A DNA stretch of 64,000 nt from Anadara kagoshimensis (taxonomy: Eukaryota; Mollusca; Bivalvia; Arcoida; Arcidae). The stretch spans positions 1,727,721 to 1,791,720 of the forward strand of contig CM037868.1 of assembly GCA_021292105.1 (NCBI GenBank). Reading direction: 5' to 3'. Each line of letters begins with the position of its first letter. Position 1 is the stretch's first letter. Position numbers and translations under genes: made by a program. A model generated the notes under the pieces. That model was given only the letters and a program-made list of their open reading frames with translations, was not told where the DNA came from and did no database searches. Shown here in pieces: positions 1 through 64,000 of the stretch.

Positions 1-395
1 GGCCTCATGTTTTTAAATTAGTTAATTTTATTGTGACTTTAACATGGACTTATTCGTCTGTTTTCGATTGTTCATACAATTTAAACAAATATTTCTATAA
101 CCCGTTGAATTGGCGTAAAGGAATATACAATTTTCCATTAGAAAATCCCCATTACGATAATTAGAAAATTATTGCGTAGTACTTAAATCAGTTTTAAAGA
201 CGAGCCCTCTATAAGCCGAATGCATCAATATATGACATATTCATTAAGTCTTTATAATACTGCATTGTTGTAACATGAACAAATTTTATATTTTTGATGA
301 AATACTTTTAATACTATTAATAAAAACTTAAGTTATTATGTTATAATTGCGTATAAGTCGATCGAAGGACTTTCAACATGGCAGACTACAAGACA
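1..395. repeat. 5'-flank repeat block, copy 1 of 3
   Basis: This stretch closely resembles about 27,640-27,900 and about 28,670-28,950: shared landmarks are ATTTCTATAACCCGTTGAAT, AGTCTTTATAATACT and GGACTTTCAACATGG. The other two copies lie next to the upstream ends of the duplicated HEPN-STAND-ankyrin genes, so this may be the start of another relative of that 5' flank. No gene is seen in it. Confidence 0.6.
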
Positions 396-616
396 GAAGC
401 TTTTTACCATTGGAGGGCTCTAGTAACCTATTGTCCAATTTTTATCAGTGTTTTATGACTTATAAGGGAATATTATTTTATAATACAGAAAGTATATATC
501 AGTTCGAAAATACATGTTTAAAGAACAAATTGAAACCCTCTACTCTTATTAGACATTCCAGTAATGCAATTGAGGCCAAACTACTGTCAAAGAAAATCAG
601 ATGTAATGATCAATGA
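347..616 (+). pseudogene. NADAR (YbiA-like) domain fragment
   Basis: The frame from about 412 reads GSSNLLSNFY, then TYKG, then ESIYQFENT, then EAKLLSKKI. This is the N-terminal half of the NADAR/YbiA fold: the family shows LSNFYPC, a Y-x-G strand, an S/E-x-x-YQ-x-x-K helix and A-x-x-AKxLG. Known NADAR proteins act on ADP-ribosylated nucleobases or on riboflavin intermediates. The domain normally runs about 140-160 residues; here a stop follows KKIRCNDQ at 614-616, inside a 60-bp tandem repeat, so the second half is missing. The ATG at 378 is out of frame with it; AG ahead of GGCTCT (about 411) could be a splice acceptor. I call it a partial or broken gene. The family call rests on short motifs and is moderately sure. 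Confidence 0.5.
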
Positions 617-800
617 TATAATAATACAACTGAGGCCAAACTACTGTCAAAGAAAATCAGATGTAATGATCTATGAAATAATAATACAACTGAGGCCAAA
701 CTACTGTCAAGGAAAATCAGATGTAATGATCTATGATATAATAATACAACTGAGGCCAAACTACTGTCAAAAATCAGATGTAATGATCAATGGTATAATC
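566..800 (+). repeat. 60-bp tandem repeat, about 4 copies
   Basis: The unit starts at AACTGAGGCCAAACTACTGT and recurs at about 566, 628, 688 and 748 with a few substitutions; the last unit has lost a short internal stretch. The first unit overlaps the end of the NADAR-like frame, so the repeat copies the coding segment EAKLLSKKI and its stop. Confidence 0.9.
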
Positions 801-829
801 ACAAATTGTTCGTTATGTTTCTCATTTTA

Positions 830-1620
830 TATATAAAATTTCAACAAGTGCATAAATTCCGCTGTGCTTTAGAATATACCAGACTGCTTTTTTGGGGCAG
901 AGGCACTGCAGGAGTTGGTCATAATATGATGGGCAACATGTTGATGTTGTTTACAGAATATATAAAGTTGATACAATAATCTTCATAATTCTTAATATAT
1001 TTCAAAGGTTATTAACATGTTAGTAAAATAATCCTTTGTATGAACTTAATTCATAGTTACATGTTTGAAATTTAAATTAATAGTCAGTAAGTTACATGTT
1101 TTTCATATACAGGTAACCTTTGAAAGATGTAGATACATTCTCAGAAATGCTTAAAAGTTATGTAGACAAAGTACTTCTTATAAAACTTATGTATATATTT
1201 TATTATTTTGAGTTACCAAATAATTTAATTTTAAAAGTCAACACATTAGTCTAATTTTTACATTTAAACATTGATGGCTATACCTTGCTCAAAATAAATG
1301 TGTTAATTTATTTAGTTTCCATTTGTAAAGTTTAAAACTTATTAATGTTTTTAAAGAAAAAAATTAAAAGTCTATTTTTTTAAATTATTGGCCAATCAGA
1401 CATTAATAGTTGTCTAGCCTTTCTTTATGAAACATAAGAGAACCTATCAATGTCTTAACATTCAGTTACAATATTTGAACTAATTGAGTTGATAAAGAGA
1501 GATAACTTTAGCAGACTTGTTTTAGTTTAATGTTAGACTACAGAGGAGACAACTCTGTAACAATTATAAACATGGATTTGTTGAAGCCATGGCAACTTGT
1601 AGTAATACAGTATTTGAAGT
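830..1620. other. AT-rich spacer without a visible gene
   Basis: No open frame of note, no RNA gene and no clear repeat boundary was seen. It leads into the 5' side of the decayed retrotransposon. Confidence 0.5.
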
Positions 1621-1639
1621 TAATTGTAATGTTTAAATT

Positions 1640-3924
1640 TTTATGTTGGAATGTTTCTGGTTATAATTCAGAAAAGTTGCTTAAAAACTTGGACAAATAT
1701 TAAATCTCCCATTGATCTGCCAGGATTTAATCATTTTCATCAACCAGCCCACAAACAAAGAAAAATGAAGAAAGGTAGAAAAACAGGTGGAATTATAATA
1801 TATTTCCGTGATCAGATTCATACTGGAATTTTCTTAGTTGTTCAACGTAAATATGCTATTTAGATCAAATTAGATATTTTTTTTTTTTTCAAAATGGACA
1901 ATGACCTATTTATTTATATAACTTACATTAAACCAAGAACATCAACTTGTGACAATGAAGAAATATTTCTAGAACTTAACCAAGACATTTCAATTTTTTC
2001 AAATAAAGGTAAAATTATGATTGCTGGTGATTTTAATAGTAGGACAGGTAAAAACGTTGATTTTATTGAAGATGACCGTGTATTCCCTGAGAACTTTTAT
2101 AGTTTCTCCCAAAGTCTTACATATATCATCAAACTTTACCTAGAAATAACACGGATAAAATTGAAAACACGCAATGACGTTGTTTACTTGAGACATGTAT
2201 TGAAGCCCTATTAAGAATATTGAATGGTAGATTTTTTGGAGATTCAGTCGGTAATTACACTTACTTTGAGGATAAAATGGTTTGCAGTGTTGTAGACTAT
2301 ATAATAGTGTCAGAAGATATTCTTAGTTATATTGCTTACTTCAATGTAATGCCACCTGATGAATTATCAGATCATTGTGTAACTCGAGCTGGTGTAAATA
2401 TAAAAGCGCCAGCTGTTAACTTCGAGACTGAATTTAAAGATAAGCAATTTTGGCCAGGTAACTTTGAAAACCAAAATCTAAATGATTACATTGATACTTT
2501 AAATTCAACAAAAACTTTACAGAAACTATGAAACTTTATGGTAGAGATAGATACAAACAGCATGTTAGATATTTACACAAGTACAAAACAGTTTACTTAT
2601 AGTGTTAAGTTCAAACTTAAACATAGCAAGACTAAAAGGAAGAAAATGAAAAAAAAAATGGTTTAATGGCGACTGCTTTATGGGTTACGCAGAGAAATTC
2701 GCCGTTTTTGCAGAATTGTCTAAAGATACCCAAATAATACCTCTGTAAGGATATACTGCTCCAATGCCAAAAAGGAATACAAAAAGCTATGCCAGAAATC
2801 AAAACACAATTTTTATCAAATTATCTTTAATCAGCTTGATGAACTTTACCCAAAAAACTCTAAACAATTCTGGAAAATAATTAATAAGATAAAAAGCAAA
2901 AAAATCCAGTGCATAACCCAATATTAGTTGCAAGATGGACACAGCACTTCTCCGAACTCTTTACAGAAAATGTTTCAAATGAAACTGAAGAATTTCCATT
3001 ACTTAACTACAAGCCTGACAATACACTAAATGTATCTATAACTTGAAAAGAATTAAAAAATTGTCTGAAAAATCTTAAAGTTAAAAAAACTGATGGTTTA
3101 GACTTAATGTGTAATGAGTTTTTAAAATATGGTATAGACAACCTAACTTTTCCTATAGTCAAGTTATATAATAACATATTAAATTCTGAATCTTTTCCAC
3201 TTGAATGGAATATCTCAATTTTATCTGTTCTTCATTAAAAGGCAGTCTTTTTGATTCTAATAACTATAAAGGTATCCGTGTGAGTAGCTGTCTAACTGAA
3301 ATATTTACTAAAATTCTTCATAGAAAAATTAAATTTTTTAGATGAACATCATATAACATTATATGAAGACAATCAAGCCTGATTTAGGTCTAATTACAAC
3401 CACAGACCAGATTTTTATTTTAAAAACACTTTGTAATAGTTACTTGTTAAAAAACCAGTTTTTGCCTGTTTTATTGATTTTTCAAAAACTTTTGTTCGGT
3501 TTGGAGGAATGCCTTATTTTATAAAATGAACACTATTGGAATTACAGGAAAATTCTTTTACATTGTAAAAGATGTGTATAGTAATACACATAATTGCATA
3601 AAAAAGACATTTTTATATCTAAACCAATAAAGGTAGATAAGGGGGTTAAACAAGGGGATAGTCTTAGTCCAACTATCTTCAATATTTACTTACATGACAT
3701 AAACAAATCCTCCCTAAATCATGATAACACACATTCACCTTAACTAGAACAACACAATAAAAATCACCTGCTATTTGCAGATGATCTAGTATTATTGTTT
3801 GAAGCTAAGTCTGGTTTACAAACTTGTACAACCAGTTATCAGACTACTGTCCAAATGGAATTTAACAGTTAATTTTACAAAAACTAGAATTATGATTTCC
3901 AGTAAAACAAAACTAAACTGTACT
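1640..3924 (+). mobile_element. degenerate non-LTR retrotransposon, 5' part (endonuclease + RT)
   Basis: Broken frames encode an apurinic-type endonuclease followed by reverse transcriptase. Visible motifs are KIMIAGDFNSRTG (about 2010), VDYIIVSEDI and ELSDHC (about 2290-2375), then in RT KGVKQGDSLSPTIFNIY (about 3635) and the catalytic LLFADDLVLL (about 3770-3800). Stops and frameshifts split the frames at many points, so it is dead. It belongs to the APE-type LINEs; the precise clade cannot be set by eye. The reading breaks at 3924, where another element is inserted, and resumes at 7604. Confidence 0.85.
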
Positions 3925-4047
3925 AAAGGAGGTTGTGCACTATAGGCCCTTTTTGGCCCCATACCAGAATATAATGATTTTTCTGTAGAATTTAGTCCAA
4001 GATTTGGTCTTTGTAAAAACATAAAAATTTAAGTGTTCTGATGTACT

Positions 4048-4404
4048 GTTGCTTAGCAACGGTGCATGGCAACTGACCCTTAGCAAATCTTAAATATGGA
4101 CATTTCGCGTTATGATTTTAACATATTGTGGCAGATTTCATCCCATTCTAATGTTTTTGTGTGAATAATCTTTCTACATTATTACATTTATCAATAAAAG
4201 TAAAAATTAAGTTCGAGAACATAAAATATAACATTATTTGTCACCATGGCAACGAAATGTCCATAGCAACGGATGGTTTAATATACCTATATAGATATAA
4301 AAATGGATACATGTGTGCCCTTAGCAATGGATGGTTAACATAATGTATAAAGTTATAAAATAAAACATTATTTGTTACCATGGCAACTAATTGTCCATAG
4401 CAAT
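4048..4404. promoter_or_regulatory. cluster of RFX X-box-like motifs
   Basis: Six close matches to the RFX-factor X-box half-site pair lie here: GTTGCTTAGCAAC (4048-4060, a perfect palindrome except its centre), GGTGCATGGCAAC (4061-4073), GTCACCATGGCAAC (4240-4253), TGTCCATAGCAAC (4258-4270), GTTACCATGGCAAC (4374-4387) and TGTCCATAGCAAT (4392-4404). The last four form two copies of a roughly 135-bp unit. Whether any is bound is unknown, and no promoter is nearby. Confidence 0.35.
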
Positions 4405-4447
4405 GGATTGCTAAATATACACATGTACATATGGAGTGGATGCAATT

Positions 4448-4640
4448 GGGTTCGCCGCCGTACCACGTGACCAATACCTCTTAACGTTTGTGTGGAACAT
4501 TTTGGAAAACGTCAACGTTACAAATTCCCGGAATGACGTCGTTTTTACGAGAAAGCGTCATATTGTGCGATTCCATGTCCATTAGAAACAAGCTTTTCAC
4601 AGACACGTTAGAAGGTATCACGTGGTACTGCGGCGAACCC
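4448..4640. repeat. imperfect inverted repeat with CACGTG in each arm
   Basis: The arm at 4448-4480 (GGGTTCGCCGCCGTACCACG...) pairs with 4611-4640 read in reverse, and pairing continues more weakly towards the centre. It looks like a fold-back MITE-like unit nested in the 3925-7603 element. Confidence 0.65.
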
Positions 4641-4849
4641 CATTGTTCGCATGAGAACGAATGATTGAAACTAGAAATTGCGTTTGAGCAGGGGTCAATC
4701 GCGGGGTAAATCACCCCAATAAACATTTGAAAAGAACTGATAGTGTTACCAGTAGCAAGGATAAGTGTATTTGAATGAAGATAAAGGTGTAATAACCTCT
4801 GGTAATTGTTATTTTTATATAATTATGATGTTTCCATATGCACATTTAT

Positions 4850-5250
4850 AACAAGAATTGTTAATGTTTTACTATCTATGTTACTGCAACTTTCAAAAAA
4901 ATTTCACCAGGCCATGAAAAAGTAGGTCACAATGACCTTCTTTGTGTTGAAACACATACAACATTGAAATTGTACTTACGACCACGTTTCATCAAATTGT
5001 CATATTAAACTTTACATTATCAAAGAAAATCACTGACTAAAAACTAGGTCACAATGATCTTTTCTGTGTTGCAATACGTAGAGCTTATAAAGTCGTAGAT
5101 ATGAACCAAGTTTGATCAAAATCGAAGAAAAACACCAGACCATAAAAACAAGGTCACAATGACCGACTTTTAGCGCAACATGTACAGCATCTAAGATTGT
5201 ACATAGAAACTAGTTTTCATCAAAATTGGTCAATTAGTTTCTTTTCTAGA
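4850..5250. repeat. repeat with three ERE-like palindromes
   Basis: Three degenerate units each carry an inverted AGGTCA pair spaced by 3: AGGTCACAATGACCT (4924-4938), AGGTCACAATGATCT (5046-5060) and AGGTCACAATGACCG (5151-5165). The flanks share CATCAAA and a following A-rich stretch, so these are diverged tandem units of about 105-122 bp. Confidence 0.6.
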
Positions 5251-6487
5251 GTGCAAAATCAGTACAGTGGAATGTCGTTATTATCTCCCTTTCTATTTCA
5301 ACCAATGAGATGTGACCACCAAAAGACACAACTGCAATGCCCCGTCGGGGAATGCCTAAATATCATCTGAATAGGGATCATTGCAGCTTATGCAAATGGA
5401 ACTTGGGGTGGTATTTAATGCAAGAATGTTTATAGGCTTTCTTCCTAAATTCACTGTTTTTCTCTGATCAGTTACTTGATGGTACAGCAAACCAGGCAAG
5501 CTGGGTGCCTCTGTATAATAGAAATAATCTTAACAGACGTCTTAATCACCAACCAATCAACAGTTCATCAGTGTTAAACATCCCATATGCATGTACATGT
5601 AAATAAAAATCATTACCAGGTTATGTATGCAGAGTAGTCTTACTAATTTGGGAAAGGTGGGTCTCACTTCCACTTTTACTGAAAAGTAGCACCATCAAGA
5701 TCTCCTTCTCCAAGTTAGAATACCATGTGTGTAAATGTTAGAACCACCAAATGTAAATTATGCAGGATGGATCTTCTTTCATGAGACAACATCATTTTGG
5801 GAACACAGTGAAAGGATGGACAGACATAAATATTTATAAGCGCTTAAGGAGGCGATGAGGATAAAACTTTTGGCAAACAAATACAGACAACATAAGTTTC
5901 ATTGAGAGGGTACTAATACTAGTAATTAGTGATGAGGTTCAGTTTTTGGAGGGTCAAATTATCTTAAAAGTTCACCATTCCAATATTAGCAATTTATAAC
6001 TTATGTGTATACATGTATTTGTATTTTGAACAAGATCTAACAATACCTTATGATGAAAACTTTTGTACGTAAATAAACTGGGTGAATTATTAGAAAAAAC
6101 ATGTATTACAATAATTCCCTGAAAAGATGAGAGAGAGAAAAGAAATTAAAATTAATAAATAAAACCTCCTGATTTGTGATAATATTTTTTTTAAAATGCT
6201 GCAGAAAAAAGGAAATAGTAAAATTAAAAAGTATATTATGTAATTAAAAACCAGATTTATAATAAAAATTAAAATTTTTGAAAAAAAAATAATTAAGAGG
6301 TGCGAGAGAGAATAAATGAAAATAATAAAAGCACCTGGACTTAATGTACATGTTTAATATTTAACAAAAATTGAGTTGTGTGGAGAGGTGCGAGAGAGAT
6401 TTAATTTATCCTCATCGAATGTAATGTTAATAATTTATAAAAATATAATTTATATTTTTTCAAAAATGATATATTTAAAAAAAAAAT

Positions 6488-6560
6488 ACAGTCTTCATCG
6501 GGATTTGAACCCGGGTCTCCAGTTTCTAAGTCCACATCGCTACCTATTGCCCCACCACGG
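6488..6560 (-). repeat. tRNA-like segment (SINE head or tRNA relic)
   Basis: On the - strand a good B-box, GGGTTCAAATCCC, is preceded by a loose A-box-like GGGGCAATAGG. The ends do not pair into an acceptor stem, so it is not a functional tRNA gene. Confidence 0.35.
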
Positions 6561-7251
6561 TATTGGATGTAAACATTGGTTTAGATAGTGCAAGACCGTG
6601 TGTAATCCGATCTACGTTCCTGAATTTTATTTTGTTCACTGCTTGATTTGCCGTGTTTTTCAAAAACCGCTTCTCAAAATCAATGGAATTATAATCGCTA
6701 CATTGTAAACCATACACACAAACCGGTACAAGTGACTTTCACCTCGGTGTCATGAACTCTGTCCCGACTGTCGGGAGTCAGGATATGTGTGCCAATTTTC
6801 GTATCACCATATTATCAGACACAAAATAACAGTATCCATGAAATAAAATGAAAAAGAAAAGTTACATAATTATATGCACATCACTGAAATCGCGAATGTG
6901 TAGCTTGAATTGTGTATCAATGTTGTTTAACGATCTACGTAGCCGGTGTGACCAGTTGTTGTTGTTCTTGACGACGTCGTCGATTTCTAAAATGTGTAGC
7001 ATTACGCTCTATAGCATAAACGGTTACCGGCGTTGTTTTTAAACAGTTATTTATAAATGCATAAAATTTTATCGATTCCGTTTTGTTAAAATATATGTAA
7101 TCAACAAAAATCACAAATATATTTTAAAATTTTTTGCTTATTATAACAGAAAGAAAATATAAGTAAATGTTCACTTTAGCCACATTGTGCTACACAATTT
7201 ACCTTACCCCATACTTCCCGACTTTAGTGGACAATTTTATTGACGATTTTT

Positions 7252-7378
7252 TTCAAATTAAACTATGAGCGCAGTCGTGCTCCACAAAAATATTTTAACA
7301 CAAGGTTCTTTTATTCAACATTATTTTATAGTTTAAATATCTTTTTGGAGCACGACTGCGCTCATAGTTTAATTTGAA
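7252..7378. repeat. perfect 32-bp inverted repeat with 63-nt loop
   Basis: 7252-7283 and 7347-7378 are exact reverse complements (core GAGCGCAGTCGTGCTCC); the loop is AT-rich. It lies near the right end of the inserted element. Confidence 0.85.
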
Positions 7379-7603
7379 GAAATGTACCGGAAAAACGTCA
7401 ATATTTCGAAAAATAGGACAAACACCCAGTACTTTAGTGATACATGACGACAGTTTAAAAAAAAAAATTGTGTAAAACTTTTATGGATTTATTTCATTTG
7501 TATAATTGGCAATGTGTTCGGTAACATATCAAAGATATTCCCCCCTTCAAAAAATTATTAAAATTGTGGTGCCGGGAGGGCCCCATAGCGCACAACCTCC
7601 TTT

Positions 7604-8160
7604 GCTTTCCATTTTGACTCTAATAACCTCGAAATAGTAGACAAATATAAATATTTAGGTATTATTTTCTCCTTCAGTGGAAATTTAAAACATTCAGTTC
7701 AAGATCTTTACCAGAAGGGACTTAAAGCATTATTTGCACTGAAAACTAAATTTTCTAACTTTGACAATGTACCTATCAAGATAGCTTTAAAATTGTTTGA
7801 TACTTTGATTGAGCCTATTGTTACTTATGGCAGCGAGGTCTGGTTGGGTGACTATAATATCAATATTTCTAACATAGACTGCCTTCCTTTTGAAAAACTT
7901 CATCACAAATTTTTTAAAACTATATTGGGTGTTAAAAACAATTCTCAAATTTCGCTTGTAGACTAGAATGTAAATCAGAACCAGTATTAATTTCTTCACT
8001 AACCCAGATGTATATATATTACCTATGATTTAACTCTCTAGATACAACCAGATTTGTTCACAGTGCATTTCTTACTGACCAAAAATTGTTCTTACAAAAC
8101 TCTAAATGTATATTTTCAACCCTTTCAAAAACATTTTAAAGACTTCATATTACCTTAACT
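7604..8160 (+). mobile_element. degenerate non-LTR retrotransposon, 3' part
   Basis: Frames resume with YKYLGIIFSFSGNL (about 7655), then LFDTLIEPIVTYGSEVWL (about 7795-7850) and FEKLHHKFFKTILGV, the usual region after RT in APE-type LINEs. This continues the element cut at 3924. Frameshifts occur after about 7950. Confidence 0.8.
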
Positions 8161-9260
8161 TTAAATGATGATATCATTGTACAAATATTTTATAACACGC
8201 GTCACGGATACTTGAAACGCTATAAGGTAAGTATATATACTATGTTATTTCATTGTTTCTGGTATAATAGGAATTTATTCTTAAACTTTGATTGTTTTAA
8301 TTGAACTTTAATTGAAGTTTGTTGATTCATAGTTGTGAATTAAAAAGAATATTTGACAGAAATACAACAAATACTTGTCACGTGACGACCTCGCTAGATA
8401 ATCTATACAAATTCATGAGTAATCTATGTACTCATTGTTTGCCAAAAAATTGGCAGCATATCGCGATAAAAAAGACAAAAAGGAAATAAGCATTACTTTT
8501 GCTTTCAAACAGTTAAAACAGTCGTATTACAGTTTCAATCAAACACAACATACCAATTCATGTCCGAATCACAATCCAGATGCAAATTAAATATGTTTGA
8601 ACTGACAAGTTTTTTAAATCAATACATATATCTATATGAAAGTATTGTTGTAGATCTACAATTAACTCCTGAGATGTCAATGTATCGTAATTAGAATGCT
8701 ATTGTACAGAGCTTGAAAATTAAAATATGAGTCGTTTATAAACTTTATGGTGCAGGTAAACAAAATTAGCCTGTTCGCTTGACCTTTCATAAGGGATTAT
8801 CATATCAAAGGATCTATAAAATACACGAGTAGTGCTAGGATTCGAAAGTGAGTATATTATATACACAAGGCCCATGATTGGTGTTTTCATTGAGATCACA
8901 CTGAGTATGTACACATAGTACAGTTGTATAGATACATATAATGGTTTGTCCATGCATAATATAGGAAAACCACATTGACGTGTCCGCTTGACCTTTTATT
9001 TAAATATTTATCATTGTTATTAATATGAAATTAAAACATATGATCCCTATACATAAATGCGCTAGGTCTTAAAATATTTTATTTTAATGCTGCTGAGAGA
9101 GTTTGGGAACTAGATAAATAAGGCTTTACAAAATACACACAGCCTGTTTTGTGATCAATTTAAAAAAAAAAAACCACTAATTATATTTTCAGGATCAATA
9201 TCTAACGATTCCATTGTATAGATTGACTGATACGCCCATTATATATGACATAACAGCAAA

Positions 9261-12200
9261 ATGAGTTGCCTAGTTACTACTGAGGTTACAGGTAGCAATA
9301 CAACTTCAATTACAACAATTCCTGGAACGAATTCAACCTTGATGACAACAGTACAAACATTATCAGCGTCATCACCGGGTCAGCAAACAGTCTCAACTAC
9401 AGCTACTGTCGTTACTGCAACAACACAAACAGTATCGTTAGCGTCGTCATGCAGACAACAAACAGCTTTAAACGCTTCTACCATTGTTACAGCAACAACA
9501 CAAATAGTGTCATCAGCAGCAGCACACGGACAGCAAACTACTGGTACAAACCTTACAGCAATAGCACAAATAATATCACCAACGTCATCATCTGTGCAGC
9601 AAACAGCGTCACCTTCAGCTACAGGCGGTACAACAACACAAACAGTCTTACCAGCGTCATCATCTAGGCAGCAAACAGCGTCACCTACAGCTACAGGCGG
9701 TACTACAACACAAACAGTCTTACCAGCGTCATCATCTAGGCAGCAAACAGCGTCACCTGCAGCTACAGGCGGTACTACAACAACACAAATAGTCTCACCA
9801 GCGTCACCATCTAGGCAGCAAACAGCGTCACCTACAGCTACAACCGGTACTACAGCAACACAAACAATATTACCAGCGTCATCATCTGGGCAGCAAACAG
9901 CGTCACCTTCAGCTACAGGCGGTAATACAACAACACAAATAGTCTCACCAGCGTCATCATCTAGGCAGCAAACAGCGTCACCTACAGCTACAACCGGTAC
10001 TACAACAACACAAACAGTATTACCAGCGTCATCATCTGGGCAGCAAACAGCGTCACCTACAGCTAAAACCGGTACTACAACAACACAAACAGTATCACCA
10101 GCGTCATCATCTTGGCAGCAAACGGTGTCAACTTCAACTGCAAGCGGTACTACAACAACACAAACTGTCTCGTCAGTGTCATCATCTGGACAGCAAACAG
10201 TGTCACCTGCAGCTGCAAGCGTAACAGCAGCAACACAAACAGCTATGACTTCAAGAATCGATGTTACTCCAGAGGAGACAAATTTCTTAAGATTTACCTC
10301 CCTTGTGTTGAAGATCGGACCACGTGCTGTAAGACATTTGTTTGATCTTCATAATGATCCAAATCACCTGGATAAAATAATTTTGGATAACAGACAAAAA
10401 TTGGAGAATCTCCTGAATAACAGGATCATTAACAAAGATCACTGGAGCGTTCTTTTTCCAGGAAACAGTAAGATGCCTTTATTTTATATTTATTAAAATA
10501 TCTGAATATTAATCATATCAGTCGTATAAATTGTTTTATTTTATAACTCGATTTCCATCGATATGTTATTACTGTGCATAAATGCTATTTTGAACCTGCA
10601 TATATTGCGATTAAATTTTTTTTTTGTATTTTTTGTTAACATTTTAATTATATTTCAACACAGAAAAGAGAAAACTAAGTGGAAAAAATATGTTTTCTTT
10701 TAAATCAGTCTATGTGAGTGTGTGCCTACCATAAATTTTGCCATCTTTTCAATGTACAATATTCCATGTACAAAATAGCCTTTATGCAGAGTAGAGCACG
10801 TGATTCTAGTAGTATTACTTATGATATTATCGAATGCAGTATGAAAATAGTACTCACATAAGCTTTCAGGTCAAATGATTTTAAAAACGAATTATTTGAA
10901 TTTCAGTTTTTTTTTTTTACTTTATTTCTTATTTTAATTTAGATTTATTTGAAATGAAATGCTCCGAAAAGCATAAAAAGAAATTGAAATGTGATTCAAA
11001 TGAACAGTTATGTAAATTTATGTATCTGGATATTGTTTTAAAACATTTTGTTGAACAGGTGTATTTTTACCTTTCAGGGCATGCCTCTTCTAAAATGTTT
11101 GATCTTACCTTAATGATAGCATTCCTTCGTGATATAACTGGTTTGAAGGCTCCGAAATCTGAATGGTACAGACTGCCAGATCCTAATGATCGCAGTGTTG
11201 AGGCTGCTCTAGTAAGAATAAAATATTACAGAAACAAAGTAGCACATGCTGTATCCTGTTCTGTAAATACACACGATTTCAACATAAATTGGACTGACCT
11301 TAGTGAGGTATATATTATAATTATTTTTCATCTAATTTGCGGTACAGACGTAGTTCTGCATGCTCTAAATTCGGCTAAAATGATGTATTTAATATATATA
11401 ACCGCCCGCATGTGCCTAGTCGGTAAGGTCGTATCACCGGTCTATTATCGATATCAGACCGGCCATTTCAAACATGTAGATATTTTCACTAAGTCATTTT
11501 GAAAATCCTTACACGGCATCTTTTGACCTTGAATAATATTTGAATGCCGTTGATTGAAGTATTTGAAGAAATGCATTTTTCATATACAGTAATTGGTGTT
11601 ATTTTTTATCAAATGGGTGTAATGTATTTTTTCTTTTGTTCCGGTCCTAGGTTTTTCGGAGTATCTTTTCATATCGCACTTTCGTTTATGACGCAAAATA
11701 ATCCAACCTGCCTAAAAGGCCAACTCTATATAAGGACCACTTGCGTATAAAGATCAGTAGAATTGTATCCCAATTGTTCTTTATTCATATTATTTGAATC
11801 TGTATTTATTACTGGTTTCCTTGTGTGGTCTTTATAGACAAGTTTAACTGTAAAATTGTTGGCACATTGCTGAAGATGAATCTTTGTGTTGTTGATTTTT
11901 AAATTTTTAATACAAGAGCTAGTGTAACATTATTGGAGACAATGGCTAGCGGCGAGTAAATTTTGCCTTTTTATTTTTTTTAAAAGGCAAGATCGCAAGT
12001 TTGTGCACATGTGAAGTAAATTCGACCAAGTCTGTCGCGACAGTATTTCACAATATCAGTTTAATAATCTATAGTTGAACAGACAATGTATTTTATATTG
12101 TTTCGAGTATGAAACAGCTATGTCACGTTAAAGGCATTTATTTATGACAAAGGTTTGTTTTGTATTGGTTACCAAGTTATAAGAAGTCGTTTAACTATAT

Positions 12201-15200
12201 AAATCACACACCACCTTGTGTCAATATTTTTCATACAACAATGATATCATTCGGGGACTTTTTAATGAAGATAAATAATAATAATTAATATAATGCTTTT
12301 TTGCAGGCTATTATACGCTTAGGCGGAGAGAGGTTTAAATCAGAAATCTCGGCGATGTTGTGTGCAGCTTTAGATGCGTCATATCAGGATCTTTACAGAG
12401 AACTCAAGGCTATAAAGGAAGACATCATTCCATCAAATATAAAATGTATGTATTTTGAAGCCTATAACAAATTTAATAATGCAGTCAAACCTGTCTATAA
12501 GTCTATAGAGGTCATCCAAGGGAACCAGTAAAAGTAGTCTTTATGGGCAGGTGACCTCATATACGGGTTTAAGTAATATGAATATGTATGTCCGAACTTT
12601 TGGAACTGGCAAGTTAGACACTTGGACTTCCACAAGGGAAGTGAGGCCTAGTGCTCCGGAAGTGTAAACGACTCCTGTTTAGCTAGCTACAGCCGTCACG
12701 TGTGTAATCAAAATTGTGTGAATGGAACATGGGGAAATGGGGCGTCAAATACATCCAGGACAATACTGGGCACTGATACATCAAACTTATCAATTATACT
12801 TTGATGACGACCATAAAACTTTTTGAATGTATTTTGAACTTTTGGGTATCTTTTCAACATCTTAGTTAAACAATCTAACAATTATGCTTCATAATTTTGG
12901 TCTTAGTACTAGTCATGGTGAATTGTTTTCCGAAACAACTCTTTAGTGCTGTAAAATTGTCACTGGTATACTATGTAATTAGTTCAAACAGCTGATTTTC
13001 ATCTGATCTTATGGAACAAGTAAGGCCTGGATTTGTCAGTCTGTAAACGTTAATTGTTAGTATTAGCTCGACCTAATAGCAACAATTCACCAGCAAATAT
13101 ACTAATCTATGTCCAAATCACAATCTCAAAGCATAGTTAAAACTGACAACTAAGTTGAAGCCCTGAACATTGGTTTTCTTGAAAAAATACGAGGTTCAGC
13201 ACAAACATACCTTGCTTGCTCTATACCACTGCAAAACCCAAAAAAACCTTCAGCTGGTAGTGTACTCGCTCAAAAAGTAGGTTGTAGGTTTGATCCCCGA
13301 TCGGGTATGACTAAAGACTTGAAGTGGGTAGTGACTGCTCTTTTGCCAAGCACTCAGCGTTACGAACTGAAAGACTCGGATTTTTTCCTGATGTGAACTT
13401 AAAATAATTAAAGTTCCGTGTCACAGTAGGCATGTCAAGATAAAAAACAATGCTGTAAAATTTTATCAGCGCAATTACAGACAAAACTTTGGCACCTTTA
13501 CCTTCGCCTATAACTGGCAGCGTCTTGATATAAGTGAAATATTCTTGACAACGACGTTGAACGCCATTACTCAACTAGACTCCTACAAGATTAGGATCAG
13601 TGAAAGAACTTATACAAAGCAAACATTCAGAACATATCAGGGTATAATTTAATTTTCAGTTTTAATGGATGTTAAAGTTCAAGGCATGGCGATGGAAGAC
13701 AAGACCTTTATTTCTACTAAAGCAACAAAGTCCGTGAAAGATGCTGTAGATCAGTATAGTATCGTCATGGTGACTGGTCCTCCAGGGTCAGGAAAGACAG
13801 CTACGGTAAACCATATAGCTTTGCAGCTGCAGGAACAAGGATACAGAATTTGTCCTGTTGTATCGACAAAAGAAATCATTGAGTATTGGATGCCGGAATC
13901 ACCTCAGGTATTTGTTTTTAATGATCCTTTTGGCATTCATGCCATAAATCAAAGTGAATTACACCAATGGACGAATCAACAGGAAAGGTTGAGCACGTGT
14001 TTCCGGTATAGCAATATGAAAATCTTAGCAACTATACGGTCACATATCATTGAAGATGAGCAGATATCCGGAAATATACTTCCGTCGTCTGATCTCCAAA
14101 CAATATCTTTGGTTAATGATGAAAGTGTGTTAACTGATGATGAAAGATTGAAAATATTCAATGCGCATGCCAAGTTTAAAAAAAGAGATGATTTGAAAGC
14201 AATGGGTGTTGAAATTCAAAACTTTTCGATATCTTGTTTTCCATTATTATGCAGAATATACACTTCTGATGAAGAATCTAAATTCTCAGTTAAGGATTTT
14301 TTTCAGAAACCACTTTCTGTTATCAGTGAAGATCTTGATAAATTTAAAATCAATGATCCTATACGGTATTTCTGCCTTTTGTACTGTATGATAAATGACA
14401 ACAGTTTAAACACAGATCTACTCAGTATTAATGTCGAGAGCAAAACAATCGAAACGTCTCGTACAATACTGCTTGAAAAATGTAAGGTTTCGACATCTTT
14501 GTCAAGGGAAGAAATTAAATCAAAAATGGATACTTTACTTAACACTTATCTTAAACTAGAGGGTAAATGTTATCATTTTATTCATGATATAATACATGAC
14601 GCTGTTATTAGGCATGTTAATAGTCTGCCATCAGATTGGAAACGAATAATACTGCAGCACTGTGGTCCCAAGCTTTTAAATGAACGAATACGGTTAAATG
14701 CTTTTGAATACCCATATCACGGGAATGGATACCTGCTTTTAAATTCCGATTTAGGATCAGTATGGAGCGAAAGAATACTACAGGATATGATTGGCGACCA
14801 CATGAACTGGAATCACATGGTCAACAACACTACGCTTTGTACTGAGAATGGCGACATGTTGTTACTAAAATCATTTAAATGCATGGATCTAACGGAGCTT
14901 CAGAGGTTCATATTATTGTCACACCCATGTAAGGCTTTATTCCCCATCCTAGAAGCATCAAACGAACTCAAAATCATTCACAACATGGAATTAGATTTAA
15001 ATAAAGTGACAATATTGCACCTTATCATTTGTCTCGGGTTAAAGAATTGTCTAGAACACATTCTGAAAACAACATTTCCCATTACTTTTAATCATATAAA
15101 AGTGAACTTACTATCAGTAGCTTGCATAATGGGTAAGGCTGATGTAGTTGAGATGTTAGTTTTGAATGGATATAGCGCAAATTTCTGTACTCCGAGTAAT

Positions 15201-16766
15201 CATTCGGTTTTATTTTTATCGTCTTTTTTCGGTCACTCTGAAGTAGTTGAGGTATTATTGAAACATAATGCTAACATAAATCAATGTGACAAGAATGGTC
15301 AGTCACCTTTATTTATATCATCCATGTTTGGTCGTGTTGAAGTGGTTAAGGTACTACTGGAACATAAAGCTGCCATAGATCTATGTGACAAGTATGGTAC
15401 ATCACCTTTATTTATGTCATGTTATAGCAGCCATGTTGAAGTAGTTAAGGTATTATTGAAACACAAAGCTGATAAAGCTCAATGTAACAGGTTTGGTCAG
15501 TCACCTTTATTTATATCATCTGTACGTGGCAATGTTGAAGTAGTGGAGGTACTACTGAAACATAAAGCTGACAAATATCAATGTGACATGTATGGTCAGT
15601 CACCTTTATTGATATCATCTTATTGCGGCCATGTTGAAGTGGTTAAGGTACTACTGAAACATAAAGCTGACATAGAACAATGTGACAAGAATGGTCAGTC
15701 ACCTTTATTTAGAGCAATTGCTGAAGGCAATGTTGAAGTAGTTAAGGTACTACTGGAACATAATGCTGATATAGTTCAATGTGACTTAGACCGTAACTCA
15801 CCTTTATTTATAGCATCTGATAAGGGCCATGTTGAAGTAATTAAGGTACTACTGGAACATAAACCTGATATAGTTCAATGTGACACTTGTTGCATATCGC
15901 CTTTATGTAGAGCATCTCAAAACGGTCATGCTGAAGTAGTTAAGCTACTACTGAAACATAAAGGTCAATGTGACAAGAATGATCAGTCACCTTTATTTGG
16001 AGCAATTGCTCACGGCAATATTGAAATAGTTAAGGTACTGCTGGAACATAATGCTGATATAGTTGAACGTGACAAGTATGGTCGGACACCTTTATGTAGA
16101 GCAATTGATCACGGCAATGTTGAAGTAGTTAAGCTACTACTGGAACATAATGCTGATATAGGTCAATGTGAAAGTGATATTATGTCACCTTTATTTATAG
16201 CAATTTTTTCCGGCAATGTTGCAGTACTTAAGGTACTACTGGAACATAATGCTGATATAGGTCAATGTGACAAGAATGGTCAGTCACCTTTATTTATAGC
16301 ATCTATGCGTGGCCGTGTTGAAATGGTTAATGTGCTACTGAAACATAAAGCTGACATAGGTCAATGTGACAAGAATGGTAAGTCACCTTTATTTATAGCA
16401 TCTGATCAGGGCAATGTTGAAGTAGTTAAGGTTCTACTGGAACATAATGCTGATATAGGTCAATGTGACAAGAATGGTCAGTCACCTTTATTTATAGCAT
16501 CTATGCGTGGCCGTGTTGAAATGGTTAAGGTGCTATTGAAACATAAAGCTGACATAGGTCAATGTGACAAGAATGGTAAGTCACCTTTATTTATAGCATC
16601 TGATCAGGGCAATGTTGAAGTAGTTAAGGTGCTACTGAAACATAAAGCTGACATAGATCAATTTGACAAGTATGGTATGTCACCTGTACTTATAGCATCT
16701 AAAAGCGGACATGCTGAAGTGGAACAATTACTACGCAGTTACAAATTAAACACCAACTGTGAATGA
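9261..16766 (+). CDS. HEPN - nSTAND NTPase - ankyrin repeat protein (intact copy)
   Basis: I predict four coding exons, 9261-10467, 11078-11307, 12307-12445 and 13660-16766; all junctions are GT/AG and phases match, giving 1560 aa. Residues 1-340 are Ser/Thr/Gln-rich with twelve repeats of about 25 aa beginning QQT. Residues about 345-525 match the DZIP3-like HEPN domain, including RNKVAH (Arg454, His459), the HEPN ribonuclease-type motif. Walker A GPPGSGKT is at 565-572, a Walker B-like VFVFNDPFG follows (Asp614), then KILATIRSHI as a sensor strand: an nSTAND-type NTPase. From about 1039 to the end there are 16 ankyrin repeats of 33 aa (one shortened). No signal peptide or membrane segment is seen, so a cytosolic place is inferred. 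An AG acceptor near 9192 suggests an upstream untranslated exon. Such proteins are expanded in molluscs and are presumed innate-immune sensors; the function is inferred, not shown. Confidence 0.85.
9370..10245 (+). repeat. 72-75-bp coding tandem repeat (Ser/Thr/Gln-rich)
   Basis: Twelve units of 24-25 codons starting CAGCAAAC (QQT). The central units share long identical stretches such as CAGCGTCATCATCT, showing recent slippage. Copy B has only six. Confidence 0.85.
11704..11860 (+). mobile_element. MITE remnant in intron 2 of copy A
   Basis: CAACCTGCCTAAAAGGCC at the left, TAGAATTGTATCCCAATTG inside and GTTTAACTGTAA at the right match the MITE at 59,133-59,303. The left inverted terminus is damaged. 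Copy B lacks it. Confidence 0.55.
12479..12575 (+). mobile_element. truncated MITE just after exon 3 (copy A)
   Basis: GCAGTCAAACCTGTCTATAA starts about 34 bp after the exon-3 splice donor. The same element at the same place in copy B (32,335) is longer. Copy A has lost the 3' half together with about 2.4 kb that B holds. Confidence 0.65.
12580..12800 (+). repeat. dispersed repeat R1 (TCCACNAGGGAAGTGAGG core)
   Basis: The unit runs from a TATGTCCGAA-like start through CACTTGGACTTCCAC, GGGAAGTGAGGCC, AGCTAGCTACA and GGGCACTGATACATC. Related copies lie at 34,965-35,240, 60,325-60,580 and, as fragments, at 50,765-51,135, 58,795-58,960 and 59,445-59,570. It is non-coding and probably a SINE- or MITE-like family. 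Confidence 0.65.
13245..13575 (+). mobile_element. tRNA-derived SINE, family 1, 85 bp before exon 4
   Basis: A tRNA-like head (CAGCTGGTAGTGTACTCGCT, then a B-box-like GGTTTGATCCC) is followed by the family core GACTTGAAGTGGGTAGTGAC and GCCAAGCACTC, and a tail through CCTTCGCCTATAACTGG. It resembles the tRNA-headed SINEs with a conserved central domain described from bivalves and gastropods. The same insertion is in copy B at 35,685, so it predates the duplication. Confidence 0.75.
15198..16740 (+). repeat. 99-bp ankyrin-coding tandem array, copy A
   Basis: Sixteen units of 99 bp (one of about 90 bp near 15,960) share DNA such as CACCTTTATTTAT and GTTGAAGTAGTTAAGGTACT almost unchanged. 16,276-16,473 and 16,474-16,671 form a nearly identical 198-bp dimer, which indicates recent unequal exchange or gene conversion. 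Confidence 0.9.
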
Positions 16767-17108
16767 AGTTATTGCAAATCGTGATATACGTAAGCCCTTT
16801 TAATGTGAAAATTATTTCTTCAAGGCTTAGTAAGTTTGTTCTGACTCAGTTCTGATTGACTTATATGAATGAAGCTGTAGAATATGTCATATCAAAATAT
16901 CAGGAGTACAACGATTAATTGCGAAATGTTAACTCACAAAAACTCAACAACTACAGTGTATATTTAAACATTTACCATGTAAATAGAAAAATAGTACTTT
17001 GAAATACTTACCATTAAAACGATACTGCAACAAACAAGTATTCATTTCTCTACAAAGTTTTTATCGACAGAGTTTATTAAAATTTATTCATATAAATTAA
17101 AAGATTTA
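16767..17108. other. 3' flank of the intact gene
   Basis: This stretch is collinear with 39,294-39,630 in copy B. It is non-coding; an ATTAAA near 17,012 is the only candidate poly(A) signal noticed. Confidence 0.5.
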
Positions 17109-17541
17109 CTTACTTACTTATCCTCTTCGCGCCTGGAGGCGCATAAGGCTGTAACCAGAGATCTCCATTCAACTCGGTCCTTGGCAATCTTTTCCATTTC
17201 ACCCCAGGTCTTTCCAAGGCTCTTAAACTCACTGGTGATAGTTCTTCGCCAGGTCTCCTTTGGTCTTCCTCGATTCCTTTTGCCATCAGATGGTGTCCAT
17301 TTTGAGGAGACTCTTGCAATGTTGTTCGGGTCCCTTCGTGACATGTGCCCGAACCAACGAAGTCTTCTTTGCCGAATAAGGTCTGTGATGCTAGTCTGGC
17401 CAGTTGTTTGGTAAAGTACCTCGTTTGAAACTTTTCTCGGCCAGTATATTCTACATATTTTTCTCAGGCTCTTAGTGTGGAATCCTGAGAGTCTCTGGTT
17501 GTCTTTCTGTGTTGTTCTCCAGCATTCAGCTTTAAAATTTT
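17109..17541 (-). mobile_element. 5'-truncated LINE with target-site duplication
   Basis: Read on the - strand, one open frame encodes the end of a LINE ORF2: QRRLRWFGHMSRRDP, then GKRNRGRPKETWRRT, then WGEMEKIAKDRVEWRSLV and a stop at 17,114-17,116. The 3' tail is a short TAAG repeat. Flanks carry AAAGATTTA at 17,100-17,108 and 17,542-17,550. Copy B shows the empty site near 39,630-39,645, so it is a post-duplication insertion. Confidence 0.9.
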
Positions 17542-17549
17542 AAAGATTT

Positions 17550-18560
17550 AAAAAAGCTAAAATATTTGCAAAACAATATTCAAGATATGAAAAAATAGGT
17601 TCTAAAAAGACATGAGAATTAAAGTCTATTGAATTTATATCAAAAAATATATGTAAGTTTGAATCACACCACTCATTCAAAGCATGTTTTTTTATCACTG
17701 AAAATGTGATAAGGCTGTACCTGTAAATCCCGACAATTTGATTCCGGTGTCATATAATGGGTTGATCCGCCTCGGGAATGTTCCTGATACAAAATCAAGC
17801 GTACAGGTCAATATTATTTATCTATACCCATATAAAGACAAAAACATAAATCTATCCGCTTGATCACAAAAGTACTTCTTTCGTCTACATACTGAGTGGA
17901 AAATTTAATCAAGTGCAATATCTATGTATTAACTTCAAACTTAAATACTACCCATTTGAAGGATGGATCATTTTATATGAATGTTTCTGATAAAAATCAA
18001 GCGGACAGGTCAGCGTTGTTTGACTTTATATATGTATAGGCAAAAAACTTTGACCTGTCCACTTGACCTTTCATTTAAATATTTATCACGGACCAAGAAC
18101 ATCTATGTATAGGAAACACATGTGTTCATTCTGTATATACCATGAGATATTCTCATCCAATAGAGTAAACCTATGCCCTCTGTGATGGATCTTAAAACTA
18201 CCCATATATTGAATGAACCCTTCAATATGAATATTTTCTAATGGAAGGTCAAACGGACAGGTCAATGTTGTTTGTCTGTATAAATGTCGTTGTCATATGT
18301 CAGATTGTTAAATTTACATTTGCTAGATTTTGTAAAATGGTTAAGACTCGACTGAGTTAGCAATTTTTCAAATGGTAAAATATGTATGGTTACAAACGGT
18401 TAAAAACTGGTGTATAAGAGTTTGCAATATTTTGGTTTTTAATATATTTTTTAAATACATGCTATATTTATGTGATTGAAGATGTTTTATTTGAAAATTT
18501 AAAGTAAGGGTGTTATGTTTAAGTTTTATCTGATAAATAAGTTACCTTTTATATATACTT
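17550..18560. other. non-coding downstream flank (collinear with copy B)
   Basis: No gene is seen. It contains several copies, in both orientations, of the short motif GGTCAAGCGGACAGGTCA or close variants (about 17,797; 18,000; 18,053; 18,247). Confidence 0.5.
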
Positions 18561-18599
18561 TTTTAAAACATTTTAAATATTTAAAAAAATGATAATGGT

Positions 18600-18745
18600 A
18601 CTGCAAATTTTTTAATTTGTAAAACGTCTGTTAAATATAGAGTGGAAACTGGTAGATATAAGCGTTTTTCAGTCTTAGATAGAGTGTGTTTTGGCTTTAA
18701 ATACTTTAGAAGATGAAAAACATATTATTTTAGAGTGTTAATTAT
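18600..18745 (+). mobile_element. LINE C-terminal remnant
   Basis: Frames read VETGRYKRFSVLDRVC and then, one frame over, LEDEKHIILEC and LYK. This is the cysteine-bearing tail common to several APE-type LINEs. Sequence after the inserted element (about 20,630-20,760) continues it. Copy B keeps a shortened version near 41,210-41,400. Confidence 0.6.
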
Positions 18746-18758
18746 ATAAGCGTTATTA

Positions 18759-20625
18759 GCTCACCTGAGCCGAAGGCTCAGATGAGCTATTGCAATCTAT
18801 CACCGTCAGTCGTCCGTCGTGCGTCGTCAGTCGTGCGTCGTGTGTAAACTTTACATTTTAATCTTCTCCTCCAAAAGTACTAGGCCATATTTGATGAAAC
18901 TTGGTGATTATCATGCCTGGGTAACAGCCTTTCAAAATTGTGTTCGGGGTTTGGCCACGCCCAACAAAATGGCCATTGTTACTAAAAATAGCAAAAAAAC
19001 CAAAAAAATCTTCTTCTCTGAAACCAAAAGGTGCAGGCAAATTTTGATTAGATATTTGGATTCAGCATACCTAGGAACATTAAAATTGTGTTTTTCATGA
19101 AAATTAGACGAAAAATAGGTTACGCGTTGTTTGTGTAAAATTACGTAATTTTTAAAATGAGACATTTATTGTTATAACTTCATAACGGCTGAAGATAATT
19201 GTATGGAGCTTTCACTGTTGATCTTGTCTTGCAATTTTCTTCCAATTGATATCAAGGTCGAAGGTCAAGGTCATGTCCCAGTTTTTGACCTTTGATAAAA
19301 AAAGCTATTTTTTTAACATTTCTTGTGATAATGGCGTAGGATTTTCATTTATTTGTAGATATTGACATGACGATCATTTTAATACATAGATCAGGGTCAT
19401 GGGTTCAAAGGTCAAGGTCACAAGAATACCAAAGTAGTTAATTATATACAAAACTATGAATTTTTTGTATAGGCATGTATATCAGAATATTGTAGGTAAT
19501 GGCACAATGGTCATTTTGATATATGAATAAAGGTCATGGGTTCAAAGGTCAAGTTCACAGATGTAAACAAGTACTGAAATGGTTAATTATCTCAAAAACT
19601 ATAAACTTTATGTATAGGCATGTATATAGAAATATTGTAGGCATTAGCCTAATGATCATTTTGATATATGAATGAAGGTCATAGGTTCAAAGGTCAAGGT
19701 CATAGAATTGAACGAATACTTAAATGGTTAATTATCTCAAAAACTATAAACTTTTTGTATAGGCATGTATATTGGAATATTGTAGATATTGGCCTAACGA
19801 ATATTTTGATATATGAATAAAGGTCATAGGTTCAAAGGTCAAGGTCATAGCTGCAAACGAATATTTAAATGGTTAATTATCTCAAAAACTGTAAACTTTT
19901 TGTATAGGCATGTATATTAGAATATTGTAGGCATTTGCACAGCGATCATTTTGATATATGAATGAAGTTCATAGGTTCAAAGGTCAAGGTCATAGATGCA
20001 AACTAATACTTAAATGGTTAATTGTCTCAGAAACTATAAACTTTTTGTATAGGCATGTATATTAGAATATTGTAGGTATTGGCCTATCGATCATTTTGAT
20101 ATATGAATGAAAGTCATAGGTTCAAAGGTCAAGGTCATAGAGCAAACGAATACTTAAATGGTTAATTATCTCAAAAACTATAAACTTTTTGTATAGGCAT
20201 GTATATTGGAATATTGTAGGCATTTGCACAGCAATCATTTTGATATATGAATGAAGTTCATAGGTTCAAAGGTCAAGGTCATAGATGCAAACGGATACTT
20301 AAATGGTTATATATCTTAAAAACTATAAACTCTTTGTATAAGCATGTATATTGGAATATTGTAGGTATTGGCCTAATGCACATTTTAATATACAGATATT
20401 TTAGCTGTTTATAAATAATATATTGTAGCTAGACTTTAAATATGTTATATATAGCATACTTATATAATAATTATTATAATTAATTTGCAAAAATACTTGC
20501 ATATTATTGGCCCTTACTGCTGAAAATTTTGATATTCTCTTTTATTAATGTCATTTACCATTGAACCTCTTAATAAGATATGTACTCTTCCTCAGGTGAG
20601 CGTTAAGGCCCATGGGCCTCTTGTT
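18759..20625 (+). mobile_element. hairpin-ended element with 145-bp internal array (only in copy A)
   Basis: It begins with the hairpin AGCTCACCTGAGC/GCTCAGATGAGCT and ends CTCAGGTGAGCGTTAAGGCC followed by CATGGGCCTCTTG. Inside, seven units of about 145 bp (19,404-20,410) each carry GGTTCAAAGGTCAAGGTCA or a near match. No protein is coded. Copy B has an uninterrupted site here (about 41,255). A second, inverted copy of the family is at 45,850-47,245. Confidence 0.8.
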
Positions 20626-20639
20626 TTTAAAACCTATGT

Positions 20640-21190
20640 TATTTGATATTCATTTTTATAGAAGAACTGATCAAGAAGAAGTTAAGATCTTATTTACAAA
20701 TGTGAAAATGTTTTATTTTACTACACAAACCTGTTATGCTATTTTAATGAAAAAGCAGCGTGTCTTATACACACATGTGAATTAATGTGTGTGTGTGAGT
20801 GTGTTTGTGTTTGTGTGTGTGTGGGTGTGTGTGTGATAAGTTAAACCTGTTATTTCATTTTAATGAAAAGGAAGAGTGTCTTATACACAACATGTAAATT
20901 AATTAAAGTGTGTGTGTGTTTAATTTTGTATGTACTTGTATATAGTCTCTTATAACTCATTTAAGAGTTGCTCACAATATTGTTTTCATATATTTTTATA
21001 TTTGTAACAAAAATGAGGTGAGACTCTAATAAAATATATGTTATGCTATGCTAAGTTACAATTGTAACTTGTCCATATTATATATTTTATATTGCTGATG
21101 TATGTATTTGTAGTTTGTCACTTTCAATATATGTTGTAAATAAAATATTTTTAATACAATTTGAGTTAAAAAATATTTTTAACTTAAAAT
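20640..21190. other. low-complexity flank with TG repeats
   Basis: TG-rich stretches (about 20,790-20,835 and 20,907-20,920) and AT-rich sequence collinear with 41,270-41,810. No gene is seen. Confidence 0.5.
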
Positions 21191-21193
21191 CCC

Positions 21194-21520
21194 CGGTCAT
21201 TATGGTTGCTCAGTTTATAGAGTTGCTCGCTTCTTATAAAGAATATAAGTGAATTCGTTTTGACATGGACGTAAAACCTTTTTCAATCAATTAATCGCTT
21301 GTTGGCGGCTATGAGTTCGAACCCCAAGATCCGACTAAGATATGGAAAATATTTAGTGACTCTTCTTTAGACAAGAACTTTGCATTTAGACATTAGCCTT
21401 GGAGTTATTCCTAAGAGACATTTAAAACCAATACCCTAAGTCACGACAGGCGTTGTCCGTTAAAGAGCGCCAATGCACATTCCCTTGAGCATGAGGTGAA
21501 ATAATTATACTACTTCTCTT
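21194..21520 (+). mobile_element. tRNA-like SINE, family 3 (copy A)
   Basis: GGTTGCTCAGTTTATAGAG resembles a tRNA A-box region and GAGTTCGAACCCC a B-box, separated by a longer than normal insert. A constant body with GTCACGACAGGCGTTGTCC follows. The matching copy is at 41,810-42,130, so it predates the duplication. Confidence 0.55.
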
Positions 21521-22134
21521 ATCGCTTATGATATTTCGATATAAACGAAATAGTTTTTCTTTGGACGTTCATTTAACCACATGCAATCAATTAGTCGTCA
21601 TGTTTTCACGGGAGACAACCATTATGTTATAATGCGATACCAAATGAGAAAGATACAGAAACAGATCCCGAGACGAGACGTGTACAGGTCAGATGCATTT
21701 TAAAATCTTTGAATGATTTTTTTTATAATTAATGCTATTTAAGACACTTTAATCACCTTATTATGACCTGGACACGACCATCGGATATGAGTATGAAATT
21801 CGGGTATGAGTATGCCATTCGGGTATTATACATGTATCTTGGATAATGTTTCATGAGTCATTCTCTGTAAGGACTAGACGATTTGGCTATATTTTGGAAA
21901 TCACATGTCTCAGATTTTGATGATATTGCACATAATTGTTAAATACACATAAAAAATTAAAATGAAAACCCCCATGCAAAACTTTAAATTGTCGTCTCCA
22001 TGGTAAACCTTATTTTTTTAAAAAAATAACTGATTAAATGTTTGGCACTTACAAGATGAAACATCTCAAAAAGAGAAAATAAATATTATATTGTTTACTA
22101 AGGGGAGATAATTCAACAGACAAGTCAAAGTTGT

Positions 22135-23515
22135 TTATATTAATTTTGAATACAACATAATTAGAGCACCTAACAATGTAAAATTAACATTTAGAATGGA
22201 AGCATTAGAAAACACTGTGACTGGATTCTTTGCTATTGTGATGATTCTGCTAGTTCTCGTACCATTCTTAGACCTGAAAGAAAAAAAACAAAATACGCTT
22301 GTGCTCAATATTCAATAATATGGCACGTTTGAATTACGCAAGGTCCTTAAAAATTTAATGGTCGTCATTATCATTAAAGGTCCTCAAAATCTTGTATGGT
22401 CGTCATCATTATTGAAGGTCCTCAAAATTTTTATGGTTGTCATCATTATTGAAGGTCCTTAATATTTTTATGGTTGTCATCATTATTGAAGGTCCTCAAA
22501 CATTTCATGGTCGTTATCATTATTGAAGGTTCTCAAAACATTTGATGGTCGTCATCATTGTTGAAGTTCCTCAATTTTTTTTATGGTGGTCATCATTATT
22601 TTTCTAAGGTATGATATAACTATATACAAAGTTGTCAGGTAAACGTCTGTCGCCTTATTTGACGTTAGAGGCCATAAAAACACTCGCAGGTAATTCCTAT
22701 GTTGGTCACGCAACTACTGACTTTCATTCAGTTGCTTTAAAAAAATCTGAATTTAATTTTAGTATAGTTACCTCGGATTAATGTAATATGGAAAAATAAC
22801 GATATGGACTGTTGCGTTTGTTTGTTTTTTTATTAAATGAATGCTTATATTATATACTTTTCTTTAATTTATGTAAAGTGTTAAATTGAATAAAATTCAA
22901 AATAACACGAATAAAACCTGTAGATTGGATACTGATTTTGGCTTTGAAATTATTACTATCACTACATTAGTGTTGCATTCTATCAAACATGTGGTAATAA
23001 ATACAAACATACTTGTCGATTTCTATTGTCCATTAATATCACTAAAGCAATGTAACAATTTAGTAGTCTTGCGTCTCACGTGAACTTTTACAGGGAACAG
23101 AATCTTGTTGCTATAACTGTTCAGCTAGTCACTCTTGGATGGCAAAACATAAAAGTATACAAATTTATAAAAGTAAAATTTACCGTTGTTTTCCGTGCAT
23201 TTATGTAAAGATCTCAAATAGATGATCGAAACGCGAACATTACAATACCAATATGAAAAAACAAACATACCGATCAATGTCCAAAACACATTCCTTAGCA
23301 CAGTAAAAACTTTGAAACGGTTAAATGAGGATAAACACCTCACCAGGTAATTCAGACAGGTTGCTACTTATTCATACCTTGTCCGAATCTGAACAGCTTC
23401 ATATTCATCAAAATAATTTCCATTTACAGATTTCCAGTTTACTCCATTCTCATTACTGTATTCTATCCCTAGACCAGGATAAACGTTGTTTACCATTATT
23501 TTGTTACCGCTCCCT
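22135..23515 (-). pseudogene. orphan terminal exons of a GH20 beta-hexosaminidase
   Basis: Two exons, 23,378-23,515 (138 nt) and 22,135-22,273 (139 nt), match the last two exons of the gene at 44,466-58,344 in length, phase and splice sites. They encode KIMVNNVYPGLGIEYS, then a tail with NGTRTSRIITIAK and a hydrophobic end, and both frames are open. No upstream GH20 exon lies within the next 5 kb in the needed direction, so they were carried along by the segmental duplication and have no body. They may still be near-neutral relics, or serve as alternative 3' exons only if a transcript reached them. Confidence 0.85.
22340..22605. repeat. 38-bp minisatellite, 7 copies
   Basis: Units read AAGGTCCTCAAAATTT then TGGTCGTCATCATTATTG. 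The matching array in copy B (44,665-44,865) has five units. It lies in the hexosaminidase terminal intron. Confidence 0.85.
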
Positions 23516-23855
23516 CTGCTAATACAATACAAGCAAATTCGGTGAATTTGGATCCCCCACCAGTAAATATTTTTTGGATTACCACGTATGTTCAAAGAAC
23601 AATAACTCCATGGAAAATAAGCAAAATAACTCGGGTTAACAATATTCGCATCCCCTATATATGTGGATACTTGCATAGAGTTTCATAAAATAAGTGCCTC
23701 ACAGTTTTGGAGAACGACAGACAAGAATTGCAAAAGGACGGAAACAAGAATTTAATACCCCCTCTTTCTTCAAAAGGCTGGGAATGATAAGGTGAACATA
23801 AATGCTGTAGAGAGAAGGCTCTTTAGACAAAAAAAGTGATTAGAAAAAAGAAACA

Positions 23856-24984
23856 TTTTCACTTTCATTTTCCCTTTTCAGACTCACTTCAAAAATTACG
23901 AATAGTTATTGTTATTTTGCGAGAAGCATCAAACTAATCATGTGCAGCAGGGTTTTAAAGGTTTCAGAATAAAAACTCATTTAAACAGTGGCTCAGTTAT
24001 AGTGGTTAAGGATGGTTAAAATAGTCGAGAAACCATTGAATAATATTGAGTTAAGTAGGAAATCTTCATGGCATAATTCTTGTTTTCGCTTAGGGTCGTC
24101 AGCGGTTTGGTTAACTTACTACAAGTTAAGGATATGTCTTTCATATGGAGTCGTCTCCAGCTATACTTTATCCTTTGTAGTGCGCTCAGGGCAAAATACA
24201 ATGGGAGTTTTTTTAAAGTGTCACGTCTGCTGTGACATCTGTGCAATCCCGAAAAAAACTCATAAATGTCGAGTGTTTCGCGAAAGAACAGTATTTAAAT
24301 GCAGATAATAAAACTTCCAAAAGCATAAAAGGGCTTATACTGAAATCGTCAATAATATTTCAATAATTAAATAAAATGAAAAATAATTACTAAAAATATT
24401 CTGTAAAAGTAAGTAATTTCGTATGTATTTATTTTCGCAGTACGAAAAATTGAGACATATCTATGAAGTTAATTTTTTTAGTTTTTGAAACATGCACGTT
24501 AACGCGACCGCGAAATAAGCGAAAATCAGTCCACCGCGCAAATAAATACGTTCACAGTAGTTAATATAAAACTTAATTTTCAATATTGGTAAAACAATAA
24601 AGACTACTCTATATATGTTTGCTAATAAAATAATGTTTATGACTTTATAAACCCGGAACAAAATTAGTTCATACTTAAATATACCGTAAGAAGACACGCT
24701 TTATCCTTCTTTTATTAGGTGGTTTGGCGAGAGTGAGCTAGTCGTGGTTGTATTGTAGATATAATGCATGTAGTGATTTACCGTCAGGCTGTCTCGCGCG
24801 AAAGCCGGGTTAAACCCTCTGCCGGGTCTCTTGGGATGTTGTTTTTTCTGATGTTTCCACCTTACTATTACAGGCACTATTTCGCCACCGAGTCGATATA
24901 TTACAGACAAATATAAGTACCCCCTTCACACTATACTATCACGGGTTGAAGTAGAGTAAGTAACATGGTTTTTAATTGAATTTT
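23856..24984. other. spacer after copy A, no gene seen
   Basis: Unique-looking AT-rich sequence. Frames at 24,012-24,308 show no family motif. No RNA gene was recognised. Confidence 0.4.
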
Positions 24985-25585
24985 TTGTCGTTTCGAATAG
25001 CCAAAAAATTGATGATTCGACGTTAAACGCCTCATTCGGTATCTTTCCAACTGACACTGTATTTTATTTCGTACCGAACACTTGCAAACAATGTTTATTT
25101 AATTTTTTAAAGAAATCCTGTAAGAATTGAAATAATCAACATTCACCTGTGGTATAGCGTAGTTTCCTGAATATCAACTAAAGAGAGACAACTCTTTAAA
25201 CAAAATAAATAAATAATTTAATAGAGACTGTTGTGAAACTAAGCCGCAATTATACGACAAATAATGATTGATTGGTTGGTTGGTTGAATGTTGCATTTCG
25301 TCGCATCAGCAATTTTTCAGCTATTCGCGACGAAAACTAGTTTATTAATCGCTATGGATGAATCTATGAACAAGTTCATGTATGTATGTGAAATCTGCGT
25401 GAGTTTTATAATCTGCCTTGTATCAGCGCGTACTCAGGGCAACTTTAAGGTGCTAGCTTACCTAGTCAAATTAAACTGACAGCGGGTGAACTAGTCAAGG
25501 CCAATTGCAACGGCAAGAGAAATTCATTTTTCCACATGTGGTCTGAGCGGGACTGGAACTCAAAAAATAGACCACCGCGGTTTCA
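24985..25585 (-). mobile_element. tRNA-derived SINE, family 2, copy on - strand plus tail fragment
   Basis: The main copy is 25,285-25,585: read on the - strand it starts CCGCGGTGG, has a B-box-like GAGTTCCAGTCC, CCACATGTGG, then TGCGTACTCAGGGC in reverse and ends GAATAGC/TGCGACG. A loose tail fragment is at 24,985-25,040. Copies on the + strand lie at 59,690 and 62,330. Confidence 0.65.
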
Positions 25586-25944
25586 AATAAATCGACGCAT
25601 TTGTTATTTATTTCTCTTATGTGATATGAACTATAAACATTTTAATCAGTCATTGTACATGTCTGTCAAAGTTAAACACTCAGCTACATGTAACAAATGC
25701 GCGGTGAATCGATAATTTATCTCGGTGATTCGTTAGATGTACCTCGACAGCTGCCATCTATCTCCCTCTTACTATATGCAAGGTACATGTCTGTAGTTGT
25801 CGATACCTTGGTCACTTTGTGGCTTAAACCGTGCCACGCTTGCCGTGACTGTCTTTCGTTTACCATATCTACGGTCCATATATGTTGTTGATACCGTGGC
25901 TACCCCATGGCCGATGGCCTAAACCGTCCTACGAGTTGAGTTGA

Positions 25945-26232
25945 GTTGAGTAACGGTGTTTAACGTGGCAGTCAAAAATATTTCACTTAAGAACGTTGCA
26001 AGCTATAGGCGAATATACAAATATTTTGCCTGTTTTGTTGAGCTAATGGCATTATACAGCAGAGTTTTATATCGTGAACATCCGAAAGAACTGTGACTTT
26101 TATTTCGTAATGCCGAGTACTTGGCGAAAGAACAGTCACTACCATTTTCAAGTCTTGGGTCAGACCCGGTTGGGATTTGAACCCAGGACCTCCCACTTAC
26201 GGAGCGAACACTTAACGAGCTGAACTACTGCA
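25945..26232 (-). mobile_element. tRNA-derived SINE, family 1
   Basis: On the - strand: tRNA-like head with GGTTCAAATCCC, then CAAGACTTGAAAATGG, GACTGTTCTTTCGCCAAGTA and a tail through CGCCTATAGC. Same family as the insertion before exon 4 of the ankyrin gene. Confidence 0.75.
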
Positions 26233-26239
26233 GTTGTTT

Positions 26240-27630
26240 TGCTGTGTCATAAGTCATCTATTTCCTGAGATATCTTCCAGTCCAGCCATTCGATGTTTTG
26301 TACCATTAATGTGGCACTGACTTATTAATTACACTTGTCTAGTTGTATTTGGGACTTCTAGGATGAAAAATAATCCATCATCAAAATGCGAGGAACTTAG
26401 TTATATAGCAAAACAACGAAACACTTTGGACTGTATTACAGATTTCAATGATAAACATGCGTCGCGGCAACTAATAACTACTGTCAGTGACATCATTAAA
26501 TAGAACAATTCAGTCCGAGTTTTCATTCTTTTTTGTTTCTAATTCAAGTATGCTAGACCTTTGCCGGAACATTGTGGTCGTGGTCGGCGATCCATCCATT
26601 ATCAGGCAAATGTACTAAATTTTAGCGAAAAACTGTTTCTCTAAAGAACATAAGACGTAGTGACGCCATGATTTATGTGGTTGGATTTTGTCTGCTGGAA
26701 ACATAAGCTGACTTCCTGAGATTTATTCCCGCCAAATGTCCCTCGGTATCATTTTATGAATTGTATCTTTGCATACTTTAAAACCCCAAATCCAATTGTT
26801 TCGGTTTTATACAGCGCGACACTTAGTGGTCTTCTAGAAAAAAAAGTCTACAAATTTTGTCATATTAAAGACCGTTTAAGGGTGATATGTTGTGAAATCA
26901 ATGCATAGATTCAATTTTAAAATAGCAAATCTTGCTTTTTCGATCTAAAATCTGACATCAGTAGTAGCGTGATGGAATAAACAGCGTTCGGTGTTTTCCT
27001 GCAATTTCTTTTTAAGCCACATCTCGAAAGAGGAAAAATTTAATAATGTAGGGCAGCAAGATATACTGATGTAACTGTTTGTCTTTTTTTTTTGCTATAA
27101 TAATGGGCATATTTTGAACTGTATTTAGTTTTAAAATTTGTGCTATTGTTCCTCGCCTGGTGCGAGTACATGCTGTCGACTACAGGTTCACCCCGTGTCA
27201 CGCTTATACACGATCTTGCTCTTGGTATCGGCTTTTTCAAGTCTTTAAGACAAGGAAACCAGCAAGACCAGATTAACAACTGGTACATCCGGTGCCAGGA
27301 TAATGTGACGTGGTTGGGGTTACGGTGGGGTGGAAAGGGGAATGCGTATGTTTATCTGCAGTGTGCCCAGCCAATTCTGTGAGATAGGATCTTTAATCGC
27401 CCTGAGGACGCGACGTTGTAAAACAGTCAATAAAACTCGCTCGTACGTCTCACGCATATGCACAAACTTTTGCTTTAATTGACATACTCTTATCGCAGCT
27501 GGACAATTTCTGATGCGCCGTTAAACAACATAGTTTGCTATATTTTTTCTGTGTTAGAATATTAATTGTAAAATAAATATAAAAGATGGAGATGGAGACA
27601 ATAAATATTATTTTTTCAATATTAACACGT
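26240..27630. other. spacer, no gene seen
   Basis: A short block at 26,500-26,600 (AATTCAGTCCGAGTTTTCATT ... ATTGTGGTCGTGGTCGG) is also found near 62,065-62,180, so it is a dispersed repeat. Nothing else is recognised. Confidence 0.4.
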
Positions 27631-27639
27631 TTGATTGTC

Positions 27640-28944
27640 ATAAAGGGAGATAATCTTTTATTAGAAAATCACCATTACTATAAATATCAATTTATTGCGC
27701 AGTACTTAAATTTAGTTTTAGAGACGCGACCTCTATAAGCAGTATGCTTCCATTCAAGACATATTCAGTAAGTCTTTATAGTACTGGATTGTGTTAACAT
27801 GGATAGCTTTTATACCTTTGATAAAATACTAAAAACTTAAATTTCTACGTTAAGAATGCGTACAAGTCCAACAAAGGACTTTCAACATGGCGGATTTTTT
27901 ACAAATATTTTAAAATAAACGTCACAGATATTTGATACACCATGAGGTTAGTACATATACACTGTTATTTCATTGTTTTTGGTATAGTAGGGTTTATTCT
28001 AAAATTCTGAGTGTGAGTATTATATGCATTAATACGTTGATTGGTGCAATTCTGAAAAAATGATCAACTGTACAGAGGTTGCTGCGTGATGTTGATCGCA
28101 GAAGTTTTAAAGGGCGTTTCTAAAGCTTTGTAGAAAAAAAAGAAGTAAAAAATCTGATTTTTTTTGCTAAGTTTGTGCCAGATATCGCGATAAACTCGAT
28201 AAAAGATAAGCATTTCATAGTTTTGTCTCCAAGCAGCTAAATACAGTCATAATACTGTTTTAACCTTGTTGTACCTCTGTTCATATATTTTCAACTCTAA
28301 TCAAAAATAAATATTGCATTCTAATTTATGCTATGAATCGCGATAAAATCAATGGAAGGGACATGATAAATAGTTTTGTGTTTTGTTTAAAAGCAGCTAA
28401 ATGCAGACATATCACCGTCTCAACTTTTAACCTCTTATATTTGTATTTTTATATCTTATTAAAAATAAATATTTCTTTAATAAAGGCAACACATCTTCTT
28501 GAAAATAAATTTAAAGATTATAAAAGGTAAATAAATGAGAAAAATCGGAAATGCTGCTGACGGGAATCGAACGGTTCACCCTTATGTCTCTGGTGAATAA
28601 ATGTGTCTAAGCTAAGCATCAGTAAATTTAATTTGGTTTGTCAGGTTTTATTATTTTTTTTTTGCTTTTGCGATTGTATTGTGATTCAAACATGGACTTT
28701 CTCGTCTGGCTTTGATTGTTCACATTATTTAAATCAATATTTCTATAACCCGTTGAATTGAAGAAAAGGGAGATAAAATTTTCGATTGAAAATCTAGCAG
28801 TACTTAAATCAAACATCTATAAGCCTTATGCTTACACATTTGACATATTCAGTAAGTCTTTATAATACTTCATTGTTGTAACAGGGACAGATTTTATATC
28901 TTTGATCCAATACGTTAAATCTATTGATAAAAACAATTTCTTTA
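27640..28944 (+). repeat. extra partial copies of the 5' flank of the duplicated gene
   Basis: 27,640-28,500 resembles 1-395 and then 8,190-8,530, including GGACTTTCAACATGGCGG, GTCACAGATATTTGATAC and ATATCGCGATAAA. 28,670-28,944 repeats the 1-300 type and runs into copy B. This gives a third, gene-less copy of the upstream sequence. Confidence 0.65.
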
Positions 28945-31900
28945 TAATAACCGTCACAGATACTTGATACACTGTTTCATCAATGTTTTGGTATAGTAGG
29001 ATTTATTTTAAAACTTTGATTGTTTAAATTGAGCTTTACTTGAAGTTTGTAAATTCATCTAATTTGTGAAAGAATATTAGACAAAAATACAACAAACACT
29101 TGTCACGTGACGACCTCGCTCGATAATCTATACAAATTCGTGAGAAATCTATGTACTCATTGTTTGCGCAAAATGGGCAGCATATTACGATAAAAAAGAC
29201 AAAAGGTAAATAACAAATAGTTTTGTCTTCAAGAGTTAAAACAGTCATATTACAGTTCTAATCAAACACAAACATACCAACTCATGTCCGAATCACAATC
29301 CAGATGCAAAGTAAAAATATGAGTCGTTGATAAACTTTATGATACAGGTAAACAAAATTAACCTGTTCGCTTGAACTGTCATAAGGAATATTCATATAAA
29401 AGGATATAGATAAACAACTTTGACTGTCCTTTTTACCTTTCATTAGGAATATTCATGAAGGAGGGTCCACTAAATAAATAGAGAGTGTTCGGATTCACAG
29501 TTAACATATATACATATTGTCTATGATTAGTGTTCACATCTGGTAGACGATATATACACATATTACTTAAATTTATCTGTCCATAATAAATATTTAAATC
29601 AAAGGTCAAGTGGACAGGTCAATGTTGTTTACCTATACATACAATACATGGGAAGTGCTAGGATTCGAAAGTAAATTTTGTATACAGACAAGGCCCATGA
29701 ATGTTGTTCTCATTGAGACCGCTCTGTAGATCTACACACAGTACAATTGTATAGATACATTATATTAATTTGTCCATGCATGGTATAGGAAAACATCATT
29801 GACCTGTCCACTAGACCTTTTATTTTGATATTTGTCATTGTTATTAATATGAAATTAACACGTATGATCCCTATACATAAATGCGCTGGGTCTTAAAATG
29901 TTTGATTTTAATGATGGTGAGAGAGTTTGGGAACTAGATAAATAAGGCTTTACACAATACACACAGCATGTTTTTTATCAATTTCATAACAAAATTAATT
30001 ATATTTTTAAGGATCATTGTTATGCAATATATAACGATTTCATTGTATAGATTGGCTGATACACCCATTTTGTATGACATAACAGCAAAATGAGTTGCCC
30101 AGTTACTACTGAGGTTACAAGTAGCAACACAACTTCAATTATAAAAATTTCTGGAATAAATTCAGTCTTGATTACAACAGTACAAACAATATCAGCGTCA
30201 TACCCGGTGCAGCAAACAGTCTCAACTACAGCTACTGTCGTTACTGCAACAACACAAACAGTATCGTCATTGTCGTCATGCGGACAACAAACAGCTTTAA
30301 ACGCTTCTACCATCGTTACAGCAACAACACAAATAGTATCATCAGCAGCAGCACCCGGACAGCAAACTACTGGTACAAACCTTACAGCAATAGCACAAAT
30401 AATGTCACCAACGTCATCATCTGTGCAGCAAACAGTGTCACCTTCAACTACAGGCGGTACTACAACAACACAAACTGTCTCACATGCGTCATCATCTGGG
30501 CAGCAAACAGTGTCAACTTCAATTGCAAGCGGTACTACAACAACACAAACTGTCTTACCAGGGTCATCATCTGGACAGCAAACAGTGTCACCTGCAGCTA
30601 CAAGCGTAACAGCAGCAACACAAACAGCTATGGCTTCAAGAATCGATGTTACTCCAGAGGAGACAAATTTCTTAAGATTTACCCCCTTGTGTTGAAGATC
30701 GGACCACGTGCTGTAAGACATTTGTTTGATCTGCACAATGATCCACACCACCTAAATGAAATAATTTCTGATCTTCGACAAAAATTGGAGAATCTTCTGA
30801 ATAACAAAATCATTAACAAAGATTACTGGAGCGTTCTTTTTCCAGAAAACAGTAAGATGCCTTTATTTTATTTTTATTAAAATATCTGAATATTAATCAT
30901 GTCAGTCGTATAAATTGTTTTATTTTATTACTCGATTTCCATCGATATCATATTACTGTCTATAAAGGTTTGAACATGCATATATTGCGATTGAATTTTT
31001 ATTTTAATTTTTTGTTAACATTTTAATAATATTTCAACACAGAAAAGAGATACCTAAGTGGAAAAAATATGTTTTCTTTTAAATCAGTATATGTCAGTGT
31101 GTGCATACCATACATTTTGCCATCTTTTCAATGTACAATATTCCATGTACAAAATAGCCTGTATGCACAGTAGAGCACGTGATTCTAGTAGTATTACTTA
31201 TGATATCATCGCATGCAGTATATAAAATAGTACTCACTTAAGCTTTTAGGTCAAACGTTTTTAAAAACGAATTTTTTGAAGTTTAGTTTTTTTTTTACTT
31301 TATTTCTTATTTGAATTTAGATTTAAATTAAAATGATATGCTCCGAAAAGCATGAAAAAATTGAAATGTGATTTAAATAAACAGTTATGTTAATTTATGT
31401 ATCTGGATATTGTTTTAGAAACTTTTTTTGAACAGGTGTATTTTTTACCTTTCAGGGCATGCGTCTTCTAAAAAGTTTGATCTCACCTTGATGATAGCAT
31501 TCCTTCGTGATATAACTGGTTTGAAGTCTCCGAAATCTGGATGGTACAGACTGCCAGATACTAATGATCGCAGTGTTGAGGCTGATTTAGTAAGAATAAA
31601 ATATTACAGAAACGAAGTTGCACATGCTGTATCCTGTTCTGTAAATACACATGATTTCAACATAAGTTGGACTGACCTTAGTGAGGTATATATTATAATT
31701 ATTTTTTCATTTAATTTGCAGTACATACGTAGTTCTGCATGCTCAGATTCGGCTAAAATGATGTATTTAATATATATAACCGACCGCACATACCCAGTCG
31801 GAAAAGTCGTATTACCGGTTTAATATCGATATCAGACCGGCCATTTCAAACATGTAGATATTTTCACTAAATCATTTTGAAAATTCTCACACGGCATATT

Positions 31901-32334
31901 TTGACCTTAGCTTTAAAAGGAAAACTATTTGAATGCCGTTGATTGAAGTATTTGAAGAAATGCATTTTTCATATACAGTAATTGGTGTTATTTTTTTATC
32001 ATAGGTGTAATGTATTTTTTGTTTTAAATGGTGAAAATTTAAGTATAAGATAAACGGAATAAAACATGCTGAAATCTATTTTATATGCTAAAGCCCTCGC
32101 TCTGATATTGAGCTCTCGGTCTGATATATAATAATAATAAATATAATGTTTTTTTTTGTAGGTTATTATACATTTAGGTGGAGAGAGGTTTAAATCAGAA
32201 ACCTCGGCGATGTTGTGTGCAGCTTTAGATGCGTCATATCAGGATCTTTACAGAGAACTCAAGGCTATGAAGGAAGACATCATTCCATCGAATATAAAAT
32301 GTATGTATTATGTAGGCTTTATCAGATTTTATAA

Positions 32335-32505
32335 TACAGTCAAACCTATCTATAAAGGTTATCCAAGGGAACCAGTAAATGTAGTCCTTATGGGCAGATG
32401 GCCTCTATATACAGGTTTAAATAATATGAATAAAAAATAATTTGGATACAATTATTTTGGCCTTTATAAGCAGGTGGCCCTTATATATAGGTGGCATGTT
32501 GGAAA
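32335..32505 (+). mobile_element. MITE just after exon 3 (copy B)
   Basis: Starts TACAGTCAAACCTATCTATAAAG, 35 bp after the splice donor; contains CCAAGGGAACCAGTAAATG and a decayed right terminus near GGCATGTTGGAAAGG. Same family as 50,260-50,438. Confidence 0.65.
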
Positions 32506-32509
32506 GGTA

Positions 32510-34960
32510 TAACCCTTAACTTTCAAGTCCCCTTTATATAACATTTGAAAAACAGCAATTTTGACAGTATTATTACATGTACTTAATTTTTTGTGAACTT
32601 ATTTATCGAACGACCTCTATATAGAACGATATTCAAATGACATAATTATAAACGCATAAATTTAGCATAAATAAAGTGAACATCGAGTGATGAAAATAAA
32701 AAACAAATGAAAATATTTAGGGACAATTCAATTGATTGAAATTGATTAAATAAAAAGAAAATACCGGGGAAGGGTTTTAAATCTTAATTCTATGTGATTA
32801 CCAAGCACTTTAAAAAACAAATGTACCAGATACAATTGATTCTAAACTGATGATACTAAAATATCAAAAAATTAGGCAAAAATTGATTTTTGTGAGTGTA
32901 TTTAAAGATTACTTATTTTTTGTGCAATGTCTATGTTCTACTTATTTATAATAACATATTTACATTCATATGTTTGATAGTATTAAACTCTGTTTGAGAC
33001 CAAATTAAGTTATACGACTATAATTATATTTGCTAATTTGACGTCACTTGATTGGCAGTTCCAGCAATTGGAATTGCATACTGTACACAACAGTGTTTTA
33101 AATTTATTATAGGATTCAAAAACGACAATTAGATTTTCAAAAATTGTTAAATGTAAATATAACCATTGAACTGTCTTGAAATAGCGTTTATAGTTCCATA
33201 ACTTCCATTGCCGTGCAAAGCCAACTAATCATAACGCGCTAGCGCTAGCGCGTATTATACAGTTTGCTTTGCACGACAAAGGAAGTTAAAGCACTATAGA
33301 TGCCAATTGTAGACAGTTCAATGTTAAAATTTGCTTTGTTTTCAATGTCTGATAACATTTCTTCTAACTGATTAAAAGTTTTGTGTCTGAAAAATTATAA
33401 AGGGAGATAAATGTAGCTCTGTCAAATGTTCAACCCCTCGGGTGAGATTTCAATATCCTACATTAATACTCATAATGGATTCTTTTTCATCCATTTTGAT
33501 GCTAATACTTAGCTTCTAATTCGATTTACATAGACATTGACGCAATAATTGTACAATTTAACTTTGTTATTCAACATTCTACTTTTAAAATATCACCATC
33601 TTTAGAAAAATGCACCTGATTTTGGTTTTTACAATGAGTATAAATAAACTTAAAAACAAAGTTATTCATTGTTAACTCCCTTAATAAATATTTGAAACGC
33701 ACTCAATTTTCTAAAGTTAAAACTTGGATTTTTCCGCAAAATAACTCCATGTTCCCAACATGATAACGTCTAGCAATAGTTCTTTATTTATGACATCTCC
33801 GTTGGTATTTCCAGCACTAATTTGCGCGCGCGACTCATACAGATAGAAATATTCACCATGGGTATTTTCAATGTAATATGTCTATATTACATGACTTGTC
33901 ATAGGAGATTACAGGGTCTTTCGTTATTTTGTGGAGCTAAATTGACATAGGTTTGGTATAGTCTTATGTCACATGTAAGTTACGATTATAATTATTATGA
34001 ATCATGACTAGATTTGTTAAGGCTAAAAACTGCATTTACTGAGTTTCATATCTTCTGGTTAAGGCAAATAATTACATTAAATTTTATTGTTTTGACTACT
34101 TGCTAAAATAACTTAAGATATTTGTGCCATTTTGGCGGTATACTTTATACATTAATTGTCTTTGAGTGAGGGAGATATGAACAAACAAAGGCAATAAATT
34201 GTTTATAATGCCCAAAAGATAGCCATGGTAATATGAATGACAGGAAGAAAGGGAAATATTTTAAAAAAGACCGTCTGAAAACACCAGTCCTTATCGGATT
34301 CATTTCTTTTTCTCCTATATAACTCATCGGAGGAAAACGCTAGAACGTCATGACCGATTCTCTATCAATGACGTCATATCATTGTGACGTCATGGTGTGT
34401 TCCGAAAGGAATACACGATGTTTTCTCAACCCTGATCACATGATCCAACGATCCAATCAAATTACAGATGTTATCGTATTTATCCTAATGTGCTATTTGG
34501 TGTTGTTTTATAGGAAGATTATTAGGTTTATTTAGCTGGCCCGATATAAAACAATGTGAGCGTTTGGTTTCACAATTTTTATTTAAGCACTGCTACTGAG
34601 AAATTATATTTGGAAACAGGCGTGTTGTGCTGGAAAAGTAACACTGGTGTATAACATGCAATTTGGAATACCATAGCTTATGTATTCGAATGAGTCAAAA
34701 TCATAATCCGTGTTGTTTTTACATCTGTGGCTATGTCATTGTTTAAGTTATTTCTGAAAAATATGGATTCATATTGGATATTGAGTTTGGGAACCATCGT
34801 TGAAGGTGAGGATCATGATTGTATGATCTCGTATATAAAACTAGTTTAAGACTGAGTATTTAATCAGTTTTGATATTTTCTTGAAGTGTCCAAATCGAGG
34901 TCAAGGCAAAAAAGGCCATGTCAATTTTTGTGTTTTTGTCATTATGTAATTTAAAAAAAC
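32510..34960. other. intron 3 sequence present only in copy B
   Basis: About 2.4 kb with no counterpart in copy A. No coding motif is seen; it holds the large palindrome at 33,164-33,323. It was either inserted in B or deleted from A together with the 3' half of the MITE; the latter fits the truncated MITE in A. Confidence 0.5.
33164..33323. repeat. 160-bp imperfect palindrome with a perfect 20-bp core
   Basis: The core at 33,234-33,253 is its own reverse complement (ACGCGCTAGC then its mirror). Paired blocks outwards: GTGCAAAG/CTTTGCAC, AACTTCC/GGAAGTT, TATAGT/ACTATA, TTGAACTGTCT/AGACAGTTCAA. Confidence 0.8.
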
Positions 34961-34964
34961 CAAA

Positions 34965-35240
34965 ACATACTAATCCATGTTCGAATCTCAATCCAAAAGC
35001 AAAGTAGAAACTTTTGAAACTGACAAGTTAGGTTAGACACGTGGATTTCCACCAGGGAAGTGAGGTCGGGTGCTCTGGAATTGTAAGCACTTCCTGTTTA
35101 CCTAGCTACATCCGCCACATGTGTAATTAAAATTATGTTAAAGGAACATTGAACTATGGAACGTCAAATATATCCAAGGCAATACTGGGCACAGAGACAT
35201 CAAACTTATCAACATTACTGTGATGACGGCCATAAAACTT
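34965..35240 (+). repeat. dispersed repeat R1 (copy B, intron 3)
   Basis: AACATACTAATCCATGTTCG, CACGTGGATTTCCACCAGGG, CCTAGCTACATCCGCCAC and GGGCACAGAGACATC: a fuller version of the sequence at 12,580-12,800. Confidence 0.65.
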
Positions 35241-35684
35241 TTTGAATATATTTTGAATTTTTGGGTATCTTTTTAACATCTTAGTTGAACAATCTAACAA
35301 TTTTGCTTTCATAATTTTAGTCTAAGTACTACTGATGGTAAATTGTATTCCGAAACAACTCTTTAGTGCTGTAAAATTAACACTTGTATATTATGTAATT
35401 AGCTCAAACGGCTGATTTTCGTCTGATCTTATGAAACAAGTAAGGCCTGCATCTATCAGTCTGTAAACGTTAATAGTTCGTAATTCGCTCGACTTAATAG
35501 CAACAATTCAGCAGCAAATATACTAATCCATGTCCAAATCACAATCTCAAAGCATTTATAAAACCGACAACTAAGTTGAAGCCCCGAGCATTGGTTTTCT
35601 TGAAAAATACGAGGTTCAGCTCGAACATATCTTGCTTGCTCTATACCACTGCAAAACACTGAGAAAGCCTTCAGCTGGTAATGT

Positions 35685-36000
35685 ACTCGCTCAAAAAGTA
35701 GGTGGTATGTTTGATTCCCGACCGGGTACGACTCAAGACTTGAAGTGGGTAGTGACAGCTCTTTCGCCAAGCACTCAGCATTACGAACTGAAAGACACTG
35801 ATTTTTTCCTGATGTGAACTTAAAATAATTAAAGTTCCGTGTCACAGTAGGCATGGCACGATAAAAAACACTGCTGTAAAATTTTATTAGCGCAATAACA
35901 GGCAAAACTTTGGCACGTTCACCTTTGCCTATAACTGGCGACGTCTTGATATAAGTGAAATATTCTTGACTACGACGTTGAACGCCATTACTCAACTCGA
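35685..36000 (+). mobile_element. tRNA-derived SINE, family 1, before exon 4 (copy B)
   Basis: Orthologous to 13,245-13,575, with GTTTGATTCCCGACCGGG as the B-box region. It ends about 80 bp before the exon-4 acceptor. Confidence 0.75.
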
Positions 36001-37614
36001 CTCCTACAAGATTAGGATCAGTGAAAGAACTCATACAGAGCAAACATTCAGACTATCAGGGTATAATTTAATTTTCAGTTTTAATGGATGTTAAAGTTCA
36101 AGGCATGGCGATGGAAGACAAGACCTTTATTTCTACTAAAGCAACAAACTCCGTGAAAGATGCTGTAGATCAGTATAGTGTCGTCATGGTGACTGGTCCT
36201 CCAGGGTCAGGAAAGACAGCTACGGTAAACCATATAGCTTTGCAGCTGCAGGAACAAGGATACAGAAATTGTCCTGTTGTATCGACAAAAGAAATCATTG
36301 AGTATTGGGTGCCAGAATCACCTCAGGTATTTGTTTTTAATGATCCTTTTGGCATTCATGCTATAAATCAAAGTGAACTACATCAATGGACGAATCAACA
36401 GGAAGGGTTGAGCACATGTTTTCAGTATAGCAATATGAAAATCTTAGCAACTATACGGTCACATATCATTGAAGATGAGCAGATATCCGGAAATATACTT
36501 CAGTCGCCTGATCTCCAAACAGTCTCTTTGGTTAATGATGAAAGTGTGTTAACCGTTGATGAAAGATTGAAAATATTTAATGCGCATGCCAAGTTTAAAA
36601 AAAAGAGATGATTTGAAAGCAATGGGTGTTGAAATTCAAAACTTTGCGATATCTTGTTTTCCATTATTATGCAGAATATACACTTCTGATGAAGAATCTA
36701 AATTTATAGTCAAGGATTTTTTTCAGAAACCACTTTCTGATATCAGTAAAGATCTTGAAAAATTTAAAATCAATGATCCTATACGGTATTTCTGCCTTTT
36801 GTACTGTATGATAAATGACAATAATTTACACACAGATCTACTCAGTATTAATGTCGAGAGCAAAACAATCGAATCGACTCGTAAAATACTGCTTGAAAAA
36901 TGTAAGGTTTCCACATCTTTGTCAAGAGAAGAAATTAAATCAAAAATGGATACTTTACTTAACACTTATCTTAAACTAGAGGGTAAATGTTTTCATTTTA
37001 TTCATGATATAATACATGACGCTGTTATTAGACATGTCAATGGTCTGCCATCAGATTGGAAACAAATAATACTGCAGCACTGTGGTCCCAAGTTTTTAAA
37101 TGAACGAATACGGTTAAATGCTTCTGAATACCCACAAGACGAGGATGGATACCTGCTTTTAAATTCCGATTTAGAATCAGTATGGAGCGAAAGAATACTA
37201 CAGGATATGATTGGCAACCACACGAACTGGAATCACATGGTTAACAACACTACATTATGTACTGAGAAAGGCGACATGTTGTTACTTAAATCATTTAAAT
37301 GCATGGATCTAACGGAGCTTCAGAGGTTCATATTATTGTCACACCCATGTAAGGCTTTTTCCCCCATTCAAGAAGCATCAAACGATCTCAAAACCATTTA
37401 CGGCATGACATTAGATTTAAATAAAGTGACAATATTGCACCTTATCATTTGTCTCGGATTAATGAATTGTCTAGAACACATTCTGAAAGCAACACCTCCC
37501 ATTACTTTTAATCATATTAAGGTGATCTTACTTATAGTTGCTTGCATAATGGGTAAGGCAGATATAGTTGAAATGTTGCTTTTGAATGGATATAGTGCGA
37601 ATTTGTGTGCTCCG

Positions 37615-39240
37615 AGTGATCATTCAGTTTTATTTTTATCGTCTTTTTTCGGTCACGTTGAAGTAGTTAAGGTATTATTGAAACATAATGCTGCCATAAA
37701 TCAATGTGACAAGTATGGCCGGTCACCTTTATATATGTCATCTATGTCTGACCGTGTTGAAGTAGTTAAGGTACTATTGAAACATAAAGCTGACAAAGAT
37801 CAATGTGACAAGTATGGTCGGTCACCTTTATTTGAAGCATCTTATAAAGGCCATGTTGAAGTAGTTAAGGTACTACTGGAACATAAAGCTGAAATATATC
37901 AATGTGACAAGGATGGTCAGTCACCTTTATTTATATCATCTATGCGTGGCCGTGTTGAAGTAGTTGAGGTACTACTGGAACATAAAGCCGACAAAGATCA
38001 ACGTGACATATCTGGTGAGTCACCTTTATTTATATCATCTATGTATGGCCATGTTGAAGTAGTTGAGGTACTACTGGAACATAAAGCCGACAAAGATCAA
38101 CGTGACATATCTGGTGAGTCACCTTTATTTATATCATCTATGTATGGCCATGTTGAAGTAGTTGAGGTACTACTGGAACACAAAGCTGACATATATCGAT
38201 GTGACATATATAATCAGTCACCTTTATTTATATCATCCATGTTTGGCCATATTGAAGTAGTTAAGGTACTACTGGAACATAAAGCCGACAAAGATCAACG
38301 TGACATATCTGGTGAGTCACCTTTATTTATATCATCTATGTATGGCCATGTTGAAGTAGTTGAGGTACTACTGGAACACAAAGCTGACATATATCGATGT
38401 GACATATATAATCAGTCACCTTTATTTATATCATCCATGTTTGGCCATATTGAAGTAGTTAAGGTACTACTGGAACATAAAGCTGACAAAGATCGATGTG
38501 ACAAGTATTGTCAATCACCTTTATTTATATCATCCATGTATGGCCATGTTGAAGTAGTTAAGGTACTACTGGAAAATAAAGCTGACAAAGACCAATGTGA
38601 CAAGAATGGTCGGTCACCTTTATTTATATCATCTATGCGTGGTCGTGTTGAAGTAGTTGAGGTACTACTGGAACATAAAGCTAAAATAGATCAAAGTAAC
38701 TATGATTGTCAGTCACCTTTATTTATTTCATCTGAGAATGGCCGTGTTGAAGTAGTTAAGGTACTACTGAAACACAAAGCTGACGTAAATTAATGTGACA
38801 TACATGGTCAGTCACCTTTATTTATATCATCCCTGTTTGGCCATATTGAAGTAATTAAGGTACTACTGGAACATAAAGCTGACAAAGACCGATGTGACAA
38901 GTATGGTCAGTCACCTTTATTTTTATCATCCAAGTTTGGCCATATTGAAGTAGTTAAGGTACTACTGGAACATAAAGCTGACAAAAATCGATGTGACAAG
39001 AATGGTCAGTCACCTTTATTTATTCATCTAATTATGGCCGTGTTGAAGTAGTTAAGGTACTACTGAAACACAAAGCTGACGTAGATCAATGTAACATATA
39101 TGGTCAGTCACCTTTATTTATATCATCCATGATTGGCCATATTGAAGTAGTAAAGGTACTACTGGAACATAATGCTGACAAAGATCGATGTGACAAGTAT
39201 GGTAAGTCACCTTTACTTATAGCATCTAAAAGGGGTCATG
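37615..39240 (+). repeat. 99-bp ankyrin-coding tandem array, copy B
   Basis: About 17 units. Units containing CAACGTGACATATCTGGTGA recur at about 38,000, 38,098 and 38,296, and those containing CGATGTGACATATATAATCA at about 38,197 and 38,395, giving a 198-bp dimer repeated almost exactly. These variants are absent from copy A. Confidence 0.9.
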
Positions 39241-39293
39241 CTGAAATTGAAAAAAATACTACGCTGTCATAAATTAAACACCAATAGTGAATG

Positions 39294-40281
39294 AAGCTAT
39301 TGCAAATCGTGATATACGTAAGCCCTTTTAATGTGGAAACTATTTCTTCAAGGCTTGGTAAGTCTGTTCTGACTCAGTTCTGATTGACTTATATAAATGA
39401 AGCTGTAGAATATGTCATATCAAAATATCAGGAGTACAACGATTAATTGCTAAATGTTAACTCCCATACACTCAACAACTACAGTGTATATTAAAACAAT
39501 TACCATGTAAATAGAAAAATAGTGTTTTGAAATGCTTACATTTAAAACGAAACTGCAACGAACAGGTATTTATTTCTCTACAAAGGTTTTATCGACATAG
39601 TTTATTAAAAATTATTCATTTAAATTAAAAGAAGAAAAAAAGATTTTAAAAAGCTAAAATATTTAAAAACAATCTTCAAGATATGAAAAATTAGTTCCTA
39701 AAAGACATGAAATTTCAAGTATATTGATGTTATATTAAGAAAGATATCTAAGTTTGAATTACACCACCCATTCAAAGCATGTTTTTATCACTAAAATGTG
39801 ATCGGACTATTCCTGTAAATCCCGACAATTTGATTCCGGTGTCATATAATGGGTTGATCCGCCTCGGGAATGTTCCTGATAAAAGATCAAGCGTACATGT
39901 CAATATTATTTATCTATACCCATATAAAGACAAAAGCATTGATCTATCCGCTTGACCACAAAAGTACTTCTTTCGTCTACATACTGAGTGAAAAGTTTAA
40001 TTAAGTGCAATATATACGTATTAACTTCAAGCTTAAATACATTCCATTTGAAAGATGGATCCTTTTATATGAATATTTCTGATAAAAATCAAGCGGAGAG
40101 GTCAGCGTTATTTGACTATAAATATGTATAGGCAAAAAAACTTTGACCTGTCCGCTTGACCTTTCATTTAAATATTTATCACGGACCAAGAACATCTGTG
40201 TATAGCGAACACATATGTTTATTCTGTATATATCATGAGATATACTCACTTCATAGTGTAAACCTATGCTCTTTGTGTGTG
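39294..40281. other. 3' flank of the degenerate copy
   Basis: Collinear with 16,767-18,170 minus the LINE insertion. The empty LINE site is near 39,630-39,645. GGTCAAGCGGACAGGTCA-type motifs lie near 40,090 and 40,142. No gene is seen. Confidence 0.55.
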
Positions 40282-40774
40282 TTAAGGTTCATCTAAGTAG
40301 TGAAATTCAAGTTAGCCCCATTTGGTTGAAAAACGCAAAAGAGGGATACAATTATTAAAATTACCTACACAAATGTGCCTAGTACACGAATTTTTAAAAG
40401 GAAAATGAATCCTAGATTATCTCAAGCGTAAATTGTCGAGTTTTCAAAAACTTCATATTTCTTTAACAAACTCTGGCCCATTTGCACTACTCTATGACGT
40501 TTGATATATTATTTTTTTTTCATTTTTTAAATTAATTCGTTACACAAAGTAAACACCATCTTTCCCCAACACGTGTTGTTTTGCACAATTTCAATGAAAA
40601 ATTGCAACAAATATTTTCAAAATTCTTAAACCATCAATTTCTATTTCGATTTCTGCTTTATTGTTATTTATAAATCTTTACACGTGTGTAAGTAATTTCA
40701 TTATTGCACCCCCTTCACATTTTTCAAACAAATGGGTTTTACTTGAATTTTCCTACTACTTAGATGACCCTTAG
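40282..40774. mobile_element. MITE with about 50-bp inverted termini (only in copy B)
   Basis: The left end TTAAGGTTCATCTAAGTAGT pairs with the right end ACTACTTAGATGACCCTTAG, and the match continues inwards through CAAGT and CCCATTTG to TTTTTCAA. No coding content. Copy A lacks it at about 18,185. Confidence 0.8.
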
Positions 40775-41139
40775 CTTGGACCTTATCACTAACCATATAT
40801 TGAATGAACCCTTCAATATAAATATTTCTAATGGAAGGTCAAACGGACAGGTCAATGTTGTTTGCCTGTATAAATGGCGTTGTTGTAGGTTTACATTTGC
40901 TAGATTTTGCAAAATGGTTAATACTCGACTGAGTTAGAAATTTTTTAAATGGTAAAAAATGTATGGTTACAAACGGTTAAAAACTGGTGTATAAGAGTTT
41001 GCAATATTTTGGTTTTTAATATATTTATATCCTAGCCACCAAAAGCTATATTTATGTGATTGAAGATGTTTTATTTGAAAATTTAAAGTAATAGTGTTAC
41101 GTTTAAGTTTTATCTGATAAATAAGTTACCTTTTATATA

Positions 41140-41430
41140 TACCTTTTTTAAAATATTTAATAAAAAATTGATAATGGTACTGCAAACGTTTTGAATTGTA
41201 AAATGTCTGGTAAATATAAAGTGGAAACTGGTAGATATAAGCGTTTTTCAGTCTTAGACTGAATGTCATTTGATATTCATTTTTATAGTAGAACTGATCA
41301 AGAAAAAGTTACGATTTTATTTACTTTTATTTACAAATGAGTAAATGTTTTATTTTACAACCAAAACCTGTTATGCTATTTTAATAAAAAGGAGGGTGTC
41401 TTATACATACATGTGAATTAATGTGTGTGT
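41140..41430 (+). mobile_element. LINE C-terminal remnant (copy B)
   Basis: Counterpart of 18,600-18,745 and 20,630-20,760. B lacks the LEDEKHIILEC segment and the hairpin-ended element. Confidence 0.55.
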
Positions 41431-41809
41431 GTGTGTTTGTGTTTGTGTGTATGATAAGTTAAACCTGTTATTTCATTTCAATGAAAAGGAAGAGTGTCTT
41501 ATACACAACATGTAAATTAATTAGTGTGTGTGTGTTTAATTTTGTATGTACTTGTATAAAGTCTCTTATAACTCATTTAAGAGTGGCTCATAAAATTGTT
41601 TTCATATATTTTAATATTTGTAACAAAAATGAAGTGAGACTCTAATAAAATATATGTTATGCTATGCTAAGTTACAATTGAAACTTGTCCATATTATATA
41701 TTTTATATTGCTTATGTATGTATTTGTAGTTTGTCACTTTTAATATATGTTGTAAATAAAATATTTTTTTATACAATTTGAGTTAAAAATATTTTTAACT
41801 TAGGATCCC

Positions 41810-42130
41810 CGGTCATTACGGTAGCTCAGTTTATAGAGTTGCTCGCTTCTTATATAGAATAAAAGTGAATTCGTTATGACATAGACGTAAAACCTTTTTT
41901 AATCAATTAATTGCTTGTTGGCGGCTATGAGTTCGAACCCCAAGATCTGACTAAGATATGGAAAATATTTAGTGACTCTTCTTTAGACAAGAACTTTGCA
42001 TTTAGACATTAGCCTTGGAGTTATTCCTAAGAGACATTTAAAACCAATACCCTATGTCACGACAGGCGTTGTCCGTTAAAGAGCGCCAATGCACATTCCA
42101 TTGAGCATGAGGTGAAATAATTATACTACT
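41810..42130 (+). mobile_element. tRNA-like SINE, family 3 (copy B)
   Basis: Counterpart of 21,194-21,520, with GGTAGCTCAGTTTATAGAG and GAGTTCGAACCCC. Confidence 0.55.
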
Positions 42131-43984
42131 TCTCTTATCGCTTATGATATTTCGATAAAAACGAAATAGTTTTTCTTTGGACGTTCATTTAACCACATGC
42201 AATCAATTAGTCGTCATGTTTTCACGGGAGACAACCATTATGTTATAATGCGATACCAAATGAGAAAGATACAGAAACAGACCCCGAGACGAGACTTGTA
42301 CAGGTCAGATGCATTTTAAAATCTTTGAATGATTTTATTATAATTAATGCTATTTAAGACACTTTATTCACCTTATTATGACCTGGACACGACCATAGAA
42401 TATGAGTATGAAATTCGAGTATGAGTATGCCATTCGGGTATTATACATGTATCTTGGATAATGTTTTAAGAGTCATTCTCTGTAAGGGCTAGACGATTTG
42501 GCTATATTTTGGAAATCACATGTCTCAGATTTTGATGATATTGCACATAATTGTTAAATACACATAAAAAATCAAAATGAATACCCCATGCCAAATTTTA
42601 AATTGTCGTCTCCATGGTAAACCTTATTTTTTTTTTTGAAAAATAACTAACTGATTAAATGTTTGGCACTTGCAAGATGAAACATATCAAAAAGAGAAAA
42701 TAAATATTATATTGTTTACTAAGGGGAGATATTTCTTTCTTAAAAAGGGACCCTGCTAGGGCTAGTTCTGTAACTTTGAAACTGATTTATTTTCTTTAAT
42801 CGAAAAGTACCACTCTAATTTTTTGATAATTTGTTGAACCCATTTTCCCCAATAACTTAAATGTTTGTGATACTATTCCAGTGCCCGCGTTTTCCAAATA
42901 ATCAATCTCAAAGTTCAGCTAGTTTAGGTCAATTTTAGAGCATTTTTGAGATACAATTGACTCAAAATATATGAACACTTGTAAAATCATACAGGTTTGA
43001 CTTGAAAAAGATAAGGATGACCACTAAAGTACCGAATAAAAACAAAATATTGAAGACAACCGTCATAAGTGGCATATTCTAGGGGCATATTTGATACACA
43101 CCCAAATTGGACCGAAAATCCAGAGATTGGCCTCTTAGTGGTTAGTTACCATGGAAACGATATAAAAAATTCTAAGTTTGATCATTTTTGCTTGGTTTCT
43201 TATATGTAGCCATTGTTTAGGTAAAATATTTTCAAAATATGTGACATGCGATTTCCAGAGGAGTTTGGTCCGTACAGAGAATGACTCTTAATATGTGCTA
43301 TACTTTTACTTAGATATGCACACAACGGAAGCTCAGTTAGTAGTTATCGCTTTGTAAGTTGAATATCATTTGTTCGAACCCGAGATGGGTCTGATTAAGA
43401 CTTGAAAAAAGAGGGCTACTGGTCTTGATGAGATATAGCCCGGACACAATTTTACACGGACGAGCGGACAGACAGACAGGCCGACGGACATATATAAATG
43501 GTGTTTCCTATATACCCCCTCAAACTAGTTTGCGGCAAATGGGTTTAATGACTTATAAGGTCACTGTCTTGGACAAGTAATATATTTAAAATAGTGTTGT
43601 GTTATAGTACCATTCAAAAACTCTTACCATACCAATTCATCTTACAACCAATGGTCAATTATTATTAGTAAAGAAAAAAAAGCATCACACTTTTTACCAA
43701 ACATGCTACACTATGAAAAAAGACATGCCGTTGGTTTGTTTATAATTTTACTTAAATTATTAGAGACAATATATAACCGACAACATTTTTCAACATAGTA
43801 TAGGTGTATAAATATATATCTATCCAGAACTAAAATTTTCCAACAACTTTATATTATTAATCAGCTAAAATTTTCATTACGTTTTCTACACGATATACAA
43901 GTTATTAAAATAACTTGTATCTTTTCGACAAATACAAATACAAAATAAATACATCGCGATCGGTAAACAGGATTGACATGCCTG

Positions 43985-44340
43985 TTTGACCTTTTATTAT
44001 CAGTAAGTTGAGTAATAGTGTTTAAAGTCCAAGTCAAAAATATTTTACTTATATTGAGACGTCACCATCAATAGGCGAAGGTGCATAAATTTTGTCTGTG
44101 TGTTGCGCTGATGGTATTATACGGAAGGAGTTTTTCGTGCTGAGCCCACCGTGGCACGGGACCTTGTTTATTTTAAGTTCCCATCTGAAAGAACCGTGAT
44201 TTTCATTTCGAATGCCGAGTGCTTGGCAAAAGAACAGTCACCAACCACTTTGCAAGTCTTCGTCAGATCCGGCCGAGGATCGAACCCACGACATCCCACT
44301 TAGAGAGCGAGCACTCAACCAACTGAGCTTCCGCAGTAGC
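43985..44340 (-). mobile_element. tRNA-derived SINE, family 1
   Basis: On the - strand: GCGGAAGCTCAGTTGGTTG, B-box GGGTTCGATCC, CTGACGAAGACTTG, GTGACTGTTCTTTTGCCAAG and a tail through TTCGCCTATTGATGG. This is the best preserved head of this family in the window. Confidence 0.8.
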
Positions 44341-44429
44341 AATTAGCATTCATATACGAAGATCAACAAGAGACTTGGATAGCGTTACAATTCACAATTA
44401 AAACACAGATGATTTTTGCCCAAAAAATA

Positions 44430-44435
44430 TTTATT
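44430..44435 (-). promoter_or_regulatory. candidate poly(A) signal of the hexosaminidase gene
   Basis: AATAAA on the - strand, 31 nt past the stop at 44,466-44,468. It lies in the B-only block; copy A has no AATAAA at the matching place. Confidence 0.45.
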
Positions 44436-44465
44436 TCAGAGGTCAAACAGACAGTTTAAAGTTGT

Positions 44466-47400
44466 TTATATTAATTTTGAATACAACATAATGAGAATAC
44501 CTAACAATGTATAATTAACATTTAGAATGGAAGCATTAGAAAACACTGTGACTGGATTCTTTGCTATTGTGATGATTCTGCTAGTTCTCGTACCATCCTT
44601 AGACCTGAAAGAAAAAAAACAAAATACGCTTGTGATCAATATTCAATAATATGACACGTTTCATTTACGCAAGCTCCTCAAAAATTTAATGGTCGTCATT
44701 ATCATAAAAGGTCCTCAAAATCTCATATGGTCGTCATCATTATTGAATGTCCACAAAAATTTCATGGTCGTCATCATTATTGAAGGTTCTCAAAAAATGT
44801 GATGGTCGTCATCATTGTTGAAGTTCCTCAATTTTATTTTATGGTGGTCATCATTATTTTTCTAAGGTATGATGTAACTATATACAAAGTTGTCAGGTAA
44901 ACGTCTGTCGCCTTATTTGACGTTAGAGGGCATAAAAACACTCGCAGGTAATTCCTATGGCACGCAACTACTGACTTTTATTCAGTTGCTTTAAAAAAAT
45001 CTGAATTTAATTTTAGTATAGTTACATTGGATTAATGTAATATGGAAAAATAACGATATGGACTGGTGCGTTTGTTTGATTTTTTTATTAACTGAATGCT
45101 TATATTATATACATTTTTTTTCTCTTCTTTAATTTATGTAAAGTGTTAAGTTGAATAAAATTCAAAATAACACGAATAAAACCTGTAGCTTATACTGATT
45201 CCGGCTATGAAATTATCATTATCACTACATTAGTGTTGCATTCTATCAAACATGTGGTATCAAAAACAAACATATTTGTCGATGTCCATTGTCCATTAGC
45301 ATCACTAAAGGAATGTAACAATTTAGAAGTTTCAAAGTCTTGCGTCTCACGTGAACTTTTACAGGGAACGGAATCTTGTTGCTATAACTGTTCAGCTAGT
45401 CACTCTTGGATGGCAAAACATAAAAGTATACAAATTTATAAAAGTAAAATTTACCGTTGTTTTCCGTGCATTTATGTAAAGATCTCAAATACATGATCGA
45501 AACGCGAACATTACAATACCAATATAAAATCAAAGTACTGAAAGTACTAAAATTCGCGAAAGATTAGAAAGACAGGGAGTTCAGTGTCTCCATCAATGTA
45601 GTGTCAGGTATATGAAGTTGTCAGGTAACTGAAAGGAGGTTGTTATGTTCACCTTGCATTGCTCCCAACACAACATAGCGGGTTCATGTAGTGTGCAATG
45701 TGCAGACTATGAGCATGGGGCTGTTTTAATATTCACACATTGGACCAATATTAAGGATTCATGTAGGAAATAGTTCAATCCGAATAAATGCATGTATGGA
45801 ACCATCAAGGATGGTCAAAGTTACTTCCATCGTCATGGAGACCCTAATATTAAACAAGAGGTCCATGAGCCTTAATGCTCACATGCAGCTGAGTACATAT
45901 CTCATGCAGAGGTTCAATGGTCATTGACATTAATTAAAGAAAATGTCCAAATAAATTTTCAGCAGTAAGGGCCAATTATATGTAAGGATTTTTTGCAAAT
46001 GTATTATAATATAACTAGTCATAAGAGTGCTACATATAATATATCTGAAATCTAGCTACAATATATTGTTTATAAACAACTAAAAAGGTAAAGAAAAATT
46101 TGAACCCATGACCTTAATCTAAATATCGCAATGAATATTAGGTCAATACCTACAATTTAGAAGCCTATACAAAAAGTTTATAGTTTTTGAGATAATTAAC
46201 CATGTCAGTATTTGTTTGCATCAGTGACCTTGACTTTTAAACTCATGTCCTTCATTCATATATCAAAATGATCGTTAGGCCAATACCTACAATATTTTAA
46301 CATATATGCCTATACAAAAAGTTTATAGTTTTTAAGACAATTAATCATTTCAGTATTCATTTGCATCTATAACCTTGACCATTAGACCTATGACCTACAT
46401 TCATATATCAAAATGAACATTGTGTAAATGCCTATAACATTCTGATATACATGCCTATAGAGATTTAAAGTTTATCATTTTTGAGATAATTCACCATTTC
46501 AGTATTGGTTTGCATCTATGACCTTGACCTTTGATCCTATGACCTTCGTTCATATATGGAAATGACCGTAAGGCAAATGCCTACAATATTCTAATATACA
46601 TGCCTACACAAAGAGTTCAAAGTTTTTGAGATAATTAACCATTTCAGTATTCGTTTACATCTATGACCTTGACCTTTGAACTTATGACCTCTATTCATAT
46701 ATCAAAATGACCGTTGTGCAAATGCCTACAGTATTCCAATACACATGATGATGATGCCCATACAAAAAGCTTATAGTTTTTAAATATATTGACAAATACA
46801 TTAATATTGCAATTTCCCCCTCAAGTACCTTGCCATTATCTCATTTTGGCCCCTAAAGCTACAATATGTGCAAATCTAAAACTAGGTGCCCATAGTGTTT
46901 TACATGAAATATCTAAGTTTATCTCTTGTAGGTTCAGAGCAGATGATTTTTAAAGATTTTCACAAATTTCCCCTTTATGGGGCCCCAAGGGGACATAATC
47001 CTTGCATTTGTGCAAATCTGAAAACCCCTTACTTGACCATTACTGTCAAATATCATCCAATTTGGCTCTGTAGTTTTGGAGGAATTGATAAAAAATGTGA
47101 AAAGTTTATACATGACGCACATCGGACGAAGATAGATGGCAATTGCACATCTGAGCCTTTGGCTCAGGTGAGCTAAAAAGTTTATACAAGACGGATGAAG
47201 ATAGATGACAATTGTTCATCTGAGCCTTTGGCTCAGGTGAGCTAATAAGCTTCTGATATCTTTCATGTCATAATTGAGGATATTTTTTAAATAAATTAAT
47301 AACTTGAAAAAATTAACTATTATTTTATTATTATTTATATCACCAGAGTTGTGTTTTAAGAATTCGATAATTTTTGGAAGACTTTTTATTCCCGAGACCA

Positions 47401-50400
47401 GCATAATTTTAGTAAATCTTGTAAACAACAATTTTTTCAATCGGGTGGCCGTTAGGATCCCCGCTGACTGGGTTTGACAGGTGACCCCTCTACAAAGGTT
47501 CTGTACATGATAAAAATGTAGTTGACAGATGACCACTCTACAAAGTGATCGCTATCCCAGATTTCACTCTAATCAATTTATAATTTTTTAAGGATGACTT
47601 CACGGAATGCTTTGAAAAACGGGAAAAGCAGTATGATAGCACAAAATTCCAAAATTTTTGTCTTAATATGGGGAGACTCCTCACATCAGCAGGGATTGAG
47701 CTTAACTTTTCGATGAGCCATACAATGAACTGTCAAGAGTGATGGTTGATCTGAATATATCAGGCATATACATTTGGATTATTCTATCCCTTGCTTTACT
47801 TTTCGATATTCAACATCTGCAATTACATTGACGAATGGTTTTGCAGAAAATGTTGATCTATAGGTACTGCCAATGTCAATGACTGTATAATGTTGGCAGA
47901 TTTTGATTTATTAGCAGGAACTTGTTTTGCATTACTAAAGGCTTGGGCCTGTTTGTGAGATTCAGAAATGTCATGTTTATTTACACTGTCAAGTTTATAA
48001 CTAGTGCAACCCTCGGTAAATACAGATTTTTTTCCTGTCGAACTCTACACAATCGGCACACTTCATTCCGTCCTGCGTATCATACAACCAAGGCCTGCCA
48101 TCTTCCCATGGCTTTTTATATGCTCCGATGCGTTTGGACATATCATACTCTTGATAGTACTTTCGTTTTTCCGCAGGTCCTTGTTTAGCCTTTGGAGTCG
48201 ATGCTCCTAAAAATTTCCACATGGCAGAAAGCCGGAAGTATCATTTTATACATAAATATCAGAAAAGGAAACGAAATGGCACCGTATTTGAATTCCGGTC
48301 GGAACACCGGTCCATTTACACTTGTTAACTATATGATACCCATTTTTCAATTTTACTATTATTGTCGCCAGTCAGAAATATAAACAGGAAATCGGTAAAC
48401 GGATCGGAATGTCAAATACACCGAACTGAAAATTCTAATCGCCACCTGGCAGCCCTGGGCGACCTGTGTATGATACATTTATCGCCCAGAGCGAAAAACT
48501 GGGCGCCCGTTAATCTCAATCCCTGATCGGGAGGGTTGGCAGGTATGATAAAGCGGAGAATATAGTTGGGGCGGAAAATATTAATATTGGGGCGAAACGT
48601 CCATAACCCGCATTCAAAATTTGAGTTATCTACCTTTATTTCAACTTTGAACCTACATACGAGAGAGAGTTGATTATCTGTAACGGAAGAATATTCGGGT
48701 TGAGAAATCTGCATGTAACAGCTAAATTCGAGAATGATCAAGATCATTCGCGAATAAAAACAAACATACCGATCAATGTCCAAAACACATTCCTTAGCAC
48801 TGGTAAAACTTTGAAACGGTTAAATGAGGATAAACACCTCATCAGGTAATTAAGACGGTTGCTACTTATTCATACCTTGTCCGAATCTGAACAGCTTCAT
48901 ATTCATCAAAATAATTTCCATTTACAGATTTCCAGTTTACTCCATTATCATTACTGTATTCTATCCCTAGACCAGGATAAACGTTGTTTACCATTATTCT
49001 GTTACCGCTCCGTCTGCAAATAAAAATATACTATAATTGTCTAAATTTCCTACCAGTTAAAATTTGAAATTTCTCAAAAACTAAGGTATACTCCCTCATG
49101 CAAAGTAATTCCTTAGCTTAATTTGGTAAAATATATTTTGGTCTTTTGGGTAGCTTTTCAACATCTTCAAAATAATTTTGGTTTCATAATTTTCGTTCAA
49201 ACACTACTGATGAGGAATTGTATTCCGAAACGGCCGTCCAGTGCTGTAAAAATAAAACTAGTATAATAAGTAATACATGCATTGTGATAAAGGACGGTAA
49301 AATGAAAATGTTTTAGCAATGTTTTTGGAACAAATGATCTTCCAATTATCCTTCTTATTTGCAATTTTCTCCATATTATATGATGCTGTCAGTTTGTTGT
49401 AGTTTAATTCAATTAATGATTTTTGAAATAACAATAAACAGCTACATTAGCACATTTTTGAGAAATTAGACCGTTAATTTTTTACAAAGTGAATTAGGAA
49501 CCCCCGCCAGTAGGTATTTTGTTTTGGATTACCATGTACGTTCAAAGAACAATGACTCCATGGAAAATAGGAATAACTCGGGTTAACGATATTCGCATCT
49601 CCTATATATGTGGATACTTGTAACAAGTTTCGTAAAATAAATGCCTCATAGTTTTGGAGAATGGGCGCAAACAAGAATTTAAGAAGAACGGAAACAAGAT
49701 TTAATATCTTCAAAAAGCGGATGATGATAAGGTAACATAAATTTTGTAGAGAGATGGTTCTTTAGACGAAAAGATTGATTAGAAAATAGAAACAATCATT
49801 CCAAAAAGTACAAATATGCCTTCTAATATTTTCATTGATGAACATTTTGATGGATACGCTTAATAACATAGTTATTTTAAAAAATATATTGTTTCGGGGT
49901 TACCATAATTACACCTAATGCTGGTATCATTTTAAGAAAGTGAATTACCTTTGAATGTGTAATCTTTACTTCTGAATAAACAAAAGATATAAAATAGAAA
50001 ACATAACCACGGACCTGACAAAGGTACAAGTTAATGAGAGAAATGGTAATGAGAGATAGTAAAAGACAACAGTAATGTGGAGCACTGATGGTAAAACATC
50101 TTACACATTATGAGTTAATGCCCGGATGTGTTATATAGTATTACAAATTCTGGATTGCAACCATCCATTCCAATGTATTAAAAGACAATGCTTCATATAT
50201 ACGAATTTTAAACATAATCAATTAACGTAATTTCACAATTAACCGGAAACATATAAATGTACAGTCTAACCTGTCTATAAAGACTACCCAAGGGAACCAA
50301 TAGATGTGACCTTTATGGGCAGGTGACCTTTATATACACGTTCACAAATATGATTCAAGAACAATAGGGATAAATTCTATTGCTTTATTAGCAGGTGACC

Positions 50401-53400
50401 CTTAGATAGAGGTGACCTTTAAGGCAGGTTGGACTGTATATGTCATTCATTAAAATTTATTTCTTTACCTTAATTTGTCAGATCCTAAAATTTGTTGTTT
50501 GGGTTTTGGGATCTTGATTTTAAGATGGACGAGTTTGTTTAGTTTTAATTATTATTATACTTATTATCGTTATTATTAAAGCATAATAAAATACGTTTGT
50601 TTGATTAAACATGATGTGGTTATCCTTCCAGAGAGCCTTGCCTAGGGGAATTTTACGTGTTTCTCTTAATTTACCATTTTTCAAAGTGTTCGGTATATAT
50701 TATGAATTTTGATTGTATTATGAAACGTTTGATTTTTATCTAAGTATAAATATATAGGCAATCAAAAACAAACATACTAATCGATGTCCGAATCACAATC
50801 TCCAGAGTCAGGTTAGACACGTGAACTTCCACCAGAGAAGTGAGGTCGGGTGCAAACAACATTGACCTATCCGCTTGAGATGTTTCACCTAACTTGACAG
50901 TTCCAAAGTGTTTACTTTGCTTCTGGATTGTGATTCGGACATGGATTAGTATGTTTGTTTTTTATCATATGGTAGGATCCAACCATAGGAAGTGTTAGGC
51001 TTAGAAGGTACTTATAGTATTACACACGTGGTGGGTGTAGGTAGCTAAACAGGAGGTGTTTACACTTCAGAGCATCCGACCTCCCTTCCCCTGTGGAAGT
51101 TCACGTGTCTAACGTAACTTGTCAGTTCGAAAGTTTTTACTTTGCTTCTGAATTGTGATTCGAACTTGGATAAGTATGTTTCTTTTTACTTTGCTTCTCG
51201 ATTGTGATTCAGGTATTGATAAGTATGTTTGTTTTTACCTTGCTTCTGGATTGTGATTCGGGCATGTATTACTATGTTTGTTTTTACTTTGCTTCTGGAG
51301 TGTGATTCAGACACAGATAAGTAAAATGTTTTGTTTTTAATTGATATACACAAGGTGCATGACCAGTGTTCTCATTAAGACGAGAAAAGTTACACATACT
51401 ATTCCTTAACACCAATGCATTCTTCCAGAATATATATTTAAATTAAAGGTTGAGCGGACAGGTCAATCTTGTTTGTATACGTAAAGTTAGTTCTTACTTT
51501 GCTCCTGGAGGTGGTACTCTATATTTTACACCCATGTCATCAAGGATTCCGAGATCTTTGTAACCTAGAGTATTAGCAAACTTGTCCCATTCCTCTTTTA
51601 TTTTAGTGTTCCGCTCGTCTTTATCTTGTATATCTTCCCAGTCTGATTTATGCCAGGCACGTTCAGCCAGTGCTATTATCCGTGGGAAAATCATATTATG
51701 AAGTTGTTCACTTGTTCGAACAGTTTCACTCCACAAAGCTCCCTGTATTCCTAGTGTATTAAGATATGAAAACGTAAATCAGATTTAGTAGGTCTGACAA
51801 TGTTAACAGAAAAATACTACTAACAATGTTTTAGTTTTGCAATATTAGACATTCGTATCGGATCACAAATTCTCATAAGACTAAATCTGTGGAAAATTAA
51901 ACAATTTAAGATGCTTACACTCAACAAAATAAAAAAAAGGACCAAAGTATATTTCTTCAAGCCAGATAGGTAAATACTTTAATCTATTAAGCATAGGTTT
52001 AAAAATTATAAGAAATATGATTATAAACAATATAACACAATTTATTTTGAAATCGCGAATAAATCAAAGTAATCGACTTTGTTCCATAAACTATAAATTT
52101 GATAGATATAGTTATACTTTATTTGTTCATGCCCATTTGATGTAAAATGTCTTTGTATCCAAACATTATCCTAGATATAACTGATTATAGATTCCCATAG
52201 TTTTATGTTCCTTTCATTCTGAATTTTGATTAAGTTTAGCTAGCTTTACAGAAGCTGTTAACCCTTCTTGAGCATCAGCCTCGCTTCTCTGTGTCTAACT
52301 TCATTTATAAAATCAAAAAATTTTAGTTTGCTTTGCGATCGGGATAATGACATGGATTTCCTTGACATATTCATAAAAAATATAAAAAAAGGAAAAAGGA
52401 TTTCCAGGAGAAAATTTTTTTAGTTAATATTACGGTTTTGTTGTTGGATATCAATGAAAGAATATCGAAGAATCTAATGATTTATGATGATGCCAACAAC
52501 TATTCTAAGGTTGTTATTAATGAAATAAGTTATGCTAACTCGTAGAAACCGTTACTCGTTTTTATAATGTCAGCGCAACTTACCTACAATATTCTCAGGT
52601 TTGTTAAGCTGCAAACATGAAGTTTTGCAGATATCCTCCTGTGTCAATTTCTCTCCAGAAACTTTTAGATCGGCATTATAATAAATGTTACCAGGGATAA
52701 AACTAAAGGTTTTGTAAGTACTTGTAAACCGAGTTGCCCAGTAGTAACCACGCTCTTCAGGATCAGGCTCATATGGATGGTCAAAATATAGGTGTGTCGC
52801 ATGAGCCAATATAACCTGCAATTACAAATATACACAATTCATAACATTATCTTAAGTCATACATGTGGTATGTTTATATGGATGGTCAAAATATACGTGT
52901 GTCGCATGAGCCAATATAACTTGTAATTGTATGTATACACAATATATTATTTATCTTAAGTCATACATGTGGTATGTTTATATGGATGGTCAAAATATCT
53001 GTGTGTCGCATGAGCAAATGTGACCTGTAATTGTATGTATACACAAGATATTATTTATCTTAAGTCATACATGTGGTATGTTTATATGGATGGTCAAAAT
53101 ATACGTATGTCGCATGAGCCAATATGACCTGTAGTTGTATGTATAAACAAGATATTATTTATCTTAAGTCATACATGTGGTATGTTAATATGGATGGTCA
53201 AAATATTTTTGTGTCGCATGAGCCAATGTGACCTGTAATTGCATGTATACAAAAGATATTATTTATCTTAAGTCATACATGTGGTATGTTTATATGGATG
53301 GTCAAAATATAAATGTGAGTAAACAAAATCTACTGCTAAACGTACATTTGAAACGTCTAGTTGTCATACATTTGGCATGTTAAGGGTGATTGTCAAATAT

Positions 53401-56400
53401 AAATGTACATGTCTCCCGAGTAAATCTTACGTGCAATAACATATAATATCAAGAACTGAAATAGTTTTAGGATTCCAAAATAGTTTTGTCAATATACAAG
53501 TAAGTTGGCAATGCCGTCGATGAACATTTTAACGGGATTTTTCTCTACCTAGAGGACGTAACCCTATACTACATATTCCATTAAAATTGTGAATGCAATA
53601 TGGCCATATATGCTTGTTTTTTTATTTATTTATTGAATAAAGCATTCAATTAATCATAATTCAGATGTATCTACCTTATATCCAGCATTTGCTTGTATAT
53701 ATGCGTGGTCTCCAGATCCCCATTCAAATATATTATTCCAGGAATAACTGAATACCTTCCTGCAATGTATAAAATGACGTGCATTAATCAATGAATGAAA
53801 CAATTTATAATAAAAGAATCCAGTTTAATTAAAACCATAAAAGAATGGCACGTGAGGACAATCGATAATAATTAAACTTCAACGGAAACGTGCTTAAATT
53901 TGAACAGACTGTGAGGTCTTTCATATATACGTTAAATCACGCTAGATAAAATGTGTAAACCAATCAAACAGAACATACTTTGTTGTGTGGTTTATTTATG
54001 CCGATGGTCTGTTTTATCAGATATTGCTCAGAACTTTCAACTTGTTGAATGCTAAAGCGTTTCTGGTTTGCTCGTTATGTTTATATAAAAAGGCACAAAC
54101 AACTTTAGATTCTTACGTTTCGTTTCTAATGAATGTACGTAGGATCACATATGTGGAAATCACATTAACCGATTGAATGAACATCTCCAATTAAACCCTT
54201 TTAAGCTTATATACGTCCATTATTAGATATAATAGTGATTTTAGCTACTTGCCAAATGCTTAAAATGTAAGGTTTACTTAGTTTTCATGTTTCCTGGCAA
54301 CAAAACAAAACAATATCTTTACACGACCGATATGACAGCGATACAAATGTTCCATTTTAAGAGCTACTGAAAATTTGTAATGTAGTGTTGTGCTATTTGA
54401 ATCAAAGACATACTAAAGGTTTGTGAATTCAGTGTGTAAGCATATAATGTCACTTGTATTAAACCTTAAAGGGAAAATATTTGCCGTTTCTTTGATAAAC
54501 ATTGATTTCGTATCAAGCTTATCTGAACAAATTTATGCGAAGGTAATCACAAGTCATTATTTTTTATTATTATTAATATTTTTTCAACATTTTACATAAT
54601 ATATTAAGACAAAGACACCACTCACTCATCCATACTTTTATCTTTCATACGGTTTTTTTTCATGATACACAAATTATATATAACAATATGTACAAAATAT
54701 ACTTGTAGTTATTATTCAAATAAAGATCTATAAACCACCCATCTTTGCAAGAAATATAAGATTTCCCCGAAGCTTTGTACCGTTTCGATAGTAAGTCATA
54801 ATTTAATTTATAAATGTTGGTTTAATTTTAACAAACCAAATAAAAATTATCATTATGATAGAAATTCGCTAAATATGAAACTCATTATTTGTGTCATTCG
54901 TGTGTACGTAATAACTTGTTTAGTTTGCAACATTTGTTTTCTTTCATCATAGTTATGATCTGGACAACTTTTGGTATGTTTGCTTTTTTATTTAAATTTA
55001 ATCTTACCTTGGTGGATTTACCAAACTATTTATATCAATGGGTTCTGTAAGTGTTCTCATTACACCGTCTTCCCATGAACCAACATCTAGTTCTTCCTGT
55101 TTCGCAATGGAAGCTACTCTCTGTGCAAAATACTCCTTTAAATCTGCTCCGCTATTTAAACTTATTGATTCATTCATTAACTTTTTACATGCAGTCGAAT
55201 CGACCCAGGCCCCTCCGGCAACCTCGTCCCCGCCAAAATGATACATAGATAGAGGTTGTATAGCTTGATGCATTTCTTTTGTCTTTTTCATAATGTGACT
55301 TATGAAATTGTACGTTGATTCTAGGCATGGATTCACTGCATTGTCATTAAAGAACTGTACCGTTTGATATGTTGACGGATCATCTGTCTCTGCTAGTAAA
55401 AATTCAGTCGCTTTTGGCATGTTTCCCATTGCCTTATAATAATTATATCTCTTCTCCATGGATTTTATAGCAGCTCGCGCATGCCCAGGCATATCGATTT
55501 CCGGTATAACCTCAATATGAAGTCGTTTTGCTTCGCGGAGTATATCCTGATACTGAGTTATTGTGTAATATCCGGATCCAGATGATTCTGTTGTTGGTCC
55601 AGATCCAAGTTGTGATAACGTACATGTTTGTTCTGTTAAATCATCACACCTTTTGGAACCCACCTTAGAAATAGAAGCACAATATATATAACTATTATAT
55701 ATAACATATGTTATGGGTCTGTATAAAAACAAAAGATGCAAAATTGCCCATATAGTTTTTGCTTTATATTACATTTACAATATTTTTGCTTCAATAAAGT
55801 TTCGTCATCAACTATACTTTGCAACCCATAGAAACATTACTTCACGGGCTAACGTGATGACGTCAGATGTTAAATACTCTCGATGACTGATAGGAGACGA
55901 CCCATTCGTATGAGAAGTTGCATCAAAAGCACATTTCAAAATTATTTTTAAATTAGCATGGAAAATATCACGGTAATGATTTTTTCATTAATATTGTAAA
56001 TATAAGAATCCTTTTATAACAAAATAAAACAGCAATTTTACTTTGTAAATTCATAAAGATATTGAAAAAATAACATATTTCTTGGTATAGTTAGAGCAGT
56101 GCGTTATCTTTTCATGACTTACATCATAATTGAACACTAAATTTGTATCTTATTCGTTGCATGCGGTTGTTTAATAAGCTTCACTCTATTATTTCACCGT
56201 AAAGCATTTTGTCTTGTAAGTAATTTGGTATATGATGATGTCAGTCACCAATTTAGCTTTATTTAAACTTTATAAAACAATTTTGCCATAGCCAGCAAAT
56301 AATATTCTATTATATGATTTACGTATTTTTTGACACATGACTATATAATTCAATTCTCATTTGTTAAACACATTGTGATTGGTCAGATTTTATTATGTTT

Positions 56401-58344
56401 GCATGAAAGGATTTGCTCTGAGTGACGTCATCTGATTATAGATGACGTACAAAGACATTTGAATTTCTACGCCATAACGTTGCTATTTTTACGTGATACG
56501 GCTATACTGTTGTTTAAACTGTTGATTTGTTGTTGAAAAAAATTCTAAATTTTTTATTTTCTTATGGAAGTATACTTAATTCGTAATACGCGAATTATAG
56601 TGTGCAAAATATCCAATTTTTTATACTTTTATAACAAAATAGAAATATAATCAGCTTTAAAATGGTGTATTTGCAAGCACAAGGCTAGAGCGCAAGGGAA
56701 TCTCGAATTGATGATCTTGTTCTAATAGAACGATAATTGACATTACAAAAAAGAAAACATTTTATATAGGAAGCGATTAAATGTTTTAAGACAAACCAAA
56801 ATATTATCGGAATTACAGACAGACGAATATGATATATATACCCCCTTATCTAAGTTATAATTACAAGGTAAGAATATTTAGAAAATATTTAGGTACAATT
56901 TAACTAACCTCTGTTAATTCTGGTAAATCAGGTATTTCTAGTCTCCAGCCTTCGTCATCAGTAAGATGAAAATGGAATTTATTGAGTTTGTATGTTGCCA
57001 TAACATTTAGAAGCAACTTTATATCCTCAACTGTATGGAAATTCCTTGAAACGTCGACATGCATACCCCTGTAACCAAATCGAGGCTGATCTGTTATTTC
57101 TGCTTTCGGAAGCTCTATTCCATTACCAACTTTTGTAGACAGTCTCAACAAACTTTGAATACCATAAAACGCTCCTTCTGAATGGTTGGCTGTTATTGTT
57201 ACAACGTTTGTGATTGGATCAATGACAAGTTTGTAGGCTTCCATTGAAGATGGCTGACCGGCAATTGATACTGTAGCTTTGACGAACATTATATATCTGG
57301 AAGGCGGCTTTTTGCTGACTTTGACTAACTGTAATTTATCTGAAAAAATTGTCAAACTCATTACAATACATTCCACAGCATTATTTGACGTTTTGTCAAA
57401 TATTACAGAAACACAACCAATAAACTTAATAGCTAGTTTATATGTTTGGTTGTTTCTTTGATTGTCGATTTTAGTTAAGTGCTATTGAATGCATACATGT
57501 TTAAATTCTTATAAATTTGAGAAAAAGTAATGTTTTATTTAACGTGCATTTGAATTAACCTATATGCTATAAAATTCTCATTAGTCGTTTAGTTCTTAAA
57601 CACAATTATTTGGTCAATGTCTAGGTGCATATAAAAGCAGGTAAACATGGAACCCACCTGTTAAATACTTAATCTCGTTTTGGAACTCAGGTGAATCTAA
57701 AACTACCCAATATCCCCTACTGATTGTAACCTTTGAACTTTCATCAAGAGTCATTGAATAAGGTGTTGGTATCAGAGGTTTTCCTGGTTTTTTAAGATCT
57801 GGAATGATTTCATTAATTGCGTATCTGGCTGATGGTGTATACGGATTGAACTTATCCTGTGGAAACCGTTTCCATTTATTAACCGTGTCAAAAGGACCAA
57901 CAAAACTTAAACTTTCTCCTTCCGTACTTTGTATAATTTGTGTTTCTAACCCTTCAGCAGCAACATACCAATTAGGCATCGTATCTGTTCGGGCACTTTG
58001 CCAATATTTTGAATTGAATTCTAAAACTATTTCTTTGTTCGGAAGGATAGATTGATAAGTTTCCGGATCCGGTCGTAGTTCGTACAAACTTCCACCAGTG
58101 TGGTATATGCGCATACCGGAACCTGGTATCAAATATCCATCCGGATATGGGTATTGTGTTGGCTCAACTAGTCTGATTACATAAATATAGATACTCCAAG
58201 ATCCAGATCGAACAGGTTTGGTTCCTAAATTTTTCATTCGGATTTTCTGAATGAAGACGTTCCCGTCGTCATTTAAATTGTCAACTATATCAACCTTCAC
58301 TTCAACAAAGTCAGCAATGTAATTCAATAATAGCTGGTCAGTCG
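44466..58344 (-). CDS. GH20 beta-N-acetylhexosaminidase (chitobiase type)
   Basis: Exons found, 5' to 3': 58,344-57,658; 57,339-56,909; 55,663-55,008; 53,759-53,675; 52,815-52,584; 51,750-51,498; 49,013-48,876; 44,604-44,466. All are GT/AG and in phase, giving 872 residues. The order is the chitobiase N-terminal sandwich domain (1-190), a GH20 accessory domain (about 200-330, with FYGIQSLLRL) and the catalytic barrel from FGYRGMHVDVSRNF. HFHLTDDEGWRLEIP ends exon 2 of this set; the catalytic pair Asp518-Glu519 sits in YHFGGDEV (codons at 55,223-55,228); SWNNIFEWG and YFDHPYEPDPEERG follow. The enzyme removes terminal N-acetylhexosamine from chitin oligomers or glycans. The first exon (start codon, signal peptide) was not found between 58,345 and 60,100. 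The C-terminus has a hydrophobic tail (LLGILIMLY) that the neighbouring paralogue lacks. The last intron (4.3 kb) holds a 3.2-kb insertion. Confidence 0.9.
44665..44865. repeat. 38-bp minisatellite, 5 copies (copy B)
   Basis: Counterpart of 22,340-22,605, two units shorter. Confidence 0.8.
45850..47245 (-). mobile_element. hairpin-ended element with array, inverted copy
   Basis: Opposite orientation to 18,759-20,625. It starts AACAAGAGGTCCATGAGCCT and ends CTGAGCCTTTGGCTCAGGTG AGCT; the terminal hairpin is duplicated (about 47,150-47,177 and 47,219-47,245). Four array units with TGACCTTGACCTTTGAA-type cores lie at about 46,233, 46,373, 46,518 and 46,661. Confidence 0.8.
47600..48222 (-). pseudogene. 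ZNF862/hAT-like transposase-derived fragment
   Basis: The frame starts MWKFLG, has KRKYYQEYDMSKR, then KKPWEDGRPWLYDTQDGMKC with a C-x-x-C (TTF/BED-type zinc finger start). After a frameshift at an A run (about 48,028) it reads TEGCTSYKLDSVNKHDISES, and later VHCMAHRK. This order is typical of ZNF862/KIAA1586-like proteins, which derive from hAT transposases. No dimerisation domain is left, and stops break it. Confidence 0.65.
48223..48760. other. upstream part of the insertion
   Basis: GC-richer than its surroundings in 48,420-48,540 (GCCACCTGGCAGCCCTGGGC, a CTGGGCG inverted pair). The 123-aa frame on the - strand shows no family motif. It probably belongs to the 5' side of the transposase-derived fragment. 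Confidence 0.35.
49020..49490. repeat. dispersed repeat R2 copy (only in copy B here)
   Basis: GGGTAGCTTTTCAACATCTT, TTTCATAATTTTCGTTCAAA, GAATTGTATTCCGAAACG and CCAGTGCTGTAAAA match 12,820-12,985, 35,250-35,400 and 58,540-58,640. It sits directly upstream of the penultimate hexosaminidase exon. Confidence 0.6.
50260..50438. mobile_element. MITE with TACAGTC termini (complete)
   Basis: Inverted ends TACAGTCTAACCTGTC and, in reverse, TACAGTCCAACCTGCC; internally CCAAGGGAACCAATAGATG and GGGCAGGTGACCTTTATA. Length 179 bp. Other members: 12,479, 32,335, 59,133 and a remnant at 11,704. Confidence 0.8.
50765..51335. repeat. nested R1 fragments and a 57-bp tandem repeat
   Basis: R1 fragments lie in both orientations (CACGTGAACTTCCACCAGAG at about 50,818; CCTGTGGAAGTTCACGTGTC at about 51,091). 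From about 51,136 to 51,335 a unit TTTGCTTCTGGATTGTGATT ... GTATGTTTGTTTTTAC repeats four times. This lies in a hexosaminidase intron. Confidence 0.7.
52770..53330 (-). repeat. 104-bp tandem array of an exon-intron junction
   Basis: Landmark AAGTCATACATGTGG recurs at 52,853, 52,957, 53,061, 53,165 and 53,269. Each unit contains the 5' edge of the hexosaminidase exon at 52,815-52,584 with its acceptor. Read on the - strand, TTACAG is followed by codons for ILAHATH-YFDHPY, then the frame leaves the exon. One unit has CAAG for CAGG at the acceptor; the others keep CAG. Confidence 0.9.
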
Positions 58345-58539
58345 CTGAAATTAAGAAAAGAATACACGTTTATGTTTGGAATATACAGGCTTAAAGTCAA
58401 GACTCAGAGAAATGGTAAGCAGCTGAAGAATTTCATATTGATGATAGTTATGGTATTGTCTTTGTGCTTTGAGCGAAAATATTTTCTTTCAGAAAGACCA
58501 CTGAATGTCAAATATTTTATAATGTTAACTTGTTTAAAC

Positions 58540-58960
58540 TACTAGTGAGGAATTATATTCGAAAAAAGCCGTCTAGTACTACTGTTAAAGTAATTCTAGT
58601 ATAATATTTAACTAAAAAACCAGTTATAATTACGTATAATACCAGTTTGAATTAATCAGCACTAGCCGGCCGATTTGAATTACAATTCCTCATCAGTAAT
58701 GCTTAAACTTAAAAAATCGAAATAAACAAGTTCATCGTACTTTAAGCACTCCCTTATTCCTTGTACCATTATTGCATCACGTGTTCCTGTCATACAATTT
58801 TGATTGCACACTTGGCGGGTGTAGCTAGCTAGTCAGAAGACGCTTACCCTTCCGAAGCACCCGGCCTCACTTCCCTGATGGAGGTTTACGTGTTTATCTA
58901 ACTTGTCAGTTTCAAAGTTTTTGCTTTGCTTCTGCATTGCGATTTGGACATAGAATAGTA
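58540..58960 (-). repeat. R2 and R1 fragments upstream of the first found GH20 exon
   Basis: 58,540-58,680 matches R2 (GTGAGGAATTATATTCGAAA, GTCTAGTACTACTG). 58,795-58,960 is R1 in reverse (CCTCACTTCCCTGATGGAGG, GCTTTGCTTCTGCATTGCG). No first coding exon is evident here. Confidence 0.55.
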
Positions 58961-59132
58961 CGTTTTTTATTTTGACCATTTATCTTTATTCATGTTGGTG
59001 CCAACTAAATTATTTAAAACCATTTTATGGCATTGTAAATCATCATCACAACGCTCTCACTTCATATATAAACACATTTCGGTCTATTACATGTACACTG
59101 TTCGTAATCAAAGAGTAGTCTATATTTACCAT

Positions 59133-59303
59133 GTACAGTCCAACCTGTCTTAAAGGCCACCCCTATAAAAAGGCCACCTGCTTATGAAGCTAGTAGAATT
59201 GTATCCCAATTGATCTTTATTCATATCATTTGAATCTGTATAATTATAAAGCCCACCTGCCTATACAGGCCTTGAGTGACTTTTATAATCAGATTTGACT
59301 GTA
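59133..59303. mobile_element. MITE with TACAGTC termini
   Basis: TACAGTCCAACCTGTCTTAA at the left and GATTTGACTGTAA at the right; 171 bp. Same family as 50,260-50,438, with the internal type found at 11,704. Confidence 0.75.
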
Positions 59304-59689
59304 ATTATATGTGGTCATGCACATAATACTTAAGGGACTGGTCATACTTTTTTGATAGACCTGCATATTTGTGTTTCATTGTTTTAATAAGAAAACAAAT
59401 ACGTGATAACTAACATCGTGATCGTACACAGTGCTATCAAAAATAAACATACTAATCCATATCAAATCTCAAAGCAAAGCAAAACCTTAACTGAAGCTAG
59501 CAAAACAAGTTAATCACTTCCACCATCGAAGTGTTCCAGAAAGGTAAGCGCGCACCTGCTGTTTAGCTAGAGAATGGAATTTCCATCTATTATACTAAAA
59601 TGCCAAAAACTGGTTTTTTTTTGTATATGCTACAAATGTGATCCCTTTAGTTGCATTTATTATATATCCACTCTCTATATAGGAAGGCC

Positions 59690-60039
59690 GCGGTGGACTA
59701 ATATATATGAAGTTAGTTTACACATTCCAAGTCTCTAACCGCTGTGAGTTCCAGTCCTGCTCCCATATGTGAAAAAGTGAATTTACCTTGTCGTTGGCCT
59801 TAACTGTTTCACTGGTATAATGTGACTGGGGGAGTACGCTTGTCTGCGACGTACTGACACCTTGAACTAGCAACTTTAAGTCGCACTGAGTGCGCACTGG
59901 TGCAAGGCAGACCATAAAACACATTTACACTTTACATGCGTACACAAACTTGTTCATAGATTAATCTTTAGATATTAATAAACTATTTCTCGTCGAGAAT
60001 AGCTAAAAAATTGCTTATGCGACGTTAAGTAACATTCAC

Positions 60040-60072
<33 letters not shown>
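59690..60072 (+). mobile_element. tRNA-derived SINE, family 2, with CAA tail
   Basis: GGCCGCGGTGGACTAA head, GAGTTCCAGTCCTGC B-box region, CTGGGGGAGTACGCTTGTC body, GCGACGTTAAGTAAC end and a (CAA)n tail (about 60,042-60,072). It ends 54 bp from the stop of the second hexosaminidase, so it lies antisense in or near that gene's 3' untranslated part. Confidence 0.75.
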
Positions 60073-60125
60073 CCAACGTTAACAATAACGACAATAACCC
60101 CCTATATAAAACTACATGTATATTA

Positions 60126-62087
60126 TTATAACTTACGTAAAGTAAACTTGATAACCCTGCTTACACGAAGACCATTTGGTGATCTAAAATTAAAGGGACA
60201 ACGGTCGGCACAAATTACAAAGTATATGACTAAAACACAGCATTTACAATAACTTTCTGCTAAAGAGGGATGCTATATATATTGAATTAATATCTTTGTA
60301 TTTATGTATATGAATGAATTAAAAACAAACAAACTAATCAATGCCCAAATCACAATTCCGAAGCAAAGTAAAAACTTTGTAGCTCAAAAGTTAGGTTAGG
60401 CACGTCAGCACCAGGGAAGTGAGGCCGGGTGTTCCGGAATGGAAAGCACCTCTTGTTTAGCTATCTACACCCGTCACGTGTGTCAACAAAATTGTGTGAA
60501 AGGCACATGGAACTATGGGACGTCAAATATATCCAGGGCAATCCTGGACACCGAGACATCAAACTTATCGACAATACTGTGATATTAATGGGGAAAAATG
60601 CATTAACTAACTAGTAACAATAAGATTTATTATAATAAAATAAAAGCATTTTGATTAGTCAAATTTTTCTGTTACGTTTGCTTGAATAGATTGGCTCTCA
60701 GTGACGTTTTTTTTATTATGGATGATATATAGATCCATTTTAATTCCTACGCCATAGCGTTGCATTTTTTTTTACTTTCTACGACTTCATTGCTGTTTGG
60801 TTGTTGAACAATTTCAAAAAAATGAATTATAAGAAATGATTTTTTTTTTAATTTTGTTATGAAAGTATTTAATAATTGGACAATTTGAACACGTAAAAAT
60901 AATTCAGTATGCAAAATGTCCAATTCTTTCATACTTCCATAACAAAAAGAAAAAATAATTTTAATCCTGCAATAAGAAATATTGGGTTTTAGAGGTGCAC
61001 GAAATAAAATGACAAATTAGTACCCATATACTAAGAAATACATTAAAAATCTAACTAAATATTAGATTTATTGGGTGGTGCTTACTTTGCAGGAGCACAA
61101 ACCGTCAAGTTCCTGGTGGAAGTTCGCGTGTTCAACAAATCAAAAACTTACATACTACAATTATATTGTACAATTATCTTTTTCATTTTAGTCTTTTATT
61201 ATTTATTTGAGTTTTCTGGTAAGTAGAACAAGGACTGATATGTTTGTTTGTGATAATTAGCAACAAATAATCCTTTTTCTTACTTTGATCTAAATAAAAA
61301 GTTGTCATCAGGTTCGTATTGTTCCGGAATAGATCCCCAGGACAAACCGTTATCCGTGCTGTATTCTACCTGCATCGCCGGAAATTCGGTGTTTACCATT
61401 ATTTTATGATCCATTAACCTGTTGTTAAAACAAACAAACATATAAAATCATAAAGTTACGATTGTAAGGGCGGCATGTGTATTGTTATATGACAAGAAAT
61501 TAAAAAAATGGCTATACATTCAGTAAATGTACTTATGTACTTATTCCATATCATAATAGTACTTAAACCTGTCTAAAGTGTAACATTAGGCTAACGCAAA
61601 AGTCTCAATTCACACCCCCTCGATAGCTATGTCTCAACAACTTCTCTTGACAAATTTTCGTCCAATACCAGTCCATAACTCCCTCACTCAGTAGCCGAGC
61701 TTCTACCCACTTTAGTTGGCTCTGTGTTAAACTTTCGACAGATCTGTACTGTAAATAGTTTGGTAATTTACTTATTCTTTTAATTCATTTTCTTTAGTTT
61801 ATGTCTTAAGTGATTTCTGGGGGAAAACCAAAACAATTTGACACCCTGTTCATATAACTTGCGGTTGAGACATAGCTGTATATTATAATTAACATTTATT
61901 GTATATTATTTGCAGTAGTTAATTTATAAAATCACCTACTTAATCGGCTCGACCCAACCCTGAAAACTTGACGGATCGCCATCCATGACACTGGTCGTCA
62001 TCACTGTACCAAAGCAGCGACACGACAACTATCGACGTTCTAGTGTCACTGACGTTTTTAAATGTCACAATTCAGACCGAGTTTTTA

Positions 62088-62137
<50 letters not shown>

Positions 62138-63081
62138 TTCAAGCATGTCAGGCCTTTGTTGGAATATTGTGGTCGTGGTAGGCGGTTGGTCCAACATACT
62201 TATTTAAAACAAGTGGAACACGGTAACTAATCCTCAAAATGTCGAAATAAATGTTATCGATAGAGACAAAGCAGACTTCACACAACACATGGGTACTTCA
62301 GTGTACATCCATCCATCCATATTAGAGGCCGCGATGGCCTGATTGAAGAGACGTCAGTATAAAATTCAGGGTCTCTCACCACTGTAGGTTCGAATCCTGA
62401 GCAGACCACATGTGGGAAAATGAAATTTAAATTACCTTGACATTGGCCTTTATTGGTTCACCCGGTGTCAGTATAATTTGACTGGGGGTGTCTCGCTTGT
62501 CTACGGCGTACTGACGAGCTGAGCTGGCACCTTAAAGTCGCCCTGAGTACGCACTAGTACAAAGTAGACCATAAAACACACGCGGACTTCACATGTATGC
62601 ATGGAATTTTTCATAGATTAATTGATACAGATTAATAAAGTAAATCTCGTCGCAACATAACAGCATTCATACATAAATAACAACATACAAAACAGCGAAC
62701 AAATGAAGCAAAACGACAAGAAAAAACTAAAGGACATTTAAATGTAAAAAAACCACATTTTTTTAATTAAGCTTATCAAATTACCAAGCCTGGTCAATGA
62801 ATTTATACTTCAAAATAGACATACATACTTTGCTCCCGGTGGTGCTAATCTAAAGTGAACGTCCATGTTTTCCAGTCGTTTCATTTCCTTATACCCAACG
62901 CTATTCGCAAACAACTCCCAATCCTGTCTTGTCTGACTTTTGCGAGCGTCAACGTCTTCAACGGTTTCCCATGATGCTTTGTGCCAAGCTCTCTCTGCAA
63001 TAGCTAACATTCGCGGGAAAACCATGTATTCGAAGTTTTCTTTAGTTAGTGACGTCTCACTCCACAAATGCCCTTGCATGC
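60126..63081 (-). CDS. second GH20 beta-hexosaminidase, 3' end only
   Basis: Three terminal exons, 63,081-62,829 (253 nt), 61,418-61,284 (135 nt) and 60,183-60,126 (58 nt), all GT/AG and in phase; the rest lies past the window end. They encode GMQGHLWSETSLTKE with LAIAERAWHKASWE (end of the GH20 barrel), then the C-terminal strand region HKIMVNTEFPAMQVEYS, then SPNGLRVSRVIKF and a stop (60,126-60,128). Exon lengths and phases match the neighbour (253, 138, 139 nt), so the two are tandem duplicates, head to tail with 1.8 kb between the end of this one and the first found exon of the other. It lacks the hydrophobic C-terminal tail of its neighbour, so it should be soluble, secreted or lysosomal. 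The catalytic residues are outside the window. Confidence 0.88.
60325..60580 (+). repeat. dispersed repeat R1 in the terminal intron of the second GH20 gene
   Basis: ACAAACTAATCAATGCCCAA, CACCAGGGAAGTGAGGCCGG, TTTAGCTATCTACACCCGTC and CACCGAGACATCAAACTTAT: the best conserved R1 copy. Confidence 0.7.
62091..62136. repeat. (TG)23 microsatellite
   Basis: 46 uninterrupted bases of TG, in a dispersed repeat that at 26,530 has no such tract. Confidence 0.97.
62330..62680 (+). mobile_element. tRNA-derived SINE, family 2
   Basis: GGCCGCGATGGCCTGA head, GGTTCGAATCC B-box, CCACATGTGGG, CTGGGGGTGTCTCGCTTGTC and an AAATCTCGTCGCAAC end. Its head is closer to a tRNA than the copy at 59,690. Confidence 0.8.
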
Positions 63082-63639
63082 CTACAATAATAACGATAAA
63101 AAGTACAGATCTGTCGAAAGTTTAACACCGACCCATCGAAAGCGAGTAAAATTGATTACAGCTGAGTGACCGAGTTATGGATAGCTAGCATTGGACGAAA
63201 ACTCGCGGAAAGATAGATAGAAGCTTCCGAAAATTTGTCGTGTTATAGCTATTGAGGGGCCGTGATTTATACATGTTAAACTTTACAACAGGTTTGTACT
63301 GTAGATAACGAATTTGTCTCATTACCACATGCAATGTACATACAACATGGGTTTGGTTCATAGGTGCATCAGTGAAAAATTAAGTCTCTGGTACAGAGTT
63401 CCTTTTGCAAATACTGAAACAACTTTATAATTCGCAAATCCAAAACTTAACCGCTAGGTTGCTTAGATCATGAATCGGCTAACTGATTTGAGAGAGAGTT
63501 TGTCATCGCTAAGGATCCAATTTCGATCGGACAGAATTTATCCAGTGGGAGAAATATAATTTCTTATTTTGTTTACAAGAGATCCGTTGTTTAACTCCAA
63601 GTATTTCAGTTTCCTCTACCAGCAAAAATGGGTAATTGC

Positions 63640-63955
63640 GTAATGATGTATAACGTAACAGTTAAGAATATTGCATTTATATCGAGACGCCACTGGATAT
63701 AGGCGAAGGTGCAGACATTTTGCCTGTGCTTTGCGCTGATGCAATTATACAGCCGTGTTAATTTTCGTGACACGACTGTCGTTACACATGTATAGGACCT
63801 CGTTTTCTCGGAACAACCTTGAGTTTCATTTGTAATGTCGAGTGATTAGCGAAAGAACAGTCACTGCCCATTTTCAAGTCTTGGGTGATTAGATCCGGTA
63901 GAGGTTAGAAACAACAACCTTCCAACTCTTCCAACTGAGCTACCGCAGCGGTCCT
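63640..63955 (-). mobile_element. tRNA-derived SINE, family 1
   Basis: On the - strand: CCGCTGCGGTAGCTCAGTTGG head, a damaged B-box, CAAGACTTGAAAATGGGC, GTGACTGTTCTTTCGC and a tail through CACCTTCGCCTATATCC. It lies within an intron of the second GH20 gene. Confidence 0.75.
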
Positions 63956-64000
63956 CTACGTACAATTAAGAACTGTAACCTCAGAATTAATGTCAGAAAT

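What the first reader, a model, noticed from the sequence alone, without database searches (positions are those of the whole stretch)
9261..16766. Animal HEPN - STAND NTPase - ankyrin protein with an RNase-type motif
The spliced gene joins a Ser/Thr repeat stalk, a DZIP3-like HEPN domain that keeps RNKVAH (Rx4H, the HEPN ribonuclease signature), an nSTAND P-loop NTPase with Walker A and B, and 16 ankyrin repeats. HEPN plus STAND is a standard build of prokaryotic abortive-defence proteins, and ankyrin array plus HEPN nuclease is the build of vertebrate RNase L. This could be an invertebrate ligand-sensing ribonuclease or an adaptor. Seen: motifs and splice phases. Known: HEPN and STAND family roles. 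Inferred: immune sensor/effector function.
Basis: partly seen in the sequence, partly recalled or inferred. Interest (0 to 1): 0.75.

Follow-up and report, generated by a model that had tools for sequence, protein, structure and literature searches.

The report
HEPN–STAND–ankyrin receptor-like animal gene
This is a real spliced animal gene, one of a large tandem family in what is probably a bivalve genome, that joins a likely RNA-cutting domain, a molecular switch and a fast-changing ankyrin sensor; the kind is already known from oysters and corals, but what it senses and cuts has not been tested.

Summary
Four GT-AG exons at 9261-16766 (+) give a 1560-aa protein. Pfam places HEPN_DZIP3 at 367-508 (E 5e-37), nSTAND3 at 542-698 (E 1e-27) and an ankyrin array at E 5e-115. 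A second, damaged copy lies at about 29.0-39.6 kb. The window's genome holds at least 121 HEPN_DZIP3 matches. Of 20 loci fetched at about 10 kb, 17 show HEPN, nSTAND3 and ankyrins in this order.

RNxxAH is kept in 26 of 26 copies that match exon 2. HEPN and nSTAND exons are under purifying selection (median Ka/Ks 0.24-0.30). The ankyrin array diverges most, above all at positions that I recall as ligand-contacting. Best reading: an intracellular NLR-like receptor with ankyrin sensor, STAND switch and HEPN RNase effector.

The kind is in print: DZIP3-type HEPN fused to ankyrins or NACHT, expanded in oyster (PMC3710099, PMC9646362). Different here is nSTAND3 in place of NACHT. RNase activity, ligand and expression are untested; the structure model was too poor to use.

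The parts
9261..10467 (+). Exon 1: Ser/Thr/Gln-rich N-terminal region with a 75-bp (25-aa) tandem repeat, then the first part of the HEPN_DZIP3 domain
   Evidence: in-frame stop just upstream of the ATG; same ATG in copy 2
9565..10242 (+). 75-bp tandem repeat, 9.1 copies, coding the low-complexity N-terminal region
11078..11307 (+). Exon 2: HEPN core with R454-N-K-V-A-H459
   Evidence: Ka/Ks 0.30 against copy 2, family median 0.28
12307..12445 (+). Exon 3: C-terminal part of HEPN_DZIP3
   Evidence: Ka/Ks 0.34 against copy 2, family median 0.24
13660..16766 (+). Exon 4: nSTAND3 NTPase (Walker A GPPGSGKT, Walker B-like VFVFNDPFG), helical linker region, ankyrin array, stop
15239..16701 (+). Ankyrin-coding 99-bp tandem array, 14.9 copies
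28980..39632 (+). Second copy of the whole unit, introns included. It keeps RNEVAH and the splice sites, but has 1-bp indels in exon 1 and in an A-run of exon 4, an in-frame stop in the ankyrin array and further frame changes near its end: a damaged copy, or assembly errors

Best explanation
The gene encodes an intracellular NLR-like immune receptor in which sensor and effector are one chain. The C-terminal ankyrin array, which diverges most between near paralogs, binds a pathogen- or damage-derived protein. The nSTAND3 module then exchanges nucleotide and the protein oligomerises. Oligomerisation pairs the N-terminal HEPN_DZIP3 domains, so that Arg454 and His459 of two chains form a metal-independent RNase site that cuts viral and/or host RNA. 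Shown here: the domains, the motif and its invariance in the copies examined, selection on the exons, tandem expansion and divergence of the array. Inferred: ligand binding, oligomerisation, RNA cleavage and an immune role.
For: Pfam matches far above the curated cut-offs: HEPN_DZIP3 127.4 bits against 27, nSTAND3 96.7 against 27.2. RNxxAH in 24 of 24 fetched loci that match exon 2 plus both window copies; R, N, A and H are among 44 invariant columns of 179 in 24 rows. Median pairwise Ka/Ks: HEPN exon parts 0.30, 0.28, 0.24; nSTAND 0.26; linker 0.34. At least 121 HEPN_DZIP3 matches in the genome, nine of them within 0.75 Mb on the window's contig. In-register DNA identity to the nearest paralog L015 falls from 0.96-0.97 over nSTAND to 0.74-0.76 in mid-array and is 0.90 at the end. 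The five most variable of 33 repeat positions are 3, 14, 13, 2 and 5, which I recall as positions randomised in designed ankyrin binders. Published: DZIP3-type HEPN mostly keeps Rx4-6H and is fused to ankyrin and NACHT in animals (PMC3710099); Avs5 has the order Sir2, nSTAND3, C-terminal repeats (PMC12931631). Passages were read in both.
Against: No transcript, ligand, structure or RNase assay. The only structure model (nSTAND plus linker) had mean pLDDT 37.1 and supports nothing. A profile of eight HEPN rows finds no HEPN among solved structures. 5 of 47 HEPN_DZIP3 loci of this genome have Lys in place of the Arg, so some relatives may be non-catalytic. Variable ankyrin positions are also the structurally free ones, so their variability alone does not prove ligand selection, and I did not test the array for positive selection between paralogs. 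13 of 19 fetched exon-4 copies are interrupted before their last detected repeat, so many copies may be dead. The N-terminal 113 codons show no constraint between the two window copies (Ka/Ks 1.27).
Confidence: 0.55

Rival explanations
1. HEPN works as a non-catalytic RNA-binding or adaptor domain: the receptor senses through ankyrins (or senses RNA through HEPN) and signals by recruiting partners.
For: The survey proposes non-catalytic RNA-binding roles for HEPN domains that have lost the motif (PMC3710099, passages). Some HEPN_DZIP3 loci in this genome have KNDxSH (5 of 47).
Against: The copies that match exon 2 keep R, N, A and H in 26 of 26 cases, although exon 2 as a whole goes down to 41% identity.
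Confidence: 0.25
2. The expansion is mainly birth-and-death of tandem copies and pseudogenes, and this copy is a remnant without a present immune role.
For: Copy 2 and 13 of 19 fetched exon-4 copies are interrupted. Clustered and partly near-identical copies lie on C12, C7 and C3.
Against: Copy 1 is fully open, with splice sites shared by copy 2. Ka/Ks is well under 1 in HEPN and nSTAND. Other copies have exon 4 open for 1034 aa (L019, L020) and at least 1140 aa (L021), and open frames of 1428, 1040 and 939 aa hold nSTAND3 matches in the same C12 cluster. Some interruptions sit in a homopolymer and may be assembly errors.
Confidence: 0.12
3. The gene is cut wrongly: HEPN and nSTAND-ankyrin are separate transcripts.
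For: No RNA evidence was available. Intron 3 is 1.2 kb here and about 3.8 kb in copy 2, and exon 4 has an ATG at its very start (residue 528), so a separate nSTAND-ankyrin protein could be made. I did not scan for promoters.
Against: Exon order and strand are shared by paralogs down to about 41-51% identity; splice dinucleotides and phase are kept in copy 2.
Confidence: 0.08

Closest known systems
DZIP3/hRUL138-like HEPN proteins of animals (PF18738; Anantharaman et al. 2013, PMC3710099)
   Same: Same HEPN family by Pfam; Rx4-6H kept; fusions to ankyrin and to NACHT ATPase and lineage-specific expansion in the oyster are listed in its table 1
   Different: The passages that I read do not describe nSTAND3 with ankyrins in one chain
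HEPN-NACHT NLR-like proteins of pearl oyster (PMC9646362) and cnidarians (PMC8260672)
   Same: N-terminal HEPN_DZIP3, central STAND-type NTPase, C-terminal repeats, expansion in arrays; Rx4H the commonest motif in pearl oyster (131 proteins of the diploid genome)
   Different: Here the NTPase is nSTAND3, not NACHT, and the repeats are ankyrins, not LRR, TPR or WD40
Avs5 anti-phage STAND proteins (PMC12931631)
   Same: nSTAND3 as the central switch, repeats at the C terminus, effector at the N terminus
   Different: Effector is Sir2-like, not HEPN; C-terminal repeats are TPR, Sel1-like or PPR; bacterial
Vertebrate RNase L (KEN domain grouped with HEPN in PMC3710099; order of its parts recalled)
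   Same: Ankyrin array and HEPN-superfamily RNase in one protein
   Different: Opposite order, a kinase-like domain instead of STAND, a different HEPN family; no kinase or KEN among the matches shown here

Membership tests
HEPN_DZIP3 (PF18738) | Profile match above the curated cut-off over the whole domain | tested here: met
   127.4 bits against 27; profile positions 1-143 of 144
HEPN_DZIP3 (PF18738) | Rx4-6H motif | tested here: met
   RNKVAH 454-459; RNxxAH in 26 of 26 copies that match exon 2
HEPN RNase (activity) | Metal-independent RNA cleavage by a HEPN dimer | not testable with these tools
nSTAND3 (PF20720) | Profile match above the curated cut-off, with Walker A and B | tested here: met
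   96.7 bits against 27.2, positions 1-155 of 155; GPPGSGKT and a B-like FNDPFG
NLR (NACHT-LRR) | NACHT domain above cut-off | tested here: not met
   NACHT 16.0 bits against cut-off 26.7 for residues 527-1006
NLR (NACHT-LRR) | C-terminal leucine-rich repeats | tested here: not met
   ankyrins instead; no LRR among the 25 best of 31 families for the whole protein
RNase L | Kinase-like domain followed by KEN | tested here: not met
   neither among the Pfam matches shown for the three pieces scanned (25 of 31, 2 of 2 and 25 of 35 shown)
Avs5 | N-terminal Sir2-like effector | tested here: not met
   only HEPN_DZIP3 and a sub-threshold NLRC4_HD match in residues 1-526 at E up to 1
Ankyrin repeat array | Repeated 33-aa units above cut-off | tested here: met
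   Ank_2 376.8 bits; 15 regular units

The most novel reading that the evidence does not exclude
Bivalves keep a germline-diversified repertoire of receptor-nucleases: a constant HEPN-nSTAND3 half whose catalytic RNxxAH does not vary, joined to ankyrin arrays that turn over quickly by repeat exchange. An animal would then run many parallel one-chain 'detect and cut RNA' systems, working like bacterial HEPN-STAND and Avs defence, rather than signalling through caspase-recruiting adaptors as vertebrate NLRs do.
Probability: 0.3. Interest if true: 0.75.

Novelty: new member of a known kind. Interest (0 to 1): 0.45.

Why it matters
If the HEPN domains cut RNA on activation, the animal would have many self-contained receptor-nucleases, a solution that vertebrates reach with separate sensors and RNase L (recalled). 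The constant half, variable half and invariant motif make a clear experiment possible: force oligomerisation and look for RNA decay that needs Arg454 and His459. The nSTAND3 link also ties an animal protein family to a bacterial anti-phage switch family.

Tried and rejected
Structure: the AlphaFold job on nSTAND plus linker (alignment A1, three window pieces) gave mean pLDDT 37.1 and pTM 0.25. I rejected it and ran no fold search. PDB sequence searches: HEPN alone gave three chance-level matches, the HEPN profile only a designed protein at E 0.054, nSTAND only P-loop proteins and chance matches, best E 0.0017. Viral contigs with nSTAND and HEPN, and genome contigs with nSTAND, gave no relative. 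PADLOC: HEPN none; nSTAND best PDC-S73, E 1e-12, then P-loop matches; the array matches ankyrin-type models. NCBIfam: HEPN none; nSTAND only P-loop matches far below cut-off. Rejected: RNase L orthology, NACHT-LRR membership, outside mucin-like receptor.
Full report
OBSERVATION. Joining 9261-10467, 11078-11307, 12307-12445 and 13660-16766 on the + strand gives 1560 aa and a stop, with GT-AG at all three introns; RNKVAH is at 454-459 and Walker A at 565. Pfam: HEPN_DZIP3 367-508 (127.4 bits, cut-off 27), nSTAND3 542-698 (96.7 bits, cut-off 27.2), Ank_2 376.8 bits. The NTPase is nSTAND3 and not NACHT (16.0 bits against a cut-off of 26.7). The N-terminal 335 residues are T/S/A/Q rich, with a 25-aa repeat coded by a 75-bp tandem repeat. 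The most hydrophobic 19-residue windows of the protein (at most 1.84) lie in the ankyrin region and its start. A stop in frame 15 bases before the ATG (sequence) leaves no room for a signal peptide in this exon. I read this part as a disordered cytosolic tail, not as an outside stalk; an upstream alternative exon was not excluded. The repeat part has matches in L009-L022 and L024-L027 and none in L001-L008, L023 and L028 (L001-L008 are only about 3.3 kb, so some may end before it), so it may be a later addition. Its first 113 codons show no constraint between the window copies (Ka/Ks 1.27).

SECOND COPY. The whole unit, introns included, recurs at about 28980-39632 on the same strand. Splice sites and R/H are kept (RNEVAH). 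Over 190 HEPN codons Ks is 0.162 and Ka 0.047 (ratio 0.29); nSTAND 0.28; linker 0.71; over all 822 codons compared 0.48; introns differ by 0.075-0.109. Copy 2 has a 1-bp deletion in exon 1 and one extra A in an A-run of exon 4, an in-frame stop in the array and further frame changes near its end. It is probably a pseudogene, unless these are assembly errors.

FAMILY IN THE GENOME. The window lies at C12:1727721-1791720 of a 1,115,223,567-base assembly in 36 contigs. HEPN_DZIP3 gives 121 matches at E up to 0.001, with 150 of 217 candidates scored, and none in 14 named control genomes. Nine matches lie between 1.018 and 1.760 Mb of C12, two of them in the window; other clusters are on C3, C7, C12 and C17. 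nSTAND3 gives 22 matches for 22 scored out of 312 candidates, so the list is strongly capped and does not include the window's own copies; it also rings in 14 of 14 control genomes, over the cut-off in 7. By my reading of the two tables, 9 of those 22 have a listed HEPN_DZIP3 match upstream on the same strand within about 15 kb; 13 do not. I fetched 20 loci of about 9.9 kb, chosen from the HEPN list around matches to the exon-2 part. In 17 of 20 the HEPN exon 2, nSTAND and ankyrin parts match in the same order; in L009, L013 and L022 the stretch ends too soon to show the array, in L009 also nSTAND. A quick tree of 26 members puts copy 1 nearest to L015, about 68 kb upstream, and copy 2 nearest to L009 (SH-aLRT only, copy 1 in no strongly supported small group).

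MOTIF. Of the 28 loci held at that time, 24 match exon 2 and all 24 have RNxxAH (L001 and L003-L005 gave no exon-2 match and are not counted; in L002 and L006-L008, short stretches, ankyrins were not seen). With both window copies this is 26 of 26. In a profile scan of all 48 loci, which are 48 of the 121 matches and lean to the stronger ones, 47 gave a motif row: 42 have Rx4H and 5 have KNDxSH (L003, L004, L037, L038, L041); L048 gave none. Median pairwise Ka/Ks: exon 1 part 0.30 (179 pairs, 10 over 1), exon 2 0.28 (143 pairs, none), exon 3 0.24 (159 pairs, 6), nSTAND 0.26 (163 pairs, none), linker 0.34 (133 pairs, 2). Pairs were limited to Ks 0.03-1 and are not independent.

ANKYRIN ARRAY. 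Against L015, in-register identity per 300 bp of exon 4 is 0.96, 0.97, 0.97, 0.93, 0.94, then 0.79, 0.81, 0.74, 0.76, 0.83, then 0.90. Copy 2 shows the same dip (down to 0.75). Against the more distant L019 the fall is gradual (0.90 to 0.72). L019 and L020, a very recent pair (98.7% identical), show no marked dip. Over 191 repeats (153 distinct) from the window copies and 19 loci, the five most variable of 33 positions are 3, 14, 13, 2 and 5. These five, with 33, are the positions that I recall as randomised in designed ankyrin binders; position 33 itself is not especially variable. A permutation of the choice of positions gave 2e-5. A first pass on 24 window repeats gave 1e-5 (two of 15 repeats of copy 1 and two of 13 of copy 2 left out as irregular, interrupted or last in the array). 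Repeats are related to each other, and such positions are also structurally free, so this agrees with ligand-driven change but does not prove it.

INTACTNESS. Of 19 fetched exon-4 copies (L010-L028), 6 stay open to a stop after the array or to the end of the stretch (L013, L014, L019-L022) and 13 are interrupted before the last detected repeat. In distant copies such as L023 or L028 an extra intron could look like an interruption. The nSTAND3 search shows open frames of 1428, 1040, 939 and 632 aa in the genes of L014, L009, L013 and L022. One interruption is a length change of an A-run: 7 A in copy 1, 8 in copy 2, 6 in L010-L012. Copy 1 of the window is one of the intact ones.

LITERATURE (passages seen through searches inside the papers; none read whole). 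PMC3710099: DZIP3/hRUL138 HEPN, Rx4-6H 'mostly conserved', fused to TPR, Zn-ribbon, RING, ankyrin, CARD, NACHT, DEATH and LRR in animals, expanded in Nematostella, the oyster and Capsaspora; the authors note bacterial N-terminal HEPN with STAND NTPases. PMC9646362: pearl oyster, 194 of 202 proteins of the diploid genome with Rx4-6H, 131 with Rx4H, more than 50 NACHT proteins with N-terminal HEPN, read there as putative RNases and sensors. PMC8260672: 17 to 83 HEPN-NACHT proteins in anthozoans. PMC11592408: HEPN_DZIP3 among expanded families of the Manila clam. PMC12931631: nSTAND3 in anti-phage Avs5. PMC8195603: HEPN, STAND and ankyrin parts in bivalve TRADD-N proteins. PMC9334734: one Aplysia protein with NACHT, LRR, Death-like and DZIP3-type HEPN. 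PMC12165695: Cas13an HEPN resembles Swt1, DZIP3 and AbiD/F. I found no paper on nSTAND3 with HEPN and ankyrins in an animal in searches; ('nSTAND3') gave two papers, Avs5 and a mosquito virome paper, and one search listed 15 of 36. This covers only the open PMC library, and no supplement was read.

HOST. Matches fall on contigs C1 to C19; those whose length I saw measure 37.7 to 75.6 Mb. Size, contig count and this family suggest a bivalve, perhaps a clam; that rests on recall and was not tested.

MECHANISM. The best reading is a one-chain receptor: ankyrins sense, nSTAND3 switches and oligomerises, HEPN dimers cut RNA. Domains, motif invariance, selection and array divergence are shown; sensing, oligomerisation and cleavage are inferred.

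VERDICT. A real, intact member of a known kind of animal HEPN-STAND receptor, in an nSTAND3-ankyrin form that I did not find described. Interest 0.45.

Noticed in passing
window 55004-58369 (-) and 62810-63121 (-): Exons of a GH20 beta-hexosaminidase (CHB_HEX, GH20b, GH20 catalytic); an ORF at 62810-63121 looks by eye like the C-terminal end of a second, tandem hexosaminidase gene.
   Followed up: partly
window 19353-20392 (+) and 45852-46747 (inverted): A tandem array of about 145-bp units and an inverted relative of it about 26 kb away (self-BLAST).
   Followed up: no
window 17117-17539 (-): An ORF beside the gene that resembles, from memory, the tail of a LINE reverse transcriptase; no Pfam match.
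   Followed up: partly
G000 C12: L010, L011, L012: Three nearly identical family copies about 27.6 kb apart, all with 6 A in the exon-4 A-run that has 7 A in copy 1 and 8 in copy 2 of the window: a homopolymer hot spot, either real slippage or an assembly error.
   Followed up: partly
L003, L004, L037, L038, L041: HEPN_DZIP3 loci with KNDxSH in place of RNxxAH, perhaps a non-catalytic or altered subclass.
   Followed up: no
G000, one search list: 13 of 22 scored nSTAND3 matches have no listed HEPN_DZIP3 match upstream within about 15 kb, so nSTAND3 may be joined to other effectors in this genome.
   Followed up: no
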